Shown here: positions 1-64,000 of the stretch, piece after piece
Position numbering within the stretch: position 1 is the first letter of the stretch
Layout of the letters: each line of letters starts with the position of its first letter
Origin: Pediococcus acidilactici
GTDB taxonomy: Bacteria; Bacillota; Bacilli; Lactobacillales; Lactobacillaceae
Assembly: GCA_024970065.1 (NCBI GenBank)
Contig: CP103908.1
Location: 248,001 to 312,000, forward strand
Reading direction: 5' to 3'
Length of the DNA stretch: 64,000 bases
Position numbers and translations under genes: made by a program
Notes under the pieces: generated by a model
The model's input: only the letters and a program-made list of their open reading frames with translations
Databases searched by the model: none
What the model was told of the DNA's origin: nothing

Positions 1-304
1 GATCAGCAATCATCCGGTCGAACGTAACTACTCGGGAAGTTAGCTTTTGGTGGTTAAAGCCTTCGGAAACTCCCATGGTGAGGTTGACGATTCGATCGGT
101 GTCCGCGCCAATATTATTAATGTAGTAGCCACTGCCTTGAACCCGGCGCACAAGTCCCTTTTGGCTGATGATATCAATGGCTTTGCGAATTGTGTTCCGA
201 CTAACGTTATATTTTTGCATTAGTTCGTATTCGGTAGGCAATTTTACCTTAAACTGCTGGTGATTAATTTTATAAATTAAATCATTAGCGATAAATGTAT
301 ACAA
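1..304 (-). CDS. GntR-family transcriptional regulator (partial, 3' end beyond window)
   Basis: The first 101 codons are visible; the gene runs off the left edge. The N-terminus is a winged helix-turn-helix of GntR type: LPTEYELMQKYNVSRNTIRKA followed by the wing region LVRRVQGSGYYI. The start of an effector-binding (UTRA-like) domain follows. The start is a TTG at 304: an in-frame TAA lies directly upstream and AAGGTG sits about 7 nt before it. It is divergent from the EIIB gene at 460, so local control of the beta-glucoside genes is the obvious inference. The family identification is firm; the effector is unknown, presumably a phosphorylated sugar. Confidence 0.85.
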   Translation of the reverse strand, partial: MYTFIANDLIYKINHQQFKVKLPTEYELMQKYNVSRNTIRKAIDIISQKGLVRRVQGSGYYINNIGADTDRIVNLTMGVSEGFNHQKLTSRVVTFDRMIAD

Positions 305-343
305 TTAGTGACACCTTCTTTATCTGGTTTTAATAACCGGGTG

Positions 344-377
344 ACAAATTTAAATGTTTGGCACTTGTAAAATTTGT
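344..377. promoter_or_regulatory. Inverted repeat, candidate GntR operator
   Basis: ACAAATTTAAA (344-354) and GTAAAATTTGT (367-377) form an imperfect inverted repeat (9 of 11 positions) in the divergent region between the GntR gene and the PTS genes. The position suits an operator; that is inference only. Confidence 0.35.
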
Positions 378-403
378 ACCTACGTTTTATAATTCAATTG
401 TAA

Positions 404-417
404 CGTAAGCGGTTTCA
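404..417 (+). promoter_or_regulatory. cre site (CcpA) upstream of EIIB
   Basis: CGTAAGCGGTTTCA matches the catabolite-responsive element consensus TGWAANCGNTNWCA except at the first base. It lies about 45 nt before the EIIB start, as expected for catabolite repression of a beta-glucoside operon. Confidence 0.6.
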
Positions 418-459
418 TAGTCAACCGCCTAAATTAAATTTATTACAGGAGTGATTCAC

Positions 460-771
460 ATGGCTGAAAAAACAATTATGTTAGTATGTGCGGCAGGAAT
501 GTCGACTAGTTTACTAGTTTCCAAGATGCAAAAAGCTGCGGAAGCTGAAGGCGTTGACGCGGAAATCTTTGCAACGGCTGCATCCGATGCAGATAACAAA
601 TTATCCGAAAAATCACCAGACATTTTAATGCTTGGACCGCAAGTTCGTTATCTAGAAGACAACTTCAAAAAGAAATTAGATATTCCAGTAGAAGTTATTG
701 ATATGCAAGACTACGGCATGATGAACGGCGAAAAGGTACTCAAAGAAGCTTTGTCAGCAATGGGTAACTAA
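460..771 (+). CDS. PTS lactose/cellobiose-family EIIB component
   Basis: A 103-residue cytoplasmic phosphocarrier of the lactose/cellobiose PTS family. The phosphorylated cysteine is Cys10 in MLVCAAGMSTSLL, and the remainder has the usual small EIIB alpha/beta pattern. The start is the ATG at 460: a GTG three codons earlier overlaps the AGGAG ribosome site (447-451). It would pass phosphate from the downstream EIIA to a sugar bound by EIIC, but no EIIC gene is present in the window, so the membrane component must be encoded elsewhere. The family is certain; the sugar (cellobiose or another beta-glucoside) is inferred from the adjacent GH1 enzyme. Confidence 0.93.
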   Translation: MAEKTIMLVCAAGMSTSLLVSKMQKAAEAEGVDAEIFATAASDADNKLSEKSPDILMLGPQVRYLEDNFKKKLDIPVEVIDMQDYGMMNGEKVLKEALSAMGN

Positions 772-790
772 GTAACGTTGTGAATTTTTT

Positions 791-823
791 AAAAGCGCTT
801 TCACTTAACTGGGGCGCTTTTTT
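791..823 (+). terminator. Hairpin with T-run between EIIB and EIIA genes
   Basis: AAAAGCGC (791-798) pairs with GCGCTTTT (814-821), followed by more T. It sits inside what should be one operon, so it may attenuate transcription or protect the EIIB transcript. Confidence 0.6.
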
Positions 824-844
824 GTATCGAAAGGGGTAAATTGA

Positions 845-1168
845 ATGGCTGAACAAGAACAAGATATGCAAGCAATCATGGGACTAATTATTAACGGAGG
901 AAACGCAAAAAGTTCCGCTTTTGAGGCAATTAACGCGGCTAAGGAAGGCGACTTTAAGCGTGCTGACGAAAAGTTGAAGGAAGCTGACGGCTTTTTGACT
1001 GATGCACATAACGCCCAAACTGGGATGCTGACTGAAGAAGCTAACGGGAACCACGCTAAAGTAACTTTACTAACGGTTCATTCCCAAGACCATATTATGA
1101 ACGCAATCACTTTCCGAGATTTAGCTGGAGAAATTGTGGACTTGTATAAGAAATTAGCTGAAAAGTAA
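845..1168 (+). CDS. PTS lactose/cellobiose-family EIIA component
   Basis: A 107-residue cytoplasmic phosphotransferase, all-helical, of the lactose/cellobiose EIIA family. The phosphorylated histidine is His79 in TVHSQDHIMNAI, with Asp82 as the expected metal ligand of the trimer. The ATG is preceded by AAAGGGG. It accepts phosphate from HPr and donates to EIIB. It follows EIIB after a hairpin and is followed within 12 nt by the phospho-beta-glucosidase, indicating one transcription unit. Confidence 0.93.
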   Translation: MAEQEQDMQAIMGLIINGGNAKSSAFEAINAAKEGDFKRADEKLKEADGFLTDAHNAQTGMLTEEANGNHAKVTLLTVHSQDHIMNAITFRDLAGEIVDLYKKLAEK

Positions 1169-2635
<1,467 letters not shown>

Positions 2636-2706
2636 TGGTGGTTGAGATTTTAAGATAATGACCGCCGTCATCTCAAAGGTTAGCGTCGATCAGGGAGGTG
2701 ATCAAG

Positions 2707-3465
2707 GTGTTTAGTTACGAGCGAATTCAGACCCTCAATCAATTAGAAATGTTTGTTTATAAGTACATTGCTGGCCATCTTGAAGAATGCAAGACAATGA
2801 CGATTCGAGATTTATCAGCTAAGAGTCACGTTTCGTCCACCACGGTTTTGCGTTTTTTGAAGAAAATGGGCTACGAAGGTTTTTCAGATTTTAAGTATGC
2901 CTTACGCCATCATGACGTACCCGCTAATTCGGGGCAGGCGGCACCAGAGTGGGGACCGGTCGCCCAATTTCTAAAGCAGGCTAATTTACCAGAATACCGC
3001 CAGAAAATTGCTACGATAGCCCAGCTCTTTTTGAAGGCGCACACCCGTCTTTTTTTAGGCATGGGTTCTAGTAGCAGCTTAGCGCAATATGGTGCCCGGG
3101 TGTTGTCTAACTACGGCTTATTTTCCTTAGCCATCATGGACCCGTATCAGCCTCAACCGATCAAAGGGCGTGATTATACCAAAACCTTGATTACCTTTCT
3201 ATCCGTTTCGGGAGAGTCCGATGCGGTTTTGCGACAAGCTAATTATTACCAACAAAATGGCGCGACCACCGTTGCGGTGACTGCTAACCACCTTTCAACT
3301 CTTGCCCAAGTGTGTGACCATTGTCTGGCGTACGATATTCCAGAGCAAAAAGTGGGGACGTTGAATTTTACCTCTCAAGTACCGGTGGTCTACGTGTTGG
3401 AACAAATCGGTCAACACTGTGGTGAGTTGATGAGGAAAAATGCTAAAGTGAGCCACCAAGGCTAA
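2707..3465 (+). CDS. RpiR/MurR-family regulator (HTH plus SIS domain)
   Basis: A cytoplasmic transcription factor of about 252 residues. Residues 1-75 form the RpiR helix-turn-helix (TIRDLSAKSHVSSTTVLRFL). The second half is a SIS sugar-phosphate isomerase fold (LGMGSSSSLAQYGARVL and ITFLSVSGESDAVL), which binds phosphosugars in this family. I chose the GTG at 2707 because the GTG at 2698 lies inside the ribosome site GGGAGGTG. It follows the phospho-beta-glucosidase and precedes a strong terminator, so it is probably the last gene of the PTS unit and a second regulator besides the divergent GntR protein. Confidence 0.88.
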   Translation: MFSYERIQTLNQLEMFVYKYIAGHLEECKTMTIRDLSAKSHVSSTTVLRFLKKMGYEGFSDFKYALRHHDVPANSGQAAPEWGPVAQFLKQANLPEYRQKIATIAQLFLKAHTRLFLGMGSSSSLAQYGARVLSNYGLFSLAIMDPYQPQPIKGRDYTKTLITFLSVSGESDAVLRQANYYQQNGATTVAVTANHLSTLAQVCDHCLAYDIPEQKVGTLNFTSQVPVVYVLEQIGQHCGELMRKNAKVSHQG

Positions 3466-3503
3466 AAGATAAACACTACCGTAAAAGTAAATAATACTTA
3501 ATT

Positions 3504-3555
3504 AAAAAAGTTGGAATTAAAAATTTTTTCGAGAATTTTAATTCCAACTTTTTTG
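3504..3555 (+). terminator. Rho-independent terminator after rpiR-type gene
   Basis: A 19-bp perfect stem (arms 3504-3522 and 3537-3554, core GTTGGAATTAAAA) ends in TTTTTT. It closes the PTS unit. Confidence 0.9.
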
Positions 3556-3661
3556 TGCACTTAGGGAGTAATATGCCAATTTATCCGCGTTAAATTAACA
3601 GTGTTAACTAAGTCAACAGATAGCCGAATAAAAGCGGGCAGTTCCGGCACTTGTGTAGTAG

Positions 3662-3689
3662 TTGACAAACGGTTGAAAACGGTTACTAT
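3662..3689 (+). promoter_or_regulatory. Promoter with overlapping cre site for NADH oxidase
   Basis: TTGACA (3662-3667) and TACTAT (3684-3689) are separated by 16 bp. TGAAAACGGTTACT (3674-3687) matches the cre consensus except for the last base and covers the spacer and -10 box, so CcpA binding should block transcription. The AGGAGG ribosome site follows at about 3706. Confidence 0.65.
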
Positions 3690-3721
3690 TTAGTTATAAA
3701 CAACTAGGAGGTTGGTTACTT

Positions 3722-5065
3722 ATGAAAATTGCTATAGTTGGTTGTACACATGCTGGAACCTTTGCAGCACAACAAATCTTAACAGAACATCCCGATTACG
3801 ACGTGACGGTTTACGAACGTAATGATAATTTGTCATTCTTATCGTGTGGGATTGCACTTTGGGTAGGAAACCACGTTTCAGATCCAAAGAAAATGTTCTA
3901 TTCATCGCCAGAAGCGTTGACTGAACTTGGTGCAACCATGAAGATGAAGCATGACGTTTTAGATATCGACCCCGACACTAAGACATTAAAAGTTAAAAAT
4001 CTCGCAACAAACGAAGAGTTTACCGATACATACGATAAGCTGGTTATGACGACTGGTTCATCGCCTGTAATTCCACCAATTGACGGAATTGATAACGAAC
4101 GAATTAAGCTCTGCAAGAACTGGAGCGACGCGGCAGAATTGAAACGGATCGACGATGACGTTAAGTCCGTGGTAGTAATCGGCGCAGGCTACATTGGTGC
4201 TGAATTAGCTGAACAATACGCAATTACTGGCCGTGAAGTTACCTTAATTGATGGCTTGCCAAACGTATTGGCAAAGAACTTTGACCCCGAAATTTCTGAC
4301 CGGGTTGCCAAAGACTACACCGACCACGGTGTTAAATTAGCAATGAACGAAATGGTTCAAGGCTTTAGCGGAACCGATCAAATTACCGTTAAGACTGATA
4401 AGGGCAGCTATACAGCTGACTATGCAATTCTTTGCGTTGGTTTCCGGCCACATACTAGTTTGCTAAAGAATAAGGTGGACATGCTCAAAAACGGTGCAAT
4501 CATTACCGATGAATACATGCAAACTTCAAATCCGGACATTTTTGCCGCAGGGGATGCTTCGGTAGTGCACTACAATCCTACTGGCAAAGATGACTACATT
4601 CCGTTGGCAACTAACGCGGTTCGTCAAGGAATCCTGATTGGGCATAACATTGAAAAACCAACCGTAAAATACTTGGGTACCCAAGCAAGTTCAGCGGTTG
4701 CGCTCTTCGGGAAGACTTTGGCAAGTACTGGTTTAACCGAAGGCGGAGCTCAAGCACGGGGCGTTGAAGTTGACTCGGTTACGCTTGAACAAGATTATCG
4801 TCCAGAATTCATGCTCACCACTACGCCAATCCTAATGCGTTTAGTTTGGGATCCAAAGACCCGGGAAGTGCTTGGGGGTGCATTCTACAGTGACTATGAC
4901 TGTGCTCAATCTGCAAACACCGTTTCGTTGGCAATTCAAAACAAAATGACCATTGACGATTTATCAATGGTAGACATGTTCTTCCAACCAAATTACGACC
5001 AACCGCTTAACTACATCAATGCGTTAGCGATGGCGGCCGTTGCAAAGGCAGACTCTAAGAAATAG
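3722..5065 (+). CDS. nox: NADH oxidase (FAD-dependent, probably H2O-forming)
   Basis: A 447-residue pyridine-nucleotide-disulfide oxidoreductase. The N-terminus MKIAIVGCTHAGTFAAQQI is a Rossmann FAD site. Cys42 in FLSCGIALWVGN is the redox-active cysteine of NADH oxidase/peroxidase enzymes. VVVIGAGYIGAELAE is the NADH site, and FAAGDASVV is the second FAD motif. It regenerates NAD+ in the cytoplasm by reducing O2, or peroxide/CoA disulfide in relatives. The long match to the Lactobacillus Nox type favours water formation. It is probably co-transcribed with the acetoin reductase downstream (33-nt gap), both serving redox balance. Confidence 0.88.
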   Translation: MKIAIVGCTHAGTFAAQQILTEHPDYDVTVYERNDNLSFLSCGIALWVGNHVSDPKKMFYSSPEALTELGATMKMKHDVLDIDPDTKTLKVKNLATNEEFTDTYDKLVMTTGSSPVIPPIDGIDNERIKLCKNWSDAAELKRIDDDVKSVVVIGAGYIGAELAEQYAITGREVTLIDGLPNVLAKNFDPEISDRVAKDYTDHGVKLAMNEMVQGFSGTDQITVKTDKGSYTADYAILCVGFRPHTSLLKNKVDMLKNGAIITDEYMQTSNPDIFAAGDASVVHYNPTGKDDYIPLATNAVRQGILIGHNIEKPTVKYLGTQASSAVALFGKTLASTGLTEGGAQARGVEVDSVTLEQDYRPEFMLTTTPILMRLVWDPKTREVLGGAFYSDYDCAQSANTVSLAIQNKMTIDDLSMVDMFFQPNYDQPLNYINALAMAAVAKADSKK

Positions 5066-5875
<810 letters not shown>

Positions 5876-5898
5876 ATCAGTTTTAATTTGTTTATTCT

Positions 5899-5936
5899 AG
5901 TTCAGAACGAGAATCACATCGTTCTGAACTTTTTTG
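5899..5936 (+). terminator. Rho-independent terminator after acetoin reductase
   Basis: A perfect 12-bp stem AGTTCAGAACGA / TCGTTCTGAACT (5899-5910, 5919-5930) is followed by TTTTT. Confidence 0.92.
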
Positions 5937-6016
5937 TTGTGAGGGAGAATATAAGGGCGTGGTGAGGGATGAAATTTTAGCGATTGTTATTTAATTAATG
6001 GCTGGCTTACGAGATA

Positions 6017-6215
6017 GTCAAAATGCGTTCCAAAGCCCAAACCTCTCCGGTTGAGCAGAAGTTTAATATGCAATGCAGACTAAACGTGCTCCAGCTTCCA
6101 ATCTTTTCCGGTTAGTAAAATTATGCAACCAATCGCCAAGTTTGCGATTAATTGCATAATTAAACTAATCCTCAAAGATTACTCGGAGACTTCCGCACTC
6201 TCTCAATTGAGCACC
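6017..6215. repeat. Long-hairpin repeat element, copy 1
   Basis: A partial unit (6017-6060, ending TCTCCGGTTGAG) precedes a full unit at 6086-6198. The inner stem is AATTATGCAA (6119-6128) with TTGCATAATT (6152-6161), capped by AATCGC/GCGATT. It shares the left motif TTTTCCGGTTA and the right motif TAATCCTCAAAG with copies at 49.2 and 62.6 kb. The stem sequence differs from those copies but still pairs. A T-run follows at 6223. Confidence 0.75.
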
Positions 6216-6680
6216 ATCCTCGCCTTTTTTTGCTTTGTTTTGTACAATTACTTTAATAAAAATGATAAATTGCTAACATTTAGAACGTTAAATCTCCACT
6301 GAAAGCGGTTTTATTAATCGGTAAAATAGACTCATGGAGTGAAACTATTTTTATTGTTTTGACTAAGCATCGTCGCCCGGGCTCGGATTAATCGTCACGC
6401 CAATTATTCGATACGTTTAGTTTGGAACAATGAGAAATTTGCTCAGTGTCCTGATTGAGGGGTTACCGAAAGCATTTATCGTATTTAACTAGTTAGATAT
6501 TTTCTATGCGTATTTAAGAGTACGAGTTAAAACGTTGCTACTAGTGAGATCGATTCGGATTGCTTCATCAATCGTGATTAATGATCGCCGCTAAACAACT
6601 AGATTTTAAGCAAACAGTCAAATTATCGAAGTGGGCTGAATATTTCGCTCACGGACACAAACTTTTTAGAGGTGATCAAC
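6216..6680 (+). other. Long intergenic region before the permease, no gene recognised
   Basis: About 460 bp without a convincing open frame. A weak cre-like match (TGAAAGCGGTTTTA, near 6300) is present. No clear promoter, riboswitch or repeat was found. It may be an untranslated leader of the permease gene or decayed sequence. Confidence 0.4.
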
Positions 6681-8093
6681 TTGTCAGAAAAAAAGCCGCC
6701 CAAAAAAATTGGTTTATTACCATTATGTGCGTTAGTGATTAGTTCATCGATCGGAGGTGGGGTATTTGGTCTACCGTCCGATTTAGCACGTGCAGCGGCA
6801 CCGGGACCGGTAATGATCGCATGGTTAATTGTCGGTTTTGGAATTTTAATGTTAGCTTTGTCATTAAACAACTTACTGCTTAAGGAGCCGAAGCTAGAAG
6901 GAATGTTTGCGTACGCGCAAAAAGGATTCGGACCGTTTGCAGGGTTTATTAGTGGCTGGGGGTACTGGTTGTCCGCCTGGCTTGGCAACGTGGCGTTTGC
7001 AACCATGATGATGAGTGCTTTGGGGTATTTCTTCCCCGTTTTTAAATCAGGACAAAATTTACCTTCGATTTTGTTAGCGAGCGTCTTACTGTGGTGCTTG
7101 ACCTACTTTGTTAGTCAGGGAATTGAAGGCGCAGCGATTATTAACATGGTGGTGACCATTGGTAAATTAGTCCCGTTATTTGTTTTTATCGTAACCGCAA
7201 TTATTTTATTTGATGGGCAGCTTTTTACCCAAGCCTTTTGGGATAATATGGGAAGCCATTTTGCGGTCAGCGACGTTATGCAGCAGATTAAAAACTGCAC
7301 GATGGTGATGATGTGGGTCTTTGTTGGGATCGAAGGGGCTTCCACCCTCTCCGCACGGGCGCAGAAGAAGTCAACTGCCGGAAAGGCAACCATGTTTGGC
7401 TTAATCAGCTTATTAGCAATTTACATGCTAATTTCGATTTTGCCGTATGGCTACCTAACCCGGACACAGCTGGCGGACCTTCACCAACCAGCATTGCTTT
7501 ATGTTTTTGCACAAATGGTGGGACCTTGGGGCGGTTACCTGATTGGCATCGGCCTGATTGTTTCCATCTTGGGTGCGTGGTTGTCGTGGACAATGCTCCC
7601 AGCAGAAACCATTTTGCTAATGGCCAAGCAAAAGCTATTGCCAAAATACTTTGGCAAGGTCAACCGGCATAATGCACCAACGTTTGCGTTAGTAATGACC
7701 GCGTTTTTAGTACAGGGCTTTCTATTTACCTTGTTATTCACCTCGCGGGCGTATAACTTTGCTTATTCGCTTTGTACGGCGTCAATTATCGTCTGTTACG
7801 TCCTTGTAGCTGCATACCAGATCAAGTATTCTTACCAGCACTTGAACGTGAAGGGGAACCGGACGCAACTAATGATTGGAATTTTTGCGTTAATGTTTGA
7901 AGTTGTAGGAATTGAATACTTATTACTCTGTTTAATTGCCTACTTACCAGGAATTTACTTCTATGGAAAGGCTCGTCAGGAAAATGGTTGTGCAGTCCGT
8001 TTATCACACAAAGAGAAGTTGGTGACTGGATTGCTTACCGTGGGCGCGCTATTAAGTGTGGGTCTAATGTTTACGGGCGGAATCTCGCTTTAG
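6681..8093 (+). CDS. APC-family amino-acid permease (basic amino acid/antiporter type)
   Basis: An integral membrane transporter of 470 residues with about 12 hydrophobic segments. The N-terminal APC motif is ISSSIGGGVFGLPSDLA and GYWLSAWLGNVAFA follows, as in arginine/ornithine and related antiporters. I start at TTG 6681, which has AGAGGTG 6 nt upstream; the GTG at 6672 lies inside that ribosome site. The downstream Crp/Fnr regulator resembles ArcR-like proteins, and a second transporter of the YfcC family follows, so arginine/ornithine exchange is plausible. The substrate is inference; APC membership is firm. Confidence 0.85.
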   Translation: MSEKKPPKKIGLLPLCALVISSSIGGGVFGLPSDLARAAAPGPVMIAWLIVGFGILMLALSLNNLLLKEPKLEGMFAYAQKGFGPFAGFISGWGYWLSAWLGNVAFATMMMSALGYFFPVFKSGQNLPSILLASVLLWCLTYFVSQGIEGAAIINMVVTIGKLVPLFVFIVTAIILFDGQLFTQAFWDNMGSHFAVSDVMQQIKNCTMVMMWVFVGIEGASTLSARAQKKSTAGKATMFGLISLLAIYMLISILPYGYLTRTQLADLHQPALLYVFAQMVGPWGGYLIGIGLIVSILGAWLSWTMLPAETILLMAKQKLLPKYFGKVNRHNAPTFALVMTAFLVQGFLFTLLFTSRAYNFAYSLCTASIIVCYVLVAAYQIKYSYQHLNVKGNRTQLMIGIFALMFEVVGIEYLLLCLIAYLPGIYFYGKARQENGCAVRLSHKEKLVTGLLTVGALLSVGLMFTGGISL

Positions 8094-8161
8094 GAATGTG
8101 TTATATTAGAACTTTGGTTACTTGATTTAAGAGCTAAGAATCATCAGCTAGGAGTAATGAT

Positions 8162-8872
8162 ATGACAAACGAGCAGGATTCCATTCAAAATAATCCCCAA
8201 AAATATTTGAAAACTAAACCGGAATTTAGTGATTTTACCGATGCAGAGTTGCAACAGCTCATTAACCAGATGCACGTAAAGCAATTTCCCAAGGGACAGG
8301 TTTTATTTGACCAAAGCGATGATCGGGAAAACCTGTACTTTGTGCTTAAGGGCTTAGTGCGGGCGGAGCGAACCGATGCAAACGATAAATTCACTTTTTA
8401 TACATACATTAAGGCCGACCTTGCCTTTCCTTATCGCGGTATGTTTACTGAACGTTATTATCCGTACACGGCGCAAGCAATGACTGACATTGAGATTGTT
8501 TATTTTCCCATGTCAATTTTTGAATCGTTATTACGGCAGAATAACGCGGCGTTGGTCAAGGTGGTTAAAGAAATGAGTTCAATCATTAGCGAATCAGAAG
8601 ATCAGATCCAGCAATTAGTCACTCCCAGCGCACGGCAACGTATTGTCCAAGCTTTAAAAACGTTTGAGGCTGATTTAGGACAGTTGCAATCCGACGGAAG
8701 CTCACGGATCCCGTATCCAATTCGTATCAAGGAATTGGCGGTAATGAGTGGGACTAGCCGGGAGACTGCTGGACAAATCGTCAAATATTTGGTGGAACAA
8801 AACTTAATTGATTACGAACATAAGCGGTTTGTTTTTAAACCTGAATTTTTCCGGGATGAAAACGACGACTAA
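8162..8872 (+). CDS. Crp/Fnr-family transcriptional regulator
   Basis: A 236-residue cytoplasmic regulator. Residues about 25-140 are a cyclic-nucleotide-binding-like beta roll (FPKGQVLFDQSDDRENLYFVLKG). The C-terminal HTH of Crp type is IKELAVMSGTSRETAGQIVKYL. There is no cysteine in the protein, so it is neither an Fe-S FNR nor a thiol-switch FLP-type sensor. In lactobacilli such proteins (ArcR) regulate arginine deiminase genes. Here it sits between two transporters, which fits that role, but no arc enzymes are in the window. TAGGAG precedes the ATG. Confidence 0.86.
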   Translation: MTNEQDSIQNNPQKYLKTKPEFSDFTDAELQQLINQMHVKQFPKGQVLFDQSDDRENLYFVLKGLVRAERTDANDKFTFYTYIKADLAFPYRGMFTERYYPYTAQAMTDIEIVYFPMSIFESLLRQNNAALVKVVKEMSSIISESEDQIQQLVTPSARQRIVQALKTFEADLGQLQSDGSSRIPYPIRIKELAVMSGTSRETAGQIVKYLVEQNLIDYEHKRFVFKPEFFRDENDD

Positions 8873-8909
8873 CTAACAAAATTGAAGGCACACAATTAAA
8901 TAAAACTAA

Positions 8910-8972
8910 AAAAGATGGTCAACGGGCGTGGGGCTTATTTTTAAAGAGCTTCTGCGAGGTTGACCATCTTTT
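8910..8972 (+). promoter_or_regulatory. Leader hairpin before YfcC gene
   Basis: AAAAGATGGTCAAC (8910-8923) and GTTGACCATCTTTT (8959-8972) form a perfect 14-bp stem around a 35-nt loop. The right arm ends four bases before the GGGAG ribosome site of the next gene. It could be a terminator/attenuator or control access to the start. Confidence 0.6.
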
Positions 8973-8991
8973 GATAAGGGAGTGTGCCATT

Positions 8992-10533
8992 ATGTTAACA
9001 AAGGAAAAACGACGTTTTAAGCTTAAAATGCCGGGAGCGTTTGTAATTTTATTCATTCTAACGATCGTGGCGGTAATCGCTACGTGGGTGGTTCCTTCGG
9101 GAAGTTACGCAAAATTAGCGTATAACCAAGCCAACTCATCTTTACAGGTTAAACAGCCGAACGGGCGAGTTGAAAAGGTCCCGGCTACCCAAAAAGAATT
9201 GGATAAACTGGGCGTTAAGATTAACATTCAGAAATTCACGTCGGGAAGCATTAACCAAGAAATCTCAATTCCTAATACCTACCAACGTTTGAAACAGCAT
9301 CCTGCAGGAGTTGATCAGATTACTTCTAGCATGGTTAACGGAACTATTGAAGCTGTCGACATTATGGTGTTTATCTTTGTGTTAGGCGGCTTGATTGGTG
9401 TGGTAAGGGCAAGTGGGGCCTTTGAATCCGGTTTGCTAGCGTTGACGAAGAAGACGAAGGGGCACGAGTTCCTGTTAATTTTCTTAGTAGCGACGTTAAT
9501 GGTCCTGGGCGGAACGTTATGCGGAATTGAAGAAGAAGCGGTGGCTTTTTATCCAATTCTCGTACCCGTTTTCATTGCGATGGGCTACGATTCGATTGTC
9601 TGCGTGGGAGCCATTTTCTTGGCTAGTTCAATCGGGACGGCTTTTTCAACAATTAACCCGTTTTCCGTAGTAATTGCCTCCAACGCGGCGGGAATTAGCT
9701 TCACGGAAGGCTTGCCATGGCGGGCTTTTGGTTGTGTAGTAGCGGCGTTGTTCGTGATTGGCTATCTCTACTGGTACAGTAAGAAGGTTAAGCAAAATCC
9801 GGCAGCTTCGTACTCTTACGAAGACCGGGATGAATTTAACCAAAAGTGGTCGGTAATAAATAATGATGAACAGCAAGCAGCATTTACCTTACGGAAGAAA
9901 ATCGTGTTAGCACTATTTGTGGCTGGTTTTCCATTAATGGTTTGGGGAGTAATGACCCAAGGCTGGTGGTTCCCTAAAATGGCGGCTTCGTTCTTGGCCT
10001 TTGCTATTTTAATTATGATTTTAACGGCAACTGGAAAAAACGGAATTGGTGAAAAGGGTGTCGTTGACGCGTTTGTCAACGGAGCTTCGAGTTTAGTTGG
10101 GGTATCGTTGATTATCGGGTTAGCTCGGGGAATTAACTTGATTTTAAACCAAGGAATGATTTCCGATACGATTTTGGACTTTTCCTCGTCGTTAGTTGCC
10201 CACATGAGCGGGCCGGTATTTATTATCGTGATGTTACTTATTTACTTCGTACTGGGCTTCATCGTGCCATCATCTTCTGGTTTAGCGGTACTTTCAATGC
10301 CAATTTTGGCGCCGTTAGCAGATACGGTTCAGATTCCACGGTTTGTCGTGGTTACGGCTTACCAATTTGGGCAATACGCAATGTTGTTCCTTGCCCCGAC
10401 CGGATTGGTAATGGCAACCCTCCAAATGCTCGACATGAAATATTCCCACTGGTTCAAGTTTGTTTGGCCGGTAGTGGTTTTCTTGCTCGTCTTTGGTGGT
10501 GGAATTTTAGTTGCCCAAGTCTTGATGTATTAA
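8992..10533 (+). CDS. YfcC-family membrane carrier
   Basis: A 513-residue integral membrane protein of the YfcC/C4-dicarboxylate anaerobic carrier superfamily. The first segment (residues about 12-35) is followed by an extracytoplasmic loop of roughly 80 residues, then about 11 more hydrophobic segments. Family-like stretches are CGIEEEAVAFYPILVP, INPFSVVIASNAAG and VPSSSGLAVLSMP. The start ATG at 8992 has AAGGGAGTG upstream. In lactic acid bacteria, members lie near arginine catabolism genes. The ArcR-like neighbour supports an amino-acid or peptide substrate, which stays inferential. A terminator follows directly. Confidence 0.82.
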   Translation: MLTKEKRRFKLKMPGAFVILFILTIVAVIATWVVPSGSYAKLAYNQANSSLQVKQPNGRVEKVPATQKELDKLGVKINIQKFTSGSINQEISIPNTYQRLKQHPAGVDQITSSMVNGTIEAVDIMVFIFVLGGLIGVVRASGAFESGLLALTKKTKGHEFLLIFLVATLMVLGGTLCGIEEEAVAFYPILVPVFIAMGYDSIVCVGAIFLASSIGTAFSTINPFSVVIASNAAGISFTEGLPWRAFGCVVAALFVIGYLYWYSKKVKQNPAASYSYEDRDEFNQKWSVINNDEQQAAFTLRKKIVLALFVAGFPLMVWGVMTQGWWFPKMAASFLAFAILIMILTATGKNGIGEKGVVDAFVNGASSLVGVSLIIGLARGINLILNQGMISDTILDFSSSLVAHMSGPVFIIVMLLIYFVLGFIVPSSSGLAVLSMPILAPLADTVQIPRFVVVTAYQFGQYAMLFLAPTGLVMATLQMLDMKYSHWFKFVWPVVVFLLVFGGGILVAQVLMY

Positions 10534-10547
10534 AAACGTATCGATAT

Positions 10548-10579
10548 AAAAACAGGAGCTTAATCAGCTCCTGTTTTTT
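10548..10579 (+). terminator. Rho-independent terminator after yfcC-type gene
   Basis: AAAAACAGGAGCT and AGCTCCTGTTTTTT form a 13-bp stem with a 5-nt loop. Confidence 0.95.
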
Positions 10580-10670
10580 AGTGTCTTATAAATACAATGG
10601 CTAGAAGGCCATGTTGCATTTTGGTCGCAAAGGGTATCTTATGGTGGAAATTAGCAAAGGATTTCCAGAG

Positions 10671-11258
10671 TTAGGAATCCTGTAAAATAGCCGCGACCCG
10701 GCGTTTTAAGTCTGGAACCACTTGTTCTTCAAACCATGGATTTCTTGCCAACCAGATATTATTTCTGGGTGAAGGGTGGACTAGTGGAAAATACTTTGGT
10801 AAGAACGATTGGTAATTTTTTACCAACTCCGTGGTGGTCGTCTTCGGAGTGGTTTTTAAGTAATAACGTTGCGAGTAAGCACCAATCAATAAGGTTAATT
10901 GGATATTAAGCATGGCAGCCACCATCTGGGGATGCCATTTTTCAGCAACGGCCTTACGGGGAGGAATATCCCCGCTTTTACCTTTTCCGGGATAGTAAAA
11001 ATCCATTGGCAGAACGGCGATTTTGCCAGAATTGTAAAAGGTCTCGCGTGAAATGCCCATCCAGTCCCGAAGCCGATCGCCACTCTTGTCATTCCAGATG
11101 ATTTCTGTATCCTGCACGCGTTTGCCGGGCGCTTGACCGACAATCAGGATTCGCGCTTGGGGATTGAGCATGTAAATGGGGTGCCATCCTTTTTCAGTAA
11201 AGACGGCATTTTGGGGGTCTTGCATGATTTCTTTGAAAAACGGCATTTGGTAATCCAA
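10671..11258 (-). CDS. Uracil-DNA glycosylase-superfamily protein
   Basis: A protein of 195 residues. ILIVGQAPGKRVQDTEI carries the GQAPG water-activating motif of the superfamily, and LVHPSPRNNIW contains the HPSP-type DNA-intercalation motif near the C-terminus. This predicts uracil excision from DNA (base-excision repair) or a related base specificity. The start is a TTG at 11258 with AAGGAG 7 nt upstream; frames extending further upstream lack a ribosome site. There are no Fe-S cysteines as in family 4. It stands alone, divergent from the metal ABC operon. Confidence 0.8.
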   Translation of the reverse strand: MDYQMPFFKEIMQDPQNAVFTEKGWHPIYMLNPQARILIVGQAPGKRVQDTEIIWNDKSGDRLRDWMGISRETFYNSGKIAVLPMDFYYPGKGKSGDIPPRKAVAEKWHPQMVAAMLNIQLTLLIGAYSQRYYLKTTPKTTTTELVKNYQSFLPKYFPLVHPSPRNNIWLARNPWFEEQVVPDLKRRVAAILQDS

Positions 11259-11309
11259 GCAAATTCTCCTTTCTATTAGGAAACTATCTTCAGTATACAT
11301 CATTGAAAA

Positions 11310-11345
11310 CGTTATCTTGAGAATAACGCTAGCAACTAGCGCGTT
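11310..11345. promoter_or_regulatory. Two adjacent inverted repeats in divergent promoter region
   Basis: CGTTATCTTGAGAATAACG (11310-11328) is a 19-bp dyad with 6-bp perfect arms. It is followed by CGCTAG-CAA-CTAGCG (11327-11341). They lie between the glycosylase and metal-transport genes, upstream of the -10 box TATAAT at 11352. Their role is unknown. Confidence 0.4.
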
Positions 11346-11351
11346 CTTTGT

Positions 11352-11387
11352 TATAATTATCAGAGTAAATAGTAATGATTACTCTTT
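11352..11387 (+). promoter_or_regulatory. -10 box and Zur-like operator of metal ABC operon
   Basis: TATAAT (11352-11357) is followed by a dyad at 11367-11387. Its core is AGTAAT-G-ATTACT and the flanks are AAAT and TTT. It matches the Bacillus Zur box (AAATCG-TAATNATTA-CGATTT) at 18 of 21 positions. Placement around +1 to +20 suits repression when zinc is plentiful. Confidence 0.6.
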
Positions 11388-11399
11388 AGGAGGAAGAAG

Positions 11400-12293
11400 A
11401 TGCGCTTAAGACGAAGTTGGGTAGCAGGACTAGTTTTGCTGCTAACTGGGGTAGTCTTGCTTGGAGGTTGTACGACAACTAAGCAGACTGATTCTAGCAA
11501 AATTCAAGTAGTTAGTTCGCTTAATTTTTATGGCGATGTCGCAAAAAAGGTTGGTGGCAAGTACGTTAAGGTAACGAACATTATTCAAAATGCAGCTACC
11601 GACCCGCATGATTTTGAACCAACGACTAAGACGGCCAAACTCATGGTGGATGCTGATTTAGTAATTGAAAACGGGATGGGGACGGATGCCTGGATGCAAC
11701 GGATCACTCCTCATAAAAAAGGGCTTCAGGTAATTAACCTGGGTCATTTGATGAATAAAAAGGACGGCGAAAATCCCCATTTATGGTACGATTTAGCAAC
11801 TATGAAACGCTTAGCGAACCAGGTGGCTAAACAGTTAAGCAAGAAAGACCCGCAACACCGTGAATTCTATCAGCAAAATGCTCAGAAATACGTCAAATCA
11901 TTGCAACCAATCCAAAAGAAGATTGACGAAATTAAACAACAAAGTTCGGGAAGAAAAGTTGCGGTTACCGAGCCAGTTTATGACTACACCCTGCACGAAT
12001 TGGGCTACCAAATTAGCGACCGGAAATTTGCGCTTGCAATTGAAAACGAGACGGATCCTTCGCCAAAAACGGTGGAAAGCTTGCAACAAGATCTTAAGCA
12101 GCGTCGGGTGCAGTTCATCGTTAACAACCAACAAACTGGTAATAAAGTAATTGACGAAGTCCTAAAGATGGCTAAAAAACATCACGTTCCCGTCGTCAAC
12201 GTTACGGAAACGATGCCGGACGACAAATCTTATCAAGAGTGGATGATTAGCCAACTAGATCAAATTAGTAAAATAATAAGAGGGAAAAATTAA
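11400..12293 (+). CDS. znuA: Metal (Zn/Mn) ABC transporter, substrate-binding lipoprotein
   Basis: A 297-residue cluster A-I binding protein. The signal peptide ends in LLGGC, with Cys24 as the lipid-anchored residue. Likely metal ligands are the histidines in DPHDFEP and NPHLWYD, an acidic position in TEPVYDYT, and a C-terminal aspartate in the TETMPDD region. There is no His-rich loop. The third ligand being Glu rather than His is more usual for manganese-type proteins, while the promoter carries a Zur-like box, so metal choice is open. AGGAGGAAG precedes the ATG. It is the first gene of a three-gene operon whose stop overlaps the next ATG. Confidence 0.88.
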   Translation: MRLRRSWVAGLVLLLTGVVLLGGCTTTKQTDSSKIQVVSSLNFYGDVAKKVGGKYVKVTNIIQNAATDPHDFEPTTKTAKLMVDADLVIENGMGTDAWMQRITPHKKGLQVINLGHLMNKKDGENPHLWYDLATMKRLANQVAKQLSKKDPQHREFYQQNAQKYVKSLQPIQKKIDEIKQQSSGRKVAVTEPVYDYTLHELGYQISDRKFALAIENETDPSPKTVESLQQDLKQRRVQFIVNNQQTGNKVIDEVLKMAKKHHVPVVNVTETMPDDKSYQEWMISQLDQISKIIRGKN

Positions 12294-12973
12294 TGACGGA
12301 GACATTGGTTCAAGTACACGACTTAACGGTCGAATTTCCGGGACAAAAGCTTTTCAATCATTTAAGCTTTAACATTGACCGGGGCGAATTTTTAAGTGTA
12401 ATTGGTGAAAATGGGGTCGGCAAGACCACCTTAATTAGGACGTTGTTGCACCAAGTTAAGCCTACCCACGGAGAGATTAAGTTTCGGTCGGCAGTGAACA
12501 TTGGGTACGTGCCTCAATTTAGAAATATTGACCGAGACTATCCGTTATCCATTCGGGACTTTGTAGCCCTAAATTTGCAAGAAAGTCGGTTACCGTGGTT
12601 ATCCAAAAAAGAACGCCAGCAACTAGACAAAATTTTGCAAGAAACGGGCTTGGTGGAAATCCAAAACACCCGGATGGGACGGGCATCTGGTGGACAAAAG
12701 CAAAGGGCGTATTTAGCTCAGGCGTTGGTCGATCAGCCCGATTTGTTAATCTTAGACGAGTCTACTGCAAGTTTGGATAGCGTCCGTAAATACGAACTAT
12801 TTGACTTAGTGCAACATTTTAATCGGCGGCACGGGTTAACTGTACTATCAATTACGCACGATTTCGATTTAATGAAAAAATATTCCGACAAGTACTTATT
12901 GTTGAAAGAAGACCGGTGCGCGTTGGGCGAAGTCAGCGATATTCACAGTGAGGAGGATTTGCCCAATGTTTAG
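12293..12973 (+). CDS. znuC: Metal ABC transporter ATPase
   Basis: A 226-residue ABC ATPase. Walker A is GENGVGKT, the signature ASGGQKQR, Walker B LLILDEST, and the H-loop histidine is in SITHD. Its ATG overlaps the stop of the binding-protein gene by one base, and the downstream permease overlaps its 3' end, so the three are translationally coupled. It powers import of Zn2+ or Mn2+ at the cytoplasmic face of the membrane. Confidence 0.93.
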   Translation: MTETLVQVHDLTVEFPGQKLFNHLSFNIDRGEFLSVIGENGVGKTTLIRTLLHQVKPTHGEIKFRSAVNIGYVPQFRNIDRDYPLSIRDFVALNLQESRLPWLSKKERQQLDKILQETGLVEIQNTRMGRASGGQKQRAYLAQALVDQPDLLILDESTASLDSVRKYELFDLVQHFNRRHGLTVLSITHDFDLMKKYSDKYLLLKEDRCALGEVSDIHSEEDLPNV

Positions 12974-13754
12974 TTTTGAATTTATGCAAAATGCCTACAT
13001 CGCCGGAACCTTCATCGCCATCATTTGTGGGATTATGGGAGTATACGTAGTGGGTCGTAACATGTCGTTCTTGTCCCACATGCTTTCAGAAATTGGATTT
13101 TCTGGGGCGGCGTTCGGAATTTTTATGGGATGGCAAGCCTTAACGGGGATGTTGCTGTTTACCATTGTGAGCTCAATTTTGATTGGTAAAATGAGTATGC
13201 AAGCTTCACGACGAGAATCGGCAATTTCGGCAGTTTCTAGTTTGTTTTTGGGGCTTGGAATCTTATTTCTTTCAATTTCAAACAAAAACGTCAGTTACGC
13301 TACTAACATTTTGTTTGGGAGCGTAATTGGGATTGGTCGGTCGGAAGTTCGCCAAGTATTGTTGCTCACCATCGTGGCCTTAGCCTTCATTTTATTGATG
13401 TACCGACCACTTAAATTTGACTCGTTTGACCATGTAGGTGCTTCTGTAAAGGGGATCCACACGAACTTCATTTCAATTATCTTTTTAGTGGTACTAGCGT
13501 TAAGCGTTAGTACGGCAGCCCAAATTGTGGGTTCGTTGTTAATTTTCGTGTTACTAACGTTACCGGCGGCTGCCGCAAAAATTGTGGCTAAAACGGTGAG
13601 TGGCATGATGTTGTTTGCGGTAGGCGCCGCTTTGGTAGGCGTTTGGCTAGGACTCTACTTGGGCTACGTAACGAGTTGGCCAGTAAGTTTCTTCATTGCT
13701 TTAATCGAATGCGTAGTGTACTTTGGAGCAATGTTACTGGGAAGAAAAGATTAG
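12966..13754 (+). CDS. znuB: Metal ABC transporter permease
   Basis: A 262-residue polytopic protein of the ABC-3 family (ZnuB/MntB), with about eight hydrophobic segments. Typical stretches are GIMGVYVVGRNMSFLSHMLSE and SLLIFVLLTLPAAAAKIVA. The ATG at 12966 has GAGGAGG upstream, inside the end of the ATPase gene. The 23-bp hairpin at 13788 follows. Confidence 0.92.
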   Translation: MFSFEFMQNAYIAGTFIAIICGIMGVYVVGRNMSFLSHMLSEIGFSGAAFGIFMGWQALTGMLLFTIVSSILIGKMSMQASRRESAISAVSSLFLGLGILFLSISNKNVSYATNILFGSVIGIGRSEVRQVLLLTIVALAFILLMYRPLKFDSFDHVGASVKGIHTNFISIIFLVVLALSVSTAAQIVGSLLIFVLLTLPAAAAKIVAKTVSGMMLFAVGAALVGVWLGLYLGYVTSWPVSFFIALIECVVYFGAMLLGRKD

Positions 13755-13787
13755 AACACTTCGATATTCGGTATGAATTAAAAAACT

Positions 13788-13840
13788 AACTAAATTAGGG
13801 GATTAGTCGCAAGTTCAGCGATTGATCCCCTAATTTAGTT
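13788..13840 (+). terminator. 23-bp hairpin after metal ABC operon, related to repeat family
   Basis: AACTAAATTAGGGGAT pairs with ATCCCCTAATTTAGTT, extended by AGTCGC/GCGATT with two wobble pairs; the loop is AAGTTCA. There is no T-run after it. The stem resembles the inner stem of the 49.15-kb repeat, so it may belong to the same family while ending the operon. Confidence 0.65.
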
Positions 13841-13998
13841 GAGCGAAGAAATTGGGAGATTGGGGCACGTTTTGGCTGTGCGACAACCAGTTGGATCTTT
13901 TGCCTAATATATTTAAATTTAACGATTGCGCCGGGCTATTTTTTGTTCTGCTTAATCTTTATGAAGTTTAGTAATAAATTCTATTAAGGTTTTCGCCT

Positions 13999-14011
13999 AA
14001 ACCCGAACATT
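13999..14011 (+). promoter_or_regulatory. PurBox upstream of purR
   Basis: AAACCCGAACATT contains the CCGAAC core and flanks of the Gram-positive PurBox (AWWWCCGAACWWT), just upstream of TATGAT (14027-14032). Autoregulation by PurR is likely. Confidence 0.6.
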
Positions 14012-14084
14012 GTCCTTGAACTGTGGTATGATATTGGTTAATGAGAACAATTTTCTAATAGACAAACGAAGTGGAGTGAAAGCA

Positions 14085-14921
14085 ATGAAACTGAAGCGTA
14101 GTGAACGGCTGATTGATATGACTAACTACCTTATTAATCATCCCCGCACACTAATAACTTCTGGATTTTTCGTTAAGCGATATTCATCCGCTAAATCTTC
14201 GATTAGTGAAGATTTATCAATTATGAAATCAACTTTAGCAAAAAGACAGTTAGGAACCATTGAAATTACTAATGGAGCAGCCGGTGGAATTAAATATTTA
14301 CCAGGAATTGGAAAAGCAGAGGCCCAAAGGGTTATTCAGGATTTGACGGAACAACTTTCTGATCCGGATCGCAAGCTGCCTGGTGGATATCTATATATGT
14401 CCGATTTATTGGGTCACCCGGACACCTTGCGTGCAATTGGGCGGATGCTAGCCAGTGAGTACGTATTTTCCGACGTTGACGCGGTAATGACCGTAGAAAC
14501 TAAGGGAATCCCGCTAGCTCAAGCAGTAGCTAATTATTTAAACGTTCCGTTCATCATCGTGCGGCACGAATCGGTAATTACGGAAGGATCGACAATTTCG
14601 GTCAATTACGTATCCCGTTCTTCGGAACGCATCCAAAAAATGGAGCTTTCTAAACGCAGTTTACAACGCGGGATGAAGGTTTTAATTGTGGATGACTTCA
14701 TGAAGGGTGGCGGCACCGTTCATGCAATGGTTGATTTGCTGAAAGAATTTGAAGCAGAATTGATTGGAATTTCGGTTTTAGCTGAAGGAACTTATAAAGG
14801 GCAACGGGCAATTGAAGATTTTACTTCGTTGTTAAACGTGGATACTTCCCAAGCCGGACAAGTTCGAATTAAGGCCGGAAACTATTTTGAAAGAAATTTT
14901 AAAGAAGACACTAAGGAGTAA
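14085..14921 (+). CDS. purR: Purine operon repressor PurR
   Basis: 278 residues. The N-terminal winged helix (residues about 1-75, [16 protein letters not shown]) is fused to a phosphoribosyltransferase-like domain. Its PRPP-binding loop is [13 protein letters not shown]. In this Gram-positive family PRPP is the effector and the PurBox the target; boxes are seen before this gene and before the purine permease at 56.9 kb. The start is the ATG at 14085 with GGAGTG upstream; a longer frame lacks a ribosome site. glmU follows after 8 nt. Confidence 0.94.
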
Positions 14922-14929
14922 TTGTAGCA

Positions 14930-16336
14930 ATGGTGAAAAGTACGATTATTTTAGCAGCGGGTCAAGGAACCCGGATGAAGTCAAAATTATATAAGGTATT
15001 ACATCCCGTTTGCGGTAAAGCGATGGTGGACCACGTTTTAACCCAAGTTGAAAAAACGGATATGGACCACGTGGTTACCGTAATTGGTCACGGTGCAGAA
15101 AAAGTTCGGGAATTGCTTGGGGACCGGACGGAATACGCGGTTCAAAAGGAACAACTTGGCACAGGGCACGCCGTTTTACAAGCCGAAGACATTTTAGGTG
15201 ACAAAGACGGGATTACGATGATTGTTAGTGGCGACACACCGTTGTTTACCGCTAAAACTTTTGAAAACTTATTTGAATATCATCGTCAAAAGGGCGCTGC
15301 GGCTACAATTCTCACTGCGCGGACCGATAATCCGTTCTCCTACGGCCGGATTGTGCGTAACGACCTTGGGGTGGTGGATAAGATTGTTGAACAAAAGGAT
15401 GCCACTCGTGAAGAAGCAGAAATCACGGAAATTAATACCGGAGTTTACTGTTTTGACAATCAGAAATTGTTCAAGGCTTTGCACCAAGTTAAAAATGACA
15501 ATGCTCAAGGAGAATACTACCTTCCTGACGTAATTGGAATTATGAAGGCGGCTGGTGAAATTGTCGCAGCTTACGAAATGGATGACTTCAGCGAATCAAT
15601 GGGAGTTAACGACCGGGTGGCCCTTTCGAAGGCAACTAAGGTAATGCAACAACGCATCAACGAAGTACACATGCGTAATGGAGTAACCATTGTGGATCCG
15701 GAAAATACATACATTGATTACGGGATTGAAATTGGCGCTGACACCGTAATTGAACCAGGAGTTCAACTACAAGGTCAAACCAAGATTGGTTCGGACTGCG
15801 TAATTGGTGCACATTCTAAGATCGTAGACTCAACTATTGAAGACCGGGTTACGGTTACCTCTTCACAAATTGAACAGGCCATCATGCACCACGACAGCAA
15901 TATTGGACCAAATAGCCACTTGCGTCCAAAAGCTGAAATTGGCGAATTTGTGCACGTCGGTAATTACTGTGAAGTTAAGAATGCTAAATTGGGGGCCCGG
16001 ACTAAGATGGGCCACTTAAGCTATGTTGGGGATGCAGATGTAGGTACGGATATCAACATTGGTTGTGGCGTGGTATTCGTTAACTACGATGGCATCAACA
16101 AGCATCACACTACGGTGGGTGACTACTCGTTCATTGGTAGCAACGCCAACATCGTGGCCCCAGTTAAATTAGCGGACCACAGCTACGTAGCTGCTGGTTC
16201 AACCATCACTGGCGACGTTAACCAATACGAAATGGGAATTGCCCGGGGCCGGCAAGTTAACAAGGAAGGTTACTTCAAAAAACTTCCGGTTTACGAAGCA
16301 GCTTTAGAAGCTGAAAAAGAAAATCAACGTGATTAA
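14930..16336 (+). CDS. glmU: Bifunctional GlmU (GlcNAc-1-P uridyltransferase / GlcN-1-P acetyltransferase)
   Basis: 468 residues. The N-terminal nucleotidyltransferase has [21 protein letters not shown]-terminal left-handed beta helix of hexapeptide repeats carries the acetyltransferase site ([27 protein letters not shown]). It makes UDP-GlcNAc for peptidoglycan and teichoic acids. AAGGAG precedes the ATG. The last 74 bp plus 30 bp of downstream sequence are duplicated at 19715-19818 with two mismatches. This upstream copy keeps the full reading frame but has lost the second arm of its terminator, which survives only at the downstream copy. Confidence 0.96.
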
Positions 16337-16365
16337 TCATTACTAATTTGATCCCTCAAGCACGC
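16262..16365 (+). repeat. Left direct repeat (glmU 3' end) flanking AT-rich insert
   Basis: These 104 bp match 19715-19818 with two mismatches (16333 T/C, 16347 T/A). They comprise the last 75 bp of glmU and the first arm of its terminator, ending at CAAGCACGC, where the two copies diverge. Confidence 0.95.
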
Positions 16366-16444
16366 TGAGGTCACTTTTCTTAGAACTACAATTATTTTCT
16401 GAAATAATTAAATAAAAGCAGGTTTAAAAAGTTTGTTTATTTAT

Positions 16445-16486
16445 ATTAGGCAATCAATTTCCAATATTGGAAATCGATTGCCTAAT
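16445..16486. repeat. 42-bp near-perfect palindrome
   Basis: ATTAGGCAATC begins it and GATTGCCTAAT ends it; the centre is CCAATATTGG. Only one base pair is mismatched across 21. TTTTATT follows, so it may work as a terminator, and it stands where glmU transcripts would now need one. Confidence 0.7.
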
Positions 16487-16617
16487 TTTATTAATATGTG
16501 TATTATTTCAAGGGCTAATGGAGTTTTGCACAGCTTTAATTACTTTAGGCTTAGGGCTTTTAAATTCTATTTGATTATAGAACTTTTCAAACCTTTGTGT
16601 GGAAAAACGTATCTATA

Positions 16618-16673
16618 GGGCATTATCAGCAGATGTTTCCTTTTGGGGACATGTTCTGATGATGCCTTTTTCT
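16618..16673 (+). terminator. Terminator-like hairpin inside the AT-rich segment
   Basis: GGCATTATCAG pairs with CTGATGATGCC (one wobble), with an inner GTTTCC/GGGGAC, followed by TTTTTCTTTG. The 130 bp before it contain no credible gene, so it may end a lost gene. Confidence 0.65.
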
Positions 16674-16877
16674 TTGTAATAATAAATTCTTAAAGGGGTA
16701 TCTATTTATTGAGAATGTAAATAAAAAATTATTTCTAAATTGTTCCTTTCGCAATTTGAATAATGTAATTAAGAAGACAATTAGATAAAATCGGAGCTTC
16801 TTATCCCATTAGAAGTAAGTTGCTATTAATTTGTAGATAGATTTTAAGTGTTTATCAGCATAAATTTCATTAAAGTT
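16674..16877 (+). other. AT-rich spacer, nothing recognised
   Basis: There is no coding potential, hairpin or known site here. The promoter of the TetR gene follows. Confidence 0.4.
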
Positions 16878-16934
16878 TTGACTAATTTATTTTTAAATGA
16901 TACTATGACCATGCTTTTGTGACCGATTGGTCAC
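16878..16934 (+). promoter_or_regulatory. Promoter and palindromic operator of the TetR/ABC operon
   Basis: TTGACT (16878-16883), a 17-bp spacer and TACTAT (16901-16906) form a good sigma-A promoter. GTGACCGATTGGTCAC (16919-16934) has perfect 6-bp arms and lies just after the expected start of transcription, a standard place for TetR autorepression. Confidence 0.78.
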
Positions 16935-16962
16935 GGAAAACATTTCAGAAAGTAGGTATAAA

Positions 16963-17607
16963 ATGTCAGAGTCGATTGTGTCTAATTATGAACAGTGGTT
17001 AAACTTAGCAGAAATGCCTGAGAATAAGCGAAAAATTCTGGAAGCCACTATTAAACTTTATTCAAAACAGGGGATATCCAACACTTCGACCAGTCAAATA
17101 GCAAAAGAAGCTGGTTTATCAAAAGCTCTAATTTTTAAGTTCTTTACTAATAAACATGATTTAACGATGAACTTAATTACTCCTGTCTTGGATCATATAC
17201 TACCAGTTTTTACTTCCGATTTTTTTGGAGATCTTGAAAAAAACACAGAAGTAAAAGAGATTATCCGTTACATTGTTTTTAATCGTTATCAATTCCTCAT
17301 AGAAAATAAAGACATTGTCTTAATTTTTTTGTCAGAAATAATGGTAAACGAAGAGTTACAACAAAAATTTTTTTCGTATATTGATTCCAACAACAAAATT
17401 ATGTGGTTAAAAGAAAAGCCCCATTTTTTGAAGATTAATGAACAAATCACGTTATCGAGTTTATTTTTGACAATTGCTAGTCAGATTCTTATGCTGTTTG
17501 TTCAATGTACGATTTTTAATAAAGAAATGACTAAACAACAACAAAATCAACGCTTAGAAGAGATCGTTACCTTAATTTACAATGGGGTTAAAAATAGAAA
17601 GGAATAA
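16963..17607 (+). CDS. hrtR: TetR-family regulator, HrtR-like (haem-sensing candidate)
   Basis: 214 residues. The N-terminal TetR HTH is at residues about 22-65 (TSTSQIAKEAGLSKALIFKFF), followed by a helical ligand domain. The gene order TetR-permease-ATPase, the sizes, and the palindromic operator copy the Lactococcus lactis hrtRBA operon, in which HrtR releases DNA on binding haem through two histidines. His78 and His154 here have almost the spacing reported there (His72, His149). The start is the ATG at 16963, behind AAAGTAGG. Drug or peptide sensing is the alternative. Confidence 0.7.
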   Translation: MSESIVSNYEQWLNLAEMPENKRKILEATIKLYSKQGISNTSTSQIAKEAGLSKALIFKFFTNKHDLTMNLITPVLDHILPVFTSDFFGDLEKNTEVKEIIRYIVFNRYQFLIENKDIVLIFLSEIMVNEELQQKFFSYIDSNNKIMWLKEKPHFLKINEQITLSSLFLTIASQILMLFVQCTIFNKEMTKQQQNQRLEEIVTLIYNGVKNRKE

Positions 17608-17612
17608 CAGCT

Positions 17613-18668
17613 ATGTATCTTGCAATAAAAGAAATTTTACACAACAAACTTCGCTACAGTCTGGTCCTAGTTACAATTTTTCTTATATCTTTTATGGTCT
17701 ACTTTATGACAAGTCTAGCAATTGGTTTGGTACGAGATAATCGAACCGCAGTGGATAACTGGGATTCAACACGAGTAACACTTTCAAAATATTCAAATAA
17801 GAATTTAACAGCCTCTTTTATCACTGAGAATAAATATAAAGATAAACTGTCCGATGACGCGGTTCCCCTAGGATATATGTTCGCTGTAACAAATAAAAAA
17901 AATGATAACACGACAGTGAATGCTTCAATTTTTGCTCAAAATTGGAACAGCTTTATTGCTCCTAAATTAATTAAGGGTCACTATCCTAGAACTAAAAATG
18001 AAGTGGTTATTGATCAATCAATGAAAAATTATAATATCGGAATAGGTGATCATATACAGTTAAACGGAAGTACAGATGAATATAAAGTTGTTGGTCTAAC
18101 CAATAATAGTAAATTTTTTACCATACCCGTCATTTATACTGATTTATCCACCTATTGGAAACTACAACATACTGAAACAACCACAAAAACCATCTCAGCC
18201 ATTGTTCAAAAAAATAATGTTAATATTTCTGGAAAAGGATTAGTGACAGTAACTGCACAAGATATGATAAGTAATATTCCTGGCTACACACCAGAAGTAA
18301 ATGTGTTTATGGGGATGATTATTGCTTTAGTAGTAATTACTTGTTTAGTGGTCGGTATTTTCATTTACATTATCGTGATTCAGAAATTGGGACTTTATGG
18401 CATTATGCGTGCACAAGGTATTCAAGCCAAAACAATTATCTGGTCTCTATTTTGTCAAATATTCGTCTTATCAGGTATGGGCGTCTTACTAGCGCTTGTT
18501 GGTGTATGGGCAGTAAAATTTGTTTTACCATCAACACTTTTCTTCTATCCTAGCTGGCAAGCCTATTCTCTTCTAAGTTTAGCAATTATTATAATGGCTC
18601 TCTTAGGGGGACTATTCTCGTTGCCTAAAATTTTGAAAATTGATCCTATAGAAGCGATTGGAGATTAA
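17613..18668 (+). CDS. hrtB: ABC transporter permease, FtsX/MacB-like (HrtB-like)
   Basis: 351 residues. One N-terminal membrane segment (residues about 12-36) and an extracytoplasmic domain of about 190 residues lead to three C-terminal segments (from about 233). This is the four-segment type VII/FtsX layout. It begins 5 nt after the TetR gene and ends 3 nt before the ATPase gene, so it is one operon. By analogy with HrtB it would remove haem from the membrane. Strongly AT-rich codon use differs from the rest of the window. The fold class is sure; the substrate is inferred from gene order. Confidence 0.75.
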   Translation: MYLAIKEILHNKLRYSLVLVTIFLISFMVYFMTSLAIGLVRDNRTAVDNWDSTRVTLSKYSNKNLTASFITENKYKDKLSDDAVPLGYMFAVTNKKNDNTTVNASIFAQNWNSFIAPKLIKGHYPRTKNEVVIDQSMKNYNIGIGDHIQLNGSTDEYKVVGLTNNSKFFTIPVIYTDLSTYWKLQHTETTTKTISAIVQKNNVNISGKGLVTVTAQDMISNIPGYTPEVNVFMGMIIALVVITCLVVGIFIYIIVIQKLGLYGIMRAQGIQAKTIIWSLFCQIFVLSGMGVLLALVGVWAVKFVLPSTLFFYPSWQAYSLLSLAIIIMALLGGLFSLPKILKIDPIEAIGD

Positions 18669-18671
18669 ATT

Positions 18672-19358
18672 ATGAATTTAGTAAAAATGAAGAATGTCAC
18701 TAAGAAATATGGGAGCGGACATACGCTAACACAAGCTCTATTTCCTACTAATTTTGAATTGCAGGAAGGAGAGTTTGCTGCTATCATCGGGCCCTCAGGA
18801 TCAGGAAAAACAACTTTCTTAACCACACTGGGAAACTTGCAAACGCCAACTAGTGGACAAATAACCATAAAAAATAAAGATACAACACAGATGAATGAAA
18901 AAGAAAAAACAACCTTACGTTTTAAGGAGTTTGGCTTTATTTTGCAAGCGTCGAACCTGATTCCATTTTTGAATATTCAAGAACAGTTAGATTTAATAGA
19001 TCGTTTGGACAAGTCAAATTCAAAAAAAATGAATCGAGAAGAATTATTAGATTTGTTAGACCTAAAAAAGGTACTAAAATCTTATCCAAAAGATTTATCC
19101 GGTGGGGAGCGACAGAGAGCAGCAATTGCACGTGCTTTATACAATAACCCAAGCATCATATTAGCTGATGAACCCACAGCTAGCCTTGATACAGAACGTG
19201 CCCATCAAGTTGTTGATCTACTTGCACGAATTGCTCACGAATATAATCGGGGTGTGATCATGATTACTCACGACATGCGTTTATTAGATAAAGTCGACCA
19301 AGTTTACACTATGCAGGATGGAAAATTGTCACGTGGAAATGCTTTAGAATATGATTGA
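18672..19358 (+). CDS. hrtA: ABC transporter ATPase, LolD/MacB-like (HrtA-like)
   Basis: 228 residues. Walker A is GPSGSGKT, the signature LSGGERQR, Walker B ILADEPTA, with D-loop SLDT and the switch histidine in MITHD. The short form matches exporters partnered with FtsX-like permeases. It is coupled to the permease gene upstream and is the last gene of the insert. No terminator is evident directly after it. Confidence 0.85.
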   Translation: MNLVKMKNVTKKYGSGHTLTQALFPTNFELQEGEFAAIIGPSGSGKTTFLTTLGNLQTPTSGQITIKNKDTTQMNEKEKTTLRFKEFGFILQASNLIPFLNIQEQLDLIDRLDKSNSKKMNREELLDLLDLKKVLKSYPKDLSGGERQRAAIARALYNNPSIILADEPTASLDTERAHQVVDLLARIAHEYNRGVIMITHDMRLLDKVDQVYTMQDGKLSRGNALEYD

Positions 19359-19714
19359 TAATAATGTACGACGTCCGCATAAAAGTAAAATCACGTTAAG
19401 CGACTAACACCTATGAAATAGATATAAGATTCCCTAACCTAGCATATATTGGGGGTGTTTAGTTGTACATGCTTTCATCTTCTAAAAGTGAAGAAGGTGC
19501 TCTTAAACTCTATTGTAAGATCGCCTAGTAAATATAGAAGCGGTAAGGAATAAATACAGCATATTCTTGTATTTATTTGCTTGATACTGATTATTTCGTT
19601 TCTATACTGAAAGACGCTTTATTTTTTAATTAGAATGGTTTTTTCATGTTTATTAATCTTTACCAAAATCCATATTCAATTAACTTATATAGATAAAACT
19701 ATTTTTTGGTGATT
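19359..19714 (+). other. Non-coding right end of the AT-rich insert
   Basis: 356 bp without a supported gene. A 21-codon frame beginning TTG near 19462 with GGGGGTG upstream is the only candidate and is too short to claim. The sequence ends at the right copy of the glmU-tail repeat. Confidence 0.4.
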
Positions 19715-19789
19715 AAGGAAGGTTACTTCAAAAAACTTCCGGTTTACGAAGCAGCTTTAGAAGCTGAAAAAGAAAATCAACGTGACTAA
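19715..19789 (+). pseudogene. Duplicated 3' fragment of glmU
   Basis: These are the last 25 codons of glmU, including the stop, identical to 16262-16336 except for one silent change (GAT to GAC before the stop). It has no start and is not expected to be translated. It marks the right boundary of the insertion. Confidence 0.9.
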
Positions 19790-19818
19790 TCATTACTAAA
19801 TTGATCCCTCAAGCACGC
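19715..19818 (+). repeat. Right direct repeat (glmU 3' end)
   Basis: The partner of 16262-16365, offset 3453 bp, 102 of 104 identical. This copy continues into a complete terminator, so it is probably the original chromosomal end of glmU. Confidence 0.95.
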
Positions 19819-19839
19819 AGGTTGCTTGAGGGATTTTTT
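19804..19839 (+). terminator. Original glmU terminator
   Basis: ATCCCTCAAGCA pairs perfectly with TGCTTGAGGGAT (12 bp, 7-nt loop), followed by TTTTT. The left repeat copy contains only the first arm. Confidence 0.93.
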
Positions 19840-19975
19840 GTGTGGCGAAAATTTTGATCGGTAAAAAATACACTATTTTGCGCAAGATTGTAATAATATT
19901 AAGAACTATTTTGATAAGGCATAACAATTTTTTGCGGGTTACCGTGTCAGCCATTTTTAAAATTTAATGAAATGG

Positions 19976-20002
19976 TATATTGAAAAAGTGGAAACGATTT
20001 CT
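19976..20002 (+). promoter_or_regulatory. -10 box and cre site before the toroid/DUF4430/pduV operon
   Basis: TATATT (19976-19981) has no good -35 box, as expected for an activator-dependent promoter. TGGAAACGATTTCT (19989-20002) is a close cre match just downstream. Confidence 0.55.
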
Positions 20003-20024
20003 TTGATTATTTGGAGGGGATAGA

Positions 20025-21116
20025 ATGTTAAAAAGTATAAAGTATAGCGCAGCAGTTGCTGCAGTTGGATTGTTATTAGGCGGTACGGTATCCGCTAGTG
20101 CGGCAAGTTTCACCACGGCAAGCAAGACGGAACAAAAGGATCAGACCGAAAAAGTCTTTACATACGCCAAAAATGACCTTTTAAAGAAGAATCAAGATCT
20201 TGCTAAAGATATGGATTCTGGTAAAACTACCAAGGCCAAATTGTTTGATAAGAAGGCTTACCCAGGAGTAGGAGCTAGTGATGGTTACCAAGATTTGTTA
20301 GTTGGATTGAAACGTCAAGGATACAAGTTTACTGATCAAGACAAACAATTGGTTAAGAAAAACTTGATTGTTTCAAAAAAGAGTACGCCTAAGCAATTAG
20401 CAAATGCCATTATTGGACTTCAAGCTGTGGGCTTTAATCCTAAGGCATATAAAACTAATGGTGAAAAGCTAAACCTAGTAAAAATGCTTTACCAAAATAA
20501 GAAAGTATTGAATAAAAAGACAACTACTAATGAACAAGCTCAAGTTTTAGTAGCGCTGAAGTCAAATAAGAAATTCAAGGCTCCTAAGAAAGCTAAATTT
20601 ACGGTAAAGAAATTAAGCAACAAGCTGGCTAAAAAGCAGATTAAGGTCACTAACCATAAGAGTAAGAACTATAAGAATGATGGTGGTTGGGCATATAACG
20701 ATGATGCTGCTAGCGTAGACGCGGACACTACCGCCATGACTTTAAACGCCCTAGAAATGAGTAAGAGCAAGAACAAGACAGTTAAAAAAGCAATTACTAA
20801 AGGTCGTCATTATTTGAAAGTTAACGTTAATAAAGACGGTGGCTTTGGTATGGATGGTAAGTCCAACGCCAACTCCAATGCTGAAGTTATCACAGCATTA
20901 TCAATGAACAAAAAGTCTTTCAAGAAAATTAACCAAGTTAAGTTGAATGACAAACAAGAAAGCTCCACATTAAAGAACACCTTGTCCTTTGTTAAGAAAG
21001 ACGGTTCTATTAAGGATGCATACGATCAAACCATGGGTGTGGGACAAGTCCTCGTTGCGCTTAGTGCATACCACAACGGAAAATATGCTAACAATGGAGT
21101 TTATCAATTTAAGTAA
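20025..21116 (+). CDS. Secreted alpha/alpha-toroid repeat protein, candidate cobalamin-binding subunit
   Basis: 363 residues with a clear signal peptide (LLLGGTVSASAAS, cleavage near residue 27). The mature part is lysine-rich and helical, with prenyltransferase/transcobalamin-type toroid repeats such as DGGWAYNDDAASVDADTTAMT and DGGFGMDGKSNANSNAEVITA. There is no catalytic DXDD or zinc set, so it should not be an enzyme. The next gene encodes a DUF4430 domain, and the two domain types together make up mammalian intrinsic factor and transcobalamin. It is located directly before the B12-dependent pdu operon. The fold assignment is good; cobalamin binding is inference. GGAGGGG precedes the ATG. 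Confidence 0.7.
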   Translation: MLKSIKYSAAVAAVGLLLGGTVSASAASFTTASKTEQKDQTEKVFTYAKNDLLKKNQDLAKDMDSGKTTKAKLFDKKAYPGVGASDGYQDLLVGLKRQGYKFTDQDKQLVKKNLIVSKKSTPKQLANAIIGLQAVGFNPKAYKTNGEKLNLVKMLYQNKKVLNKKTTTNEQAQVLVALKSNKKFKAPKKAKFTVKKLSNKLAKKQIKVTNHKSKNYKNDGGWAYNDDAASVDADTTAMTLNALEMSKSKNKTVKKAITKGRHYLKVNVNKDGGFGMDGKSNANSNAEVITALSMNKKSFKKINQVKLNDKQESSTLKNTLSFVKKDGSIKDAYDQTMGVGQVLVALSAYHNGKYANNGVYQFK

Positions 21117-21132
21117 GGATTGAGGAAGGCTA

Positions 21133-21591
21133 ATGAAACGAAAATGGTTTTCGCTTTTAGTGGCGGTAGTCCTAATTATCGGTGTGGCAATTGGCTTTGG
21201 TGGAATTTTACATTCTAAAAGTTCCGGTAATGATGATTTAGGTTTTAGCAATGCTAAAGTTGACCCAGATAAGGTGCAAGTCACGGTTGAAACGGATTTA
21301 AAACAGCCCAAAAAGAACCAGCAAATTCTCTTTGATAAACAAATTAAGTATCAAAAAGGGATGACGGCGTTTAGCGCCCTCAAAAAAGTTGCCGGCAAAC
21401 AAGTGGGCTACCAGAACGGGGCAACCGTATATGTCAATCGAATTGGTAAATACACTGAAAATGACGTCCATTCGGGGACGGGCTGGAAATATTACGTTAA
21501 CAATGGCAAAGATATTGCTAAAGCAGCCAATTTAAAAACGTTAAAGGCCGGAGACCATTTGTATTGGAGATTTGTTGATGGATACAAATAA
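21133..21591 (+). CDS. Membrane-anchored DUF4430 protein (transcobalamin beta-domain-like)
   Basis: 152 residues. An N-terminal membrane anchor (residues about 5-27, no lipobox cysteine) is followed by an extracytoplasmic DUF4430 domain at about 70-152. The domain motifs are TAFSALKKV, TVYVNRIGKY, GWKYYVNNG and AGDHLYWRFVDGY. DUF4430 matches the C-terminal cobalamin-lid domain of transcobalamin/intrinsic factor. It lies 16 nt after the toroid gene and overlaps pduV by 14 nt, so the three are one operon. The C-terminal domain of the PocR regulator at 39.5 kb resembles this protein. Its role as a surface B12 receptor with the toroid partner is inferred. Confidence 0.75.
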   Translation: MKRKWFSLLVAVVLIIGVAIGFGGILHSKSSGNDDLGFSNAKVDPDKVQVTVETDLKQPKKNQQILFDKQIKYQKGMTAFSALKKVAGKQVGYQNGATVYVNRIGKYTENDVHSGTGWKYYVNNGKDIAKAANLKTLKAGDHLYWRFVDGYK

Positions 21592-22060
21592 AGTGAGACG
21601 TCCAATGTTTATTGGGCCGATTGGTTGTGGGAAAACCACCCTATTACAGCGAATCAATCATTTAGAAATGCATTACAATAAAACGCAGTCAATTGAGTTT
21701 TATAACAACATTATTGATACTCCTGGTGAGTACATTGAACATCGCCGCATGTACACTAACTTAGCAACCACCGCGATGGACGCGGGAGTAATCGTTCTTA
21801 TGCAAAGTGCGGTAGACAGTCGGATTGTTTTCCCAGAGGCGTTTGGGACCATGTTTGCTAGACCGTTAGTGGGCGTGGTTACTAAAATTGATTTGGCAGA
21901 AGACGACGCGCAGATCAACTTAGTGAAGCAGCGGCTTAAAAGTGCTGGAACAAAACGAGTGTTTACGTTGTCTGCGATGACTAACCAAAATGTTAATGAG
22001 TTTGTTGAATTTTTGCGCAAGAACCGTGAACAACAGTCGAAAACCAATAAATTAGATTAG
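21578..22060 (+). CDS. pduV: PduV/EutP-family GTPase-like protein
   Basis: 160 residues. P-loop GPIGCGKTTLLQRI, DTPGEY (G3) and TKID (G4) show a small Ras-like fold of the EutP/PduV family, which associates with the outside of microcompartments in Salmonella. The ATG at 21578 has GGAGA upstream, inside the end of the DUF4430 gene. In Salmonella pduV is near the end of the main operon. Here it is uncoupled from it and joined to the candidate cobalamin-binding genes. A terminator follows. Confidence 0.88.
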   Translation: MDTNKVRRPMFIGPIGCGKTTLLQRINHLEMHYNKTQSIEFYNNIIDTPGEYIEHRRMYTNLATTAMDAGVIVLMQSAVDSRIVFPEAFGTMFARPLVGVVTKIDLAEDDAQINLVKQRLKSAGTKRVFTLSAMTNQNVNEFVEFLRKNREQQSKTNKLD

Positions 22061-22069
22061 TTTCAATTT

Positions 22070-22112
22070 AAGAAGACTCGGATAGTAGAACTATTTCGAG
22101 TCTTCTTTTTTA
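22070..22112 (+). terminator. Rho-independent terminator after pduV
   Basis: AAGAAGACTCG (22070-22080) pairs with CGAGTCTTCTT (22097-22107), followed by T-rich sequence. It separates this operon from pduA. Confidence 0.9.
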
Positions 22113-22237
22113 TGGATTTTTAGAGACAACGCAGTTATTTGTCTGAGAAATTAATAAATTATTGTGATTTCTGGAGTTAATAACCATTTTTATTCTAAAA
22201 GTCTAAAATGCAATGGTTTAATTTTGTCATTATGGAA

Positions 22238-22318
22238 AATATTTTACTTTGAACAGTCTTAATCAACCAGATTGCGAAATTAATGCCTTTAAAAAATGCA
22301 AACGGTTTCAATTATACT
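22238..22318 (+). promoter_or_regulatory. pduA promoter region: candidate activator site, cre and -10 box
   Basis: TGCAAACGGTTTCA (22297-22310) is a cre site directly before TATACT (22313-22318), with no good -35 box. AATATTTTAC (22238-22247) recurs between pocR and the ECF genes (40738-40747, other strand) and is a candidate PocR site. Activation by PocR and repression by CcpA are inferred. Confidence 0.55.
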
Positions 22319-22377
22319 GAAATTGGATCCGGTCGTGCCGTAACGATTGGAAAATAAAAAATCGGAGGAATTATCTC

Positions 22378-22656
22378 ATGGAACATGAAGCATTAGGATT
22401 AATCGAAACAAAAGGTTTGGTTGCATCAATTGAAGCAGCGGATGCAATGGTTAAGGCAGCTAATGTTGATTTGATTGGTCAAGAAAAAATTGGCCATGGT
22501 TTAGTAACGGTAATGGTTCGCGGAGATGTTGGTGCGGTTAAGGCTTCGGTAGATGCTGGAGTAACGGCGGCTGAAGAGATTGGCGAAGTTCTTTCAAGCT
22601 ACGTAATCCCTCGTCCACACGCAGATGTTGAAAACATTTTGCCTAATAAAGAGTAA
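22378..22656 (+). CDS. pduA: Microcompartment shell protein PduA (BMC-H hexamer)
   Basis: 92 residues, a single BMC domain: [24 protein letters not shown] at the start and [14 protein letters not shown] later. It forms hexameric facets with a central pore for diol/glycerol entry. It is almost identical to PduJ at 29116, as in other pdu operons, and is the first gene of the main operon behind CGGAGG. A weak hairpin after it may raise its dosage relative to downstream genes. Confidence 0.95.
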
Positions 22657-22658
22657 TT

Positions 22659-22685
22659 AATTGTTAAAATAAACAATTTATTTTT
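22659..22685 (+). terminator. Weak attenuator-like hairpin between pduA and pduB
   Basis: AATTGTT (22659-22665) pairs with AACAATT (22672-22678), followed by TATTTTT. The short AT-only stem suggests partial termination or RNA stabilisation favouring pduA. Confidence 0.4.
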
Positions 22686-22712
22686 AAGCAGTTTTCATCT
22701 GGAGGGATGAAT

Positions 22713-23435
22713 ATGAACAATTTTTTTAATTCAACTAGTACGGTTCCTGAATACGTTGGTTCTAGTGAAATCGGAGACACGATTGGAATGTGTATCCCTA
22801 GTGTTGATGCGATGTTGCTAGACGAATTACACGTGAGTACTAAGGAGTATTCAGTTATCGGGATTTTGAGTTCTCGAACGGGCGCTGGTCCACAAATTAT
22901 GGCGATGGACGAAGCGGTTAAGGCGACCAATACGGAAGTTTTGGACATTGAATTGCCACGTGACACAAAAGGTGGTGCGGGGCACGGCGTCTTGATCTTA
23001 ATCGGCGGCAGTGATCCTTCGGACGTGCGCCAAGCAATTAACGTAGCATTAGATAATTTATCAAGAACGTTTGGCGACGTATACAACACTCCGGCTGGAC
23101 ACCTAGAACTACAGTTTACAGCGAGTGCTTCCGGTGCGGTACATACTGCATTTGGGGCTCCCTTAGGTAAGGCATACGGTTTGATTTGTGGTGCGCCTTC
23201 TGGAATCGGAGTGGTAATGGCCGATACCGCAATTAAAACCGCGGGGGTTGACGTCTTAAGTTTTGCCTCTCCTGGTCACGGAACTAGTTTTTCTAATGAA
23301 GGAATCGTCCATATTAGCGGTGATTCTGGTGCAGTTCGTCAAGCTGTAATGGCTGGACGAGCGGTCGGTTTAAAGCTTCTGGGACAACTAGCCGGTAGTG
23401 AACCAAAGAATGATTTTCCATCCTATATCAAGTAG
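22713..23435 (+). CDS. pduB: Microcompartment shell protein PduB (tandem BMC, trimer)
   Basis: 240 residues, two BMC domains in tandem after a short N-terminal tail. Typical stretches are IGDTIGMCIPSVDAMLL and LSFASPGHGTSFSNEG. It forms trimeric shell tiles; in Salmonella the N-terminal tail of PduB links shell and enzymes. I use the ATG at 22713, six bases after GGAGGG, since the ATG at 22707 abuts the ribosome site. Confidence 0.94.
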   Translation: MNNFFNSTSTVPEYVGSSEIGDTIGMCIPSVDAMLLDELHVSTKEYSVIGILSSRTGAGPQIMAMDEAVKATNTEVLDIELPRDTKGGAGHGVLILIGGSDPSDVRQAINVALDNLSRTFGDVYNTPAGHLELQFTASASGAVHTAFGAPLGKAYGLICGAPSGIGVVMADTAIKTAGVDVLSFASPGHGTSFSNEGIVHISGDSGAVRQAVMAGRAVGLKLLGQLAGSEPKNDFPSYIK

Positions 23436-23456
23436 TAAATGGAAAGGAGTAGTATT

Positions 23457-25133
23457 TTGAAACGGCAAAAACGATTTGAAGAACTCGAAAAACGTCCGAT
23501 TCACGAGGACGGTTTTATTAAAGAATGGCCTGACGAAGGCTTAGTAGCAATGATGGGACCCAACGACCCCAAGCCAAGCATTAAAATTGAAAACGGCGTG
23601 GTTACGGAGTTAGACGGAAAAAAGCGGGCAGATTTCGATTTGATTGACCTATACATTGCAAAATACGGGATTAAATTGGAAAACGCTGAAAAGGTAATGG
23701 CGATGGATTCGACTAAAATCGCCCACATGTTAGTCGATCCTAACGTATCCCGTAAAGACATTATTGCAATTACCACTGCGATGACGCCAGCAAAGGCTGA
23801 AGAAGTTATTAGTAAATTAAACTTCGGCGAAATGATTATGGCAACTCAAAAGATGCGGCCGCGACGGACACCGGCTACCCAAAGTCACGTTACCAACATT
23901 CGGGATAATCCGGTATTAATCGCGGCAGATGCAGCGGATGCAGCTTTACGTGGTTTCCCTGAACAAGAAACGACCACCGCGGTAGCACGTTATGCACCAC
24001 TTAACGCTATTTCACTAATGGTCGGAGCACAAACTGGGCGTCCCGGAGTTTTGACACAATGTTCAGTTGAGGAAGCAACCGAACTTAACTTAGGGATGCG
24101 AGGCTTCACTGGTTATGCGGAAACCATTTCAGTGTATGGTACTGACCGGGTTTTCACTGACGGTGACGACACCCCTTGGTCAAAAGGCTTTTTGGCATCT
24201 TGTTACGCATCCCGTGGTTTAAAGATGCGTTTCACATCTGGTTCGGGATCCGAAGCCATGATGGGTTATACCGAAGGCAAATCAATGCTTTACTTAGAGG
24301 CTCGGTGCATTTTCATTACCAAAGCTTCTGGGGTACAAGGATTGCAAAATGGTGGGGTTAGCTGTATCGGAATTCCTGGCGCCGTTCCTTCTGGGATTCG
24401 TTCGGTAATGGGTGAAAACCTATTATGCATGATGCTTGATTTGGAATGCGCTTCCGGAAATGACCAAGCCTTCTCCCATTCAGACATGCGGCGTACGGAA
24501 CGGTTACTAGGTCAATTTATTGCGGGAACGGACTACGTTTCTTCTGGATATTCTTCAACGCCTAATTACGACAATACCTTTGCGGGTTCGAATACCGATG
24601 CCATGGATTACGATGACTATTACATCATGGAACGCGATTTAATGATTAATGGTGGGATTCACCCAGTATCAGAAGAAGAGGTCATTAAAGGCCGGAATAA
24701 GGCAGCTCGGGCATTGCAAGCGGTATTTGATGAACTAGGCTTACCAAAGATTACTGACGAAGAAGTGGAAGCGGCAACTTACGCGAATACTTCTAAAGAT
24801 ATGCCTGAACGTAATATGGTTGAGGATATGAAGGCTGCTCAAGAACTATTAGATCGTGGCGTAACTGCAGTAGATATTATTAAAGCGCTTTACACTCGCG
24901 GATTTAAAGACGTTGCTGAAGCAGTATTAAATTTGCAGAAGCAAAAAGTATGTGGTGATTTCTTACAAACGTCTTCGATCTTTGATAAAGACTGGAACAT
25001 TATTTCAGCGGTCAATGATGCAAATGATTATCAGGGTCCGGGTACCGGATACCGTTTGGACGAAGATAAGGAAGAATGGGAACGCATTAAGAACGTTCCA
25101 TTTGCCATTGATCCAGGAAATATGAAGTTTTAA
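23457..25133 (+). CDS. pduC: Diol/glycerol dehydratase large subunit
   Basis: 558 residues, the adenosylcobalamin-dependent TIM-barrel subunit. It dehydrates 1,2-propanediol to propionaldehyde and glycerol to 3-hydroxypropionaldehyde. The start is TTG at 23457 (KRQKRFEELEKRPIHEDGF), with AAAGGAG upstream; the ATG at 23439 would include the ribosome site. Length and N-terminus agree with Lactobacillus PduC. Family stretches include GFTGYAETISVYGT, FTSGSGSEAMMGY and DLECASGNDQAF. The glycerol kinase, MIP channel and this enzyme make glycerol as well as diol use plausible. Confidence 0.96.
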   Translation: MKRQKRFEELEKRPIHEDGFIKEWPDEGLVAMMGPNDPKPSIKIENGVVTELDGKKRADFDLIDLYIAKYGIKLENAEKVMAMDSTKIAHMLVDPNVSRKDIIAITTAMTPAKAEEVISKLNFGEMIMATQKMRPRRTPATQSHVTNIRDNPVLIAADAADAALRGFPEQETTTAVARYAPLNAISLMVGAQTGRPGVLTQCSVEEATELNLGMRGFTGYAETISVYGTDRVFTDGDDTPWSKGFLASCYASRGLKMRFTSGSGSEAMMGYTEGKSMLYLEARCIFITKASGVQGLQNGGVSCIGIPGAVPSGIRSVMGENLLCMMLDLECASGNDQAFSHSDMRRTERLLGQFIAGTDYVSSGYSSTPNYDNTFAGSNTDAMDYDDYYIMERDLMINGGIHPVSEEEVIKGRNKAARALQAVFDELGLPKITDEEVEAATYANTSKDMPERNMVEDMKAAQELLDRGVTAVDIIKALYTRGFKDVAEAVLNLQKQKVCGDFLQTSSIFDKDWNIISAVNDANDYQGPGTGYRLDEDKEEWERIKNVPFAIDPGNMKF

Positions 25134-25151
25134 TCAAAGGAGGAAGCGTAA

Positions 25152-25880
25152 ATGTCTCAAACAATTGATGAAAACATATTAAGAAAAATCATAAGAGAAG
25201 TTTTGGCTGAGAACCAAAATATGGATACGCCAATTTCTTTTAAAGATGAGTCAACTTCTTCCGCCCAAAGTACGCAACCAAAGGTTGAAAGTGAGGACCG
25301 TTCCACAATTTCGCGGCCAGTTAGCGAGAAAAAGTTAAGCTGGTTTAAACACGTAGGTAAAGCTAAGCCAGGTTTTTCTAAAGACGAAGTAGTTATTGGG
25401 GTCGCACCTGCGTTTGCGGAAGTTTTGGAAAAGAATATGACGGGATTACCTCATAAAGATATTTTACGTCAAGTAATTGCGGGTATCGAAGAAGAAGGTT
25501 TAAAGGCTCGGGTAGTGAAAATTTATCGGACTTCAGACGTTTCATTTTGTGGTGCCGAAGCCGATAAATTGTCTGGTTCGGGTATTGCGGTAGCCATCCA
25601 GTCGAAAGGAACGGCGATTATTCACCAAAAGGATCAAGAACCGCTCTCTAATCTGGAATTATTCCCCCAAGCTCCAGTGCTGGACTTAGATACTTATCGG
25701 GCGATTGGTAAAAATGCGGCTGAATATGCAAAAGGAATGTCGCCAAATCCAGTGCCAACCGTGAATGATCAGATGGCTCGGGTAGCTTACCAAGCGATTT
25801 CAGCTTTAATGCATATTAAAGAAACTAAGCAAGTTGAACCTGGACGTCCGGCTGAAGAAATTGAAGTAAATTTTGATTAG
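25152..25880 (+). CDS. pduD: Diol/glycerol dehydratase medium subunit
   Basis: 242 residues. The first 18 residues ([19 protein letters not shown]) form an amphipathic encapsulation helix, followed by a low-complexity Ser/Thr/Gln linker to about residue 55. The beta-subunit domain has [15 protein letters not shown] and the base-side cobalamin contact region. AAAGGAGG precedes the ATG. It joins PduC and PduE in the (abc)2 enzyme within the microcompartment. Confidence 0.95.
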
Positions 25881-25891
25881 GAGGGAAAGTA

Positions 25892-26422
25892 ATGAGTGAA
25901 ATCGATGATTTAGTGGCCAAAATTATGAGCCAGATGGGCGATCAAGCTCCTAAAGATGAATCTAAAACAGCAACGCCCACTCCTTCTCAAACGGCGACTC
26001 ATGAGGCACCGTTAACGACAAAGGATTATCCACTTTATTCCAAGCATCCGGAATTAGTTCATTCACCATCGGGAAGTGATCTAGACGATCTCAATATTGA
26101 TAACGTTTTAAATGGCGAGGTTAAGCCTAAAGATTTACGAATCACAGCGGAAACACTACGGTTACAAGGACAAGTTGCAGTAGACTCCGGACGTGACGCG
26201 ATTCAAAAAAACTTCCAACGGGCTGCCGAATTAACCGTAATCCCTGATGAACGACTATTGGAAATGTATAACGCTTTACGGCCGTATCGCTCTACCAAAC
26301 AAGAACTGCTTGATATTGCTAAAGAATTGCGCGACCAGTATAATGCCAAAATTTGTGCAGACTGGTTTGAAGAAGCAGCCGAATTTTATGAAACCCGCAA
26401 AAAATTAAAGGGCGACAATTAA
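25892..26422 (+). CDS. pduE: Diol/glycerol dehydratase small subunit
   Basis: 176 residues. A short amphipathic N-terminus (SEIDDLVAKIMSQMG) and a Pro/Thr-rich linker precede the helical gamma-subunit domain, with ETLRLQGQVAVDSGRD and PDERLLEMYNALRPYRST. It starts 11 nt after pduD behind AGGAGGG. Confidence 0.95.
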   Translation: MSEIDDLVAKIMSQMGDQAPKDESKTATPTPSQTATHEAPLTTKDYPLYSKHPELVHSPSGSDLDDLNIDNVLNGEVKPKDLRITAETLRLQGQVAVDSGRDAIQKNFQRAAELTVIPDERLLEMYNALRPYRSTKQELLDIAKELRDQYNAKICADWFEEAAEFYETRKKLKGDN

Positions 26423-26433
26423 GGAGCATTTTT

Positions 26434-28263
26434 ATGAAACGTGTAATTGGAGTTGATATAGGGAATTCTTCAACCGAAGTTGCACTTGCTGAAGTATCTG
26501 ACCGTGGAGACGTTAAATTTATTGACTCTGGAATTTCAGCGACAACTGGAATTAAGGGGACTAAGCAAAATTTAATTGGAATTAAAAAATCGGTTGCGCA
26601 GGTTTTAGCGAAGACGCAACTAACACTTGATGATATTGACTTAATCAGGATTAACGAAGCTACTCCCGTAATTGGTGACGTAGCGATGGAGACTATTTCG
26701 GAAACCATTATCACCGAATCGACCATGATTGGGCATAATCCTAACACTCCTGGAGGGGTGGGGATTGGTTCTGGATATACGGTCAATCTTTTGAAACTGT
26801 TGCAAGAAAAGGATCGGCAAAAAAAGTATATCGTGGTAGTTCCTAAAGAAGTTGATTTTGCTGATGCAGCCCGGTTAATCAATTTATATAGCAAGGCTGG
26901 TTATCAAATCACGGCCGCAATTTTGCAAAATGATGATGGTGTTTTAATTGATAATCGACTCGATCGTAAAATTCCAATTGTGGATGAAGTGGCTTTAATT
27001 GAAAAGGTACCTTTAGGAATGTTAGCAGCTGTTGAGGTTGCGGATAAGGGTAAGGTGATTTCTCAACTATCTAACCCGTATGGAATTGCGACGTTGTTTG
27101 GCTTAGATTCGGCTGAAACAAAAAATATCGTTCCAGTTTCGCGAGCACTGATTGGCAATCGTTCCGCCGTAGTTATTAAAACTCCGGCAGGTGACGTTAA
27201 GGCACGGGTAATTCCGGCAGGTCGAATTAATATCCAGGGTGATCATGGTAGTGATTCCGTAGGCGTTTCTGCCGGAGCAGACGCCATCATGGATAAAATT
27301 ACTAGCTTTGACCGGATTACGAACATCACGGGTGAAGCTGGAACCAACGTTGGCGGAATGTTAGAAAAAGTTCGGCAGACAATGGCCGATTTGACCGGAA
27401 AGCAGAATAAAGAAATTGCCATTCAAGATTTATTAGCCGTCGATACATCAGTACCAATTAAGGTTCAAGGTGGTTTGGCTGGTGAATTTTCAACAGAACA
27501 AGCCGTTGGAATTGCCGCAATGGTCAAATCTGATCGACTACAAATGCAGAGAATTGCGGATTTGATTCAAAATGATTTGCACGTTCCAGTTGAAATTGGT
27601 GGTGCCGAAGCGGAGGCCGCAATTTTAGGGGCCTTAACTACTCCAGGAACAACCAAACCAATTGCTATCCTTGATTTGGGAGCGGGTTCTACCGATGCGT
27701 CAATTATTGATCAAAATAACCAGATTACCGCAATTCACTTAGCGGGTGCTGGTGACATGACCACGATGATGATTAATTCGGAATTGGGTATTAACGATAC
27801 TTATTTAGCGGAAGATATTAAGAAATATCCCCTTGCGAAGGTGGAAAACTTATTCCAAATTCGGCACGAAGACGGAACAGTACAGTTCTTTGACGAACCA
27901 CTTCCAGCAGATATTTTTGCTCGAGTGGTGGTTATTAAGCCTAATGGATACGTGCCGGTACCGGGAAATCTAAGCATTGAAAAGATTAAGCATGTCCGGC
28001 AAAGCGCCAAAAGGAAAGTCTTCGTGACTAATGCCCAGCGTGCATTGCGACACGTTAGTCCAACTGGTAATATTCGCGACATTCCGTTTGTAGTTATTGT
28101 AGGGGGGTCGGCGCTTGACTTCGAAATTCCACAGTTAGTTACTGATGCCCTGTCCCATTACAATTTGGTAGCTGGACGTGGCAATATCCGGTCGATTGAA
28201 GGTCCCCGGAATGCGGTCGCAACCGGTTTGATTTTATCGTATGCAAACAAGTTAAGGTCGTGA
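26434..28263 (+). CDS. pduG: Diol dehydratase reactivase large subunit
   Basis: 609 residues. An actin/Hsp70-like ATPase chaperone that exchanges damaged cobalamin for fresh cofactor. Phosphate-binding stretches are GVDIGNSSTEVALA at the N-terminus and AILDLGAGSTDASII near residue 410. The swivelling domain and the GGSALDFEIPQLV stretch agree with DdrA/PduG. It is coupled to pduE (11 nt) and pduH (5 nt). Confidence 0.95.
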   Translation: MKRVIGVDIGNSSTEVALAEVSDRGDVKFIDSGISATTGIKGTKQNLIGIKKSVAQVLAKTQLTLDDIDLIRINEATPVIGDVAMETISETIITESTMIGHNPNTPGGVGIGSGYTVNLLKLLQEKDRQKKYIVVVPKEVDFADAARLINLYSKAGYQITAAILQNDDGVLIDNRLDRKIPIVDEVALIEKVPLGMLAAVEVADKGKVISQLSNPYGIATLFGLDSAETKNIVPVSRALIGNRSAVVIKTPAGDVKARVIPAGRINIQGDHGSDSVGVSAGADAIMDKITSFDRITNITGEAGTNVGGMLEKVRQTMADLTGKQNKEIAIQDLLAVDTSVPIKVQGGLAGEFSTEQAVGIAAMVKSDRLQMQRIADLIQNDLHVPVEIGGAEAEAAILGALTTPGTTKPIAILDLGAGSTDASIIDQNNQITAIHLAGAGDMTTMMINSELGINDTYLAEDIKKYPLAKVENLFQIRHEDGTVQFFDEPLPADIFARVVVIKPNGYVPVPGNLSIEKIKHVRQSAKRKVFVTNAQRALRHVSPTGNIRDIPFVVIVGGSALDFEIPQLVTDALSHYNLVAGRGNIRSIEGPRNAVATGLILSYANKLRS

Positions 28264-28268
28264 TTTAA

Positions 28269-28625
28269 ATGAGTATGGAAAAACCATCAATTGTGATTGC
28301 CATGCGCGAAGGTGACGAAAATACCGATGATTTATCCCAGCTTTTCTATGGGATTGAAGAAGAGGAAATTCCATTTTCCTTCAAGACTATGGCGTTTGAC
28401 AATCCAGTTGAACGTGCGTACCAAGGTGCTTTGTTTTCGCGGTTATCGGTGGGAATTGCCTTTGACGATAAATCAGTAATTGTACACTATAAGAATTTAC
28501 CTAAATCAGAACCACTATTTAAAGTGGAGAAAAACAACTCCGCAAATTTGCGGATTTTAGGAGCCAACGCGGCACGCTTAGTAAAGGGCGTACCGTTCAA
28601 AAGATTAAATAAGGTGGTGAACTGA
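28269..28625 (+). CDS. pduH: Diol dehydratase reactivase small subunit
   Basis: 118 residues, a DdrB/PduH-type small subunit resembling the dehydratase beta-subunit fold (EEEIPFSFKTMAFD, LGANAARLVKGVPF). It pairs with PduG. The ribosome site before the ATG is weak (AAGG), so it probably depends on translational coupling to pduG. Confidence 0.92.
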   Translation: MSMEKPSIVIAMREGDENTDDLSQLFYGIEEEEIPFSFKTMAFDNPVERAYQGALFSRLSVGIAFDDKSVIVHYKNLPKSEPLFKVEKNNSANLRILGANAARLVKGVPFKRLNKVVN

Positions 28626-29090
28626 TTGAAAACATTAGGTTATCTAGAAGTTAAGGGCCTTACCAACGCGATTGTATCAGCCGATAAAATGCTAAAAACT
28701 GCCGACGTGGAATTAAAAAACATTTCCAATACGCGAGGGAGCGGTTGGGTAACGGTGGCCATTATTGGTGACGTTGCGGCAGTGAGTGTGGCAATCACTA
28801 TGGCAAAAGAAATGATGGGCGAAAACTACGTTAGCTCAACGGTATTAGCTAATCCTGCAGAAGGAATTGAGAAGCTTAATCGAACTGATTTATTGCTTAA
28901 GCCAACGGAACGAAAGCGTAAAGTTGCTAATGCTGAACCCGCAGATGCTGAAACACAGCAACCGACGGAAAAGCTTGAACCACAGAAGTCCGAAAAGTCT
29001 ATTTCAAAAGCGAAGGCAAAAAAAGAATCAAATAATAAAAAAGAATCTAATTCGAGTACTAAGAAACATCAAAAACAATCTAAAAAATAA
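28626..29090 (+). CDS. pduK: Shell protein PduK (BMC-H with lysine-rich tail)
   Basis: 154 residues. Residues 1-88 are a BMC domain (LGYLEVKGLTNAIVSADKML). Residues about 95-154 are a charged Lys/Glu/Ser/Gln tail of low complexity with no cysteine. Salmonella PduK has a C-terminal Fe-S-type extension; the tail here is different and may contact cargo or the cytoplasm. Start TTG at 28626, directly after the pduH stop, behind AAGGTGGTG. Confidence 0.9.
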   Translation: MKTLGYLEVKGLTNAIVSADKMLKTADVELKNISNTRGSGWVTVAIIGDVAAVSVAITMAKEMMGENYVSSTVLANPAEGIEKLNRTDLLLKPTERKRKVANAEPADAETQQPTEKLEPQKSEKSISKAKAKKESNNKKESNSSTKKHQKQSKK

Positions 29091-29115
29091 TTTATAAATT
29101 CAGGAGGAACATATT

Positions 29116-29391
29116 ATGAATAACGCATTAGGATTAATCGAAACAAAGGGTTTAGTTGCATCAATTGAAGCTGCAGATGCAATGGTTAAGGCAGCTAACG
29201 TACAAATGATCGGTCAAGAAAAAATTGGTAGCGGTTTAGTTACAATCATGGTTCGTGGAGATGTAGGTGCAGTTAAGGCATCAGTTGATGCTGGAGTTGC
29301 GGCAGCTGAAAACATTGGTGAAGTTGTTAGCTCTTACGTAATCCCTCGCCCACATGCTGAAGTTGAACGTATTTTACCATCAACAAAATAA
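29116..29391 (+). CDS. pduJ: Microcompartment shell protein PduJ (BMC-H)
   Basis: 91 residues, a single BMC domain nearly identical to PduA over residues 4-85, and probably a major shell hexamer. AGGAGG precedes the ATG. The few differences from PduA are in the N-terminus, residues 30-40 and the C-terminus. Confidence 0.94.
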
Positions 29392-29421
29392 AAATAGTTT
29401 TAATAAGGGTGGACGAGAATT

Positions 29422-30048
29422 ATGGATGAAGAACAACTACGGCAGTTAATTCGCAAAATTATAAAGGAAGAAACGGATCCTAATCGGATTCGCATTGGAG
29501 TTTCAAATCATCACATTCATTTAACTGATGAAGACTTTGCAACTTTATTTCCTGGCCAAGAAATGACGGTGTACAAACCGTTATACCAACATGAAGAATT
29601 TGCTTCGAACCAATTTGCAGACATTGTTGGTCCTCAAGGCACTATTAAACACGTGCGAATTTTAGGACCTAACCGGGCACATTCTCAAGTAGAAATTGCC
29701 CGTTCAGAAACTTTTGAATTAGGGATTGATGCACCTATTCGACTATCTGGTCATTTAGAAGGGGCTCCTTCCGTTAAGTTAGTTACTAAAGATGGAGAAG
29801 TAGAAGTTCAAGGGGTCATCGTTGCAAAACGGCATATTCACATGAGCCTAGAAGATGCTGCTCGCTTTGGCGTTAAGTTAGGTGACACGGTTAGCGTGGA
29901 AATCAATTCTGACGAACGCAGAACTATCTTTGATGACGTGATTTGCAGACCACGAAAAGATTTCTTGTTAGAAATGCACATTGATACTGATGAAGCTAAT
30001 GCAGCTAACGTAAATGCGAATACGTTCGGCAGAATCATCAAAAAATAA
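29422..30048 (+). CDS. pduL: Phosphate propanoyltransferase PduL
   Basis: 208 residues. Two PduL beta-barrel repeats have metal-binding histidine motifs SNHHIHL and KRHIHMS. It converts propionyl-CoA to propionyl phosphate and recycles CoA inside the compartment. Residues 1-17 (DEEQLRQLIRKIIKEE) form an encapsulation helix. The product goes to the acetate/propionate kinase at 34642. Confidence 0.94.
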   Translation: MDEEQLRQLIRKIIKEETDPNRIRIGVSNHHIHLTDEDFATLFPGQEMTVYKPLYQHEEFASNQFADIVGPQGTIKHVRILGPNRAHSQVEIARSETFELGIDAPIRLSGHLEGAPSVKLVTKDGEVEVQGVIVAKRHIHMSLEDAARFGVKLGDTVSVEINSDERRTIFDDVICRPRKDFLLEMHIDTDEANAANVNANTFGRIIKK

Positions 30049-30070
30049 ATGAAATTGGAGGGTGAATGGA

Positions 30071-30577
30071 ATGGATCCGATTGTTGCTCAAGTAATTGAA
30101 AAATTAAAACAGAGGAATGCGCAATCCAGTGAAATTACCTACTCCAAAAATGCTGCCGTTCCCTCAACGGAAATATTTGTTGATAATGCCAATTTAGTTT
30201 TAAAACAAGTTTCAATTGAGCTGATTGCGGATCTATTTCACCTTGATCCAAGTAATCATTGGGTGACCTGGATTTTACAAGGACTCGATTATGATGTGAA
30301 TTTCCAGTTAAACGTGAGTCATCATGCACTTAATTTTATTCCGCTAGTAATGATTAGGGACTGGCCGGTTATGTTTGTTATTAACGGTGAACATCCGGTA
30401 TATGCTTTTTACCCAACTACGATTACAAGAGAAATGTTGGCAGGCATTCCAGATAGCGCAATGGTAATAACGACAAGCACGCAAAATATTACTGCGGGTG
30501 CCGAAGAAATAAGCAGCCAAAAGGATTTAAAAATACAAGTAAGGACTGATGAAAATTGTATATGGCAAAAGTTGTAG
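30071..30577 (+). CDS. pduM: Microcompartment protein PduM
   Basis: 168 residues. Its position between pduL and pduN and the N-terminal helix DPIVAQVIEKLKQRN are as in PduM, which is needed for normal assembly in Salmonella but whose exact role is unclear. The sequence is poorly conserved, so the call leans on context. The ATG at 30071 has GGAGGG upstream, and the 3' end overlaps pduN by 16 nt. Confidence 0.8.
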   Translation: MDPIVAQVIEKLKQRNAQSSEITYSKNAAVPSTEIFVDNANLVLKQVSIELIADLFHLDPSNHWVTWILQGLDYDVNFQLNVSHHALNFIPLVMIRDWPVMFVINGEHPVYAFYPTTITREMLAGIPDSAMVITTSTQNITAGAEEISSQKDLKIQVRTDENCIWQKL

Positions 30578-30828
30578 GCAGCGTGGTGTCTACCCAAAAA
30601 GATAAATCATTAGTTGGTCGTAAATTAATGATTGTAAGAGCGATTGATTCGCAAGGCAAACCCGTGCGCCCGGAAGAAGTTGCCGTGGATTCAGTCGGTG
30701 CTGGTATTGGAGAATACGTACTGCTTGTACGCGGAGCGGGTGCCCGGATTGCTAACCATGCGGATAAAAACTTTCGTGACGTGAGCGACTGCGCAATTGT
30801 AGGCATTATTGACAGTTTCGACAAGTAA
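30562..30828 (+). CDS. pduN: Microcompartment vertex protein PduN (EutN/CcmL pentamer)
   Basis: 88 residues of the EutN/CcmL family: AKVVGSVVSTQKDKSLVGRKL and VDSVGAGIGEYVLLVRG. Pentamers close the vertices of the shell. The ATG at 30562 lies within the end of pduM, indicating coupling. Confidence 0.94.
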   Translation: MAKVVGSVVSTQKDKSLVGRKLMIVRAIDSQGKPVRPEEVAVDSVGAGIGEYVLLVRGAGARIANHADKNFRDVSDCAIVGIIDSFDK

Positions 30829-30842
30829 GGAGATGTAGCAAA

Positions 30843-31421
30843 ATGCCAATCTATACCAAAGGTGGAGATAAGGGATCAACGAGCCTTTACGACGGCAAAC
30901 GAGTGCATAAAGACTCTTTACGAGTAGAAACGTACGGTACGTTTGATGAACTGAACGCCAATATTAGCGTGGCGGATAAGCTTTGTTTAAGCAAAAAGAA
31001 TCAAGAAATCTTGAAAAAAGTTGAATACAAAATGTTCTTTTTACAGGGAGAAATTGCTACTTTAGATACCCAAAAATTTTTAAAAAATAGTGTAACCATT
31101 GAAGAACAAGACGTACTCGATTTGGAAAAGGTTATTGATGAATATACAGCTGAATTGCCACCCGTAAAATCTTTTATATTGCCTGGCTCAAGCTTGGCAG
31201 GTGCTCAGCTACACGTATGTCGGACGGTTTGCCGGAGAGCGGAACGCCGTTTTGTTCAGTTTGCTAGTGAAACTACCGTTAGACCAGTACTTGAAAAATA
31301 CGTTAACCGCTTATCTGATTTCTTTTACATTTTAGCGCGGTCTGAAGATTACGAAGACTATTTAACTAAGGTGACTGAGGAAGTAATTAAAAGATATCGC
31401 GCGTATTTTGCGGAGAGCTAA
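30843..31421 (+). CDS. pduO: ATP:cob(I)alamin adenosyltransferase PduO
   Basis: 192 residues. Motifs TKGGDKGSTSLYDG (ATP site), GTFDELNANISVA and VCRRAERR are those of PduO-type adenosyltransferases. It makes adenosylcobalamin for PduCDE from imported corrinoid. The C-terminal GlcG-like domain of full-length PduO is absent here and is present as the separate gene at 31578. Confidence 0.95.
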   Translation: MPIYTKGGDKGSTSLYDGKRVHKDSLRVETYGTFDELNANISVADKLCLSKKNQEILKKVEYKMFFLQGEIATLDTQKFLKNSVTIEEQDVLDLEKVIDEYTAELPPVKSFILPGSSLAGAQLHVCRTVCRRAERRFVQFASETTVRPVLEKYVNRLSDFFYILARSEDYEDYLTKVTEEVIKRYRAYFAES

Positions 31422-31442
31422 TGGACGAGTAGCCTAGGAATT

Positions 31443-31492
31443 AACTAAATTTCGTGATAAATCGCTAACGTGGTTGGTGACGAAATTTAGTT
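31443..31492 (+). other. Intra-operon hairpin between pduO and GlcG-like gene
   Basis: AACTAAATTTCGT (31443-31455) and ACGAAATTTAGTT (31480-31492) form a perfect 13-bp stem with a 24-nt loop. There is no T-run. The AACTAAATT arm recalls the hairpins at 13788 and 49153. It may process or protect the pdu transcript. Confidence 0.6.
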
Positions 31493-31577
31493 GATTTCGT
31501 AATGGCTGACGGTTGTTGGTTTTGGAATGAAGAGGAAGGTTTTTAACCTTTTAGACGATTTGTTGAGGGCGAATGGA

Positions 31578-32057
31578 ATGAATGAAGAGCAAATTAATAA
31601 CATTGTTAAAGAAATAATTACTAAACAAGGCAATCAATTAGGAAACTTATTTGATCGGCAAAAAATGCAAAGAGTGTTTGATGCAGCCGTAGCTAAGGCT
31701 AATGAGTTAAATGTAGGCGTTACCATGTGCATCATGGACGCAGCTACCGTTGTTCAAATGCTTTACCACATGCCTAACGCTAATTTGGTTAGTTCTCAAT
31801 TAGCGCCTAAAAAAGCTTGGTCGGCAATTGCAATGAAAGAGCCTACCAAGGATATCAGCAAAGATATCCAACCAGGTGCACCGCTATACCAAATGGAAAC
31901 GATGTTAGATGGAAAATTAGTGTCTTTTCCAGGAGGAATTCCGTTAGAAATTGGCGGTAAGATTGTCGGAGCGATTGGTGTTAGCGGGGGATTGGTTGAA
32001 GAAGATCAAGCAATTTGTGAGACCGCTGTGGAAGAATTTATGAAGGAGAGCAAGTGA
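31578..32057 (+). CDS. GlcG/HbpS-like protein (PduO C-terminal domain homologue)
   Basis: 159 residues. A short N-terminal helix (NEEQINNIVKEIITKQ) looks like an encapsulation peptide. A GlcG/HbpS domain follows: VFDAAVAKANELNVGVTMCI and GGIPLEIGGKIVGAIGVSGG. In Salmonella this domain is fused to PduO and binds haem; here it is split off. I choose ATG 31578, behind GAGGG; a longer form from 31527 lacks a ribosome site. A haem or corrinoid ligand is possible. Confidence 0.82.
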   Translation: MNEEQINNIVKEIITKQGNQLGNLFDRQKMQRVFDAAVAKANELNVGVTMCIMDAATVVQMLYHMPNANLVSSQLAPKKAWSAIAMKEPTKDISKDIQPGAPLYQMETMLDGKLVSFPGGIPLEIGGKIVGAIGVSGGLVEEDQAICETAVEEFMKESK

Positions 32058-32058
32058 A

Positions 32059-33492
32059 ATGGAAATTCAAAATCTTGAAGAAGATATTCGACGCATTTTA
32101 AGTGAAGAGCTAAAGAAGAGTGGTACTAGCCAAACTGCGTCAACTAATGATGCGGGACAAAATGGGATTTTTAAGACCGTGGACGAGGCGATTGCGGCAG
32201 CTAAGGCAGCTGAAGATGTTTATATTGATAAGCCGTTAGCTTTTCGGGAAAAGGTTTTGACGGCAATTAGAGAAGGATTCCGCCCATATATCGAAAAAAT
32301 GGCTAAGGACATCAAAGATGAAACGGGAATGGGAACTGTTGAAGCTAAGATTGCTAAGTTAAACAATGCTTTGTACAACACTCCCGGAACGGAAATCTTA
32401 CAACCAGAAGCCGAAACTGGTGACGGCGGTTTAGTAATGTACGAATACGCCCCATTTGGTGTAATTGGTGCGGTTGGTCCAAGTACGAATCCTTCCGAAA
32501 CGGTTATCGCTAACGCCATCATGATGTTAGCTGGTGGTAACACGTTATACTTTGGTGCTCATCCAGGTGCTAAAAAAATTACCCGTTGGACGATCGAAAA
32601 GCTAAACGAGTTAGTTTACGAAGCTACCGGAATGAAGAATTTAGTTGTATCAATTGAAGAACCGTCAATTGAATCTGTTCAAGAAATGATGCAACATCCT
32701 GATATCGCAATGTTATCCATCACGGGTGGTCCAGCAGTGGTTCACCAAGCTTTAGTTAGTGGTAAGAAAGCTGTAGGGGCCGGTGCAGGTAACCCGCCAG
32801 CAATGGTTGATGCTACCGCTAATATTGCATTAGCTGCACACAACATTGTGGATTCAGCTTCTTTTGATAACAACATCCTCTGTACCGCAGAAAAAGAAGT
32901 AGTAGTTGAATCGAGTGTAAAGGACGAACTTATCAAAAAAATGCAAGCAGAAGGGGCATTCTTGGTAACTAATGCTAGCGATATTGATAAGTTAGCGGAA
33001 ATGACCATTGGCAATAATGGCGCTCCTGACCGTCAATTTGTTGGGAAAGACGCAACCTACATTTTAGATAAGGCAGGAATTGCGTACACTGGTACACCAA
33101 AATTAATCATCATGGAAGCGCAAAAAGATCATCCACTAGTTACTACCGAAATGTTGATGCCAATTGTACCAGTAGTTTCTTGTCCAACATTTGATCAAGT
33201 TTTAGCGACTGCGGTAGAAGTTGAACAAGGTTTACATCATACGGCTTCAATTCACTCCGAAAACTTACCAAATATTAATCGTGCAGCTCACCGGATGAAC
33301 ACTTCGATTTTCGTAGTTAACGGAGCAACATACGTAGGAACTGGAGTAGGAGCTAATGGCGCTCACGCAGGGGCTTCAGCATTAACGATTGCAACCCCAA
33401 CTGGAGAAGGTACCGCAACGGCTAAAACCTTTACTCGTCGCCGGCGGTTAAACTCGCCAGAAGCATTCTCGTTACGTTCATGGGAGGCATAA
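32059..33492 (+). CDS. pduP: CoA-acylating propionaldehyde dehydrogenase
   Basis: 477 residues of the aldehyde dehydrogenase superfamily. The N-terminal 18 residues (EIQNLEEDIRRILSEELKK) are an encapsulation helix. The catalytic cysteine is in FDNNILCTAEKEVV, and the CoA/NAD loop region is GAVGPSTNPSETVIANAI. It oxidises propionaldehyde or 3-hydroxypropionaldehyde to the acyl-CoA inside the shell. AAGGAG precedes the ATG. Confidence 0.95.
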   Translation: MEIQNLEEDIRRILSEELKKSGTSQTASTNDAGQNGIFKTVDEAIAAAKAAEDVYIDKPLAFREKVLTAIREGFRPYIEKMAKDIKDETGMGTVEAKIAKLNNALYNTPGTEILQPEAETGDGGLVMYEYAPFGVIGAVGPSTNPSETVIANAIMMLAGGNTLYFGAHPGAKKITRWTIEKLNELVYEATGMKNLVVSIEEPSIESVQEMMQHPDIAMLSITGGPAVVHQALVSGKKAVGAGAGNPPAMVDATANIALAAHNIVDSASFDNNILCTAEKEVVVESSVKDELIKKMQAEGAFLVTNASDIDKLAEMTIGNNGAPDRQFVGKDATYILDKAGIAYTGTPKLIIMEAQKDHPLVTTEMLMPIVPVVSCPTFDQVLATAVEVEQGLHHTASIHSENLPNINRAAHRMNTSIFVVNGATYVGTGVGANGAHAGASALTIATPTGEGTATAKTFTRRRRLNSPEAFSLRSWEA

Positions 33493-33496
33493 TTTT

Positions 33497-34618
33497 ATGG
33501 AAAGAATTGCAATTCCAACTCAAATTTATTCTGGCACCGATAGCTTAAAGCAATTGGGAAAGTTAAACCAAGAACACGTTTTAATGGTATGTGATGCTTT
33601 TTTGCCAGGGACGCCAACCTTAGAAGAAATTAAGGGAAACATAAATTCGAGCAATCAGGTAACTATTTTCTCAGATGTTAAACCCGACCCACCATTAAAA
33701 AACATTATGCAAGGGGTTAACGAATATTTAAAGAACGTGCCTACGGTAATGATTGGTATCGGGGGTGGTTCAGCGATTGATACAGGAAAGGCAATTCGCT
33801 TCTTCGGTGAAAAACTTTCTGGTAAATGTATTAAGGAATTTATTGCCATCCCAACTACTAGTGGGACTGGTTCAGAAGTAACTAATACGGCGGTAATCTC
33901 GGATCCAGAAAATCATCAAAAATTCCCAATCATGGAGGATTACCTGATTCCAGACGTTGCACTTTTGGACCCGCAATTGGTAATGACCGCTCCTAACAGT
34001 GTAACCGCTTTTTCTGGTTTGGATGTTTTAACCCATGCTCTAGAAGCAGTTGTTGCGCAAGATGCGAATACCATTACGGATGCTTTGGCAGAAAAAAGTG
34101 CTTCGGTAATTATCAATAATTTGGTTGAATGCTACCAACATGGTGATAACGAAGCGGCTCGTAAAGTTGTACATGAGGCATCTTGTGCGGCAGGAGCTGC
34201 CTTTAATAATGCTGGTTTGGGGATTTGTCATGCGATTGCGCACCAGTTGGGAGCAAATTTCCATATTCCTCATGGTTTAGCTAACGCAATGTTATTGCCA
34301 TACGTAGTTGAATATAATGCTACTCACAGCCAATTAGCACTACAAAAATATGCAATGGTTGCACGTAAAGCGGGACTAGCAAGTTCAGGTATGGGTGATC
34401 GGGTTGCCGTACGTAAACTGCAAGCTCAAATTAAACAAATGGCTAGAAAAATGAATTGCCCAGCAACGTTAACTGCATTTGGGGTAAATACCAAGGCAGC
34501 ATTAGAAGCAACGGATCAAATTGTTGCTAGCGCTAAGTTGGACGGTACTTTCCCAGGAAATCCAGTCGTGCCAACTGATGAAGATTTAGCAGAGATTTAT
34601 AAAAAAATCGTTAAATAA
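33497..34618 (+). CDS. pduQ: Iron-dependent propanol dehydrogenase
   Basis: 373 residues, a group III Fe-ADH. The NAD loop is GIGGGSAIDTGKAI. Metal ligands are in SGLDVLTHALEA and GICHAIAHQLGANFHIPHG. It reduces propionaldehyde to propanol, or 3-HPA to 1,3-propanediol, and regenerates NAD+ for PduP in the compartment. It starts 4 nt after pduP. Confidence 0.94.
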   Translation: MERIAIPTQIYSGTDSLKQLGKLNQEHVLMVCDAFLPGTPTLEEIKGNINSSNQVTIFSDVKPDPPLKNIMQGVNEYLKNVPTVMIGIGGGSAIDTGKAIRFFGEKLSGKCIKEFIAIPTTSGTGSEVTNTAVISDPENHQKFPIMEDYLIPDVALLDPQLVMTAPNSVTAFSGLDVLTHALEAVVAQDANTITDALAEKSASVIINNLVECYQHGDNEAARKVVHEASCAAGAAFNNAGLGICHAIAHQLGANFHIPHGLANAMLLPYVVEYNATHSQLALQKYAMVARKAGLASSGMGDRVAVRKLQAQIKQMARKMNCPATLTAFGVNTKAALEATDQIVASAKLDGTFPGNPVVPTDEDLAEIYKKIVK

Positions 34619-34641
34619 AGATTTTCAGGAAGGTAATTAGG

Positions 34642-35829
34642 ATGTCCAAAAAGATATTATCAATTAATTCAGGAAGTTCATCATTAAAATTCAAACTTTA
34701 TCAAATGCCCGAAGAAAAAGTGTTAGCGAGTGGACAAGTTGACCGAATTGGGCTTGCAAATAGCACGTTTAATTACGTAGTTCATAATAAGGCTACCCAG
34801 AATAAAGTTCCGATAAAAAACCATGATGATGCCATTAAGGCAGTTATTAATATGCTTTTGACTAGTGGAGTCATTGAGGATAAGTCGGAAATTGTGGGAG
34901 TTGGCCACCGAGTTTCCCACGGAGGACGGTACTACGATCGTCCAGTACTAGTTGACGAAGATGTAAAAAAACGGATTGCGGAATTAAGCGTATTATCACC
35001 GTTGCATAACCCGGTTAACTTGATTGGCATTAAAGATTTCGAAAAATTATTACCAGCAGCTAAGGAAGTCGCAGTTTTTGATACTTCTTTCCATCATACG
35101 ATGCCTGAAGAAGCATATATGTATGCACTGCCTTACGAATATTATGAAAAGTACGGTATTCGTCGCTACGGTTTTCATGGACCATCTCATGAATATGTGT
35201 CTGAACGGGCAACAGAACTATTTGGTAAGGAACGTACCTCCAAAATGATTACTTGTCATCTTGGAAATGGTAGCAGTTTATGTGCTGTTAAGGACGGTGA
35301 ATCCGTAAATACTTCAATGGGATTTACACCCTTAGCTGGTTTAGTAATGGGCAGCCGTTCTGGAGATATTGATCCAGAAATCTTACCTTTCATCGAAGAA
35401 AAATTAGATTTGGACTCCGAAGCGGTTCGAGAAATGCTAAATAAGCGTTCTGGATTGCTGGGGTTATCTGGAGTATCTAGCGATGTTCGAGATGTTGAAA
35501 AAGCTGCTAACGAAGGTAACCAACGGGCCCAATTAGCAATCAAAGTCTTTGTGCACCAAATTCAACATTACATTGGTGCGTATGCTGCGGATTTGAATGG
35601 TCTGGATACGTTGGTCTTTACAGCGGGAATCGGCGAACATTCTATCACCATGCGTAAGGCAATTTGTGAGAAATTGGGTTACCTCGGCGTCAAAATTGAT
35701 GACCAAAAAAATCAGCATGGCGATTTATCCATTGAAGCGGCGGATAGTAAAGTCAAAGTTGCGGTGATTCCAACTGATGAAGAAATCATAATCGCCCGAG
35801 ACGTGATGCGAGTGGCTGGATTTAATTAA
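34642..35829 (+). CDS. pduW: Acetate/propionate kinase
   Basis: 395 residues, a full-length AckA fold: ILSINSGSSSLKFKLYQMP, GVGHRVSHGGRYY, HLGNGSSLCAVKDG and FTAGIGEHS. It makes ATP from the propionyl phosphate formed by PduL. Its position in the operon supports the PduW role, though acetyl phosphate should also be a substrate. Confidence 0.93.
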   Translation: MSKKILSINSGSSSLKFKLYQMPEEKVLASGQVDRIGLANSTFNYVVHNKATQNKVPIKNHDDAIKAVINMLLTSGVIEDKSEIVGVGHRVSHGGRYYDRPVLVDEDVKKRIAELSVLSPLHNPVNLIGIKDFEKLLPAAKEVAVFDTSFHHTMPEEAYMYALPYEYYEKYGIRRYGFHGPSHEYVSERATELFGKERTSKMITCHLGNGSSLCAVKDGESVNTSMGFTPLAGLVMGSRSGDIDPEILPFIEEKLDLDSEAVREMLNKRSGLLGLSGVSSDVRDVEKAANEGNQRAQLAIKVFVHQIQHYIGAYAADLNGLDTLVFTAGIGEHSITMRKAICEKLGYLGVKIDDQKNQHGDLSIEAADSKVKVAVIPTDEEIIIARDVMRVAGFN

Positions 35830-35841
35830 ACGAGGTTGATA

Positions 35842-36189
35842 ATGATGATCGAAGATAAAGCAAGAATGATTCAAGAATATGTTCCGGGAAAGCAAGTGAC
35901 CTTAGCCCACATCGTAGCTAATCCTACGGAAGATATTTACGAGAAACTTGGAATCCAAACTCCTAAGAATGCTTTAGGAATTTTAACGATCACCCCTAGT
36001 GAAGCTTCAATTATTGCAGGGGACGTGGCAACTAAGTCGAGCAACGTAACGTTAGGATTTATTGACCGCTTTAGTGGTTCCGTAGTAATTGTAGGGGAAG
36101 TTTCAGAAGTAGAGTCGGCATTACGGAAGGTAATTAAAACTTTACACGAACTTTTAGGATTTGATATTCCAACAATTACACGTACGTGA
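35842..36189 (+). CDS. pduU: Shell protein PduU (circularly permuted BMC)
   Basis: 115 residues. [21 protein letters not shown] and [20 protein letters not shown] match PduU/EutS shell proteins, whose permuted fold forms hexamers with an N-terminal beta-barrel plug. ATG 35842 lies 6 nt after ACGAGG. Confidence 0.92.
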
Positions 36190-36202
36190 GGTTAGTGCGA
36201 AA

Positions 36203-37228
36203 ATGGATAAGTTAAATTTAAGAAATCATTTTGTGCTGCCACCATTAGATATGCGGATGGCGCTGTTTGATGGCACGGTTAGCTTAAACGACCTTGAATT
36301 TCATCGACAACGCTCCCGGACGGTAGGAATGGACGTGGTGGGCTCTGCATTTATTTCTGCAGAAGGTAATACCGCTTTAGGATCGATTAGTATTAGTCGC
36401 GATGAAGATGTTGAAGGATTAGGTGAGTTAGCAAAAGTAATTCACCAAAATCATGCAAAAGCGATTATTCAGTTGGTGCATGCTGGACGTTTAGCTAGTC
36501 CACAAGCGATCTTTGGGAAAAAGGCGGTAGCTCCCAGTACTATTTCAGCTCCCTGGTCGCAATTAACTCCGCAAGCACTCACTCGTGATGCCATTTATAA
36601 AATTATTGACCAATACGCAAACGCATTAAAACGAGCGATGGCTGCGGGGTTCGATGGGATAGAAATTCATGGAGCAAACGGCTTTTTACCTCAGCAATTT
36701 ATTTCCCGTAACGCTAATTGTCGGGATGACCAGTTTGGTGGAACTTTAGAGAACCGGTTTCGATTTGTGAAATTGTTGATGCAACGGTTACGTGAAACGA
36801 TTAGTCAATTTGGTAATCCAACGTTTATCTTAGGGTACCGCCTTTCACCAGAAGAGTATGAAGAGGGCGGCTTAAAATTAGGTGAAACGTTACAATTGGC
36901 ACGTCTGTTAGAACAATTAGGAATTGATTACTTAAGTTTATCGCTACATGACTTTATGGCAACCCCACGGACATTTGATACGGAAGTTCCGATAGTAAAA
37001 CTTTTTAATGCGGCGGTAAATCTACCGGTGATGGTTGCTGGGCAAGTTGATAGTGCCAATAAGCTTAAGCAAGCCCAAAACTTTAGTACATTGGTTGGGG
37101 TTGGCCGTCCGTTAATTCACGATCCCAATTGGCTAAATAAGGTAACTGCAGAAAAGCCCTATAAGCCGGAAAGAAAATTGGCCGCTAGTGAAATTGGGGT
37201 GGCACAGACTGTTTATCAAGTACTTTAA
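36203..37228 (+). CDS. NADH:flavin oxidoreductase (old yellow enzyme family)
   Basis: 341 residues, an FMN-dependent TIM-barrel. Typical stretches are IIQLVHAGRLA, FDGIEIHGANGFLPQQF (with the substrate-binding His/Asn), GGTLENRFRF and VGVGRPLIHDPNW. Enzymes of this family reduce alpha,beta-unsaturated carbonyls. It starts 14 nt after pduU and has no promoter of its own, so it is part of the pdu transcript. This is not a standard pdu gene. Reduction of acrolein formed from 3-hydroxypropionaldehyde is an attractive but untested role. Confidence 0.87.
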   Translation: MDKLNLRNHFVLPPLDMRMALFDGTVSLNDLEFHRQRSRTVGMDVVGSAFISAEGNTALGSISISRDEDVEGLGELAKVIHQNHAKAIIQLVHAGRLASPQAIFGKKAVAPSTISAPWSQLTPQALTRDAIYKIIDQYANALKRAMAAGFDGIEIHGANGFLPQQFISRNANCRDDQFGGTLENRFRFVKLLMQRLRETISQFGNPTFILGYRLSPEEYEEGGLKLGETLQLARLLEQLGIDYLSLSLHDFMATPRTFDTEVPIVKLFNAAVNLPVMVAGQVDSANKLKQAQNFSTLVGVGRPLIHDPNWLNKVTAEKPYKPERKLAASEIGVAQTVYQVL

Positions 37229-37254
37229 AAATAACAATCCACGAGGAGAACTCA

Positions 37255-38043
37255 ATGTGTAGTAAAAGAATTTTGAATTTATCCGGTGGATTTAACTTTC
37301 GTGACTTAGGAGGGTACCCGGCTGCCGGTGCACGCCAAGTGAAATGGCATAAATTAGTGCGTTCAGGGTACTTATCAGATTTGACAGATCAAGATCTTCA
37401 AAAGTTGGTAGATTACGGGATCAATGTAGTAATTGATCTGCGTTCAAAATCAGAAGTACAAAGTTTTCCGGATAGATTAAACTCCCATATTAAATATATT
37501 AACTTACCAATCTTTCAGGACGATCAAACGGAAAGTGGTGCATCTTTAGAACGAATTTACCAACTTTACGCTCGAAGTGACCAAGGCGGTTTTCAACAGA
37601 TGATGCGTTCTTACCGCAAGTTAGTTACTGACCCGCATGCTCAACAAGCCTATCAGCGTTTTTTTGCATTACTGGAGAAATACGGTAAAAATGGTGGAAT
37701 ACTTTTCCACTGTTCTGCGGGGAAGGATCGGACGGGGATGTGCACACTACTTTTGTTAGCAACTTTAGGAGTTGACAACGAAGTGGTACGTAAAGATTAT
37801 TTGCTAACAAATCCAGCTTCGAAGTCCCGAATCGAATGGCGTCGTAATGAAGCCAAGAAGATGCATTTAGGAAGAAACTTTGTTCAATCAGTTGAAGACT
37901 TAGCTTCTGTTAGAGACGAATACTATGATCAACTAGTAGGAATGCTTGAGTACCAGTATGGTGGCATTATTCAATATTTGAAAACGGAAATTCAAATGAC
38001 TAAGGAGCAAAGATCCAACTTGCAAAGAATTTATTTGGACTAA
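37255..38043 (+). CDS. Tyrosine/serine phosphatase (Y_phosphatase3 type)
   Basis: 262 residues. FHCSAGKDRTGMCTLLLL is the CX5R catalytic loop (Cys-Ser-Ala-Gly-Lys-Asp-Arg), with NFRDLGGY near the N-terminus as in this LipA/IphP-like group. It is cytoplasmic, with no signal peptide. Last gene of the pdu operon, 26 nt after the flavoenzyme, before the 38082 terminator. The substrate (protein, phosphoinositide or small phosphoester) is unknown. Confidence 0.85.
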   Translation: MCSKRILNLSGGFNFRDLGGYPAAGARQVKWHKLVRSGYLSDLTDQDLQKLVDYGINVVIDLRSKSEVQSFPDRLNSHIKYINLPIFQDDQTESGASLERIYQLYARSDQGGFQQMMRSYRKLVTDPHAQQAYQRFFALLEKYGKNGGILFHCSAGKDRTGMCTLLLLATLGVDNEVVRKDYLLTNPASKSRIEWRRNEAKKMHLGRNFVQSVEDLASVRDEYYDQLVGMLEYQYGGIIQYLKTEIQMTKEQRSNLQRIYLD

Positions 38044-38081
38044 AAGCTTTCAATAGACAAAATATTACAAAAATTTTTAAA

Positions 38082-38114
38082 GAGGTTGGAAAACGTTAAT
38101 TCCAACCTCATTTT
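38082..38114 (+). terminator. Terminator of the main pdu operon
   Basis: GAGGTTGGAA pairs with TTCCAACCTC (10 bp, 8-nt loop), followed by ATTTTT. Confidence 0.92.
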
Positions 38115-38221
38115 TAGCATTCTTAATGATGTAGATGCAAAGTTATGGGTTTTATTTTAGAAAAAGTTTTCTATAATTTTAAGTAGCTAAGGCAACAGAA
38201 AAAATAAAGAAGGAAATCAAA

Positions 38222-39415
38222 ATGAAGGTAGAGCCAAAAATCGTTGGAAACGTTATCAAATCGGTTAATCCCTATGGCTGTCGACAAGCAGTTTTAAATC
38301 AAATTAATTACGTGAAGTCTAAGGGAAAGTATGCTGGGCCCAAAAAAGTATTGGTGCTGGGTGGTTCATCAAGTTATGGATTAGCTACCCGAATCACCAC
38401 GGCGTTTGGCAGTGGCGCGGATACCATTAACGTGGCTTATGAACGCGGTCCGCAAAGCCCTGAAAAATTAGGGTCTGCGGGATGGTACAACAGCATCTTC
38501 TTTAAACAATTTGCTGAGCAAGCGGGGCTAATTGCCCAAAATTTTATTGGAGATGCCTATAGTGACACCATGAAACAACGGGTGATTGAATATATCAAAA
38601 ATGAATTTGGTGGAAAGATTGATTTGCTTGTATATAGTTTAGCGGCACCAAAACGAAATGATCCCCGGACGGGAACGGAATGGCGGTCGGTCTTAAAGCC
38701 AATCAACCAAAGCGTGACCGGAGAAAATATCGATTTGGAACACGAACGACTATTTACCCAAACGATTTCTCCTGCGTCCCCAGAAGAAATTCAGGGGACC
38801 GCCAAGGTAATGGGAGGCGAAGACTGGGAGTGGTGGATCCAGGCGTTAAAAGAAGCTAATGTCTTGGCCGAAAACTTTAAAACAGTACTATATTCTTATA
38901 TTGGACCAGAGATGACTTATCCGTTCTATCATGAAGGTACCTTAGGGGTAGCAAAAACCCAAGCAGAGGAGTCTGCTGATCGTATTAATCAAGAATTAAA
39001 GCCGCTCCAAGGGCGGGCACTAATTTGTGTATCAACTGTGGTAACTACTAAAGCAAGCGTAGTAATTCCAATTATGCCAAAATACATGATTGCTTTATAC
39101 AAAGTGATGACCGATGAAGCGACGCACGAAAATCCAATCATGCATAAAGATCGGGTTTATCGTGAAATGATTTATGGTAAACATCCGATTTATGATCAAA
39201 AGGGCCGACTGCGTGCCGATCATTATGAACTGCGTCCTTCCACCCAAGCGAAGACTCAAGCATTATATAAGCAAATTAACGCGGATAACTTTCGGTCCGC
39301 CATGACTGGATACGCCCAGTTTAAGAAGGAGTTTCTAAATACGGCGGGATTCGATGTAGATGGAACAAGTACTAACGAGTTCGAATTTGACGACCTGTTA
39401 CGGTTAAAACCTTAA
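38222..39415 (+). CDS. fabV: Trans-2-enoyl-(acyl carrier protein or CoA) reductase, FabV/Ter family
   Basis: 397 residues. The NAD site is LGGSSSYGLATRITTAFGSG. The active-site signature YX8K is visible as YHEGTLGVAK, and YSLAAPKR is typical of FabV. It reduces trans-2-enoyl thioesters in fatty-acid synthesis; Ter relatives reduce crotonyl-CoA. FabV enzymes resist triclosan. It is monocistronic between the pdu terminator and pocR, outside any fab cluster. A link to acryloyl-CoA or acrolein handling in the pdu context is conceivable but unproven. Confidence 0.9.
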   Translation: MKVEPKIVGNVIKSVNPYGCRQAVLNQINYVKSKGKYAGPKKVLVLGGSSSYGLATRITTAFGSGADTINVAYERGPQSPEKLGSAGWYNSIFFKQFAEQAGLIAQNFIGDAYSDTMKQRVIEYIKNEFGGKIDLLVYSLAAPKRNDPRTGTEWRSVLKPINQSVTGENIDLEHERLFTQTISPASPEEIQGTAKVMGGEDWEWWIQALKEANVLAENFKTVLYSYIGPEMTYPFYHEGTLGVAKTQAEESADRINQELKPLQGRALICVSTVVTTKASVVIPIMPKYMIALYKVMTDEATHENPIMHKDRVYREMIYGKHPIYDQKGRLRADHYELRPSTQAKTQALYKQINADNFRSAMTGYAQFKKEFLNTAGFDVDGTSTNEFEFDDLLRLKP

Positions 39416-39425
39416 GTAAGCAAAT

Positions 39426-39489
39426 ACAAAAAACTGTCAAAATGGAGGTTGGCATGTAAATGCTAACGGACCATTCCGGCAGTTTTTTG
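39426..39489. terminator. Bidirectional terminator between fabV and pocR
   Basis: AAAAACTG and CAGTTTTTT close a long hairpin with inner AATGG/CCATT and GTTGGCAT/ATGCTAAC arms. The genes on either side converge on it. Confidence 0.8.
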
Positions 39490-39502
39490 TTTGAGGGTAA
39501 AT

Positions 39503-40609
39503 TTAACGAAAATCCACGTACATCCATTGGACTACGGAGACGCCCTTGGTAGAAATTAAATCCGCGGAGTTAGTAGGTTGGCGACCATCAACGGTAAAAA
39601 TCCAACCACTCTTTTCGTTTGCGTCAGTTAAATCACCAATACTATTAACGTATAAGTAGCCGTTGGCGGACTCATAATAATAGTCTAGATTTTGCTTCGT
39701 AAAGAATGTTTTGGAAACGTCAAAAACGGAAGCATTTTTAGGCCAGTCTAAAGTGTGGTGGATCGTGTATATACGACTAATGGCTGCATTTTCCTTACGA
39801 TATTTAGACGGGGTGGTTCCGGTGATTTTTTTAAATATTTTAGTGAAATAACTAGTTTGCGAAAAGCCCGCGATGTTAGAAATTAAGTTGATTGGTTTAC
39901 GACTTAAAATTAATTCCCTTTGGGCATGGGCAATTTTTTGTTGATTAATGTAATTGATAAAATTAATGTCCATATACTTTTTGAAAATCCGACTTAAATA
40001 AGACGGTGATAAGAAAACATGTTCCGCCACGGTACTAAGGGTTAATTGACTAGTAAGGTTCTCACAAATATAGTCAGTGGCCTCCTTAATACTCCGGATA
40101 GCTTCAAATTTTTCATTACTAGTTCGAATTTGAGGATCTTCTGCAGTCGCAATTGGTAAGACATTATTAGCCGAACTTTTTAGCTGCAATAATGTGCTCA
40201 AATAATTTATTTTAGTTAATTGTTCGTCAGTTAGTGGCTCCAAAACTAGCGCCGTTAAATCCTGACGGTTAGCAAAATGACTATTAAATAAATTGGATAG
40301 ATATTCTTTTGATACCTGAATTCGGTGATTGGAAGACTTGGCCGAACTGCACATCGTAAACCCCCAAACCTTATTATTAAGAATGATTGGGAAGATGATC
40401 GACTTGCCAAAATGTTCTGGATCAAGCGTCTTTTGGATAACTTTATTGTCAGTGATAATATCGCCCCGGTAAACTAATACTCCAGTAAAGCTATAGAAAA
40501 GTACGTCAATTTGGGTGATTTCATAAAAAGCGTTTAATGAATTGGCAAGCTTAGTATAAGAGTCCGGTGTATATCGATCGTCATGTGTCTGATTCAATGC
40601 ACTTAACAT
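39503..40609 (-). CDS. pocR: AraC-family pdu activator PocR with C-terminal DUF4430-like domain
   Basis: 368 residues. Residues about 15-120 are a PocR-type sensory domain (SLNAFYEITQIDVLFYSFTG, FGKSIIFPIILNNKVWGFT). Residues about 172-270 are two AraC HTHs (LSTVAEHVFLSPSYLSRIFK, ISNIAGFSQTSYFTKIFKK). The last 85 residues are unexpected: GYLYVNSIGDL, KSGWIFTVDG and VVQWMYVDFR line up with the DUF4430 domain of the surface protein at 21133 (YVNRIGKY, GWKYYVNN, LYWRFVDGY). PocR activates pdu genes in relatives. The extra domain suggests sensing of cobalamin. ATG 40609 is 6 nt after AGGAGG. Confidence 0.85.
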   Translation of the reverse strand: MLSALNQTHDDRYTPDSYTKLANSLNAFYEITQIDVLFYSFTGVLVYRGDIITDNKVIQKTLDPEHFGKSIIFPIILNNKVWGFTMCSSAKSSNHRIQVSKEYLSNLFNSHFANRQDLTALVLEPLTDEQLTKINYLSTLLQLKSSANNVLPIATAEDPQIRTSNEKFEAIRSIKEATDYICENLTSQLTLSTVAEHVFLSPSYLSRIFKKYMDINFINYINQQKIAHAQRELILSRKPINLISNIAGFSQTSYFTKIFKKITGTTPSKYRKENAAISRIYTIHHTLDWPKNASVFDVSKTFFTKQNLDYYYESANGYLYVNSIGDLTDANEKSGWIFTVDGRQPTNSADLISTKGVSVVQWMYVDFR

Positions 40610-40628
40610 GATCAACCTCCTAATAAAA

Positions 40629-40648
40629 ATTATATGAAAACGATTTCT
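40629..40648 (-). promoter_or_regulatory. cre site and -10 box of pocR
   Basis: On the minus strand the -10 box TATAAT is at 40634-40629, directly downstream of a cre match whose plus-strand sequence is TGAAAACGATTTCT (40635-40648). CcpA would block pocR transcription. Confidence 0.6.
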
Positions 40649-40717
40649 TTCGATTAATTATGAGGCAAGAAATTACTATTCACAATGCAATATAATGTCA
40701 ATTTATTGATAAAATGA

Positions 40718-40748
40718 CAATATTTTTAGTAAAACTTGTAAAATATTG
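40718..40748. promoter_or_regulatory. Inverted repeat between pocR and ECF operon, candidate PocR site
   Basis: CAATATTTT (40718-40726) and AAAATATTG (40740-40748) are perfect inverted arms 13 bp apart. The AATATTTTAC half-site also occurs upstream of pduA. A shared activator site is inferred. Confidence 0.4.
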
Positions 40749-40796
40749 CGAACAAAACAAGATAGTACAAATACTCGAGAAAGGACAAATTATTAC

Positions 40797-40874
40797 TACT
40801 TTTTGGGGAAAAAGTATCACTTTCGCAGTTTCGGGAATGGTACCGTTAAAGTAACCATTTTTAAAGAAAGTGAT
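40797..40874 (+). promoter_or_regulatory. Structured leader of the ECF operon with ribosome-site pairing
   Basis: TACTTTTTGGGGAAAAAGTA (40797-40816) is a perfect hairpin. ATCACTTTC (40816-40824) can pair with GAAAGTGAT (40866-40874), the sequence 5 nt before the ATG, enclosing AATGGT/ACCATT (40836-40841, 40854-40859). The layout suggests translation control. There is no B12-box, so it is not a classical cobalamin riboswitch. Confidence 0.5.
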
Positions 40875-40879
40875 TATAG

Positions 40880-41803
40880 ATGAAAGAGCAGCCTATTAAA
40901 ACAAAGGTTAAGAAGCAAAATATGTCCCTTGAGTTTGAGCGGTTAAATCCGGCTATTATTTTTTCGTATTACCTGATGTTAATTTTGATTACGGTTTTAT
41001 TTAATTCACCGATTGTTTTAATAATTGAATTCATCGCAGTTTTAGGGCTATTAATCCGGGTTTCTGATCCAACTACGGCATTTAAGACGCTCAGGGCAAC
41101 TGGAATAATGGCGTTATTTATTATCATTATTAATCCGTTGACGAATCATAACGGGGCGCACTTATTAGTGGTTTTTCATGGGTTAACGGTTACTAAAGAA
41201 GCTTTGTTATACGGAGTGTTGATGGCGTTATCGTTAACCAACGTAATTTTACTTTTTGCCTCGTACAACAAACTGATGACTAATAATAAATTTATGTTTT
41301 TATTTGGTAAGATTTTGCCCCGACTTTCATTACTCACGATGATTGTAATGCGTTTTATCCCGCTGTTTTTAAAGCGCTTTAAAAGTATTGGTCAAATTCA
41401 AAAAATGAGGGGAATCAACATTAATAAAGGAAGCGTGCGTCAACGTACTAAAGCGTTAATGCAGTTAATGCAAGTACTGTTGGTGGATGCGTGTTATAAC
41501 GCTTTTCAAACTGCAGATTCAATGACTGCTCGCGGATTTGGGAGCACAAAAAGGACGAATTACCAACGTTACCAGATGACCCATCGTGATATAACGTACG
41601 CAGGAATTCTAGTTGGAGGTGGGGCAATTTTAATTGGGGAAGCAATTCGCCGAGTGGGCGTAATACAAATTTATCCCAGTTTACAAATGGATTGGGGAAC
41701 GTGGCAAAGCGAGGTGCTCCTTGCTGGAACGGTCGCTCTGATTTGTGGTTTACCTATGGTTGTAGAGTTGAAGGAGGAGCTTTGGTGGAAATTTTACAAG
41801 TAA
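40880..41803 (+). CDS. ecfT: ECF transporter transmembrane (T) component
   Basis: 307 residues. The membrane protein has hydrophobic segments in its N-terminal half, the cytoplasmic coupling helices with the Arg-Gly motifs KMRGININKG and TARGFGSTKR, and two extra C-terminal segments. It links the S component to the ATPase. Its end overlaps the start of the ATPase gene by 19 nt. A dedicated T gene in the same operon as A and S marks a group I ECF system. Confidence 0.87.
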   Translation: MKEQPIKTKVKKQNMSLEFERLNPAIIFSYYLMLILITVLFNSPIVLIIEFIAVLGLLIRVSDPTTAFKTLRATGIMALFIIIINPLTNHNGAHLLVVFHGLTVTKEALLYGVLMALSLTNVILLFASYNKLMTNNKFMFLFGKILPRLSLLTMIVMRFIPLFLKRFKSIGQIQKMRGININKGSVRQRTKALMQLMQVLLVDACYNAFQTADSMTARGFGSTKRTNYQRYQMTHRDITYAGILVGGGAILIGEAIRRVGVIQIYPSLQMDWGTWQSEVLLAGTVALICGLPMVVELKEELWWKFYK

Positions 41804-43431
41804 AAGATTTAAATTTTAAGTATGCCCTTGCCAAAAAAGTTAACTTAGCAAAGGTTAATTTGAGCGTTAACCAAGGCGATTTCACACTCATTATTGGTGA
41901 TTCAGGAAGCGGCAAAACCACTTTATTGAGGCAACTAAAAAAAGAATTATGGCCAGTTGGTGAGCGACACGGAACGATTAAATTTAAAAACCAACCTTTA
42001 GAGGATCTATCACCGATTGAAAGTGCCCAAAAAATCGGGATGGTATTTCAAAATCCTGATGACCAACTTGTAATGGATACGGTAATCCAAGAACTCGCCT
42101 TTTCATTGGAAAACGTGGGGGAAGATAGCGATAATATTCAACGAAAAATTGCTGAAATGGTCAGCTTTTTTGGGTTTCAAGATATTTTATATGCATCGGT
42201 AAACGAACTTTCTGGTGGTCAAAAGCAGTTGGTTAACTTAGCAGCAGTATTAATTTTGCAACCGGAATTGCTGCTTTTAGACGAACCCACCGCCCAACTA
42301 GATCCCATTGCGACTAAGGAGTTCATTAGCCTTTTACAAAGGGTGCATGACGAATTGGGCGTAACAATTATGATTAGCGAACATCAATTAGACGAGTTGC
42401 TACCGTTAGCTACTCAATTATGCATTTTGGAAGAAGGCAAATTAACGTTCGTTGGTAAAGTTAGTGAAGGAATTCAACGAGCTGCCCATAGCCAAAAATT
42501 GGCCGAATTTATTCCAGAAATTCCCCGCTTGTTTTTGACCGAAAACGTAATTACGGATTCTTCAAAAGCTACCGTACCATTAACGGTGGTCGATGGTAAA
42601 CGCTTTATAAATAATCATAAAATAAAATTTCAGCAACAAAAACGAAGTATCCCACAATTACATAATGACCCGGTTTTAAAAGCTACTCACGTTGACTTTA
42701 AGTATGAGCGAAATGATCCATTAATTTTGAATGATCTAGCGTTGACTGTGCAACGTGGTGAATGGTTATCGATTGTTGGGCGCAACGGAACTGGTAAGTC
42801 TACCCTGTTAAAGTGTCTAACAGGGATGCAAAAAACACGGCGAGGAAAGATATCCGTGTTAAATCGCAAACTTACTAAATGGACAAGTGATCAGTTATAC
42901 GAAGTGATGGGGTACTTATCCCAAAATCCTGCTGATCATTTTAGTTATGATACGGTGTCCGATGAATTTGTTAATCGCGCGAAGGAGCTGGGATTGACAG
43001 ACCCTCAAGAAGTTGGGCAAGCAATGCTATCACGTTTGAAAATTAACTCTTTGAAGAATAAAAATCCTCACGATACAAGCGGGGGCGAAAAGCAATTAAT
43101 CGCCTTGGGAATTATCCTGATTGGCCAGCCGAAGATTTTACTCCTAGATGAACCTACGAAGGGGTTGGACCCGCTACGTAAAAGAGAATTAGGGAAGTTA
43201 TTACAAAAACTCCAAGAAACAGGGATGACCATTATCACCACTAGTCATGACATGAGCTTTAGTGCTACGTACGCCACCCGTTGTGCCATGTTGTTCGATG
43301 GTAAAATCACTTCCGTAGCGGATCCGTACGCTTTTTTTACCAAAAATTTCTTTTATACCACTCCGATTAACCGAATGGTGCGTGATCAGTTGCCAGAGGC
43401 GCTAATATGGAGGGAGCTTAACTATGAATAA
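41785..43431 (+). CDS. ecfA: ECF transporter ATPase, two fused ABC domains
   Basis: 548 residues. Domain 1 (about 1-240) has Walker A GDSGSGKT, signature LSGGQKQ and LLLLDEPTAQLD. Domain 2 (about 300-535) has GRNGTGKS, TSGGEKQ and ILLLDEPTKGLD. This corresponds to EcfA and EcfA' in one chain. I choose GTG 41785, 7 nt after GGAGG; longer frames overlap ecfT more and have no ribosome site. It overlaps the S gene by 8 nt. Confidence 0.9.
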   Translation: MEILQVKDLNFKYALAKKVNLAKVNLSVNQGDFTLIIGDSGSGKTTLLRQLKKELWPVGERHGTIKFKNQPLEDLSPIESAQKIGMVFQNPDDQLVMDTVIQELAFSLENVGEDSDNIQRKIAEMVSFFGFQDILYASVNELSGGQKQLVNLAAVLILQPELLLLDEPTAQLDPIATKEFISLLQRVHDELGVTIMISEHQLDELLPLATQLCILEEGKLTFVGKVSEGIQRAAHSQKLAEFIPEIPRLFLTENVITDSSKATVPLTVVDGKRFINNHKIKFQQQKRSIPQLHNDPVLKATHVDFKYERNDPLILNDLALTVQRGEWLSIVGRNGTGKSTLLKCLTGMQKTRRGKISVLNRKLTKWTSDQLYEVMGYLSQNPADHFSYDTVSDEFVNRAKELGLTDPQEVGQAMLSRLKINSLKNKNPHDTSGGEKQLIALGIILIGQPKILLLDEPTKGLDPLRKRELGKLLQKLQETGMTIITTSHDMSFSATYATRCAMLFDGKITSVADPYAFFTKNFFYTTPINRMVRDQLPEALIWRELNYE

Positions 43432-44113
43432 GCGGATGACGGGAATTACTTTTTTAGTGGCAATTATTATTTTTTTGATTTTTCTAACTTTTGTAACCGC
43501 ACTCCAAGGTCAACATTTTCTTCTGTTCAGTTTTATCTGTTTGATTGCTAGCGTAATTCCGTTTTATTGGAAATTTGAAAATAGCGAACTCAAAGCACGA
43601 GAAGTGGTATTTTTGGCGGTGTTAATTGCGATCGCTGCAGTTAGTCGAGTACCGTTTGCAATTATTCCGAACGTCCAGCCAACTAGTTTTGTGATTATAA
43701 CGGCGGGGGCGGTATTAGGACCAGAATCGGGATTTATTATTGGCTCTACCGTTGCGTTGACATCTAATATGTTTCTTGGACAAGGGCCATGGACCCCGTG
43801 GCAGATGTTTGCCTGGGGAATGATGGGGATGACGGCAGGATTGCTAAAAAACACTTGGTTAGCTAATAACAAATACGTGATGGTAATTTTTGGCTTCGTT
43901 TGGGGATTTATTTTCGGGTGGATTATGGACCTTTGGTATTTAGTTGCATACATTAATCCGCTGAATCTTAAGGCGATGTTACTTACTTTTCTAGGAACTG
44001 GTTACTTTGACTTATTACATGCTTTATCAAACGTCTTTTTCTTGTTAATTTTTTATAATTCTTGGAAAAAGATTATTACCCGTTTCAAGATTAAGTACGG
44101 GTTACTTGATTGA
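43424..44113 (+). CDS. cbrT: ECF transporter S component, CbrT-like (cobalamin candidate)
   Basis: 229 residues with about six hydrophobic segments. The core ITAGAVLGPESGFIIGSTVAL and GQGPWTPWQMFAWGMMGMTAG is typical of the CbrT-type S proteins that carry cobalamin in lactobacilli. The pdu context, the B12-dependent enzymes and the DUF4430 proteins all support cobalamin, but the specificity is not proven by sequence. It is translationally coupled to the ATPase gene. Confidence 0.78.
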   Translation: MNKRMTGITFLVAIIIFLIFLTFVTALQGQHFLLFSFICLIASVIPFYWKFENSELKAREVVFLAVLIAIAAVSRVPFAIIPNVQPTSFVIITAGAVLGPESGFIIGSTVALTSNMFLGQGPWTPWQMFAWGMMGMTAGLLKNTWLANNKYVMVIFGFVWGFIFGWIMDLWYLVAYINPLNLKAMLLTFLGTGYFDLLHALSNVFFLLIFYNSWKKIITRFKIKYGLLD

Positions 44114-44136
44114 TTTAAGTAATATATGGTAAATAA

Positions 44137-44178
44137 AAAACACGTCTGCCTATTCCATTTGAAAGGGACGCGTTTTGT
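44137..44178. terminator. Terminator between convergent ECF operon and glpK
   Basis: AAAACACGTC pairs with GACGCGTTTT (one mismatch), followed by GTTTGG; bidirectional use is plausible. Confidence 0.65.
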
Positions 44179-44186
44179 TTGGACAA

Positions 44187-45686
44187 TTAATCATTTGTTT
44201 GGGAAAACAGTTGGCACGCTAATACAGCTCTTTGCCACCCGCGATAAAGGCGTTCACGCTTTTTAGCGGTATAAACGGGCTGAAATTTAGTAATTGGATG
44301 ACGAAGTTTTTTGATTTCATCGAGATCTTCCCAAAATCCTACTGCTAATCCGGCTAGGAAAGCAACTCCAAGTGCCTTAATATCGGTAGTTTCCGAGCGA
44401 TTAACGTCCACCCCTAAAATGTCCGCTTCAAACTGCATTAGGAAATCATTTTTAGCCATGCTGCCATCGGTATTTACCACCTGAAGTTCGGTATGCATAT
44501 CTTCTTGCATAGCGAGGATAACGTCTTTAGAGCGGTAGGCAATTGACTGCAGGGTAGCCCGTACAAAATCTGCTTTGGTAGTTTTATCGGTCATTCCAAA
44601 AACGGCGCCCCGGACTTTTTCGTCCCAGTAGGGTGCACCCATCCCGTTGAACGAAGTCACCACGTATAGGTTGTCGTTACTAGATTGGTTAGCAACCATC
44701 GCCGAGTCCAGCGGATTTTTAATCATTTCTAGCCCGTCTTCCAGCCAGTTAATTGCAGTTCCAGCAACGAAAATATTACCTTCGAGTCCGTAATAGATTT
44801 TTTTATCTAAACCAAACGAAACGGTGGTTAGCAGGTTGCTTTGGGATTTAACCATGGTTTCACCGGTATTTACGGTAATGAAAGCGCCGGTGCCATAGGT
44901 TGCGCTGATTGCTCCGCGTTGAAAAGCTAATTGACCCACTAAGGAACTTTGCTGATCACCAATCATTCCGGCAATGGGAACTGCACAATTAAAAAAGGCA
45001 GCGCCTTGGGTGTAACCAAAAATTTCCGAATTAGATCGTACTTCTGGCATTAATTGAATGGGAATATTTAGTGCCTTTAATAAATTTTCATCCCAATTTA
45101 GCGTATTAATGTTAAAAAGCATTGTCCGGCTAGCATTTGTGTAGTCGGTGACGTGTGCTTGGCCATTCGTTAGTTTCCAAAGCAACCAAGTTTCCACCGT
45201 TCCAAAAAGTAGCTCCCCGTTTTCCGCTTGCTGCTGAGCATGGGGGACGTGATCTAAAATCCAGCGAATTTTAGAAGCTGAAAAATACGAGTCCAGTACT
45301 AAACCCGTACTGTCCTTAACTAAGTCTTTATAGTTGGAAAGGTTCCAAGCATCAGTGATTTCGTTGGTTTGACGAGACCGCCACATGATGGCGTTGTAAA
45401 TCGGCTTACCGGTTTTCTTATTCCAAATAATGGTGGTCTCCCGTTGGTTGGTAATCCCAATCCCAGCGATTTGTTTAGGACTAATTCCGGAGACAATCAG
45501 TGCGTTAGCCATTGAAGAATAAACTTTTTCCCAAATGTCTTCGGGAGATTGTTCATACCAACCTTGGTGAGGGCTTTCTTGGGCCAATTCTCTAGAAAAG
45601 CTGACCACTTCCGAACTAGCATGGTTAAAAATAACGGTTTTAACTACCGAAGTGCCGGCGTCAATTGATAAGATGTATTTTTCCAA
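44187..45686 (-). CDS. glpK: Glycerol kinase
   Basis: 499 residues of the FGGY family. GITNQRETTIIW and NAIMWRSRQ hold the glycerol-binding Arg, Glu and Trp; MIGDQQSSLVGQL the catalytic Asp; and GAPYWDEKVRGAVFG is standard for GlpK. The N-terminal phosphate loop reads SIDAGTSVVK rather than the usual DQGTTSSR, so it is a divergent paralogue. The start is TTG 45686 behind GGGGGA. Glycerol phosphorylation here competes with its dehydration by PduCDE. It is convergent with the ECF operon. Confidence 0.87.
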   Translation of the reverse strand: MEKYILSIDAGTSVVKTVIFNHASSEVVSFSRELAQESPHQGWYEQSPEDIWEKVYSSMANALIVSGISPKQIAGIGITNQRETTIIWNKKTGKPIYNAIMWRSRQTNEITDAWNLSNYKDLVKDSTGLVLDSYFSASKIRWILDHVPHAQQQAENGELLFGTVETWLLWKLTNGQAHVTDYTNASRTMLFNINTLNWDENLLKALNIPIQLMPEVRSNSEIFGYTQGAAFFNCAVPIAGMIGDQQSSLVGQLAFQRGAISATYGTGAFITVNTGETMVKSQSNLLTTVSFGLDKKIYYGLEGNIFVAGTAINWLEDGLEMIKNPLDSAMVANQSSNDNLYVVTSFNGMGAPYWDEKVRGAVFGMTDKTTKADFVRATLQSIAYRSKDVILAMQEDMHTELQVVNTDGSMAKNDFLMQFEADILGVDVNRSETTDIKALGVAFLAGLAVGFWEDLDEIKKLRHPITKFQPVYTAKKRERLYRGWQRAVLACQLFSQTND

Positions 45687-45981
45687 GTTTCTGCATCCCC
45701 CTGTAATAACGCGATAAACAAAGCTTTTGAAAGGCAACGTCGATTGCAGAATTAAGTATAACACGATTCGGTGAAACAAATAATTTTGGTAACGAACCTT
45801 TTAGACCAATTTGGCAGAATGTTTTTTAAAAAAACATTTTAAGGTAAATAAAAAACGTTTTTTAATGAAGAAAACTTAGAAACTATTTGGAAGTAGCTTG
45901 CTTTTATAGTCGTAAATGAATTATGATATTATATGGAAAAATTGAATAAACTCAATATCTTATAATCTTTTGGAGGCAAAC

Positions 45982-46959
45982 ATGTCTGAACATTATTCCG
46001 ATCCAAAGCTGAAAATTTTTGCTTTGAATTCGAACAAGCCCTTGGCAGAAAAAATCGCTAAGGCAGTTGGTGTAGAACTCGGGAAAACATCGGTTGATCG
46101 TTTCCGTGATGGTGAGATTCGTATTAATATTGAAGAAAGTATTCGTGGGGATGAAGTTTACATTATTCAATCCACCTCTGCGCCGGTTAATGATAATTTG
46201 ATGGAAATGTTGATCATGATTGATGCTTTGAAACGTGCGAGTGCCAAGACAATCAACATCGTGATTCCATATTATGGATATGCTCGGCAAGATCGTAAGG
46301 CCCGTTCGCGGGAACCGATTACTGCTAAATTAGTAGCAAACATGATTGAACGTGCGGGTGCGACCCGGATTATTGCGCTTGACTTGCACGCGGCACAAAT
46401 CCAAGGTTTCTTTGATATTCCGCTTGATCACTTGATGGGCGCTCCATTATTGGCTGATCATTTCATCGAACGGGGCTTGAATGAAAATGCGGTAGTAGTT
46501 TCACCTGACCACGGTGGGGTTACGCGAGCACGTAAGTTGGCAGAATTTTTGAAAGCACCAATTGCAATCATTGACAAACGCCGTCCACGCGCAAACGTAG
46601 CGGAAGTAATGAACATTATTGGTGAAGTTAAGGGTAAACGTTGTATCATGATTGACGATATGATTGATACGGCGGGAACGATTACTTTAGGAGCACAGGC
46701 ATTAATCGATGCTGGAGCAACTGAAGTATATGCTAGTTGCACGCACCCAGTTTTATCTGGTCCGGCAATCGAAAGAATCCAAAATTCACCAATCAAGGAA
46801 TTGATTGTGACGGATTCTATTCAACTTCCAGAAGAAAAGAAAATTGATAAGATCACAAGCATTTCGGTAGGACCATTGATCGGGGAAGCAATTCGTTTAA
46901 TCCACGAAGACAAGCCGGTTAGTCCGTTATTCAACAACCGTTTTAGTACTGAACACTAA
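45982..46959 (+). CDS. prs: Ribose-phosphate pyrophosphokinase
   Basis: 325 residues. [20 protein letters not shown] and [13 protein letters not shown] (PRPP loop) are diagnostic. It makes PRPP, the effector of PurR and precursor of nucleotides. ATG 45982 follows GGAGGC. In Bacillus and many lactobacilli prs directly follows glmU; here they are 29.6 kb apart, with the pdu island and the hrt-like insert between them. Confidence 0.95.
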
Positions 46960-46993
46960 AATAAGTTTGATGCCGATTGCAAGAAAACAAATG

Positions 46994-47034
46994 AAAAATA
47001 GGGGCCAAGGTAACGTTCTTGACCTCTATTTTTG
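46994..47034 (+). terminator. Terminator after prs
   Basis: AAAAATAGGGGCCAAG pairs with CTTGACCTCTATTTTT, allowing two wobble pairs. Confidence 0.9.
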
Positions 47035-47224
47035 TGTACAGTAAACTCACCGAAAATTAACCTCTAAAAGATATTTGTTTTAAAAATTACGTAACGGAAC
47101 TTTATCAAGCCCCATAGTCTAGGTGTTTATTATGGGCTAATTTTTAAAACTTGGTAAACAAGCCGGTTTTAGAACCCTAAATCATTTACAATAGAATTAA
47201 TATTTTAAACTGGAGAAGTTGATT

Positions 47225-47419
47225 ATGAAATTTTGTTTGAACTGTGGTGAAAAATTACCTGAAAAGGCACATTTTTGTCCCAATTGTGGAGCTAAAGTTG
47301 AAGCAGCGCCAAGTGATGGTTCACGACTTTCTCGTGCTGAATTGCATAAAAGAAGGCGGGAAGAATCGGTTGATGATCCGGCAGAGACTGCGGATGAAAA
47401 AAAGAAGAACCTCCAATAG
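47225..47419 (+). CDS. Zinc-ribbon protein, N-terminal part (zero frame)
   Basis: A 64-residue product. Two CXXC pairs, FCLNCGEKL and FCPNCGAKV, form a zinc ribbon, followed by a charged linker. The frame ends at TAG 47417. A run GAAAAAAAG places the heptamer A-AAA-AAG (47398-47404) exactly in the zero frame. A -1 slip there joins this part to the membrane-protein frame that ends at 48294. Either programmed frameshifting or a one-base loss in the A-run explains it. Confidence 0.7.
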   Translation: MKFCLNCGEKLPEKAHFCPNCGAKVEAAPSDGSRLSRAELHKRRREESVDDPAETADEKKKNLQ

Positions 47420-48294
47420 CAAGCCGCTCTCGCAAAAAAGATGGCGCCCTAGCAGACATTCAACAAGGGGCTTTGACTACGTTACAGTGGTTAGGCGGTA
47501 ATTGGTTAGCGGCGTTACTAGGATTGGCAGTAATCGGCGCAATTTTCTATTGGCTAAGCAAGCTAGTAGGAGTAGTTTTATTGGTAGTGGCAATTGGAGC
47601 AGCCTTTTTTTACGCGCAAAGAGTGGGCGCTAGCGATCACAGCGCAGACCAAGCGGTGAAAAAAGCTTGGCAAAGGATGCTAACAGCAAGCCAAAATATT
47701 GGGCATAAACTACAAGCAAAGGCGTCGAAGAAGCGTGGTCAAAGGAGCGCAACCGCCCCAACTACCGAAAAAGAGTCGGTTGAAAAAGTTGCGGATAGTC
47801 CCCAAGAGGAACTGATAGAAGACGAAGTTTCCACCACGGCAGACGAACGTCATCCAACTAGTGTCGATGCTAGGAAAAAACGTCGTTGGACGTTACGTAA
47901 CCAGGTTATTATGGGAATTGCCCTTATCGTGGGAATGGCTACTTATTGGGCTCCATTTGCCTCGGCGCCTACCGCTGGGTATAACGTTAAAGTGACTTTA
48001 ATGAGTATTCTAAAGACGTTAGGGGACGACAAACTGGTCCAGTTTTTATGGGTAACTCCCATGTTACTCTTACTGGGGGCGCTTTTACAGTTCCGTTGGT
48101 TAACAAAATGGGCAAGTTACTTAAACTTTCTATGGTACGCGATGATGTTCTTTTTGATTTATCAAAACGAAGCTCAGCTAGTTGGATTGGCAAACATGTT
48201 TAATGGTGTTCGTTGGGCATGGGGCGGTTATCTAATTGTAGCTCTCAGCATCGTTTTACTAATAATGCATTCAACAAGCCGTAGACGTAAATAA
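47405..48294 (+). CDS. Membrane-protein continuation of the zinc-ribbon gene (-1 frame)
   Basis: About 295 residues read in the -1 frame from the slippery site: EEPPIASRSRKKDGALADIQQ leads directly into GALTTLQWLGGNW. Two N-terminal hydrophobic segments (near codons of 47500-47620), a long charged linker, and four C-terminal segments follow. The only in-frame start alternative is TTG 47473, with a poorly spaced ribosome site, so fusion to the zinc ribbon is more credible. Zinc-ribbon membrane proteins of this build are common in lactobacilli and have no known function. A terminator overlaps the stop. Confidence 0.65.
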
Positions 48295-48352
48295 AGCATA
48301 TTATCACCAAGACCCGTAGTGGTCAGAAATTGGTGACAATATGCTTTATTTA
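48292..48352 (+). terminator. Terminator after the zinc-ribbon gene
   Basis: TAAAGCATATTATCACCAA pairs with TTGGTGACAATATGCTTTA with one mismatch; TTTA follows. Confidence 0.85.
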
Positions 48353-48356
48353 GGCA

Positions 48357-48392
48357 ACAAAAAAGGATTCTAGACTTCTCACACTAGAATCC
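48357..48392 (-). terminator. Terminator for decayed minus-strand gene
   Basis: On the minus strand GGATTCTAG and CTAGAATCC form a 9-bp stem followed by TTTTTTG. It lies just after the end of the decayed gene. Confidence 0.75.
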
Positions 48393-48398
48393 CACTAA

Positions 48399-48984
48399 GA
48401 GGAAAGGCGTTCCCAATCAATCGTGATCTCTTTATTGGAAAATTTATCGATCTTTACACCTTCAACTTCAATTACATATTCAATTGTTCAGCCGTCGTGC
48501 TTCTAACCTACCTGAGGTTTTGTTATTACGTCTGCTGCTGCATGTCTAATCAAACAAAGGGTTTGACGAAGGATACACTCGTTCAGGCTAACGGTGAAAT
48601 AGACGGTCTTGGAGTTTCATTAAGATATTCTTCGAAACGATAGACCTCCAGTGAACTATTGGGTTTATTTGGAACAGTGCCTAGGATTGAACCTAAGCGA
48701 AGTATTTATGTCATTGGACACACCTACTTGATTCAATGCTTGGAGATGACGTTGAACATTACTCTTTAAAAAGATGATTGCCACTCCATTCATCAATCCA
48801 TCGTGGGTAAACACTTAATCATAACGACGTCTTTAAACGTCAAAACTTTTTCACGGGTACGCTCATGATGCAACTGATTTGCGGATGGAGCTAACATTCT
48901 TGCCTTTTCGACGGTTCTGGCAATCTGAGAACCAAGGCCATCTGAGAAGTTTTTGATTGAAGAGGAACTATTTCCTTTCCTCAA
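48399..48984 (-). pseudogene. Decayed gene of unrecognised family
   Basis: Minus-strand frames change several times. An apparent N-terminal part runs from 48984 for about 63 codons. A middle fragment contains NVQRHLQALNQVGVSNDINT. A C-terminal tail, EGVKIDKFSNKEITIDWE, ends at a TAG near 48399, just before a good terminator. This looks like one gene broken by frameshifts and stops. I cannot name the family; a transposase or plasmid function is possible but not shown. Confidence 0.5.
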
Positions 48985-49132
48985 TTAGAATACTATCATA
49001 GTTTGAAAGCGGTTGCAATATAAAGGCTCGAATCAATAAAGAAATATTTCTTTGCTACAATTTTTAATGCACGTAATTGCATAAAAGCTTGGTAATGCGC
49101 TGTTAACGAGGTTACCACGCGTAATGTTACCA

Positions 49133-49340
49133 GAGCCCAAATCTTTCCGGTTAACTAAATTAGGGAGCTAATCGAAATTCACGATTAACTCCCTAATTCT
49201 AATAATCTACTGCAATTTAGCCGAAACGTGTTTTCAACCTCAGCTTTTTCCGGCTAACTAAATATGGGAACTAATCGCCAAAGCCGTGATTAGCGCCCAT
49301 GTTCTGTTAGTCCTCAAAAGCTACCCGAGGCTGGAAACAC
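49133..49340. repeat. Long-hairpin repeat element, copy 2 (two units)
   Basis: The left, truncated unit (49133-49200) has the inner stem AACTAAATTAGGGAGCTAATCG / CGATTAACTCCCTAATT. The full unit is 49228-49340: outer stem GTGTTTTCAACCTC / GAGGCTGGAAACAC, left motif CTTTTTCCGGCTAACTAAA, right motif TTAGTCCTCAAAAGCTACC. The right end lies 11 bp from the stop of the minus-strand gene at 49352. Confidence 0.8.
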
Positions 49341-49351
49341 TCTAAATTAAA

Positions 49352-49690
49352 CTACTCCACCCAAATCTTCACACCCTTATAGATGTTGTAAATGAAAAGG
49401 GCCAACGCCGCGATTCCCATCAGACCAACAATTAGAAACAGTACTAAAGAGCTGGTTGGAAATTGATTTCCCGAGAAGCTGTGCGCAGTAGCGAGGATTC
49501 CTAACCCAAATGCTAAGGGCAGCAAAATTGTTGGAATAAGGTGCAGCCAAAACGCTGTCACAGCGTGACGATGAGCTGGAGCATACTGAACGTTGCTGGT
49601 AAGCACCATCACGATAATCGGAAAAATAATTGGCAGAAAAAAGATGCTGAAATATGAAAGTGAACTTAAAAATTTGTTTTCGGTAGACAT
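49352..49690 (-). CDS. Small membrane protein, DUF4870-like
   Basis: 112 residues with four hydrophobic segments. The stretch YFSIFFLPIIFPIIV, the AHRHAVTAFWLHLIP motif and the C-terminal YNIYKGVKIW recall the DUF4870/Tic20-like group. Function unknown. ATG 49690 follows AAGGAGAG. It is followed on its own strand by the hairpin repeat. Confidence 0.65.
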   Translation of the reverse strand: MSTENKFLSSLSYFSIFFLPIIFPIIVMVLTSNVQYAPAHRHAVTAFWLHLIPTILLPLAFGLGILATAHSFSGNQFPTSSLVLFLIVGLMGIAALALFIYNIYKGVKIWVE

Positions 49691-49825
49691 CAAAACGCTC
49701 TCCTTAAATTATTTACATTGATAAATTTATTTTACTTATGAGGTGACAAAAAAGTTTATTTTGTAAGCTGCTAAATTTTGCAAGCAAGATTAATTTATCC
49801 GCATAAAATTATTATGGTGATAAAA

Positions 49826-49856
49826 ATAGGGGCTCGAAAAAATTCTCGCCCCTGTA
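49826..49856 (-). terminator. Terminator for the minus-strand gene at 49920
   Basis: On the minus strand GGGGCGAGAA and TTCGAGCCCC pair closely and TATTTTTAT follows. Confidence 0.85.
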
Positions 49857-49919
49857 GTATATAAACTACCAAATAAAAGTGCAATATCGTTTAAATATGC
49901 TTAAGCCATCGTTAAATAA

Positions 49920-50342
49920 TTAGCCCTTTTTTGCTTCCCTAGCCTTGCTTTTAGCGCGCAACTCATCCTTTAATTTTTCAATGTCTGCTTCGTGAGCACT
50001 TTTCCATTTTTTATAGGAAAAACGTGCATCCGTATCAGTATCCCCAATCTTCATACCAGTTTCTAACCAGAAGACTGCCTCGGATAAACTACCAAAATTA
50101 CGCATCCAAAGGGTGTGCCCATTTGCGGAATCTAAAGCAACGTAAGAACGAAACTTTTTAGTCAAATACGTGTGTTTGCGAATCTTGAAGGCTTTTCGTT
50201 GTCGAGTTAGCTTGTAATCAGGAAGAATATAGTGCCCAGGGTGCTTTAAAACGGGGACGTTATCCTGCCGTTGGCTCTTAAATTCTACAAGCATTGCCTT
50301 CGCGGTGGGTTGGTCGATAATATGTACGTCAAAATTTGCCAT
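49920..50342 (-). CDS. Hypothetical cytoplasmic protein
   Basis: 140 residues, basic, with no signal or membrane segment. Its middle (YVALDSANGHTLWMRNFGSL) looks like a small beta-rich domain and the last 35 residues are a charged helix. I do not recognise the family. The ATG follows AGGAGGAG, and a terminator lies downstream, so it is a real single gene. Confidence 0.7.
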   Translation of the reverse strand: MANFDVHIIDQPTAKAMLVEFKSQRQDNVPVLKHPGHYILPDYKLTRQRKAFKIRKHTYLTKKFRSYVALDSANGHTLWMRNFGSLSEAVFWLETGMKIGDTDTDARFSYKKWKSAHEADIEKLKDELRAKSKAREAKKG

Positions 50343-50513
50343 GTAAACTCCTCCTGATTATATTTCTAGTAATATTTTAGCATAAATATTAACTAACCGG
50401 TTTAACAAAGCCCTACTTTATAAATCTCTTAATTTGAGTATGCTTCTAAATTGGTATACAATGCTATTTGCATTATTTTTTATTATTTACTATATAGAAA
50501 GGAGACCATTTAT

Positions 50514-51167
50514 ATGCGTAAGTATATTTCAGAACTTATTGGTACTTTTGTATTGGTCTTTGTAGGAACGGCAGCAGTAACGATTGCTCATGAAAACGTT
50601 GTTGGAATTGGATTAGCCTTTGGGTTAGCCGTAACCATTATGGCTTATTCGGTAGGAGCAATCTCAGGAGGACACTTTAACCCTGCAGTTACTCTTGGAA
50701 TGTGGATGAACAAACGAATGAGCGGCGCAGATGCCGTTTATTACGTGATTTCCCAATTTATTGGAGCAGTTTTGGCTTCTGGAATGGTGAAGTACTTCCT
50801 ATCTGCAATGGGCGCTTCCACAGCTAACTTGGGTCAAACTGATTTCACTAAGATTTCAGCGTTCCCTGCGTTAGTTACTGAAGCATTGGTTACGTTCTTG
50901 TTTGTATTAGTAATTCTATTCGTTACTAGCAAACAATACGGTAACGCCAACTTTGCTGGATTGATTATTGGCCTAACATTGGCATTGATGATCATCGCCA
51001 CCCTTAACTTAACTGGTGGTTCATTGAACCCTGCACGGAGTTTTGGACCTGCTATTTTAGTGGGTGGCAGTGCGTTATCCCACTTCTGGGTTTACGTGGT
51101 TGCTCCACTAGTTGGTGGTGCAGTTGCTGCCGTTGTAGCTAAGGCTCTAGGTAGTGAAGCTGAATAA
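50514..51167 (+). CDS. MIP-family channel (aquaporin/glycerol facilitator type)
   Basis: 217 residues, six membrane segments, with the two half-helix motifs HFNPAVTLG and SLNPARSFG. The selectivity position that is His in AqpZ appears to be Ile in LMIIATLNLTGG, so the pore may pass glycerol or other small solutes as well as water. With glpK and PduCDE in the window, glycerol entry is a reasonable guess. The start is ATG 50514 behind AAAGGAG; a longer frame from 50451 has no ribosome site. Single gene with terminator. Confidence 0.88.
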   Translation: MRKYISELIGTFVLVFVGTAAVTIAHENVVGIGLAFGLAVTIMAYSVGAISGGHFNPAVTLGMWMNKRMSGADAVYYVISQFIGAVLASGMVKYFLSAMGASTANLGQTDFTKISAFPALVTEALVTFLFVLVILFVTSKQYGNANFAGLIIGLTLALMIIATLNLTGGSLNPARSFGPAILVGGSALSHFWVYVVAPLVGGAVAAVVAKALGSEAE

Positions 51168-51181
51168 TTAGCTGAGTAATA

Positions 51182-51230
51182 AAACAGGCTGAGGATTGGG
51201 ATGATGCCCAATTTCCTCAGCCTATTTTTT
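51182..51230. terminator. Bidirectional terminator between MIP channel and K+ channel genes
   Basis: AAACAGGCTGAGGA pairs with TCCTCAGCCTATTTTTT around an inner TTGGG/CCCAA stem. It overlaps the 3' end of the convergent channel gene. Confidence 0.92.
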
Positions 51231-51980
51231 ATGCCGATTTTTCCGCCGCTCTAAATTAAGTTCGCGTTGTAAGTGGTCAACTTTACGATCCAGTTGGTCG
51301 ATTTTTTCAAATAAGCGGCTAAAATCATCTTTGTTAGCATCGGTAGTTTGACTCGTGAAGAATCCCGTGATCGTACTGGTTAACAAACCAATAAAACCAA
51401 CCCCGGCAATCATTAGGAAAGCGGCGATAAATTTGCCCACGTTGGTTGCTGGAGAGATGTCGCCGTAACCAACCGTCGTTGCCGTAGTGATTGCCCACCA
51501 AAGCGCGGACGGGTAAGGAACTTTTTCCACTATTGAATACAATAGCGAGCTTAGCACTAAGATAAACATACTAGCGGTAAAAAGGTTTAAAAAGCCTGAC
51601 GAGTAAACAAAACGGTGTACGGTTTTAGAAAGCTTACCATCTAAGCCAAACCGCCAAAGCAGATGGTGGTGGCGAATTAATCGCCAGACCCGGCCAATTC
51701 GAAAAATGGCGAAGGCGGGGTGCAATGGAATTAACGAAAGTAAATCAAAGGTGTTGTCAAAGAAAAATCGTTGCCAATGCGTACTTTTAGCTAGACGGTA
51801 GAAAAAATCAATCGTATAAAGAATCAGTAAAACATTTAATAAATGAGCTAATGGCGGGGCACTTAAGCGGACGGCGTGGGGGTCCAAAAACGAGGCGACG
51901 ACAATTAGAAATGAAAAGAGGGCGATGCCCGCAATCCCGATGTCGTAGCTTAGTTGCCAATTGATTTTTGTTTTTGTCAT
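51222..51980 (-). CDS. Voltage-gated-type potassium channel
   Basis: 252 residues. About six membrane segments come first, with an Arg-rich region (FRIGRVWRLIRHHHLLWRFG) like an S4 sensor. The selectivity filter TTVGYGDISP lies in the pore loop before the last segment. The C-terminal 40 residues (LFEKIDQLDRKVDHLQREL) form a coiled coil, as in Kv-type bacterial channels. A cytoplasmic RCK domain is absent. Confidence 0.88.
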   Translation of the reverse strand: MTKTKINWQLSYDIGIAGIALFSFLIVVASFLDPHAVRLSAPPLAHLLNVLLILYTIDFFYRLAKSTHWQRFFFDNTFDLLSLIPLHPAFAIFRIGRVWRLIRHHHLLWRFGLDGKLSKTVHRFVYSSGFLNLFTASMFILVLSSLLYSIVEKVPYPSALWWAITTATTVGYGDISPATNVGKFIAAFLMIAGVGFIGLLTSTITGFFTSQTTDANKDDFSRLFEKIDQLDRKVDHLQRELNLERRKNRHKK

Positions 51981-52088
51981 GAGTAAAATCTCCTAAATTA
52001 ATAGAATTATTTTAACGCATTTCTGTCCGGTGTAAATAGTTCAGAAATGATATGATAGGACTAATTAATCCTAAAAGAGGTAAAGCAG

Positions 52089-53060
52089 ATGAAAAAGATA
52101 TTAGCGTTACACACTGGCGGAACGATTTCGATGTCGGCTAGTAATGATAAGGTAAAAACTAACGAAGAGAATCCGCTATTAGATACCCAATTTATCAATG
52201 AAAATATTGACCTGGCGAACGAAGTGGTCCTAAACAAACCATCGGAACACATTACCCCAGAAGATATGTTGGTAATCAAAAAACGGGTCAAAAAGGCAAT
52301 CGACAACGCCGAATGCGATGGAATCGTAATTACTCATGGTACCGATACGCTTGAAGAAACGGCTTACTTCCTCGACTTAACGGTTCCTAGCGTAATCCCG
52401 ATTGTTTTAACGGGCGCAATGCGCTCATCTAACGAACTCGGCTCTGACGGTGTTTATAATTTCCAAAGTGCGATTTTAACTGCGGCCTCGGACGAAGCCA
52501 AGGGTAAAGGGGTTTTAGTGGTGATGAATGATGAAATCCACACCGCCCGGTTTGTTACTAAAACCCATACAACTAACGTAGATACCTTCCGGACGCCCAC
52601 GTTTGGTCCTTTAGGAATTGTATATAAACGGGACATTCGTTTTTTCCAAGCCTTAATTAGTCAACAAGTTTGTGATATTGACCAGCTAGTTGATGGCGTT
52701 TACCTAGTTAAAGCTTACGCGGGGATTCCTGGTTCCATTTTTGAAGCGCTCGACCGCCCTGAAACTAAGGGAGTTGTTATTGAAGGTTTAGGTGCGGGAA
52801 ATCTGCCAGTCGAAGTAGTTGAACCCATCCAGAGGTTGATTAAAAAGGGCATTCCGGTAGTGATGGTTTCCCGTTGTTACAATGGACTTGCTGAACCAAT
52901 TTATGATTACGTTGGTGGTGGCATTGATTTAGAACGGATGGGAGTAATCTTTTGTCAGGGACTTAACGGACAAAAAGCACGAATTAAGCTTCAAGTAGGG
53001 TTAAGCAACCACATGAATGGTAAAGAGATTGCGCACTACATGCACGACGCCGTCTCCTAA
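52089..53060 (+). CDS. ansA: L-asparaginase
   Basis: 323 residues. The two catalytic threonine motifs are HTGGTISM near the N-terminus and THGTDTLEETAYFL. There is no signal peptide, so it is the cytoplasmic type I form. It hydrolyses asparagine to aspartate and ammonia. The asnA gene 2.5 kb away catalyses the reverse direction under T-box control. AAAGAGG precedes the ATG. Confidence 0.93.
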   Translation: MKKILALHTGGTISMSASNDKVKTNEENPLLDTQFINENIDLANEVVLNKPSEHITPEDMLVIKKRVKKAIDNAECDGIVITHGTDTLEETAYFLDLTVPSVIPIVLTGAMRSSNELGSDGVYNFQSAILTAASDEAKGKGVLVVMNDEIHTARFVTKTHTTNVDTFRTPTFGPLGIVYKRDIRFFQALISQQVCDIDQLVDGVYLVKAYAGIPGSIFEALDRPETKGVVIEGLGAGNLPVEVVEPIQRLIKKGIPVVMVSRCYNGLAEPIYDYVGGGIDLERMGVIFCQGLNGQKARIKLQVGLSNHMNGKEIAHYMHDAVS

Positions 53061-53112
53061 TGCGGGTCAGTGTATAATAGAACTGTGGAAAACTGGAATG
53101 GGAGGAACGAAA

Positions 53113-55026
53113 ATGACAAGTTCAGTTAAAGAGGATTTTTACGATGCAGTTAACGGAGAATGGCTAAAAACGGCTAAAATTCCGGACGATCATTCGTCAA
53201 CCGGAGGTTTTATGGATCTCGTTGACGGGGTCGATAAACAGTTAATGAAGGATTTTGCCGCAATGCGGAATCACGAAGTTGAGCCCGAAACTCCCGAATT
53301 GGCCGAATTCATTAAGTTTTATGAAATGGCGGCGGATTTTCAACAACGGGACGCAGATGGAGTAGCTCCGTTATTACCGTACCTTGCGCAAATTGAAAAA
53401 TTACAAAGTTGGGCAGACGTTAACGCCAACTTGAAAGAATTGTTCTACAACGGGGTCGATTTACCGGTGGATATCGGAATTGAACCTGATTTAAAGGGTG
53501 ACGGTGCCGACAAACGCAACGTTTTGTGGGCTGGCGGCGTTAGCTTGATTTTGCCAGATAAAACTTACTATGAAGCGGACAACCCTAACGGACCGCAACT
53601 GATGAAAATCTTTACCGAAATGATGAACCAGCTTTTGGTAAAAATTGGCAAAACTCCCGAAGAAGCCCATACCATTGTTGAACAAGCAAAACGGTTTGAT
53701 GCTAGCTTGGCACCATACCGTAAAAACTCGGAAGAACTTAGTGACGTTGCCAAACTTTATAATCCAATGGAATTTACGCAGTTTGCGGACGAAGTTCAAA
53801 GCATCGACGTTAAAAAATTAGTTCAAGAATTGTTAGGCACGCAACCAAAACAAATCATCGTTACCGAACCCCGGTTCTATGAAAACCTCAACCAAGTGGC
53901 TAATGACGAGACTTTTGCCGACTTTAAGAGCTGGGCATACGTTAACATGGTCCGTTCTTTGACGGGTTACCTTAGCGAAGAGTTTCGGCAAATTGGTGGA
54001 ATGTACGGCAGGGCGTTGTCCGGACAGAAAGTTTCCATGCCACAAGAAAAGAGTGCCTTTTACTTAGCACGTCGGACGTTTAGTCAAGTAGTTGGCGAAT
54101 ATTATGGTCACCGATACTTTGGGGAAGCTGCTAAAAAAGACGTTCATGAGATGGTGGTTGCCATGATTAACGTTTACGAAAAGCGCTTGGCAAACAACGA
54201 CTGGCTAGGGGAAGCTACCAAACAAAAGGCAATTAAGAAGTTACGCTCTTTGAAAATTTTGGTAGGTTATCCAGACGAATTGAAGCCGGTGTATAAGAAA
54301 TTAAAGACGAAGACTGCGGTACAGGGGGGCAGTCTAGTTGAAAATGTACAAAACTTCTCCCGGATTTTCCTTGAAGATCAGTTAGAAAAGTATGGTAAAA
54401 AAGTTGACCGTAGCGAATGGCACATGAGTGCAGATACGGTCAACGCGTACTATTCTCCCGAGGGTAACTTAATCTGTTTCCCAGCGGCAATTTTACAAGC
54501 ACCGTTCTACAGCTTGAAGCAGACTGCTAGCCAAAACTACGGCGGAATTGGTGCGGTGATGGCTCATGAAATTTCGCACGCCTTTGATCCTAACGGGGCC
54601 CTCTTTGACGAATATGGCAACATGGACAATTGGTGGACGCAAGCTGACTTAGATCACTTCCATAAACTATCCGAAGCCATGGTTCAGGAATTTGATGGAC
54701 TACCATTTGCGGGTGGCAAAGTTAACGGTAAGTTGGTGGTAACGGAAAACGTTGCTGATGATGGCGGGCTTAGTGCGGCATTAGAGGCGACAAAAGCAAC
54801 CGACGACCCTAACTTGAAGGAATTCTTTACAAATTGGGCGCGAATTTGGCGGACTAAGGCAACTCCAGAGCGAGAACAATTACTGCTAGCTATCGACGTT
54901 CACGCCCCATCTAAACTGCGGGCAAACGTTCAAGTACAAAATTTCCAAGAATTTTACGATACTTTTGACGTAAAGCCTGGCGATGGAATGTACATGGCCC
55001 CAGAAAAACGGGTGCAAATCTGGTAA
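53113..55026 (+). CDS. pepO: Endopeptidase PepO (M13 neprilysin family)
   Basis: 637 residues. The zinc site HEISHAFD with the downstream ENVADDGG (third ligand Glu) identifies M13. NAYYSPEGNLICFPAAILQ is the conserved substrate region. There is no signal peptide, so it is a cytoplasmic oligopeptidase that trims peptides taken up from protein-rich media. ATG 53113 follows GGGAGGAA. Confidence 0.95.
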   Translation: MTSSVKEDFYDAVNGEWLKTAKIPDDHSSTGGFMDLVDGVDKQLMKDFAAMRNHEVEPETPELAEFIKFYEMAADFQQRDADGVAPLLPYLAQIEKLQSWADVNANLKELFYNGVDLPVDIGIEPDLKGDGADKRNVLWAGGVSLILPDKTYYEADNPNGPQLMKIFTEMMNQLLVKIGKTPEEAHTIVEQAKRFDASLAPYRKNSEELSDVAKLYNPMEFTQFADEVQSIDVKKLVQELLGTQPKQIIVTEPRFYENLNQVANDETFADFKSWAYVNMVRSLTGYLSEEFRQIGGMYGRALSGQKVSMPQEKSAFYLARRTFSQVVGEYYGHRYFGEAAKKDVHEMVVAMINVYEKRLANNDWLGEATKQKAIKKLRSLKILVGYPDELKPVYKKLKTKTAVQGGSLVENVQNFSRIFLEDQLEKYGKKVDRSEWHMSADTVNAYYSPEGNLICFPAAILQAPFYSLKQTASQNYGGIGAVMAHEISHAFDPNGALFDEYGNMDNWWTQADLDHFHKLSEAMVQEFDGLPFAGGKVNGKLVVTENVADDGGLSAALEATKATDDPNLKEFFTNWARIWRTKATPEREQLLLAIDVHAPSKLRANVQVQNFQEFYDTFDVKPGDGMYMAPEKRVQIW

Positions 55027-55086
55027 TTCAGGGGTTAGCGCAGTAAAATCGTTGGATAATGAAGATAAACATAATTTGGTTGAATA

Positions 55087-55132
55087 AAAGGCCGTTTAGT
55101 GAAGTAGTGTTAACTTCGCTAAACGGCTTTTT
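55087..55132 (+). terminator. Terminator after pepO
   Basis: AAAGGCCGTTTAGTGAAGT pairs with ACTTCGCTAAACGGCTTTTT with one wobble. Confidence 0.93.
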
Positions 55133-55275
55133 AGGTAGCGGCCAAGGAAACCTAGCAGGGATGATTCACTAGTGGGTCTGTCGGTAACAATATTATTAGG
55201 GGACGGTTGAATTAGCTTAGAAAACCCAGCAGAAAGCCGCGGCTAAGTAAATTAAGATGTTTTAAAACTAAATGT

Positions 55276-55303
55276 TTGATTAGATTTCTAATTGTGTTAT
55301 CAT
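55276..55303 (+). promoter_or_regulatory. Promoter of T-box/asnA transcript
   Basis: TTGATT (55276-55281), a 16-bp spacer and TATCAT (55298-55303) place the start of transcription near 55310, just before the T-box. Confidence 0.6.
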
Positions 55304-55309
55304 TATGCC

Positions 55310-55594
55310 ACAAAATAAAAAAGCGTGGGAGACGAGTAAATTATTTTGCGCTAACAGTGAGTCAAGAAATAGTGGAAACTTGATTAGTGGCAATTTAGTC
55401 GAATAACACTCCCGTAAGCTCCAGGCTGAAATGTAGCGCGCACAGATTAGGCTTGGACGTTGCCGGTCCGTTACCACCGGAGCGTATGTTAGTACGTGTT
55501 TTGAGGTGATCCGTTCTGATGAATGGGTAACTTGGGTGGTACCGCGAAAGTCTTTCGTCCCTAGTATTCTGGGGGTGGAAGGCTTTTTATTTTG
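55310..55594 (+). ncRNA. T-box leader, asparagine-responsive
   Basis: The conserved T-box sequence GGGTGGTACCGCG is at 55534-55546. The specifier loop reads GAATAACACTCCC, with the codon AAC (55405-55407, Asn) followed by A and closed by GGGAG/CTCCC. The terminator arm GGGGGTGGAAGGCTTTTT ends the leader. Uncharged tRNA-Asn should favour antitermination and raise asnA expression. Confidence 0.9.
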
Positions 55595-55621
55595 TAATTA
55601 ATCTCAAAAGGAGTGAGGAAA

Positions 55622-56629
55622 ATGCATTTAATAATTCCAGAAAAATATGATCCAAAATTAACGGTGCGCGAAACTCAAGGAGCAATTCGGTTTATAAGGG
55701 AAACTTTCCAAGATGAATTTGGTAAAAAAATGAACTTATCCAGAGTTTCAGCACCAATGTTTGTTGAACGTTCCACCGGACTTAATGATGATTTAAACGG
55801 AATGGAAAATCCGGTATCTTTTACAATGCAGGACCTCCCCGAACATAAAATTGAAATTGTACATTCCTTGGCGAAATGGAAAAGGATGGCCTTAGCACGC
55901 AACGGTTTTGGATTGCACGAAGGGATTTATACCAACATGAATGCAATTCGTAAAGACGAAGATTTAGATAATTTGCATTCTATATACGTTGACCAATGGG
56001 ATTGGGAGAAAATTATTACTCCGGAAGAACGGACCGAAGCAGTTTTGCAGGATACCGTCCGGAAAATTTTTCAAGTTATTAAGCATATGGAACATGAGGT
56101 TTGGTATAAATATCCACAGGCCGCGTACCAATTACCTGAAAAAATTCATTTTATAACCACTCAAGAATTAGAAGATCGTTGGCCGGAAAAAAGCCCTCAA
56201 GAACGAGAAAAGGCGATTACTCAGGAACTAGGCTGCGTTTTTCTAATGAAAATTGGTGGCCCACTGCGGTCGGGAACCCGACATGACGGTCGCGCTCCGG
56301 ACTATGATGATTGGAACTTAAATGGTGACATTTTGTTTTGGTACCCGCCTTTACAATGTGTCTTAGAACTTTCTAGTATGGGGATTAGAGTTGACGAAAA
56401 TGCACTTCGTCGGCAACTGAAAATGGCTAATGCTGAAGAGCGGAGTAAACTTCCTTTTCACAAAGCTTTGTTGCAGGGGAAACTTCCGTACACCATTGGA
56501 GGCGGGATCGGACAATCTCGGCTATGCTTACTACTATTAGGTAAAGCTCACGTTGGGGAAGTACAAGCCAGTATCTGGCCACAAACAATGGTTGAACAAT
56601 GTAAAGCTGCGGGAATTCAGCTTTTATAA
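55622..56629 (+). CDS. asnA: Aspartate-ammonia ligase (asparagine synthetase A)
   Basis: 335 residues, class II synthetase-like fold. Family stretches are [47 protein letters not shown] and [16 protein letters not shown]. It makes asparagine from aspartate, ammonia and ATP. ATG 55622 follows AAAGGAG. The upstream T-box has an Asn specifier, in full agreement with the product. Confidence 0.95.
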
Positions 56630-56671
56630 GGGAACGCTAAGGCATTTAGGATGATTAATATAGTGAAATTT

Positions 56672-56710
56672 AAAACTGCGTTATTGGTCGTCCCAATAAC
56701 GTAGTTTTTA
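56672..56710 (+). terminator. Terminator after asnA
   Basis: AAAACTGCGTTATTGG pairs with CCAATAACGTAGTTTTT (one wobble/mismatch). Confidence 0.88.
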
Positions 56711-56780
56711 TGTTTAGTTGACCCATTATGGGTGCTACCTAACTAGGGACAATAGAAAAGCATTTGATGTATTTTTGGTA

Positions 56781-56793
56781 GAAACCGAACATT
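56781..56793 (+). promoter_or_regulatory. PurBox upstream of purine permease
   Basis: GAAACCGAACATT carries the CCGAAC core of the PurR site, about 110 nt before the start codon. No purine riboswitch could be recognised in the same leader. Confidence 0.55.
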
Positions 56794-56900
56794 ATTGACG
56801 GTTGAATTATTTCTATATCGCACTTTACTTATTTTAAGGATTAGAGTAGACTATATCAACGTGCTTTTTTGTTTAAATCGAACTAAAAGGAGAAAGAGTT

Positions 56901-58208
56901 TTGAAGAATATCGCTAAGTATTTTCAATTCGAACAATTGAAGACGAATTTTAAAACCGAGATTATTGCGGGAATCACTACCTATATCTCGATGGTTTACA
57001 TTATGTTTGTAAACCCCAATGTTTTAGGAGCTTCGGGGATGGACAAGGGGGCAATTTTTACCGCCACTGCCTTGGCTAGTGCAATTGGTTGTTTCTTGAT
57101 GGGGATTTTAGCAAACTATCCGATTGCCTCCGCACCGGCTTTAGGGATCAACGCCTTTTTTGCTTATTCGGTAGTAATTGGAATGAAGGTGCCTTGGCAA
57201 ACCGCTTTGGCCGGAGTGTTCGTGGCGTCACTAATTTTCTTGTTGATTACGATTTTTAAATTGCGAGAATTAATTATCAATGCCATTCCTGCGGATTTAA
57301 AACACGCTATTTCGGCAGGAATTGGAATGTTTGTAGCCTTTCTAGGATTGAGCCAAGGTGGTTTGGTGGTTGCTAACCCAGACACCATGGTTGGTTTGGG
57401 TTCGTTTACTACACCGGCCACCTGGATTACCGTGTTTGGTTTAGTGGTTACCATTATCTTAATGGTTCGGCGAGTTCCAGGCGCCATCTTCTTTGGAATG
57501 GTCTTGACCACGTTATTTGGAATGGTAACTGGAGTAATTCACGCCCCTACGCACTTGGTAGCCGCAGCGCCAAGTTTAAAACCAACTTTTCTAACGGCGG
57601 TTTCCCACGTTGGCGACATTAACACCTTGCAACTCTGGGTGGTGGTCCTGACCTTCTTATTGGTAACCTTCTTTGATACAGCAGGGACGTTAGTTGGTTT
57701 AGCTACCCAAGCAGGATTTATGAAGGACAATAAAATGCCTCGCGTTGGGAAGGCTTTGATGTCGGATTCGACCGCCATGCTAACGGGTTCATTATTAGGA
57801 ACTTCGCCGGTGGGTGCCTTTGTAGAATCATCGGCCGGCATCGCGGTGGGTGGCCGTTCTGGTTTTACCGTAGTAATTACCGGAATTATGTTTATTTTGG
57901 GAATCTTTTTCTCCCCGCTATTAACGGTGGTAACTTCTCAAGTAACCGCACCAGCGTTGATTATTGTCGGAGTTTTAATGGCCCAACAAACGCGTGAAAT
58001 TAATTGGGACCGTCTAGAAATCGCGATTCCAGCCTTTTTAATTATCATCGGGATGCCATTAACGTACAGTATTTCAGACGGAATGGCCTTAGGAATTATT
58101 AGCTACCCAATTGCGATGATTGCCGCTAAGCGTGGTAAAGAAGTTCATCCGTTGATGTACGGGTTGTTCTTCGTCTTTATTGGGTTTATCGCAATTCTTA
58201 ACGTTTAA
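56901..58208 (+). CDS. Purine (guanine/hypoxanthine) permease, AzgA-like NCS2
   Basis: 435 residues with about 12-14 hydrophobic segments. EIIAGITTYISMVYIMFVNP at the start, APALGINAFFAYSVV and SSAGIAVGGRSGFT are typical of the AzgA/PbuG branch. It imports purine bases by proton symport. Start TTG 56901 behind AAAAGGAG. A PurBox upstream ties it to the PurR encoded at 14085. Confidence 0.9.
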   Translation: MKNIAKYFQFEQLKTNFKTEIIAGITTYISMVYIMFVNPNVLGASGMDKGAIFTATALASAIGCFLMGILANYPIASAPALGINAFFAYSVVIGMKVPWQTALAGVFVASLIFLLITIFKLRELIINAIPADLKHAISAGIGMFVAFLGLSQGGLVVANPDTMVGLGSFTTPATWITVFGLVVTIILMVRRVPGAIFFGMVLTTLFGMVTGVIHAPTHLVAAAPSLKPTFLTAVSHVGDINTLQLWVVVLTFLLVTFFDTAGTLVGLATQAGFMKDNKMPRVGKALMSDSTAMLTGSLLGTSPVGAFVESSAGIAVGGRSGFTVVITGIMFILGIFFSPLLTVVTSQVTAPALIIVGVLMAQQTREINWDRLEIAIPAFLIIIGMPLTYSISDGMALGIISYPIAMIAAKRGKEVHPLMYGLFFVFIGFIAILNV

Positions 58209-58405
58209 AAACCAATATAACCAGATTAAGTGTTGAACCTAAAACAAAGGGGAGACACTTTTTTAGTAAATAGAATGCTTTTGACTATCCTGAGTTAAAA
58301 AGTCATAATTGACTACGGATTATTTAGAATAACTTAGGAACCCCAATTTACCACAAAGCGTGCGTTAAACGGCGGTTCACAGAAACTTAATTTTTGAGGT
58401 GGCAA

Positions 58406-59164
58406 ATGGCAAAACAGAAGTATTACGTTGTAAAAATTGGTAAGCGTCCTGGAATTTATCGGACTTGGGCAGAAGCAGAAGCGCAGGTGAAGGGCTTTTC
58501 TGGTGCGAGCTACAAAAGCTTTGGAACACTGGAAGAAGCTGAGCAGTGGCAAGCTGGTAAAGAGGTTAAACCAGTAAAATCAACTAAGTCAGGCGTTTCT
58601 CGGAAATCAACGCAAGTTCCACAAAAAGATCCCCAAATCCCTACCGACCGGGTACTTTTATATACGGACGGTGGTTCGCGGAATACGGGTACCGTAAAAG
58701 GTGGTCATGTACGTCAAGCGGATCTAGCAGCTTGGGCATATCTATTAAAAAATGGCGACCAAGAATATTCTCAATCAGGCGGGGAGTTTGGTGCCACTAA
58801 TAACCGGATGGAATTGACGGCTCTTTGGCGGGGGCTAGAAACGGCGTTGGCGAAGCTAGGCAAAGATGCACCGGTTACGGTTATTTCGGATTCCAAGTAC
58901 GTTTTAAACGCCATTACTAAGAAATGGCTCGCGGGCTGGCAACGACGCGGCTGGAAAAAGTCTACTGGAGAACCGGTAGCCAATCAAGAACTCTGGCAAC
59001 AAATCGCCCACTTGCTACCGCAATTTACTGATTTACAGTTTGCGTGGACGAAGGGTCACGCTACCAATCAGGGAAATATTTTTGTTGACCATAAATTAAA
59101 TAAAATGATGGATTATATGGAAGAAAAGGGCATGGTTCCCGTAGATGATAAGCTTCCAAAATAA
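58406..59164 (+). CDS. rnhA: RNase HI with N-terminal viroplasmin-like domain
   Basis: 252 residues. Residues about 4-50 (YYVVKIGKRPGIYRTWAEAE, FSGASYKSFGTLEEA) are the caulimovirus viroplasmin/RNase H-N domain that binds hybrids. The RNase HI domain has LYTDGGSRNTG, ATNNRMELTALWRGLE, VISDSKYV and the final histidine in WTKGHATNQGN, giving the DEDD/H site. ATG 58406 has GAGGTGG upstream. Confidence 0.92.
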   Translation: MAKQKYYVVKIGKRPGIYRTWAEAEAQVKGFSGASYKSFGTLEEAEQWQAGKEVKPVKSTKSGVSRKSTQVPQKDPQIPTDRVLLYTDGGSRNTGTVKGGHVRQADLAAWAYLLKNGDQEYSQSGGEFGATNNRMELTALWRGLETALAKLGKDAPVTVISDSKYVLNAITKKWLAGWQRRGWKKSTGEPVANQELWQQIAHLLPQFTDLQFAWTKGHATNQGNIFVDHKLNKMMDYMEEKGMVPVDDKLPK

Positions 59165-59177
59165 TTGCAACTAAATT

Positions 59178-59228
59178 AAAAACACCACATCGTGGACGGA
59201 CGTTACGTCAACCATGATGGGGCGCTTT
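59178..59228 (+). terminator. Terminator-like hairpin after rnhA
   Basis: CACCACATCGTGG pairs with CCATGATGGGGCG (wobbles) around an inner ACGTTACGT stretch, then CTTTA. Confidence 0.6.
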
Positions 59229-59244
59229 AGTAATTAAAGACGCT

Positions 59245-59766
59245 TTAAATTTTATCGTTAGGGGTTAACTGGTAGTGTCGGATAGTTCCCTCCGTTTTAG
59301 TCAGGGAAAAACCCGCCTCTTCGAACAGCTGAACTTGTAGGGCATCTTCTTGGGCAACATTTGCGTTAATTTGGGATAGTTCTAATTCCTGAAACGCAAA
59401 AGTGATCAGCCGCTTTAGGACTTCTGTCATTGCAGAAGTCAGGGAAGCTACGTCAGGTAAGGTGAATTGGAGAGTGGCCTGTTTAGAATCAGCAGTAAAT
59501 TCGGTTAATCCAACAATACCAACGAACTGCTGATCAACGCGACGGGTAATCCCCCACACTAAGGCTTGGTTATTCATCACTAGTCGCATTACTTGGTTGA
59601 CGTAAGCAACCGTATCGGTAAGCTCTTGGTCGGCAGCGCGTTGTTCTAGTTGCGCAATTTGAGCTTGACTTCGGAGGGCAAAAATATCTTTTACTTTAGC
59701 TTTAGTGAGCCAATCAAGTCCGTAATGGTCGGTCAAGATGGGATGGTAAAATTCAAATTTCTTCAT
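59245..59766 (-). CDS. GNAT-family acetyltransferase
   Basis: 173 residues. The overall build matches RimJ/RimL-like GNAT enzymes: RRVDQQFVGIVGLTEF, QATLQFTLPDV, FAFQELELSQINANVAQED and LFEEAGFSLTKTEGTIRHYQL. The acetyl-CoA loop is less clear than usual. Substrate unknown. The ATG at 59766 follows GGGGGAT. Confidence 0.75.
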   Translation of the reverse strand: MKKFEFYHPILTDHYGLDWLTKAKVKDIFALRSQAQIAQLEQRAADQELTDTVAYVNQVMRLVMNNQALVWGITRRVDQQFVGIVGLTEFTADSKQATLQFTLPDVASLTSAMTEVLKRLITFAFQELELSQINANVAQEDALQVQLFEEAGFSLTKTEGTIRHYQLTPNDKI

Positions 59767-59790
59767 GGTGATCCCCCTGTAAAATAGTAC

Positions 59791-59856
59791 GAAAGAACCC
59801 GGTAGTTTTTAGCAATTAATAAACTAATTGCTAGAAGTTACACGGGTTCTTTTTTA
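59791..59856. terminator. Long hairpin between GNAT and small HTH gene
   Basis: GAAAGAACCCG (59791-59801) and CGGGTTCTTTTTT flank an inner AGCAATTA/TAATTGCT pair. The T-run is on the plus strand although both neighbours are on the minus strand; the minus direction has TTCTTTC. Confidence 0.6.
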
Positions 59857-59881
59857 TGAATTATGAAACGGGCCGCCGGGC

Positions 59882-60067
59882 TTATTTGGTTTTCATAAAG
59901 TCGGTGATGCGCTTTAAGTCATCGTCGGTCGGCGTGTACGAGTTTTCCTTGATTCGGTGAATCTTTTCCACGGATAGATGTGTTCCGAAAGCAACGTCAG
60001 CATCCGTTAGGTTGTTTTTCTTTTGGAAATTGATAATTTTTTCCGCAAATTCTGTTACGCCATTCAT
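59882..60067 (-). CDS. Small helix-turn-helix-like protein (LBP_cg2779-type)
   Basis: 61 residues. LTDADVAFGTHLSVEKIHRIKENSYTPTDDDLKRI has the spacing of a Cro/XRE helix-turn-helix. Short proteins of this kind are conserved in lactobacilli with unknown function. ATG 60067 has GGAGGGA upstream; the earlier ATG lies in that ribosome site. Confidence 0.7.
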   Translation of the reverse strand: MNGVTEFAEKIINFQKKNNLTDADVAFGTHLSVEKIHRIKENSYTPTDDDLKRITDFMKTK

Positions 60068-60205
60068 AATGAATCCCTCCATAAAGTTTCCATCTATGTA
60101 TGATAAATCCTATCATAGTTACCAAGTTAAACCTAGTAAACTAAATCGATAACTGATGATTTTTATCAAGACTATCTTTATTATAACGCTCTTCTTCATA
60201 AATGC

Positions 60206-61060
60206 TTAGCGGAGTTGCTGGTATTCGTTTTCGAAGAAACTGTTTTTGGCATATACCATGGCAATTGGGCGCCTAATATCAAGTCCTTTAACGGGGAGTG
60301 TCACTAGGGATTGGTCTTCAAGCTGAGGCTTAACTAGAGAACGGTACATAAAGCTTACGCCCAAGCTTTGAAGCAAGTTAACGATTCCGCCGGAACTTCC
60401 AAATTCAATCACTTGAGCGAAGTCGTCTTTTTTGACGTTGAATGCACTCGCCCAATCTTCGAAAACTTTTCGGGTTCCTGAACCGGTTTCCCGAAGCAAT
60501 AGCGGTTCATCCAATAAATCGGCTAACGTAAGTGAAGAACGTTGGGCGAGTGGTGACGACGCGCGGGTGACCGCAACAAATTCTTCGGTAGTGATCGTTT
60601 GACTACTGTATAAGGATTTATCAAAGTTGCCCTCTAAAATGCCGATGTCTAGCTTGCCTGCGTCAATTTGGGACAAAATGGCGCGGGTGTTGGCAACCGT
60701 GCATTGGATATGGGTGTAGCGATCGTGCCACTTTTGCAATAATTGGGGCGCCATAAAAATGCCGACCGAATGAGTCACACCCACTCGCAAATTGGTGGCC
60801 TTAGCAGGGTGACGTAACCGTTGTACAAGTTGGTCTTCTTGGTGTTGGGTGGTCTCAATGAACCGGGCTAGCGCTTGTCCGGCAGGGGTGATGCTTAAGT
60901 GGGGATGTCGATACTTCACTAATTTTAGTTGGAGTTCGTTTTCTAAACTCTTAACCTGTTGGGAAACTGCAGGCTGGGTAATAAATAATTCCTTAGCGGT
61001 TTTCGTGTAGGATTTATTTTTCGACAATAAAGCGAACGTGGCGTAGCGGTTATCAATCAT
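60206..61060 (-). CDS. LysR-family transcriptional regulator
   Basis: 284 residues. The N-terminal HTH FALLSKNKSYTKTAKELFITQPAVSQQVKSLE and the C-terminal periplasmic-binding-like effector domain (RVGVTHSVGIF, DIGILEGNFD) are typical. It is divergent from the YeiH-type gene, the usual arrangement for a LysR protein and its target; in E. coli a LysR gene (yeiE) is likewise next to yeiH. The effector is unknown; sulfur compounds are a guess. Confidence 0.9.
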   Translation of the reverse strand: MIDNRYATFALLSKNKSYTKTAKELFITQPAVSQQVKSLENELQLKLVKYRHPHLSITPAGQALARFIETTQHQEDQLVQRLRHPAKATNLRVGVTHSVGIFMAPQLLQKWHDRYTHIQCTVANTRAILSQIDAGKLDIGILEGNFDKSLYSSQTITTEEFVAVTRASSPLAQRSSLTLADLLDEPLLLRETGSGTRKVFEDWASAFNVKKDDFAQVIEFGSSGGIVNLLQSLGVSFMYRSLVKPQLEDQSLVTLPVKGLDIRRPIAMVYAKNSFFENEYQQLR

Positions 61061-61219
61061 GGAAATTCTCCCTATAAGTAATATCTATAGACTGATTATA
61101 TATTATAATTATATTTTATTCACTAACTTTGATAGGATAATTAATGTGCTAGAAAACGAGTAACCCTAAAAGTATTCGCTAGGGTTTACAAAATAATTAA
61201 AGAGAAAAGGAGAATTGTT
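61061..61219. promoter_or_regulatory. Divergent LysR / YeiH promoter region
   Basis: A highly AT-rich block (about 61085-61125, TATATTATAATTATATTTTA) has dyad character and could hold the LysR sites and both promoters. No exact T-N11-A box was settled. Confidence 0.35.
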
Positions 61220-62245
61220 ATGGCAAAGTTGGTGAAGGAAAAAAGCTTTTGGACAGCCATCGGGGTAACGTTACTTTGCGCGTTGGCCGGTAGCTTACTG
61301 GCCCAATTACCATATTTTAGTTTAATTGGTGCCTTAGTAATTTCATTAGTTTTAGGAATGTTGGTACAGTTTAGCCCGCGGGTTGTGGAAAAATCTCAGA
61401 AGGGAACCGGATTTATTTCTAATAAATTTTTACGTTTGGGGATCATCCTTCTAGGATTTAAGTTGAATTTGATTGATTTGGCGCATGCGGGAGTAAAAAC
61501 CATCTTGTTAGCTGTTTTGGTGGTTACGCTGACAATTTTAGTGGTTTACAATTTAGCGCGGAAATTTAATGTGGAATCTAATTTAGCAATGCTCGTGGCA
61601 AGTGGGACCGGAATTTGTGGGGCGGCCGCAGTAATGGGGATTTCGCCTCAAATCCAGGTGCCAGCTGATCAAGAAGAACAAAAGCGCGAAGACGAAGTTA
61701 TGGCAATCGCCGTAGTAGCAATTTTAGGAACGGTCTTTACTTTTATTGAGATTGGATTAAAGTCATGGTTACATTTGACACCGACCCAATTTGGGGTGGT
61801 TGCTGGTGGATCACTTCATGAAATTGCGCACGCGGTGGCCACTGGTGGCGCAGGCGGACCGGTCAGTTTGGATACGGCCATTATTACTAAACTTTCGCGG
61901 GTGCTCTTGTTGGCTCCGGTAGCCTTGATTATTGGTTTCTGGCACCGACGGAACAATGAAGTTAACGTTGCTAGCCAAACGAAGGGCAAGCTCCCCATTC
62001 CTTGGTTCATGGGCGGATTCATTCTCGCTAGTGTTGTCGGAACTTTCTTACCACTAGGCGCAGGCGTTTTGGCAGGCTTAGTTAAGCTGGCTTACATTTT
62101 CTTGGGGATGGCAATGGCGGCCTTAGGGATGTCGGTAAACTTCCGGGTAATCTTAAAACGCGGTAAGGGACCGTTTGCGGCAGCAACAATCGGTTCGGTA
62201 TTGTTATTAATTTTCGTAATTATGGCAAGCAAGTGGTTCTTCTAG
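61220..62245 (+). CDS. YeiH/UPF0324-family membrane protein (putative sulfate exporter family)
   Basis: 341 residues with about ten hydrophobic segments. LRLGIILLGFKLNLIDLAHAG, ASGTGICGAAAVMGISPQI and AGGSLHEIAHAVATGGAGG are family signatures. The function is not established; family members have been linked to sulfonate/sulfate export. AAAGGAG precedes the ATG. It is presumably controlled by the divergent LysR gene. Confidence 0.88.
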   Translation: MAKLVKEKSFWTAIGVTLLCALAGSLLAQLPYFSLIGALVISLVLGMLVQFSPRVVEKSQKGTGFISNKFLRLGIILLGFKLNLIDLAHAGVKTILLAVLVVTLTILVVYNLARKFNVESNLAMLVASGTGICGAAAVMGISPQIQVPADQEEQKREDEVMAIAVVAILGTVFTFIEIGLKSWLHLTPTQFGVVAGGSLHEIAHAVATGGAGGPVSLDTAIITKLSRVLLLAPVALIIGFWHRRNNEVNVASQTKGKLPIPWFMGGFILASVVGTFLPLGAGVLAGLVKLAYIFLGMAMAALGMSVNFRVILKRGKGPFAAATIGSVLLLIFVIMASKWFF

Positions 62246-62339
62246 AATTTAAAGACATCGGTTATTAAAAAATGAGAGTCGGACAAAAGCCGGGAAGTTT
62301 GTGAGCATTAACTGGAAATCGACTTATGCTTGGATTGGG

Positions 62340-62459
62340 TATAATAGTCATTTTTTGTTAAGCGAGAAAAATTGGCTTTTGGCGTACATTGGGTTTTATT
62401 AAAACCCACGCAAAAAATGTTTTTCGAGAATTTTCCATTCTTGAAAAACATTTTTTTAG
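62340..62459 (+). ncRNA. Candidate small RNA with two hairpins
   Basis: TATAAT (62340-62345) precedes about 105 bp without an open frame. This contains TGGGTTTT-ATT-AAAACCCA (62388-62406) and ends in a strong terminator with arms AAAAAATGTTTTTCGAGAA and TTCTTGAAAAACATTTTTTT. The spacing suits an independent short transcript; it could equally be the 3' end of the YeiH mRNA. Confidence 0.45.
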
Positions 62460-62506
62460 TTTCTCCTCAGTTCCAATCTTTGTTAGGGATGTTTTTCTGC
62501 AGCTGA

Positions 62507-62810
62507 GTCAAAACGTGCTTTTGGCCCCAACTTTTTCCGGTTAATCAAATAAGGGACTCAATCGCCAAACCCACGATTAAGCCCCTTATTCCATTAATCC
62601 TGGGTGTTTTTCTGCAGCTGAGCCGAAACGTGTTCCAGCCCCCATGGTTCTGCGGTTAACCAAATTTTGGAGTAGTTCTCTGCAGTTAAGTCAAAACGTG
62701 CTTTTGACCCCAACTTTTTCCGGTTAATCAAATAAGGGACTCAATCGCCAAACCCACGATTAAGTCCCTTATTCCATTAATCCTCAAAAGCTGACCGGGG
62801 CCAAGAGCAC
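62507..62810. repeat. Long-hairpin repeat element, copy 3 (two near-identical units plus a remnant)
   Basis: Units at 62507-62601 and 62690-62783 differ at only two positions. A degraded piece (62610-62680) lies between them. The second unit is complete: outer stem GTGCTTTTGACCCC (62698-62711) / GGGGCCAAGAGCAC (62797-62810) and inner stem AATAAGGGACT (62731-62741) / AGTCCCTTATT (62763-62773) capped by AATCG/CGATT. The right end is 1 bp from the stop codon of the minus-strand gene at 62812. Confidence 0.85.
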
Positions 62811-62811
62811 T

Positions 62812-63753
62812 CTACACCATTATCCCCATCATCACCGGCACCATTATTAGTGATAATAACGTGGATTCCGTCACCATAATTGATGCAAAATCGGCATCCG
62901 CATCGTACAGCTTGGCGACTACTGGCGCATTCGTCATTACCGGCATGCATGATTGTAAAATGAAGACTTGCTTCATGATTAGGGGCATGGAACTTGGCAT
63001 TACTAACAGAGCCATTAAGCTTGGCGCAAAAACAAACCGGCCGAGTAAAACGCCCAAATTGTCTTTTTGGAAACGCATATTGCGCAACCCCGCATCGTAA
63101 ACGGAAACCCCAATAAACAGCATGGATAACGGGATGGTCAGTCCTCCTAAGTATGTGAAGCTAGACGATAAAAAACTAGGTAGGTGAATATTTAGAACGA
63201 TCAGGACGATTCCAATCATAAATCCTAAAAGAGGGGCTGAGAAAATCTTTTGCAAAGTGCTTTTTAGACTGATTTTGGTTTGGCGCTGTTGGTCACGTTG
63301 GATGAAGTAAACCCCTAACGTCCAAAAAATGGTCGTATTAGCCATGTAATAAACCAACACGTAAGGCAAGCTGCGTTCTCCGAAGATTGCTAGGTTAATG
63401 GGCAACCCGACAAAAACGGTGTTGGAGTTAAAAAACATGGAAGTGAACAGGCCTTGATGGCGCGGGTCAACGTGAATTAAGCGCACAATTAACCAAGCAA
63501 GTCCCATTAAAATGAACATCGATAGGACTGGATACCACAGATTGGGTAGCAGTTTAAAAAGTTCTGTTTTAGTAAAATCTTTGGTAATTGAAGTGATCAT
63601 GTAAGGTGGCAGGGCCACTTGGGTAACTAGTTTAGCAAGCAGTTTTTTGGAATCCTCGTTAAACCAGTGCCGAGAAGCTAAATAGTACCCTACGGCAACC
63701 ATGATGATGATTACCAGTACCCCTTGAATACTTTGTAATAAAATCGCACTCAC
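62812..63753 (-). CDS. AEC-family transporter (auxin efflux carrier fold)
   Basis: 313 residues, about ten hydrophobic segments in two halves. LVTQVALPPYMITSITK, FFNSNTVFVGLPINLAIFG and IPLSMLFIGVSVYDAG are typical of the AEC/malate permease family. The substrate may be an organic acid. The GTG start at 63753 has only a short-spaced GGGG ribosome site, and no better start is seen. The stop abuts the hairpin repeat. Confidence 0.86.
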   Translation of the reverse strand: MSAILLQSIQGVLVIIIMVAVGYYLASRHWFNEDSKKLLAKLVTQVALPPYMITSITKDFTKTELFKLLPNLWYPVLSMFILMGLAWLIVRLIHVDPRHQGLFTSMFFNSNTVFVGLPINLAIFGERSLPYVLVYYMANTTIFWTLGVYFIQRDQQRQTKISLKSTLQKIFSAPLLGFMIGIVLIVLNIHLPSFLSSSFTYLGGLTIPLSMLFIGVSVYDAGLRNMRFQKDNLGVLLGRFVFAPSLMALLVMPSSMPLIMKQVFILQSCMPVMTNAPVVAKLYDADADFASIMVTESTLLSLIMVPVMMGIMV

Positions 63754-63836
63754 CCCTAATTTGTTTTCTAGTCTATTTTAGCGCAATATCCATGGTAAAA
63801 TTGAACTTAATTAGTAATCAAATGGGGGAAATGAGC

Positions 63837-64000
63837 ATGGCAATCATTCAAGTACCACACGACTTGACCGAAGTGCGGGTTAAAAAAGAACAACTAAAGG
63901 AGCAAGGCCAAACGGTCACTGAAGAGCTGTTAATTCAACAAGCAATCCAGGATAATGCCCAACACTTATTAGACGACATTTTGGACGGGCACTACTTTAC
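63837..64000 (+). CDS. Hypothetical protein (partial, 3' end beyond window)
   Basis: The first 54 codons (AIIQVPHDLTEVRVKKEQLK, QTVTEELLIQQAIQDNAQ) show a soluble, charged, mostly helical N-terminus. I do not recognise the family. ATG 63837 lies 7 nt after GGGGGA; the ATG at 63831 is too close to the ribosome site. Confidence 0.6.
   Translation, partial: MAIIQVPHDLTEVRVKKEQLKEQGQTVTEELLIQQAIQDNAQHLLDDILDGHYF

Follow-up and report, generated by a model that had tools for sequence, protein, structure and literature searches.

A PocR-type AraC regulator of Pediococcus acidilactici with a C-terminal transcobalamin-beta-like domain is a predicted cobalamin sensor

AraC-SLBB fusions in Lactobacillus were predicted in 2007 by Burroughs et al. 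to respond probably to B12, its precursors, or another ligand, and the ligand claim had been softened after a reviewer asked for this (PMC1796856). The same authors proposed that surface SLBB proteins encoded together with CbiO/CbiQ scavenge B12 (PMC1796856). A homolog was characterized in 2011: mutants of L. reuteri Lreu_1750 (PocR) had no detectable B12 production, its overexpression raised pdu and cob in the absence of glycerol, and about 60 extra C-terminal residues were reported for Lreu_1750 and an L. brevis homolog (Santos 2011; PMC3162504). In Listeria, where the proposed outcome is likewise a pdu activator present only with B12, the gate is a riboswitch-controlled antisense RNA (aspocR/Rli39), the antisense transcript against pocR lengthens when B12 is short, and the canonical PocR protein carries PF10114 and, as described there, no tail (PMC7677406). 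EutR of Salmonella and E. coli, also an AraC-family activator, needs both its substrate and adenosylcobalamin; the portion of PMC5821096 used here reports no transcobalamin-like tail. The carriers transcobalamin, intrinsic factor, and haptocorrin share a fold with the tail analyzed below but are extracellular and have a separate alpha domain.

The window is a stretch of 64,000 nucleotides from P. acidilactici (GCA_024970065.1, contig CP103908.1, positions 248,001 to 312,000), and its regulator gene is divided as follows.

39503..40609, reverse strand: PocR-type AraC regulator with C-terminal DUF4430, 368 aa (ORF, Pfam)
40235..40567, reverse strand: N-terminal domain, residues 15-125, mixed alpha/beta, without a Pfam match
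39785..40099, reverse strand: AraC DNA-binding domain, residues 171-275 (Pfam, fold comparison)
39509..39781, reverse strand: transcobalamin-beta-like (DUF4430/SLBB) domain, residues 277-367 (Pfam, models, profiles)

The start codon is the ATG at 40609, with an in-frame TTG 6 bases further up. The protein belongs to the AraC family, its double helix-turn-helix domain matching HTH_18 (74.8 bits) and HTH_AraC (66.3 bits) at residues 181-272, and it combines the AraC helix-turn-helix and SLBB in one polypeptide, as the one-component regulators of 2007 do. With those regulators it shares architecture, genus group, and suggested ligand, with no difference in kind. The L. reuteri homolog (L036) has 359 aa, the length of Lreu_1750, carries the tail, is about 37-39% identical to the window regulator, and belongs to the same family. 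The idea of a B12-sensing AraC-SLBB fusion is that of the 2007 prediction, and the sequence-only reading was mistaken in knowing of no described regulator of this kind. The present analysis adds that the fusion predicted in 2007 and the regulator characterized in 2011 are linked, and it sets them against B12 riboswitches; our search of the literature after 2007, with most subscription journals outside it, found no paper on the fusion.

The AraC half of the name first given to the protein stands, but PocR in the strict sense does not. None of 21 homologs matched PF10114, the Pfam PocR domain, at E 0.1, nothing in the regulator's own genome matched it, and the NCBIfam PocR equivalog NF047788 gave 102 bits against a cut-off of 500. 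Profile comparison linked the N-terminal domain weakly to the canonical PocR domain (40% probability, E 3e-4), and fold comparison of the full-length model barely covered that domain. With neither family model supporting it, the protein is called PocR after the L. reuteri homolog and because of its gene context. In the full-length model a low-confidence stretch separates the N-terminal and AraC domains, and the tail follows the last AraC helix directly, without a linker. The tail is distinct from the AraC and PocR parts, as proposed from the sequence, but begins at about residue 277 rather than 284.

Pfam places DUF4430 at residues 293-364 (32.2 bits for the full-length sequence and 37.0 for the isolated tail, against a cut-off of 23.8), and all 21 tailed homologs match it at E 0.1. 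The genome has two DUF4430 genes, the regulator and a surface protein (21133-21591), and the by-eye alignment between them across about 18 kb proved real: BLASTP gave E 2e-5 over 51 residues, and profiles of tailed and surface sequences with no row in common matched in the same register with a probability of 97.7% (E 1.8e-12). This comparison replaced a first one that was discarded because the same five surface rows stood in both alignments. Structure prediction, the check suggested in the sequence-only reading, gave a beta-grasp fold in which a hairpin is inserted after the helix, as in SLBB domains; intrinsic factor and transcobalamin have this fold in their beta domain, which faces the cobalamin. 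The tail matches the beta domains of transcobalamin, intrinsic factor, and haptocorrin structurally over its full length at 10-15% identity. The tail-only model used the five surface rows, and the full-length model, made without them, has the same fold. Foldseek of the tail gave no match at E ≤ 0.001, and none of the profiles of the tail, the surface domain, and the alpha protein hit a PDB chain of the transcobalamin family, the carriers being found by fold comparison alone. Chance resemblance was rejected on the Pfam score, the profile-profile match, and the fold match. The tail is thus a DUF4430 domain with the carrier beta-domain fold, for which cobalamin is a plausible ligand, better supported by context than before.

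In addition to the observed fusion, fold, conservation, and gene context, we lean toward the reading that this PocR-type activator uses a cytosolic transcobalamin-beta domain as a cobalamin sensor that gates pdu. The activator would control the B12-dependent pdu genes and probably the adjoining B12 uptake genes as well. Its tail would bind a cobalamin, most likely adenosylcobalamin, and binding would change the adjoining AraC domain; alternatively, the tail might fold against some other region of the regulator, much as the two domains of transcobalamin, alpha and beta, clamp cobalamin between them. The N-terminal domain would read the substrate, so that pdu would need substrate and cofactor together, and the tail would play the role that the B12 riboswitch plays for PocR in Listeria and, to judge from the arrangement, in Loigolactobacillus. 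Against this reading, identity to the carriers is only 10-15% and no transcobalamin chain was found by sequence; the carriers hold B12 between two domains, and the regulator has no alpha domain.

The survey of homologs for the extension found the tailed regulator in 20 of 301 Lactobacillaceae genomes (match at E 1e-30 or better), and 25 of the 26 family matches at that level, the window's own included, extend to residue 365 or further, which rejects a single-strain accident. The remaining match (L028, from an L. brevis-like genome) ends in an eroded tail; L114 9303-10238 is the same gene, a second PocR paralog that adjoins an ECF/alpha/DUF4430 operon. The main alignment (A1) holds 21 of the 26 matches, omitting the near-duplicates L009, L017, L023, and L024 and the tail-less L028; L033 was omitted from alignments A1, A2, A3, and A8, and the frame-broken L038 from all. 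The pocR of L038 (10001-11038, Lentilactobacillus kosonis) is disrupted by frame changes in the record. The 21 sequences agree best in the DNA-binding domain (mean identity 54%), followed by the tail (46%) and the N-terminal domain (32%), and I324, G335, W336, D341, Q344, P345, Q361, and W362 of the tail are invariant; dS is saturated in most pairs, and dN/dS carries little weight. Outside the family, among the matches listed from 198 order-level genomes (some of them Lactobacillaceae) and 219 phylum-level genomes, none reached far into the tail.

PF10114 regulators occur in six other genomes of the 301. Three of them (L135, L138, and L139, of six loci) have a Cys-rich stretch and no tail, and the L138 protein is identical to Loigolactobacillus protein L043. 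No genome has both types, which with 20 and 6 of 301 is not significant (p 0.66). A diol dehydratase is encoded in 28 of the 301 genomes, and EutB above the cut-off in 12; the 30 genomes with at least one of the two include every one of the 20 tailed genomes, 19 of which have diol dehydratase (p 3.7e-24, uncorrected for kinship). This confinement to genomes with B12-dependent enzymes argues against a tail that is a ligand-free structural or dimerization module or a binder of RNA polymerase, with the B12 dependence of pdu arising elsewhere, as does the retention of the fold of ligand-binding relatives, hairpin included. The missing linker after the DNA-binding domain and the ability of canonical PocR to work without a tail are consistent with such a module, which we nevertheless consider unlikely.

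The genes around the regulator in the window are as follows.

40610..40879, no strand: divergent intergenic region between pocR and the ECF genes (sequence)
40880..44113, forward strand: ECF transporter genes (CbiQ-type EcfT 40880-41803, double ATPase 41692-43431, S component 43424-44113)
20025..21116, forward strand: alpha-repeat surface protein, weak match to squalene-cyclase C-terminal repeats
21133..21591, forward strand: surface DUF4430 protein (Pfam DUF4430, 40.4 bits)
22378..36189, forward strand: pdu cluster (PduA-like shell gene, PduB, PduC, PduG, PduL, PduO, aldehyde dehydrogenase, acetate kinase, ORF 35836)

The pdu cluster is the regulator's presumed target. The ECF genes diverge from pocR, and the alpha/beta pair lies at the far end of pdu. 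The alpha-repeat and DUF4430 genes adjoin (20025-21591), like intrinsic factor split over two genes, and the alpha-repeat protein is likely the counterpart of the intrinsic factor alpha domain. In Levilactobacillus (L031, L032, L040, and L041), ECF genes, alpha-repeat, and surface DUF4430 follow one another next to pocR, and pdu lies on the opposite side of pocR in three of the four loci; from such neighboring alpha/beta genes in relatives, we infer that the ECF substrate would be a corrinoid. Both the alpha and beta proteins begin with a hydrophobic signal- or anchor-like segment and are therefore expected outside the membrane; the regulator binds DNA, and the contact with the capture system once suggested for the tail is accordingly unlikely.

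Sequences fitting the cre (CcpA) consensus lie before pocR (40634-40648) and the PduA-like gene (22296-22310), both without mismatch, and before the alpha-repeat gene (19988-20002, one mismatch), a hint of glucose repression of these three genes. No common PocR box rose above the level of shuffled sequences. An FGGY-family kinase gene lies near pocR (44187-45779) and adjoins it in several Lentilactobacillus and Secundilactobacillus loci, and a T-box leader candidate (55317-55565, 87.6 bits against a gathering score of 93) precedes the ORF at 55613.

Among 24 tailed loci of 14-20 kb each, 15 contain pdu, five hem/cob, five ECF uptake genes, and one eut with cbi. At least one of these B12-linked sets is present in 21 of the 24, the three without, all close to the end of a contig (L113, L125, and L133), being counted as misses; L114, with its eroded tail, is outside the tally. 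Genes of hem/cob, named by eye, also stand at the tailed pocR of L033, L035, and L039, and these three loci, with L109, L115, L116, and L118, have hem/cob but no pdu in the stretch read. The names hem/cob, EutV/W, EutG, EutL, and pduU were assigned by eye and transferred with tblastn, whereas Pfam confirmed EutB, EutC, EutA, EutH, CobT, CbiB, and a CbiA-type protein. What is common to the neighborhoods is B12 and not one substrate, since they concern diols, B12 synthesis, uptake, and ethanolamine (L112, L042). This speaks against a re-used SLBB fold binding a small non-corrinoid ligand, which we hold to be quite improbable even though the invariant D341, Q344, and P345 differ from the surface domains (which have N where the tail has D341) and the 2007 authors and reviewer left the ligand of HTH-fused members open (PMC1796856). 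For the B12-sensor reading, nearness to cob and pdu is itself weak proof because tail-less PocR of Salmonella and Listeria controls cob and pdu too.

We did not detect a cobalamin riboswitch in the window at the gathering threshold or at E 5, nor in the regulator's own genome at E 0.001, and hence none antisense to pocR in the manner of aspocR. A local covariance model built from ten Lactobacillaceae riboswitches found none at E < 0.5 in the window and 24 tailed loci (best 0.59, L125), and among the loci from named species one stretch reached 0.54 (L035). Of the riboswitches that the model did recover, those of L173 and L187 had been in its training set and those of L189, L188, and L192 had not. 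The last scan left out L038, and the local scan missed part of the pdu cluster in some tailed genomes. When 30 whole genomes were searched with RF00174, 15 of the 20 tailed ones gave no hit, four (G084, G155, G263, and G294) had the eut riboswitch alone, and G199 had a single riboswitch, located ahead of a large surface DUF4430 protein. For 12 of the 20, just 59 candidates were scored, and misses are possible.

Of the nine genomes that encode diol dehydratase but lack the tailed regulator, four carry a riboswitch within the pdu cluster: 94-200 bases past the 3′ end of a PF10114 pocR on the opposite strand in G123 and G170, and between a pduU-like gene and eutP in G143 and G166. The difference from the tailed genomes (0 of 19 versus 4 of 9) has a p of 0.006, the four representing two genera. 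The five others (G024, G033, G043, G114, and G142) have none in the cluster, which counts against the B12-sensor reading. In the Loigolactobacillus-type loci L187 (5527-6854) and L189 (7638-8867), a riboswitch lies on the opposite strand just past the 3′ end of a canonical pocR; this layout, seen in G123 and G170, is that of Listeria aspocR. The comparative data favor a reading in which B12 supply controls pdu. The broader proposal that an AraC regulator with a transcobalamin-fold adenosylcobalamin sensor replaced B12 riboswitches at the pdu, synthesis, and uptake loci of Lactobacillaceae is somewhat less likely than not.

The eut loci do not discriminate on B12 sensing by the tail. All seven with a two-component pair taken as EutV/EutW carry an adenosylcobalamin riboswitch (79.5-109.7 bits), six short eut loci have neither pair nor riboswitch, and G155 holds both the tailed regulator and the eut riboswitch system. 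The eut locus of Limosilactobacillus rudii (L042 3990-10882; eutB, eutC, and eutA by Pfam, cobT across pocR) adjoins a tailed pocR and lacks both pair and riboswitch. It was not counted as an exchange of EutVW and riboswitch for the tailed regulator, because the record shows a frame break in the N-terminal part of its pocR and because G155 has both; this frame break also slightly lowered our estimate for the replacement proposal.

The forward eutB, pduC, and pduB primers of L. brevis ATCC 14869 occur without mismatch in genome G084, which is therefore L. brevis or very near it; its tailed pocR adjoins pdu, and no riboswitch was found in that stretch. In ATCC 14869, 116 genes, among them pdu and eut, responded to ethanolamine with adenosylcobalamin, 14 to ethanolamine alone, and none to adenosylcobalamin alone (PMC11086012). 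This response is consistent with an AND gate at pdu, though products of ethanolamine breakdown may cause it indirectly, and pdu alone counts as support because the adenosylcobalamin requirement of eut is explained by its riboswitch and presumed EutVW. Against the B12-sensor reading stand also the lost tail of one L. brevis paralog and the L. reuteri results, since that species makes its own B12 and PocR overexpression raises pdu and cob without glycerol (PMC3162504). A tail that binds B12 chiefly to turn the regulator down under ample B12, so that synthesis and uptake are spared and the pdu link is secondary, would suit the copies at hem/cob loci without pdu, where feedback is expected and no cobalamin riboswitch was found, but is very improbable because L. 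brevis pdu rises only when adenosylcobalamin joins ethanolamine, the opposite sense (PMC11086012), and L. reuteri PocR activates pdu and cob alike (PMC3162504).

If the B12-sensor reading is true, diol-using lactobacilli, which include producers of reuterin, 1,3-propanediol, and B12, would tie pdu to cofactor supply without a riboswitch, and the C-terminal extension seen in L. reuteri PocR in 2011 would have an identity. A one-sentence prediction of 2007 is now testable. The fold of the human B12-uptake carriers would join the list of intracellular B12 sensors, and under the broader replacement proposal an RNA gate would have given way to a protein gate of a sensor class so far predicted only.
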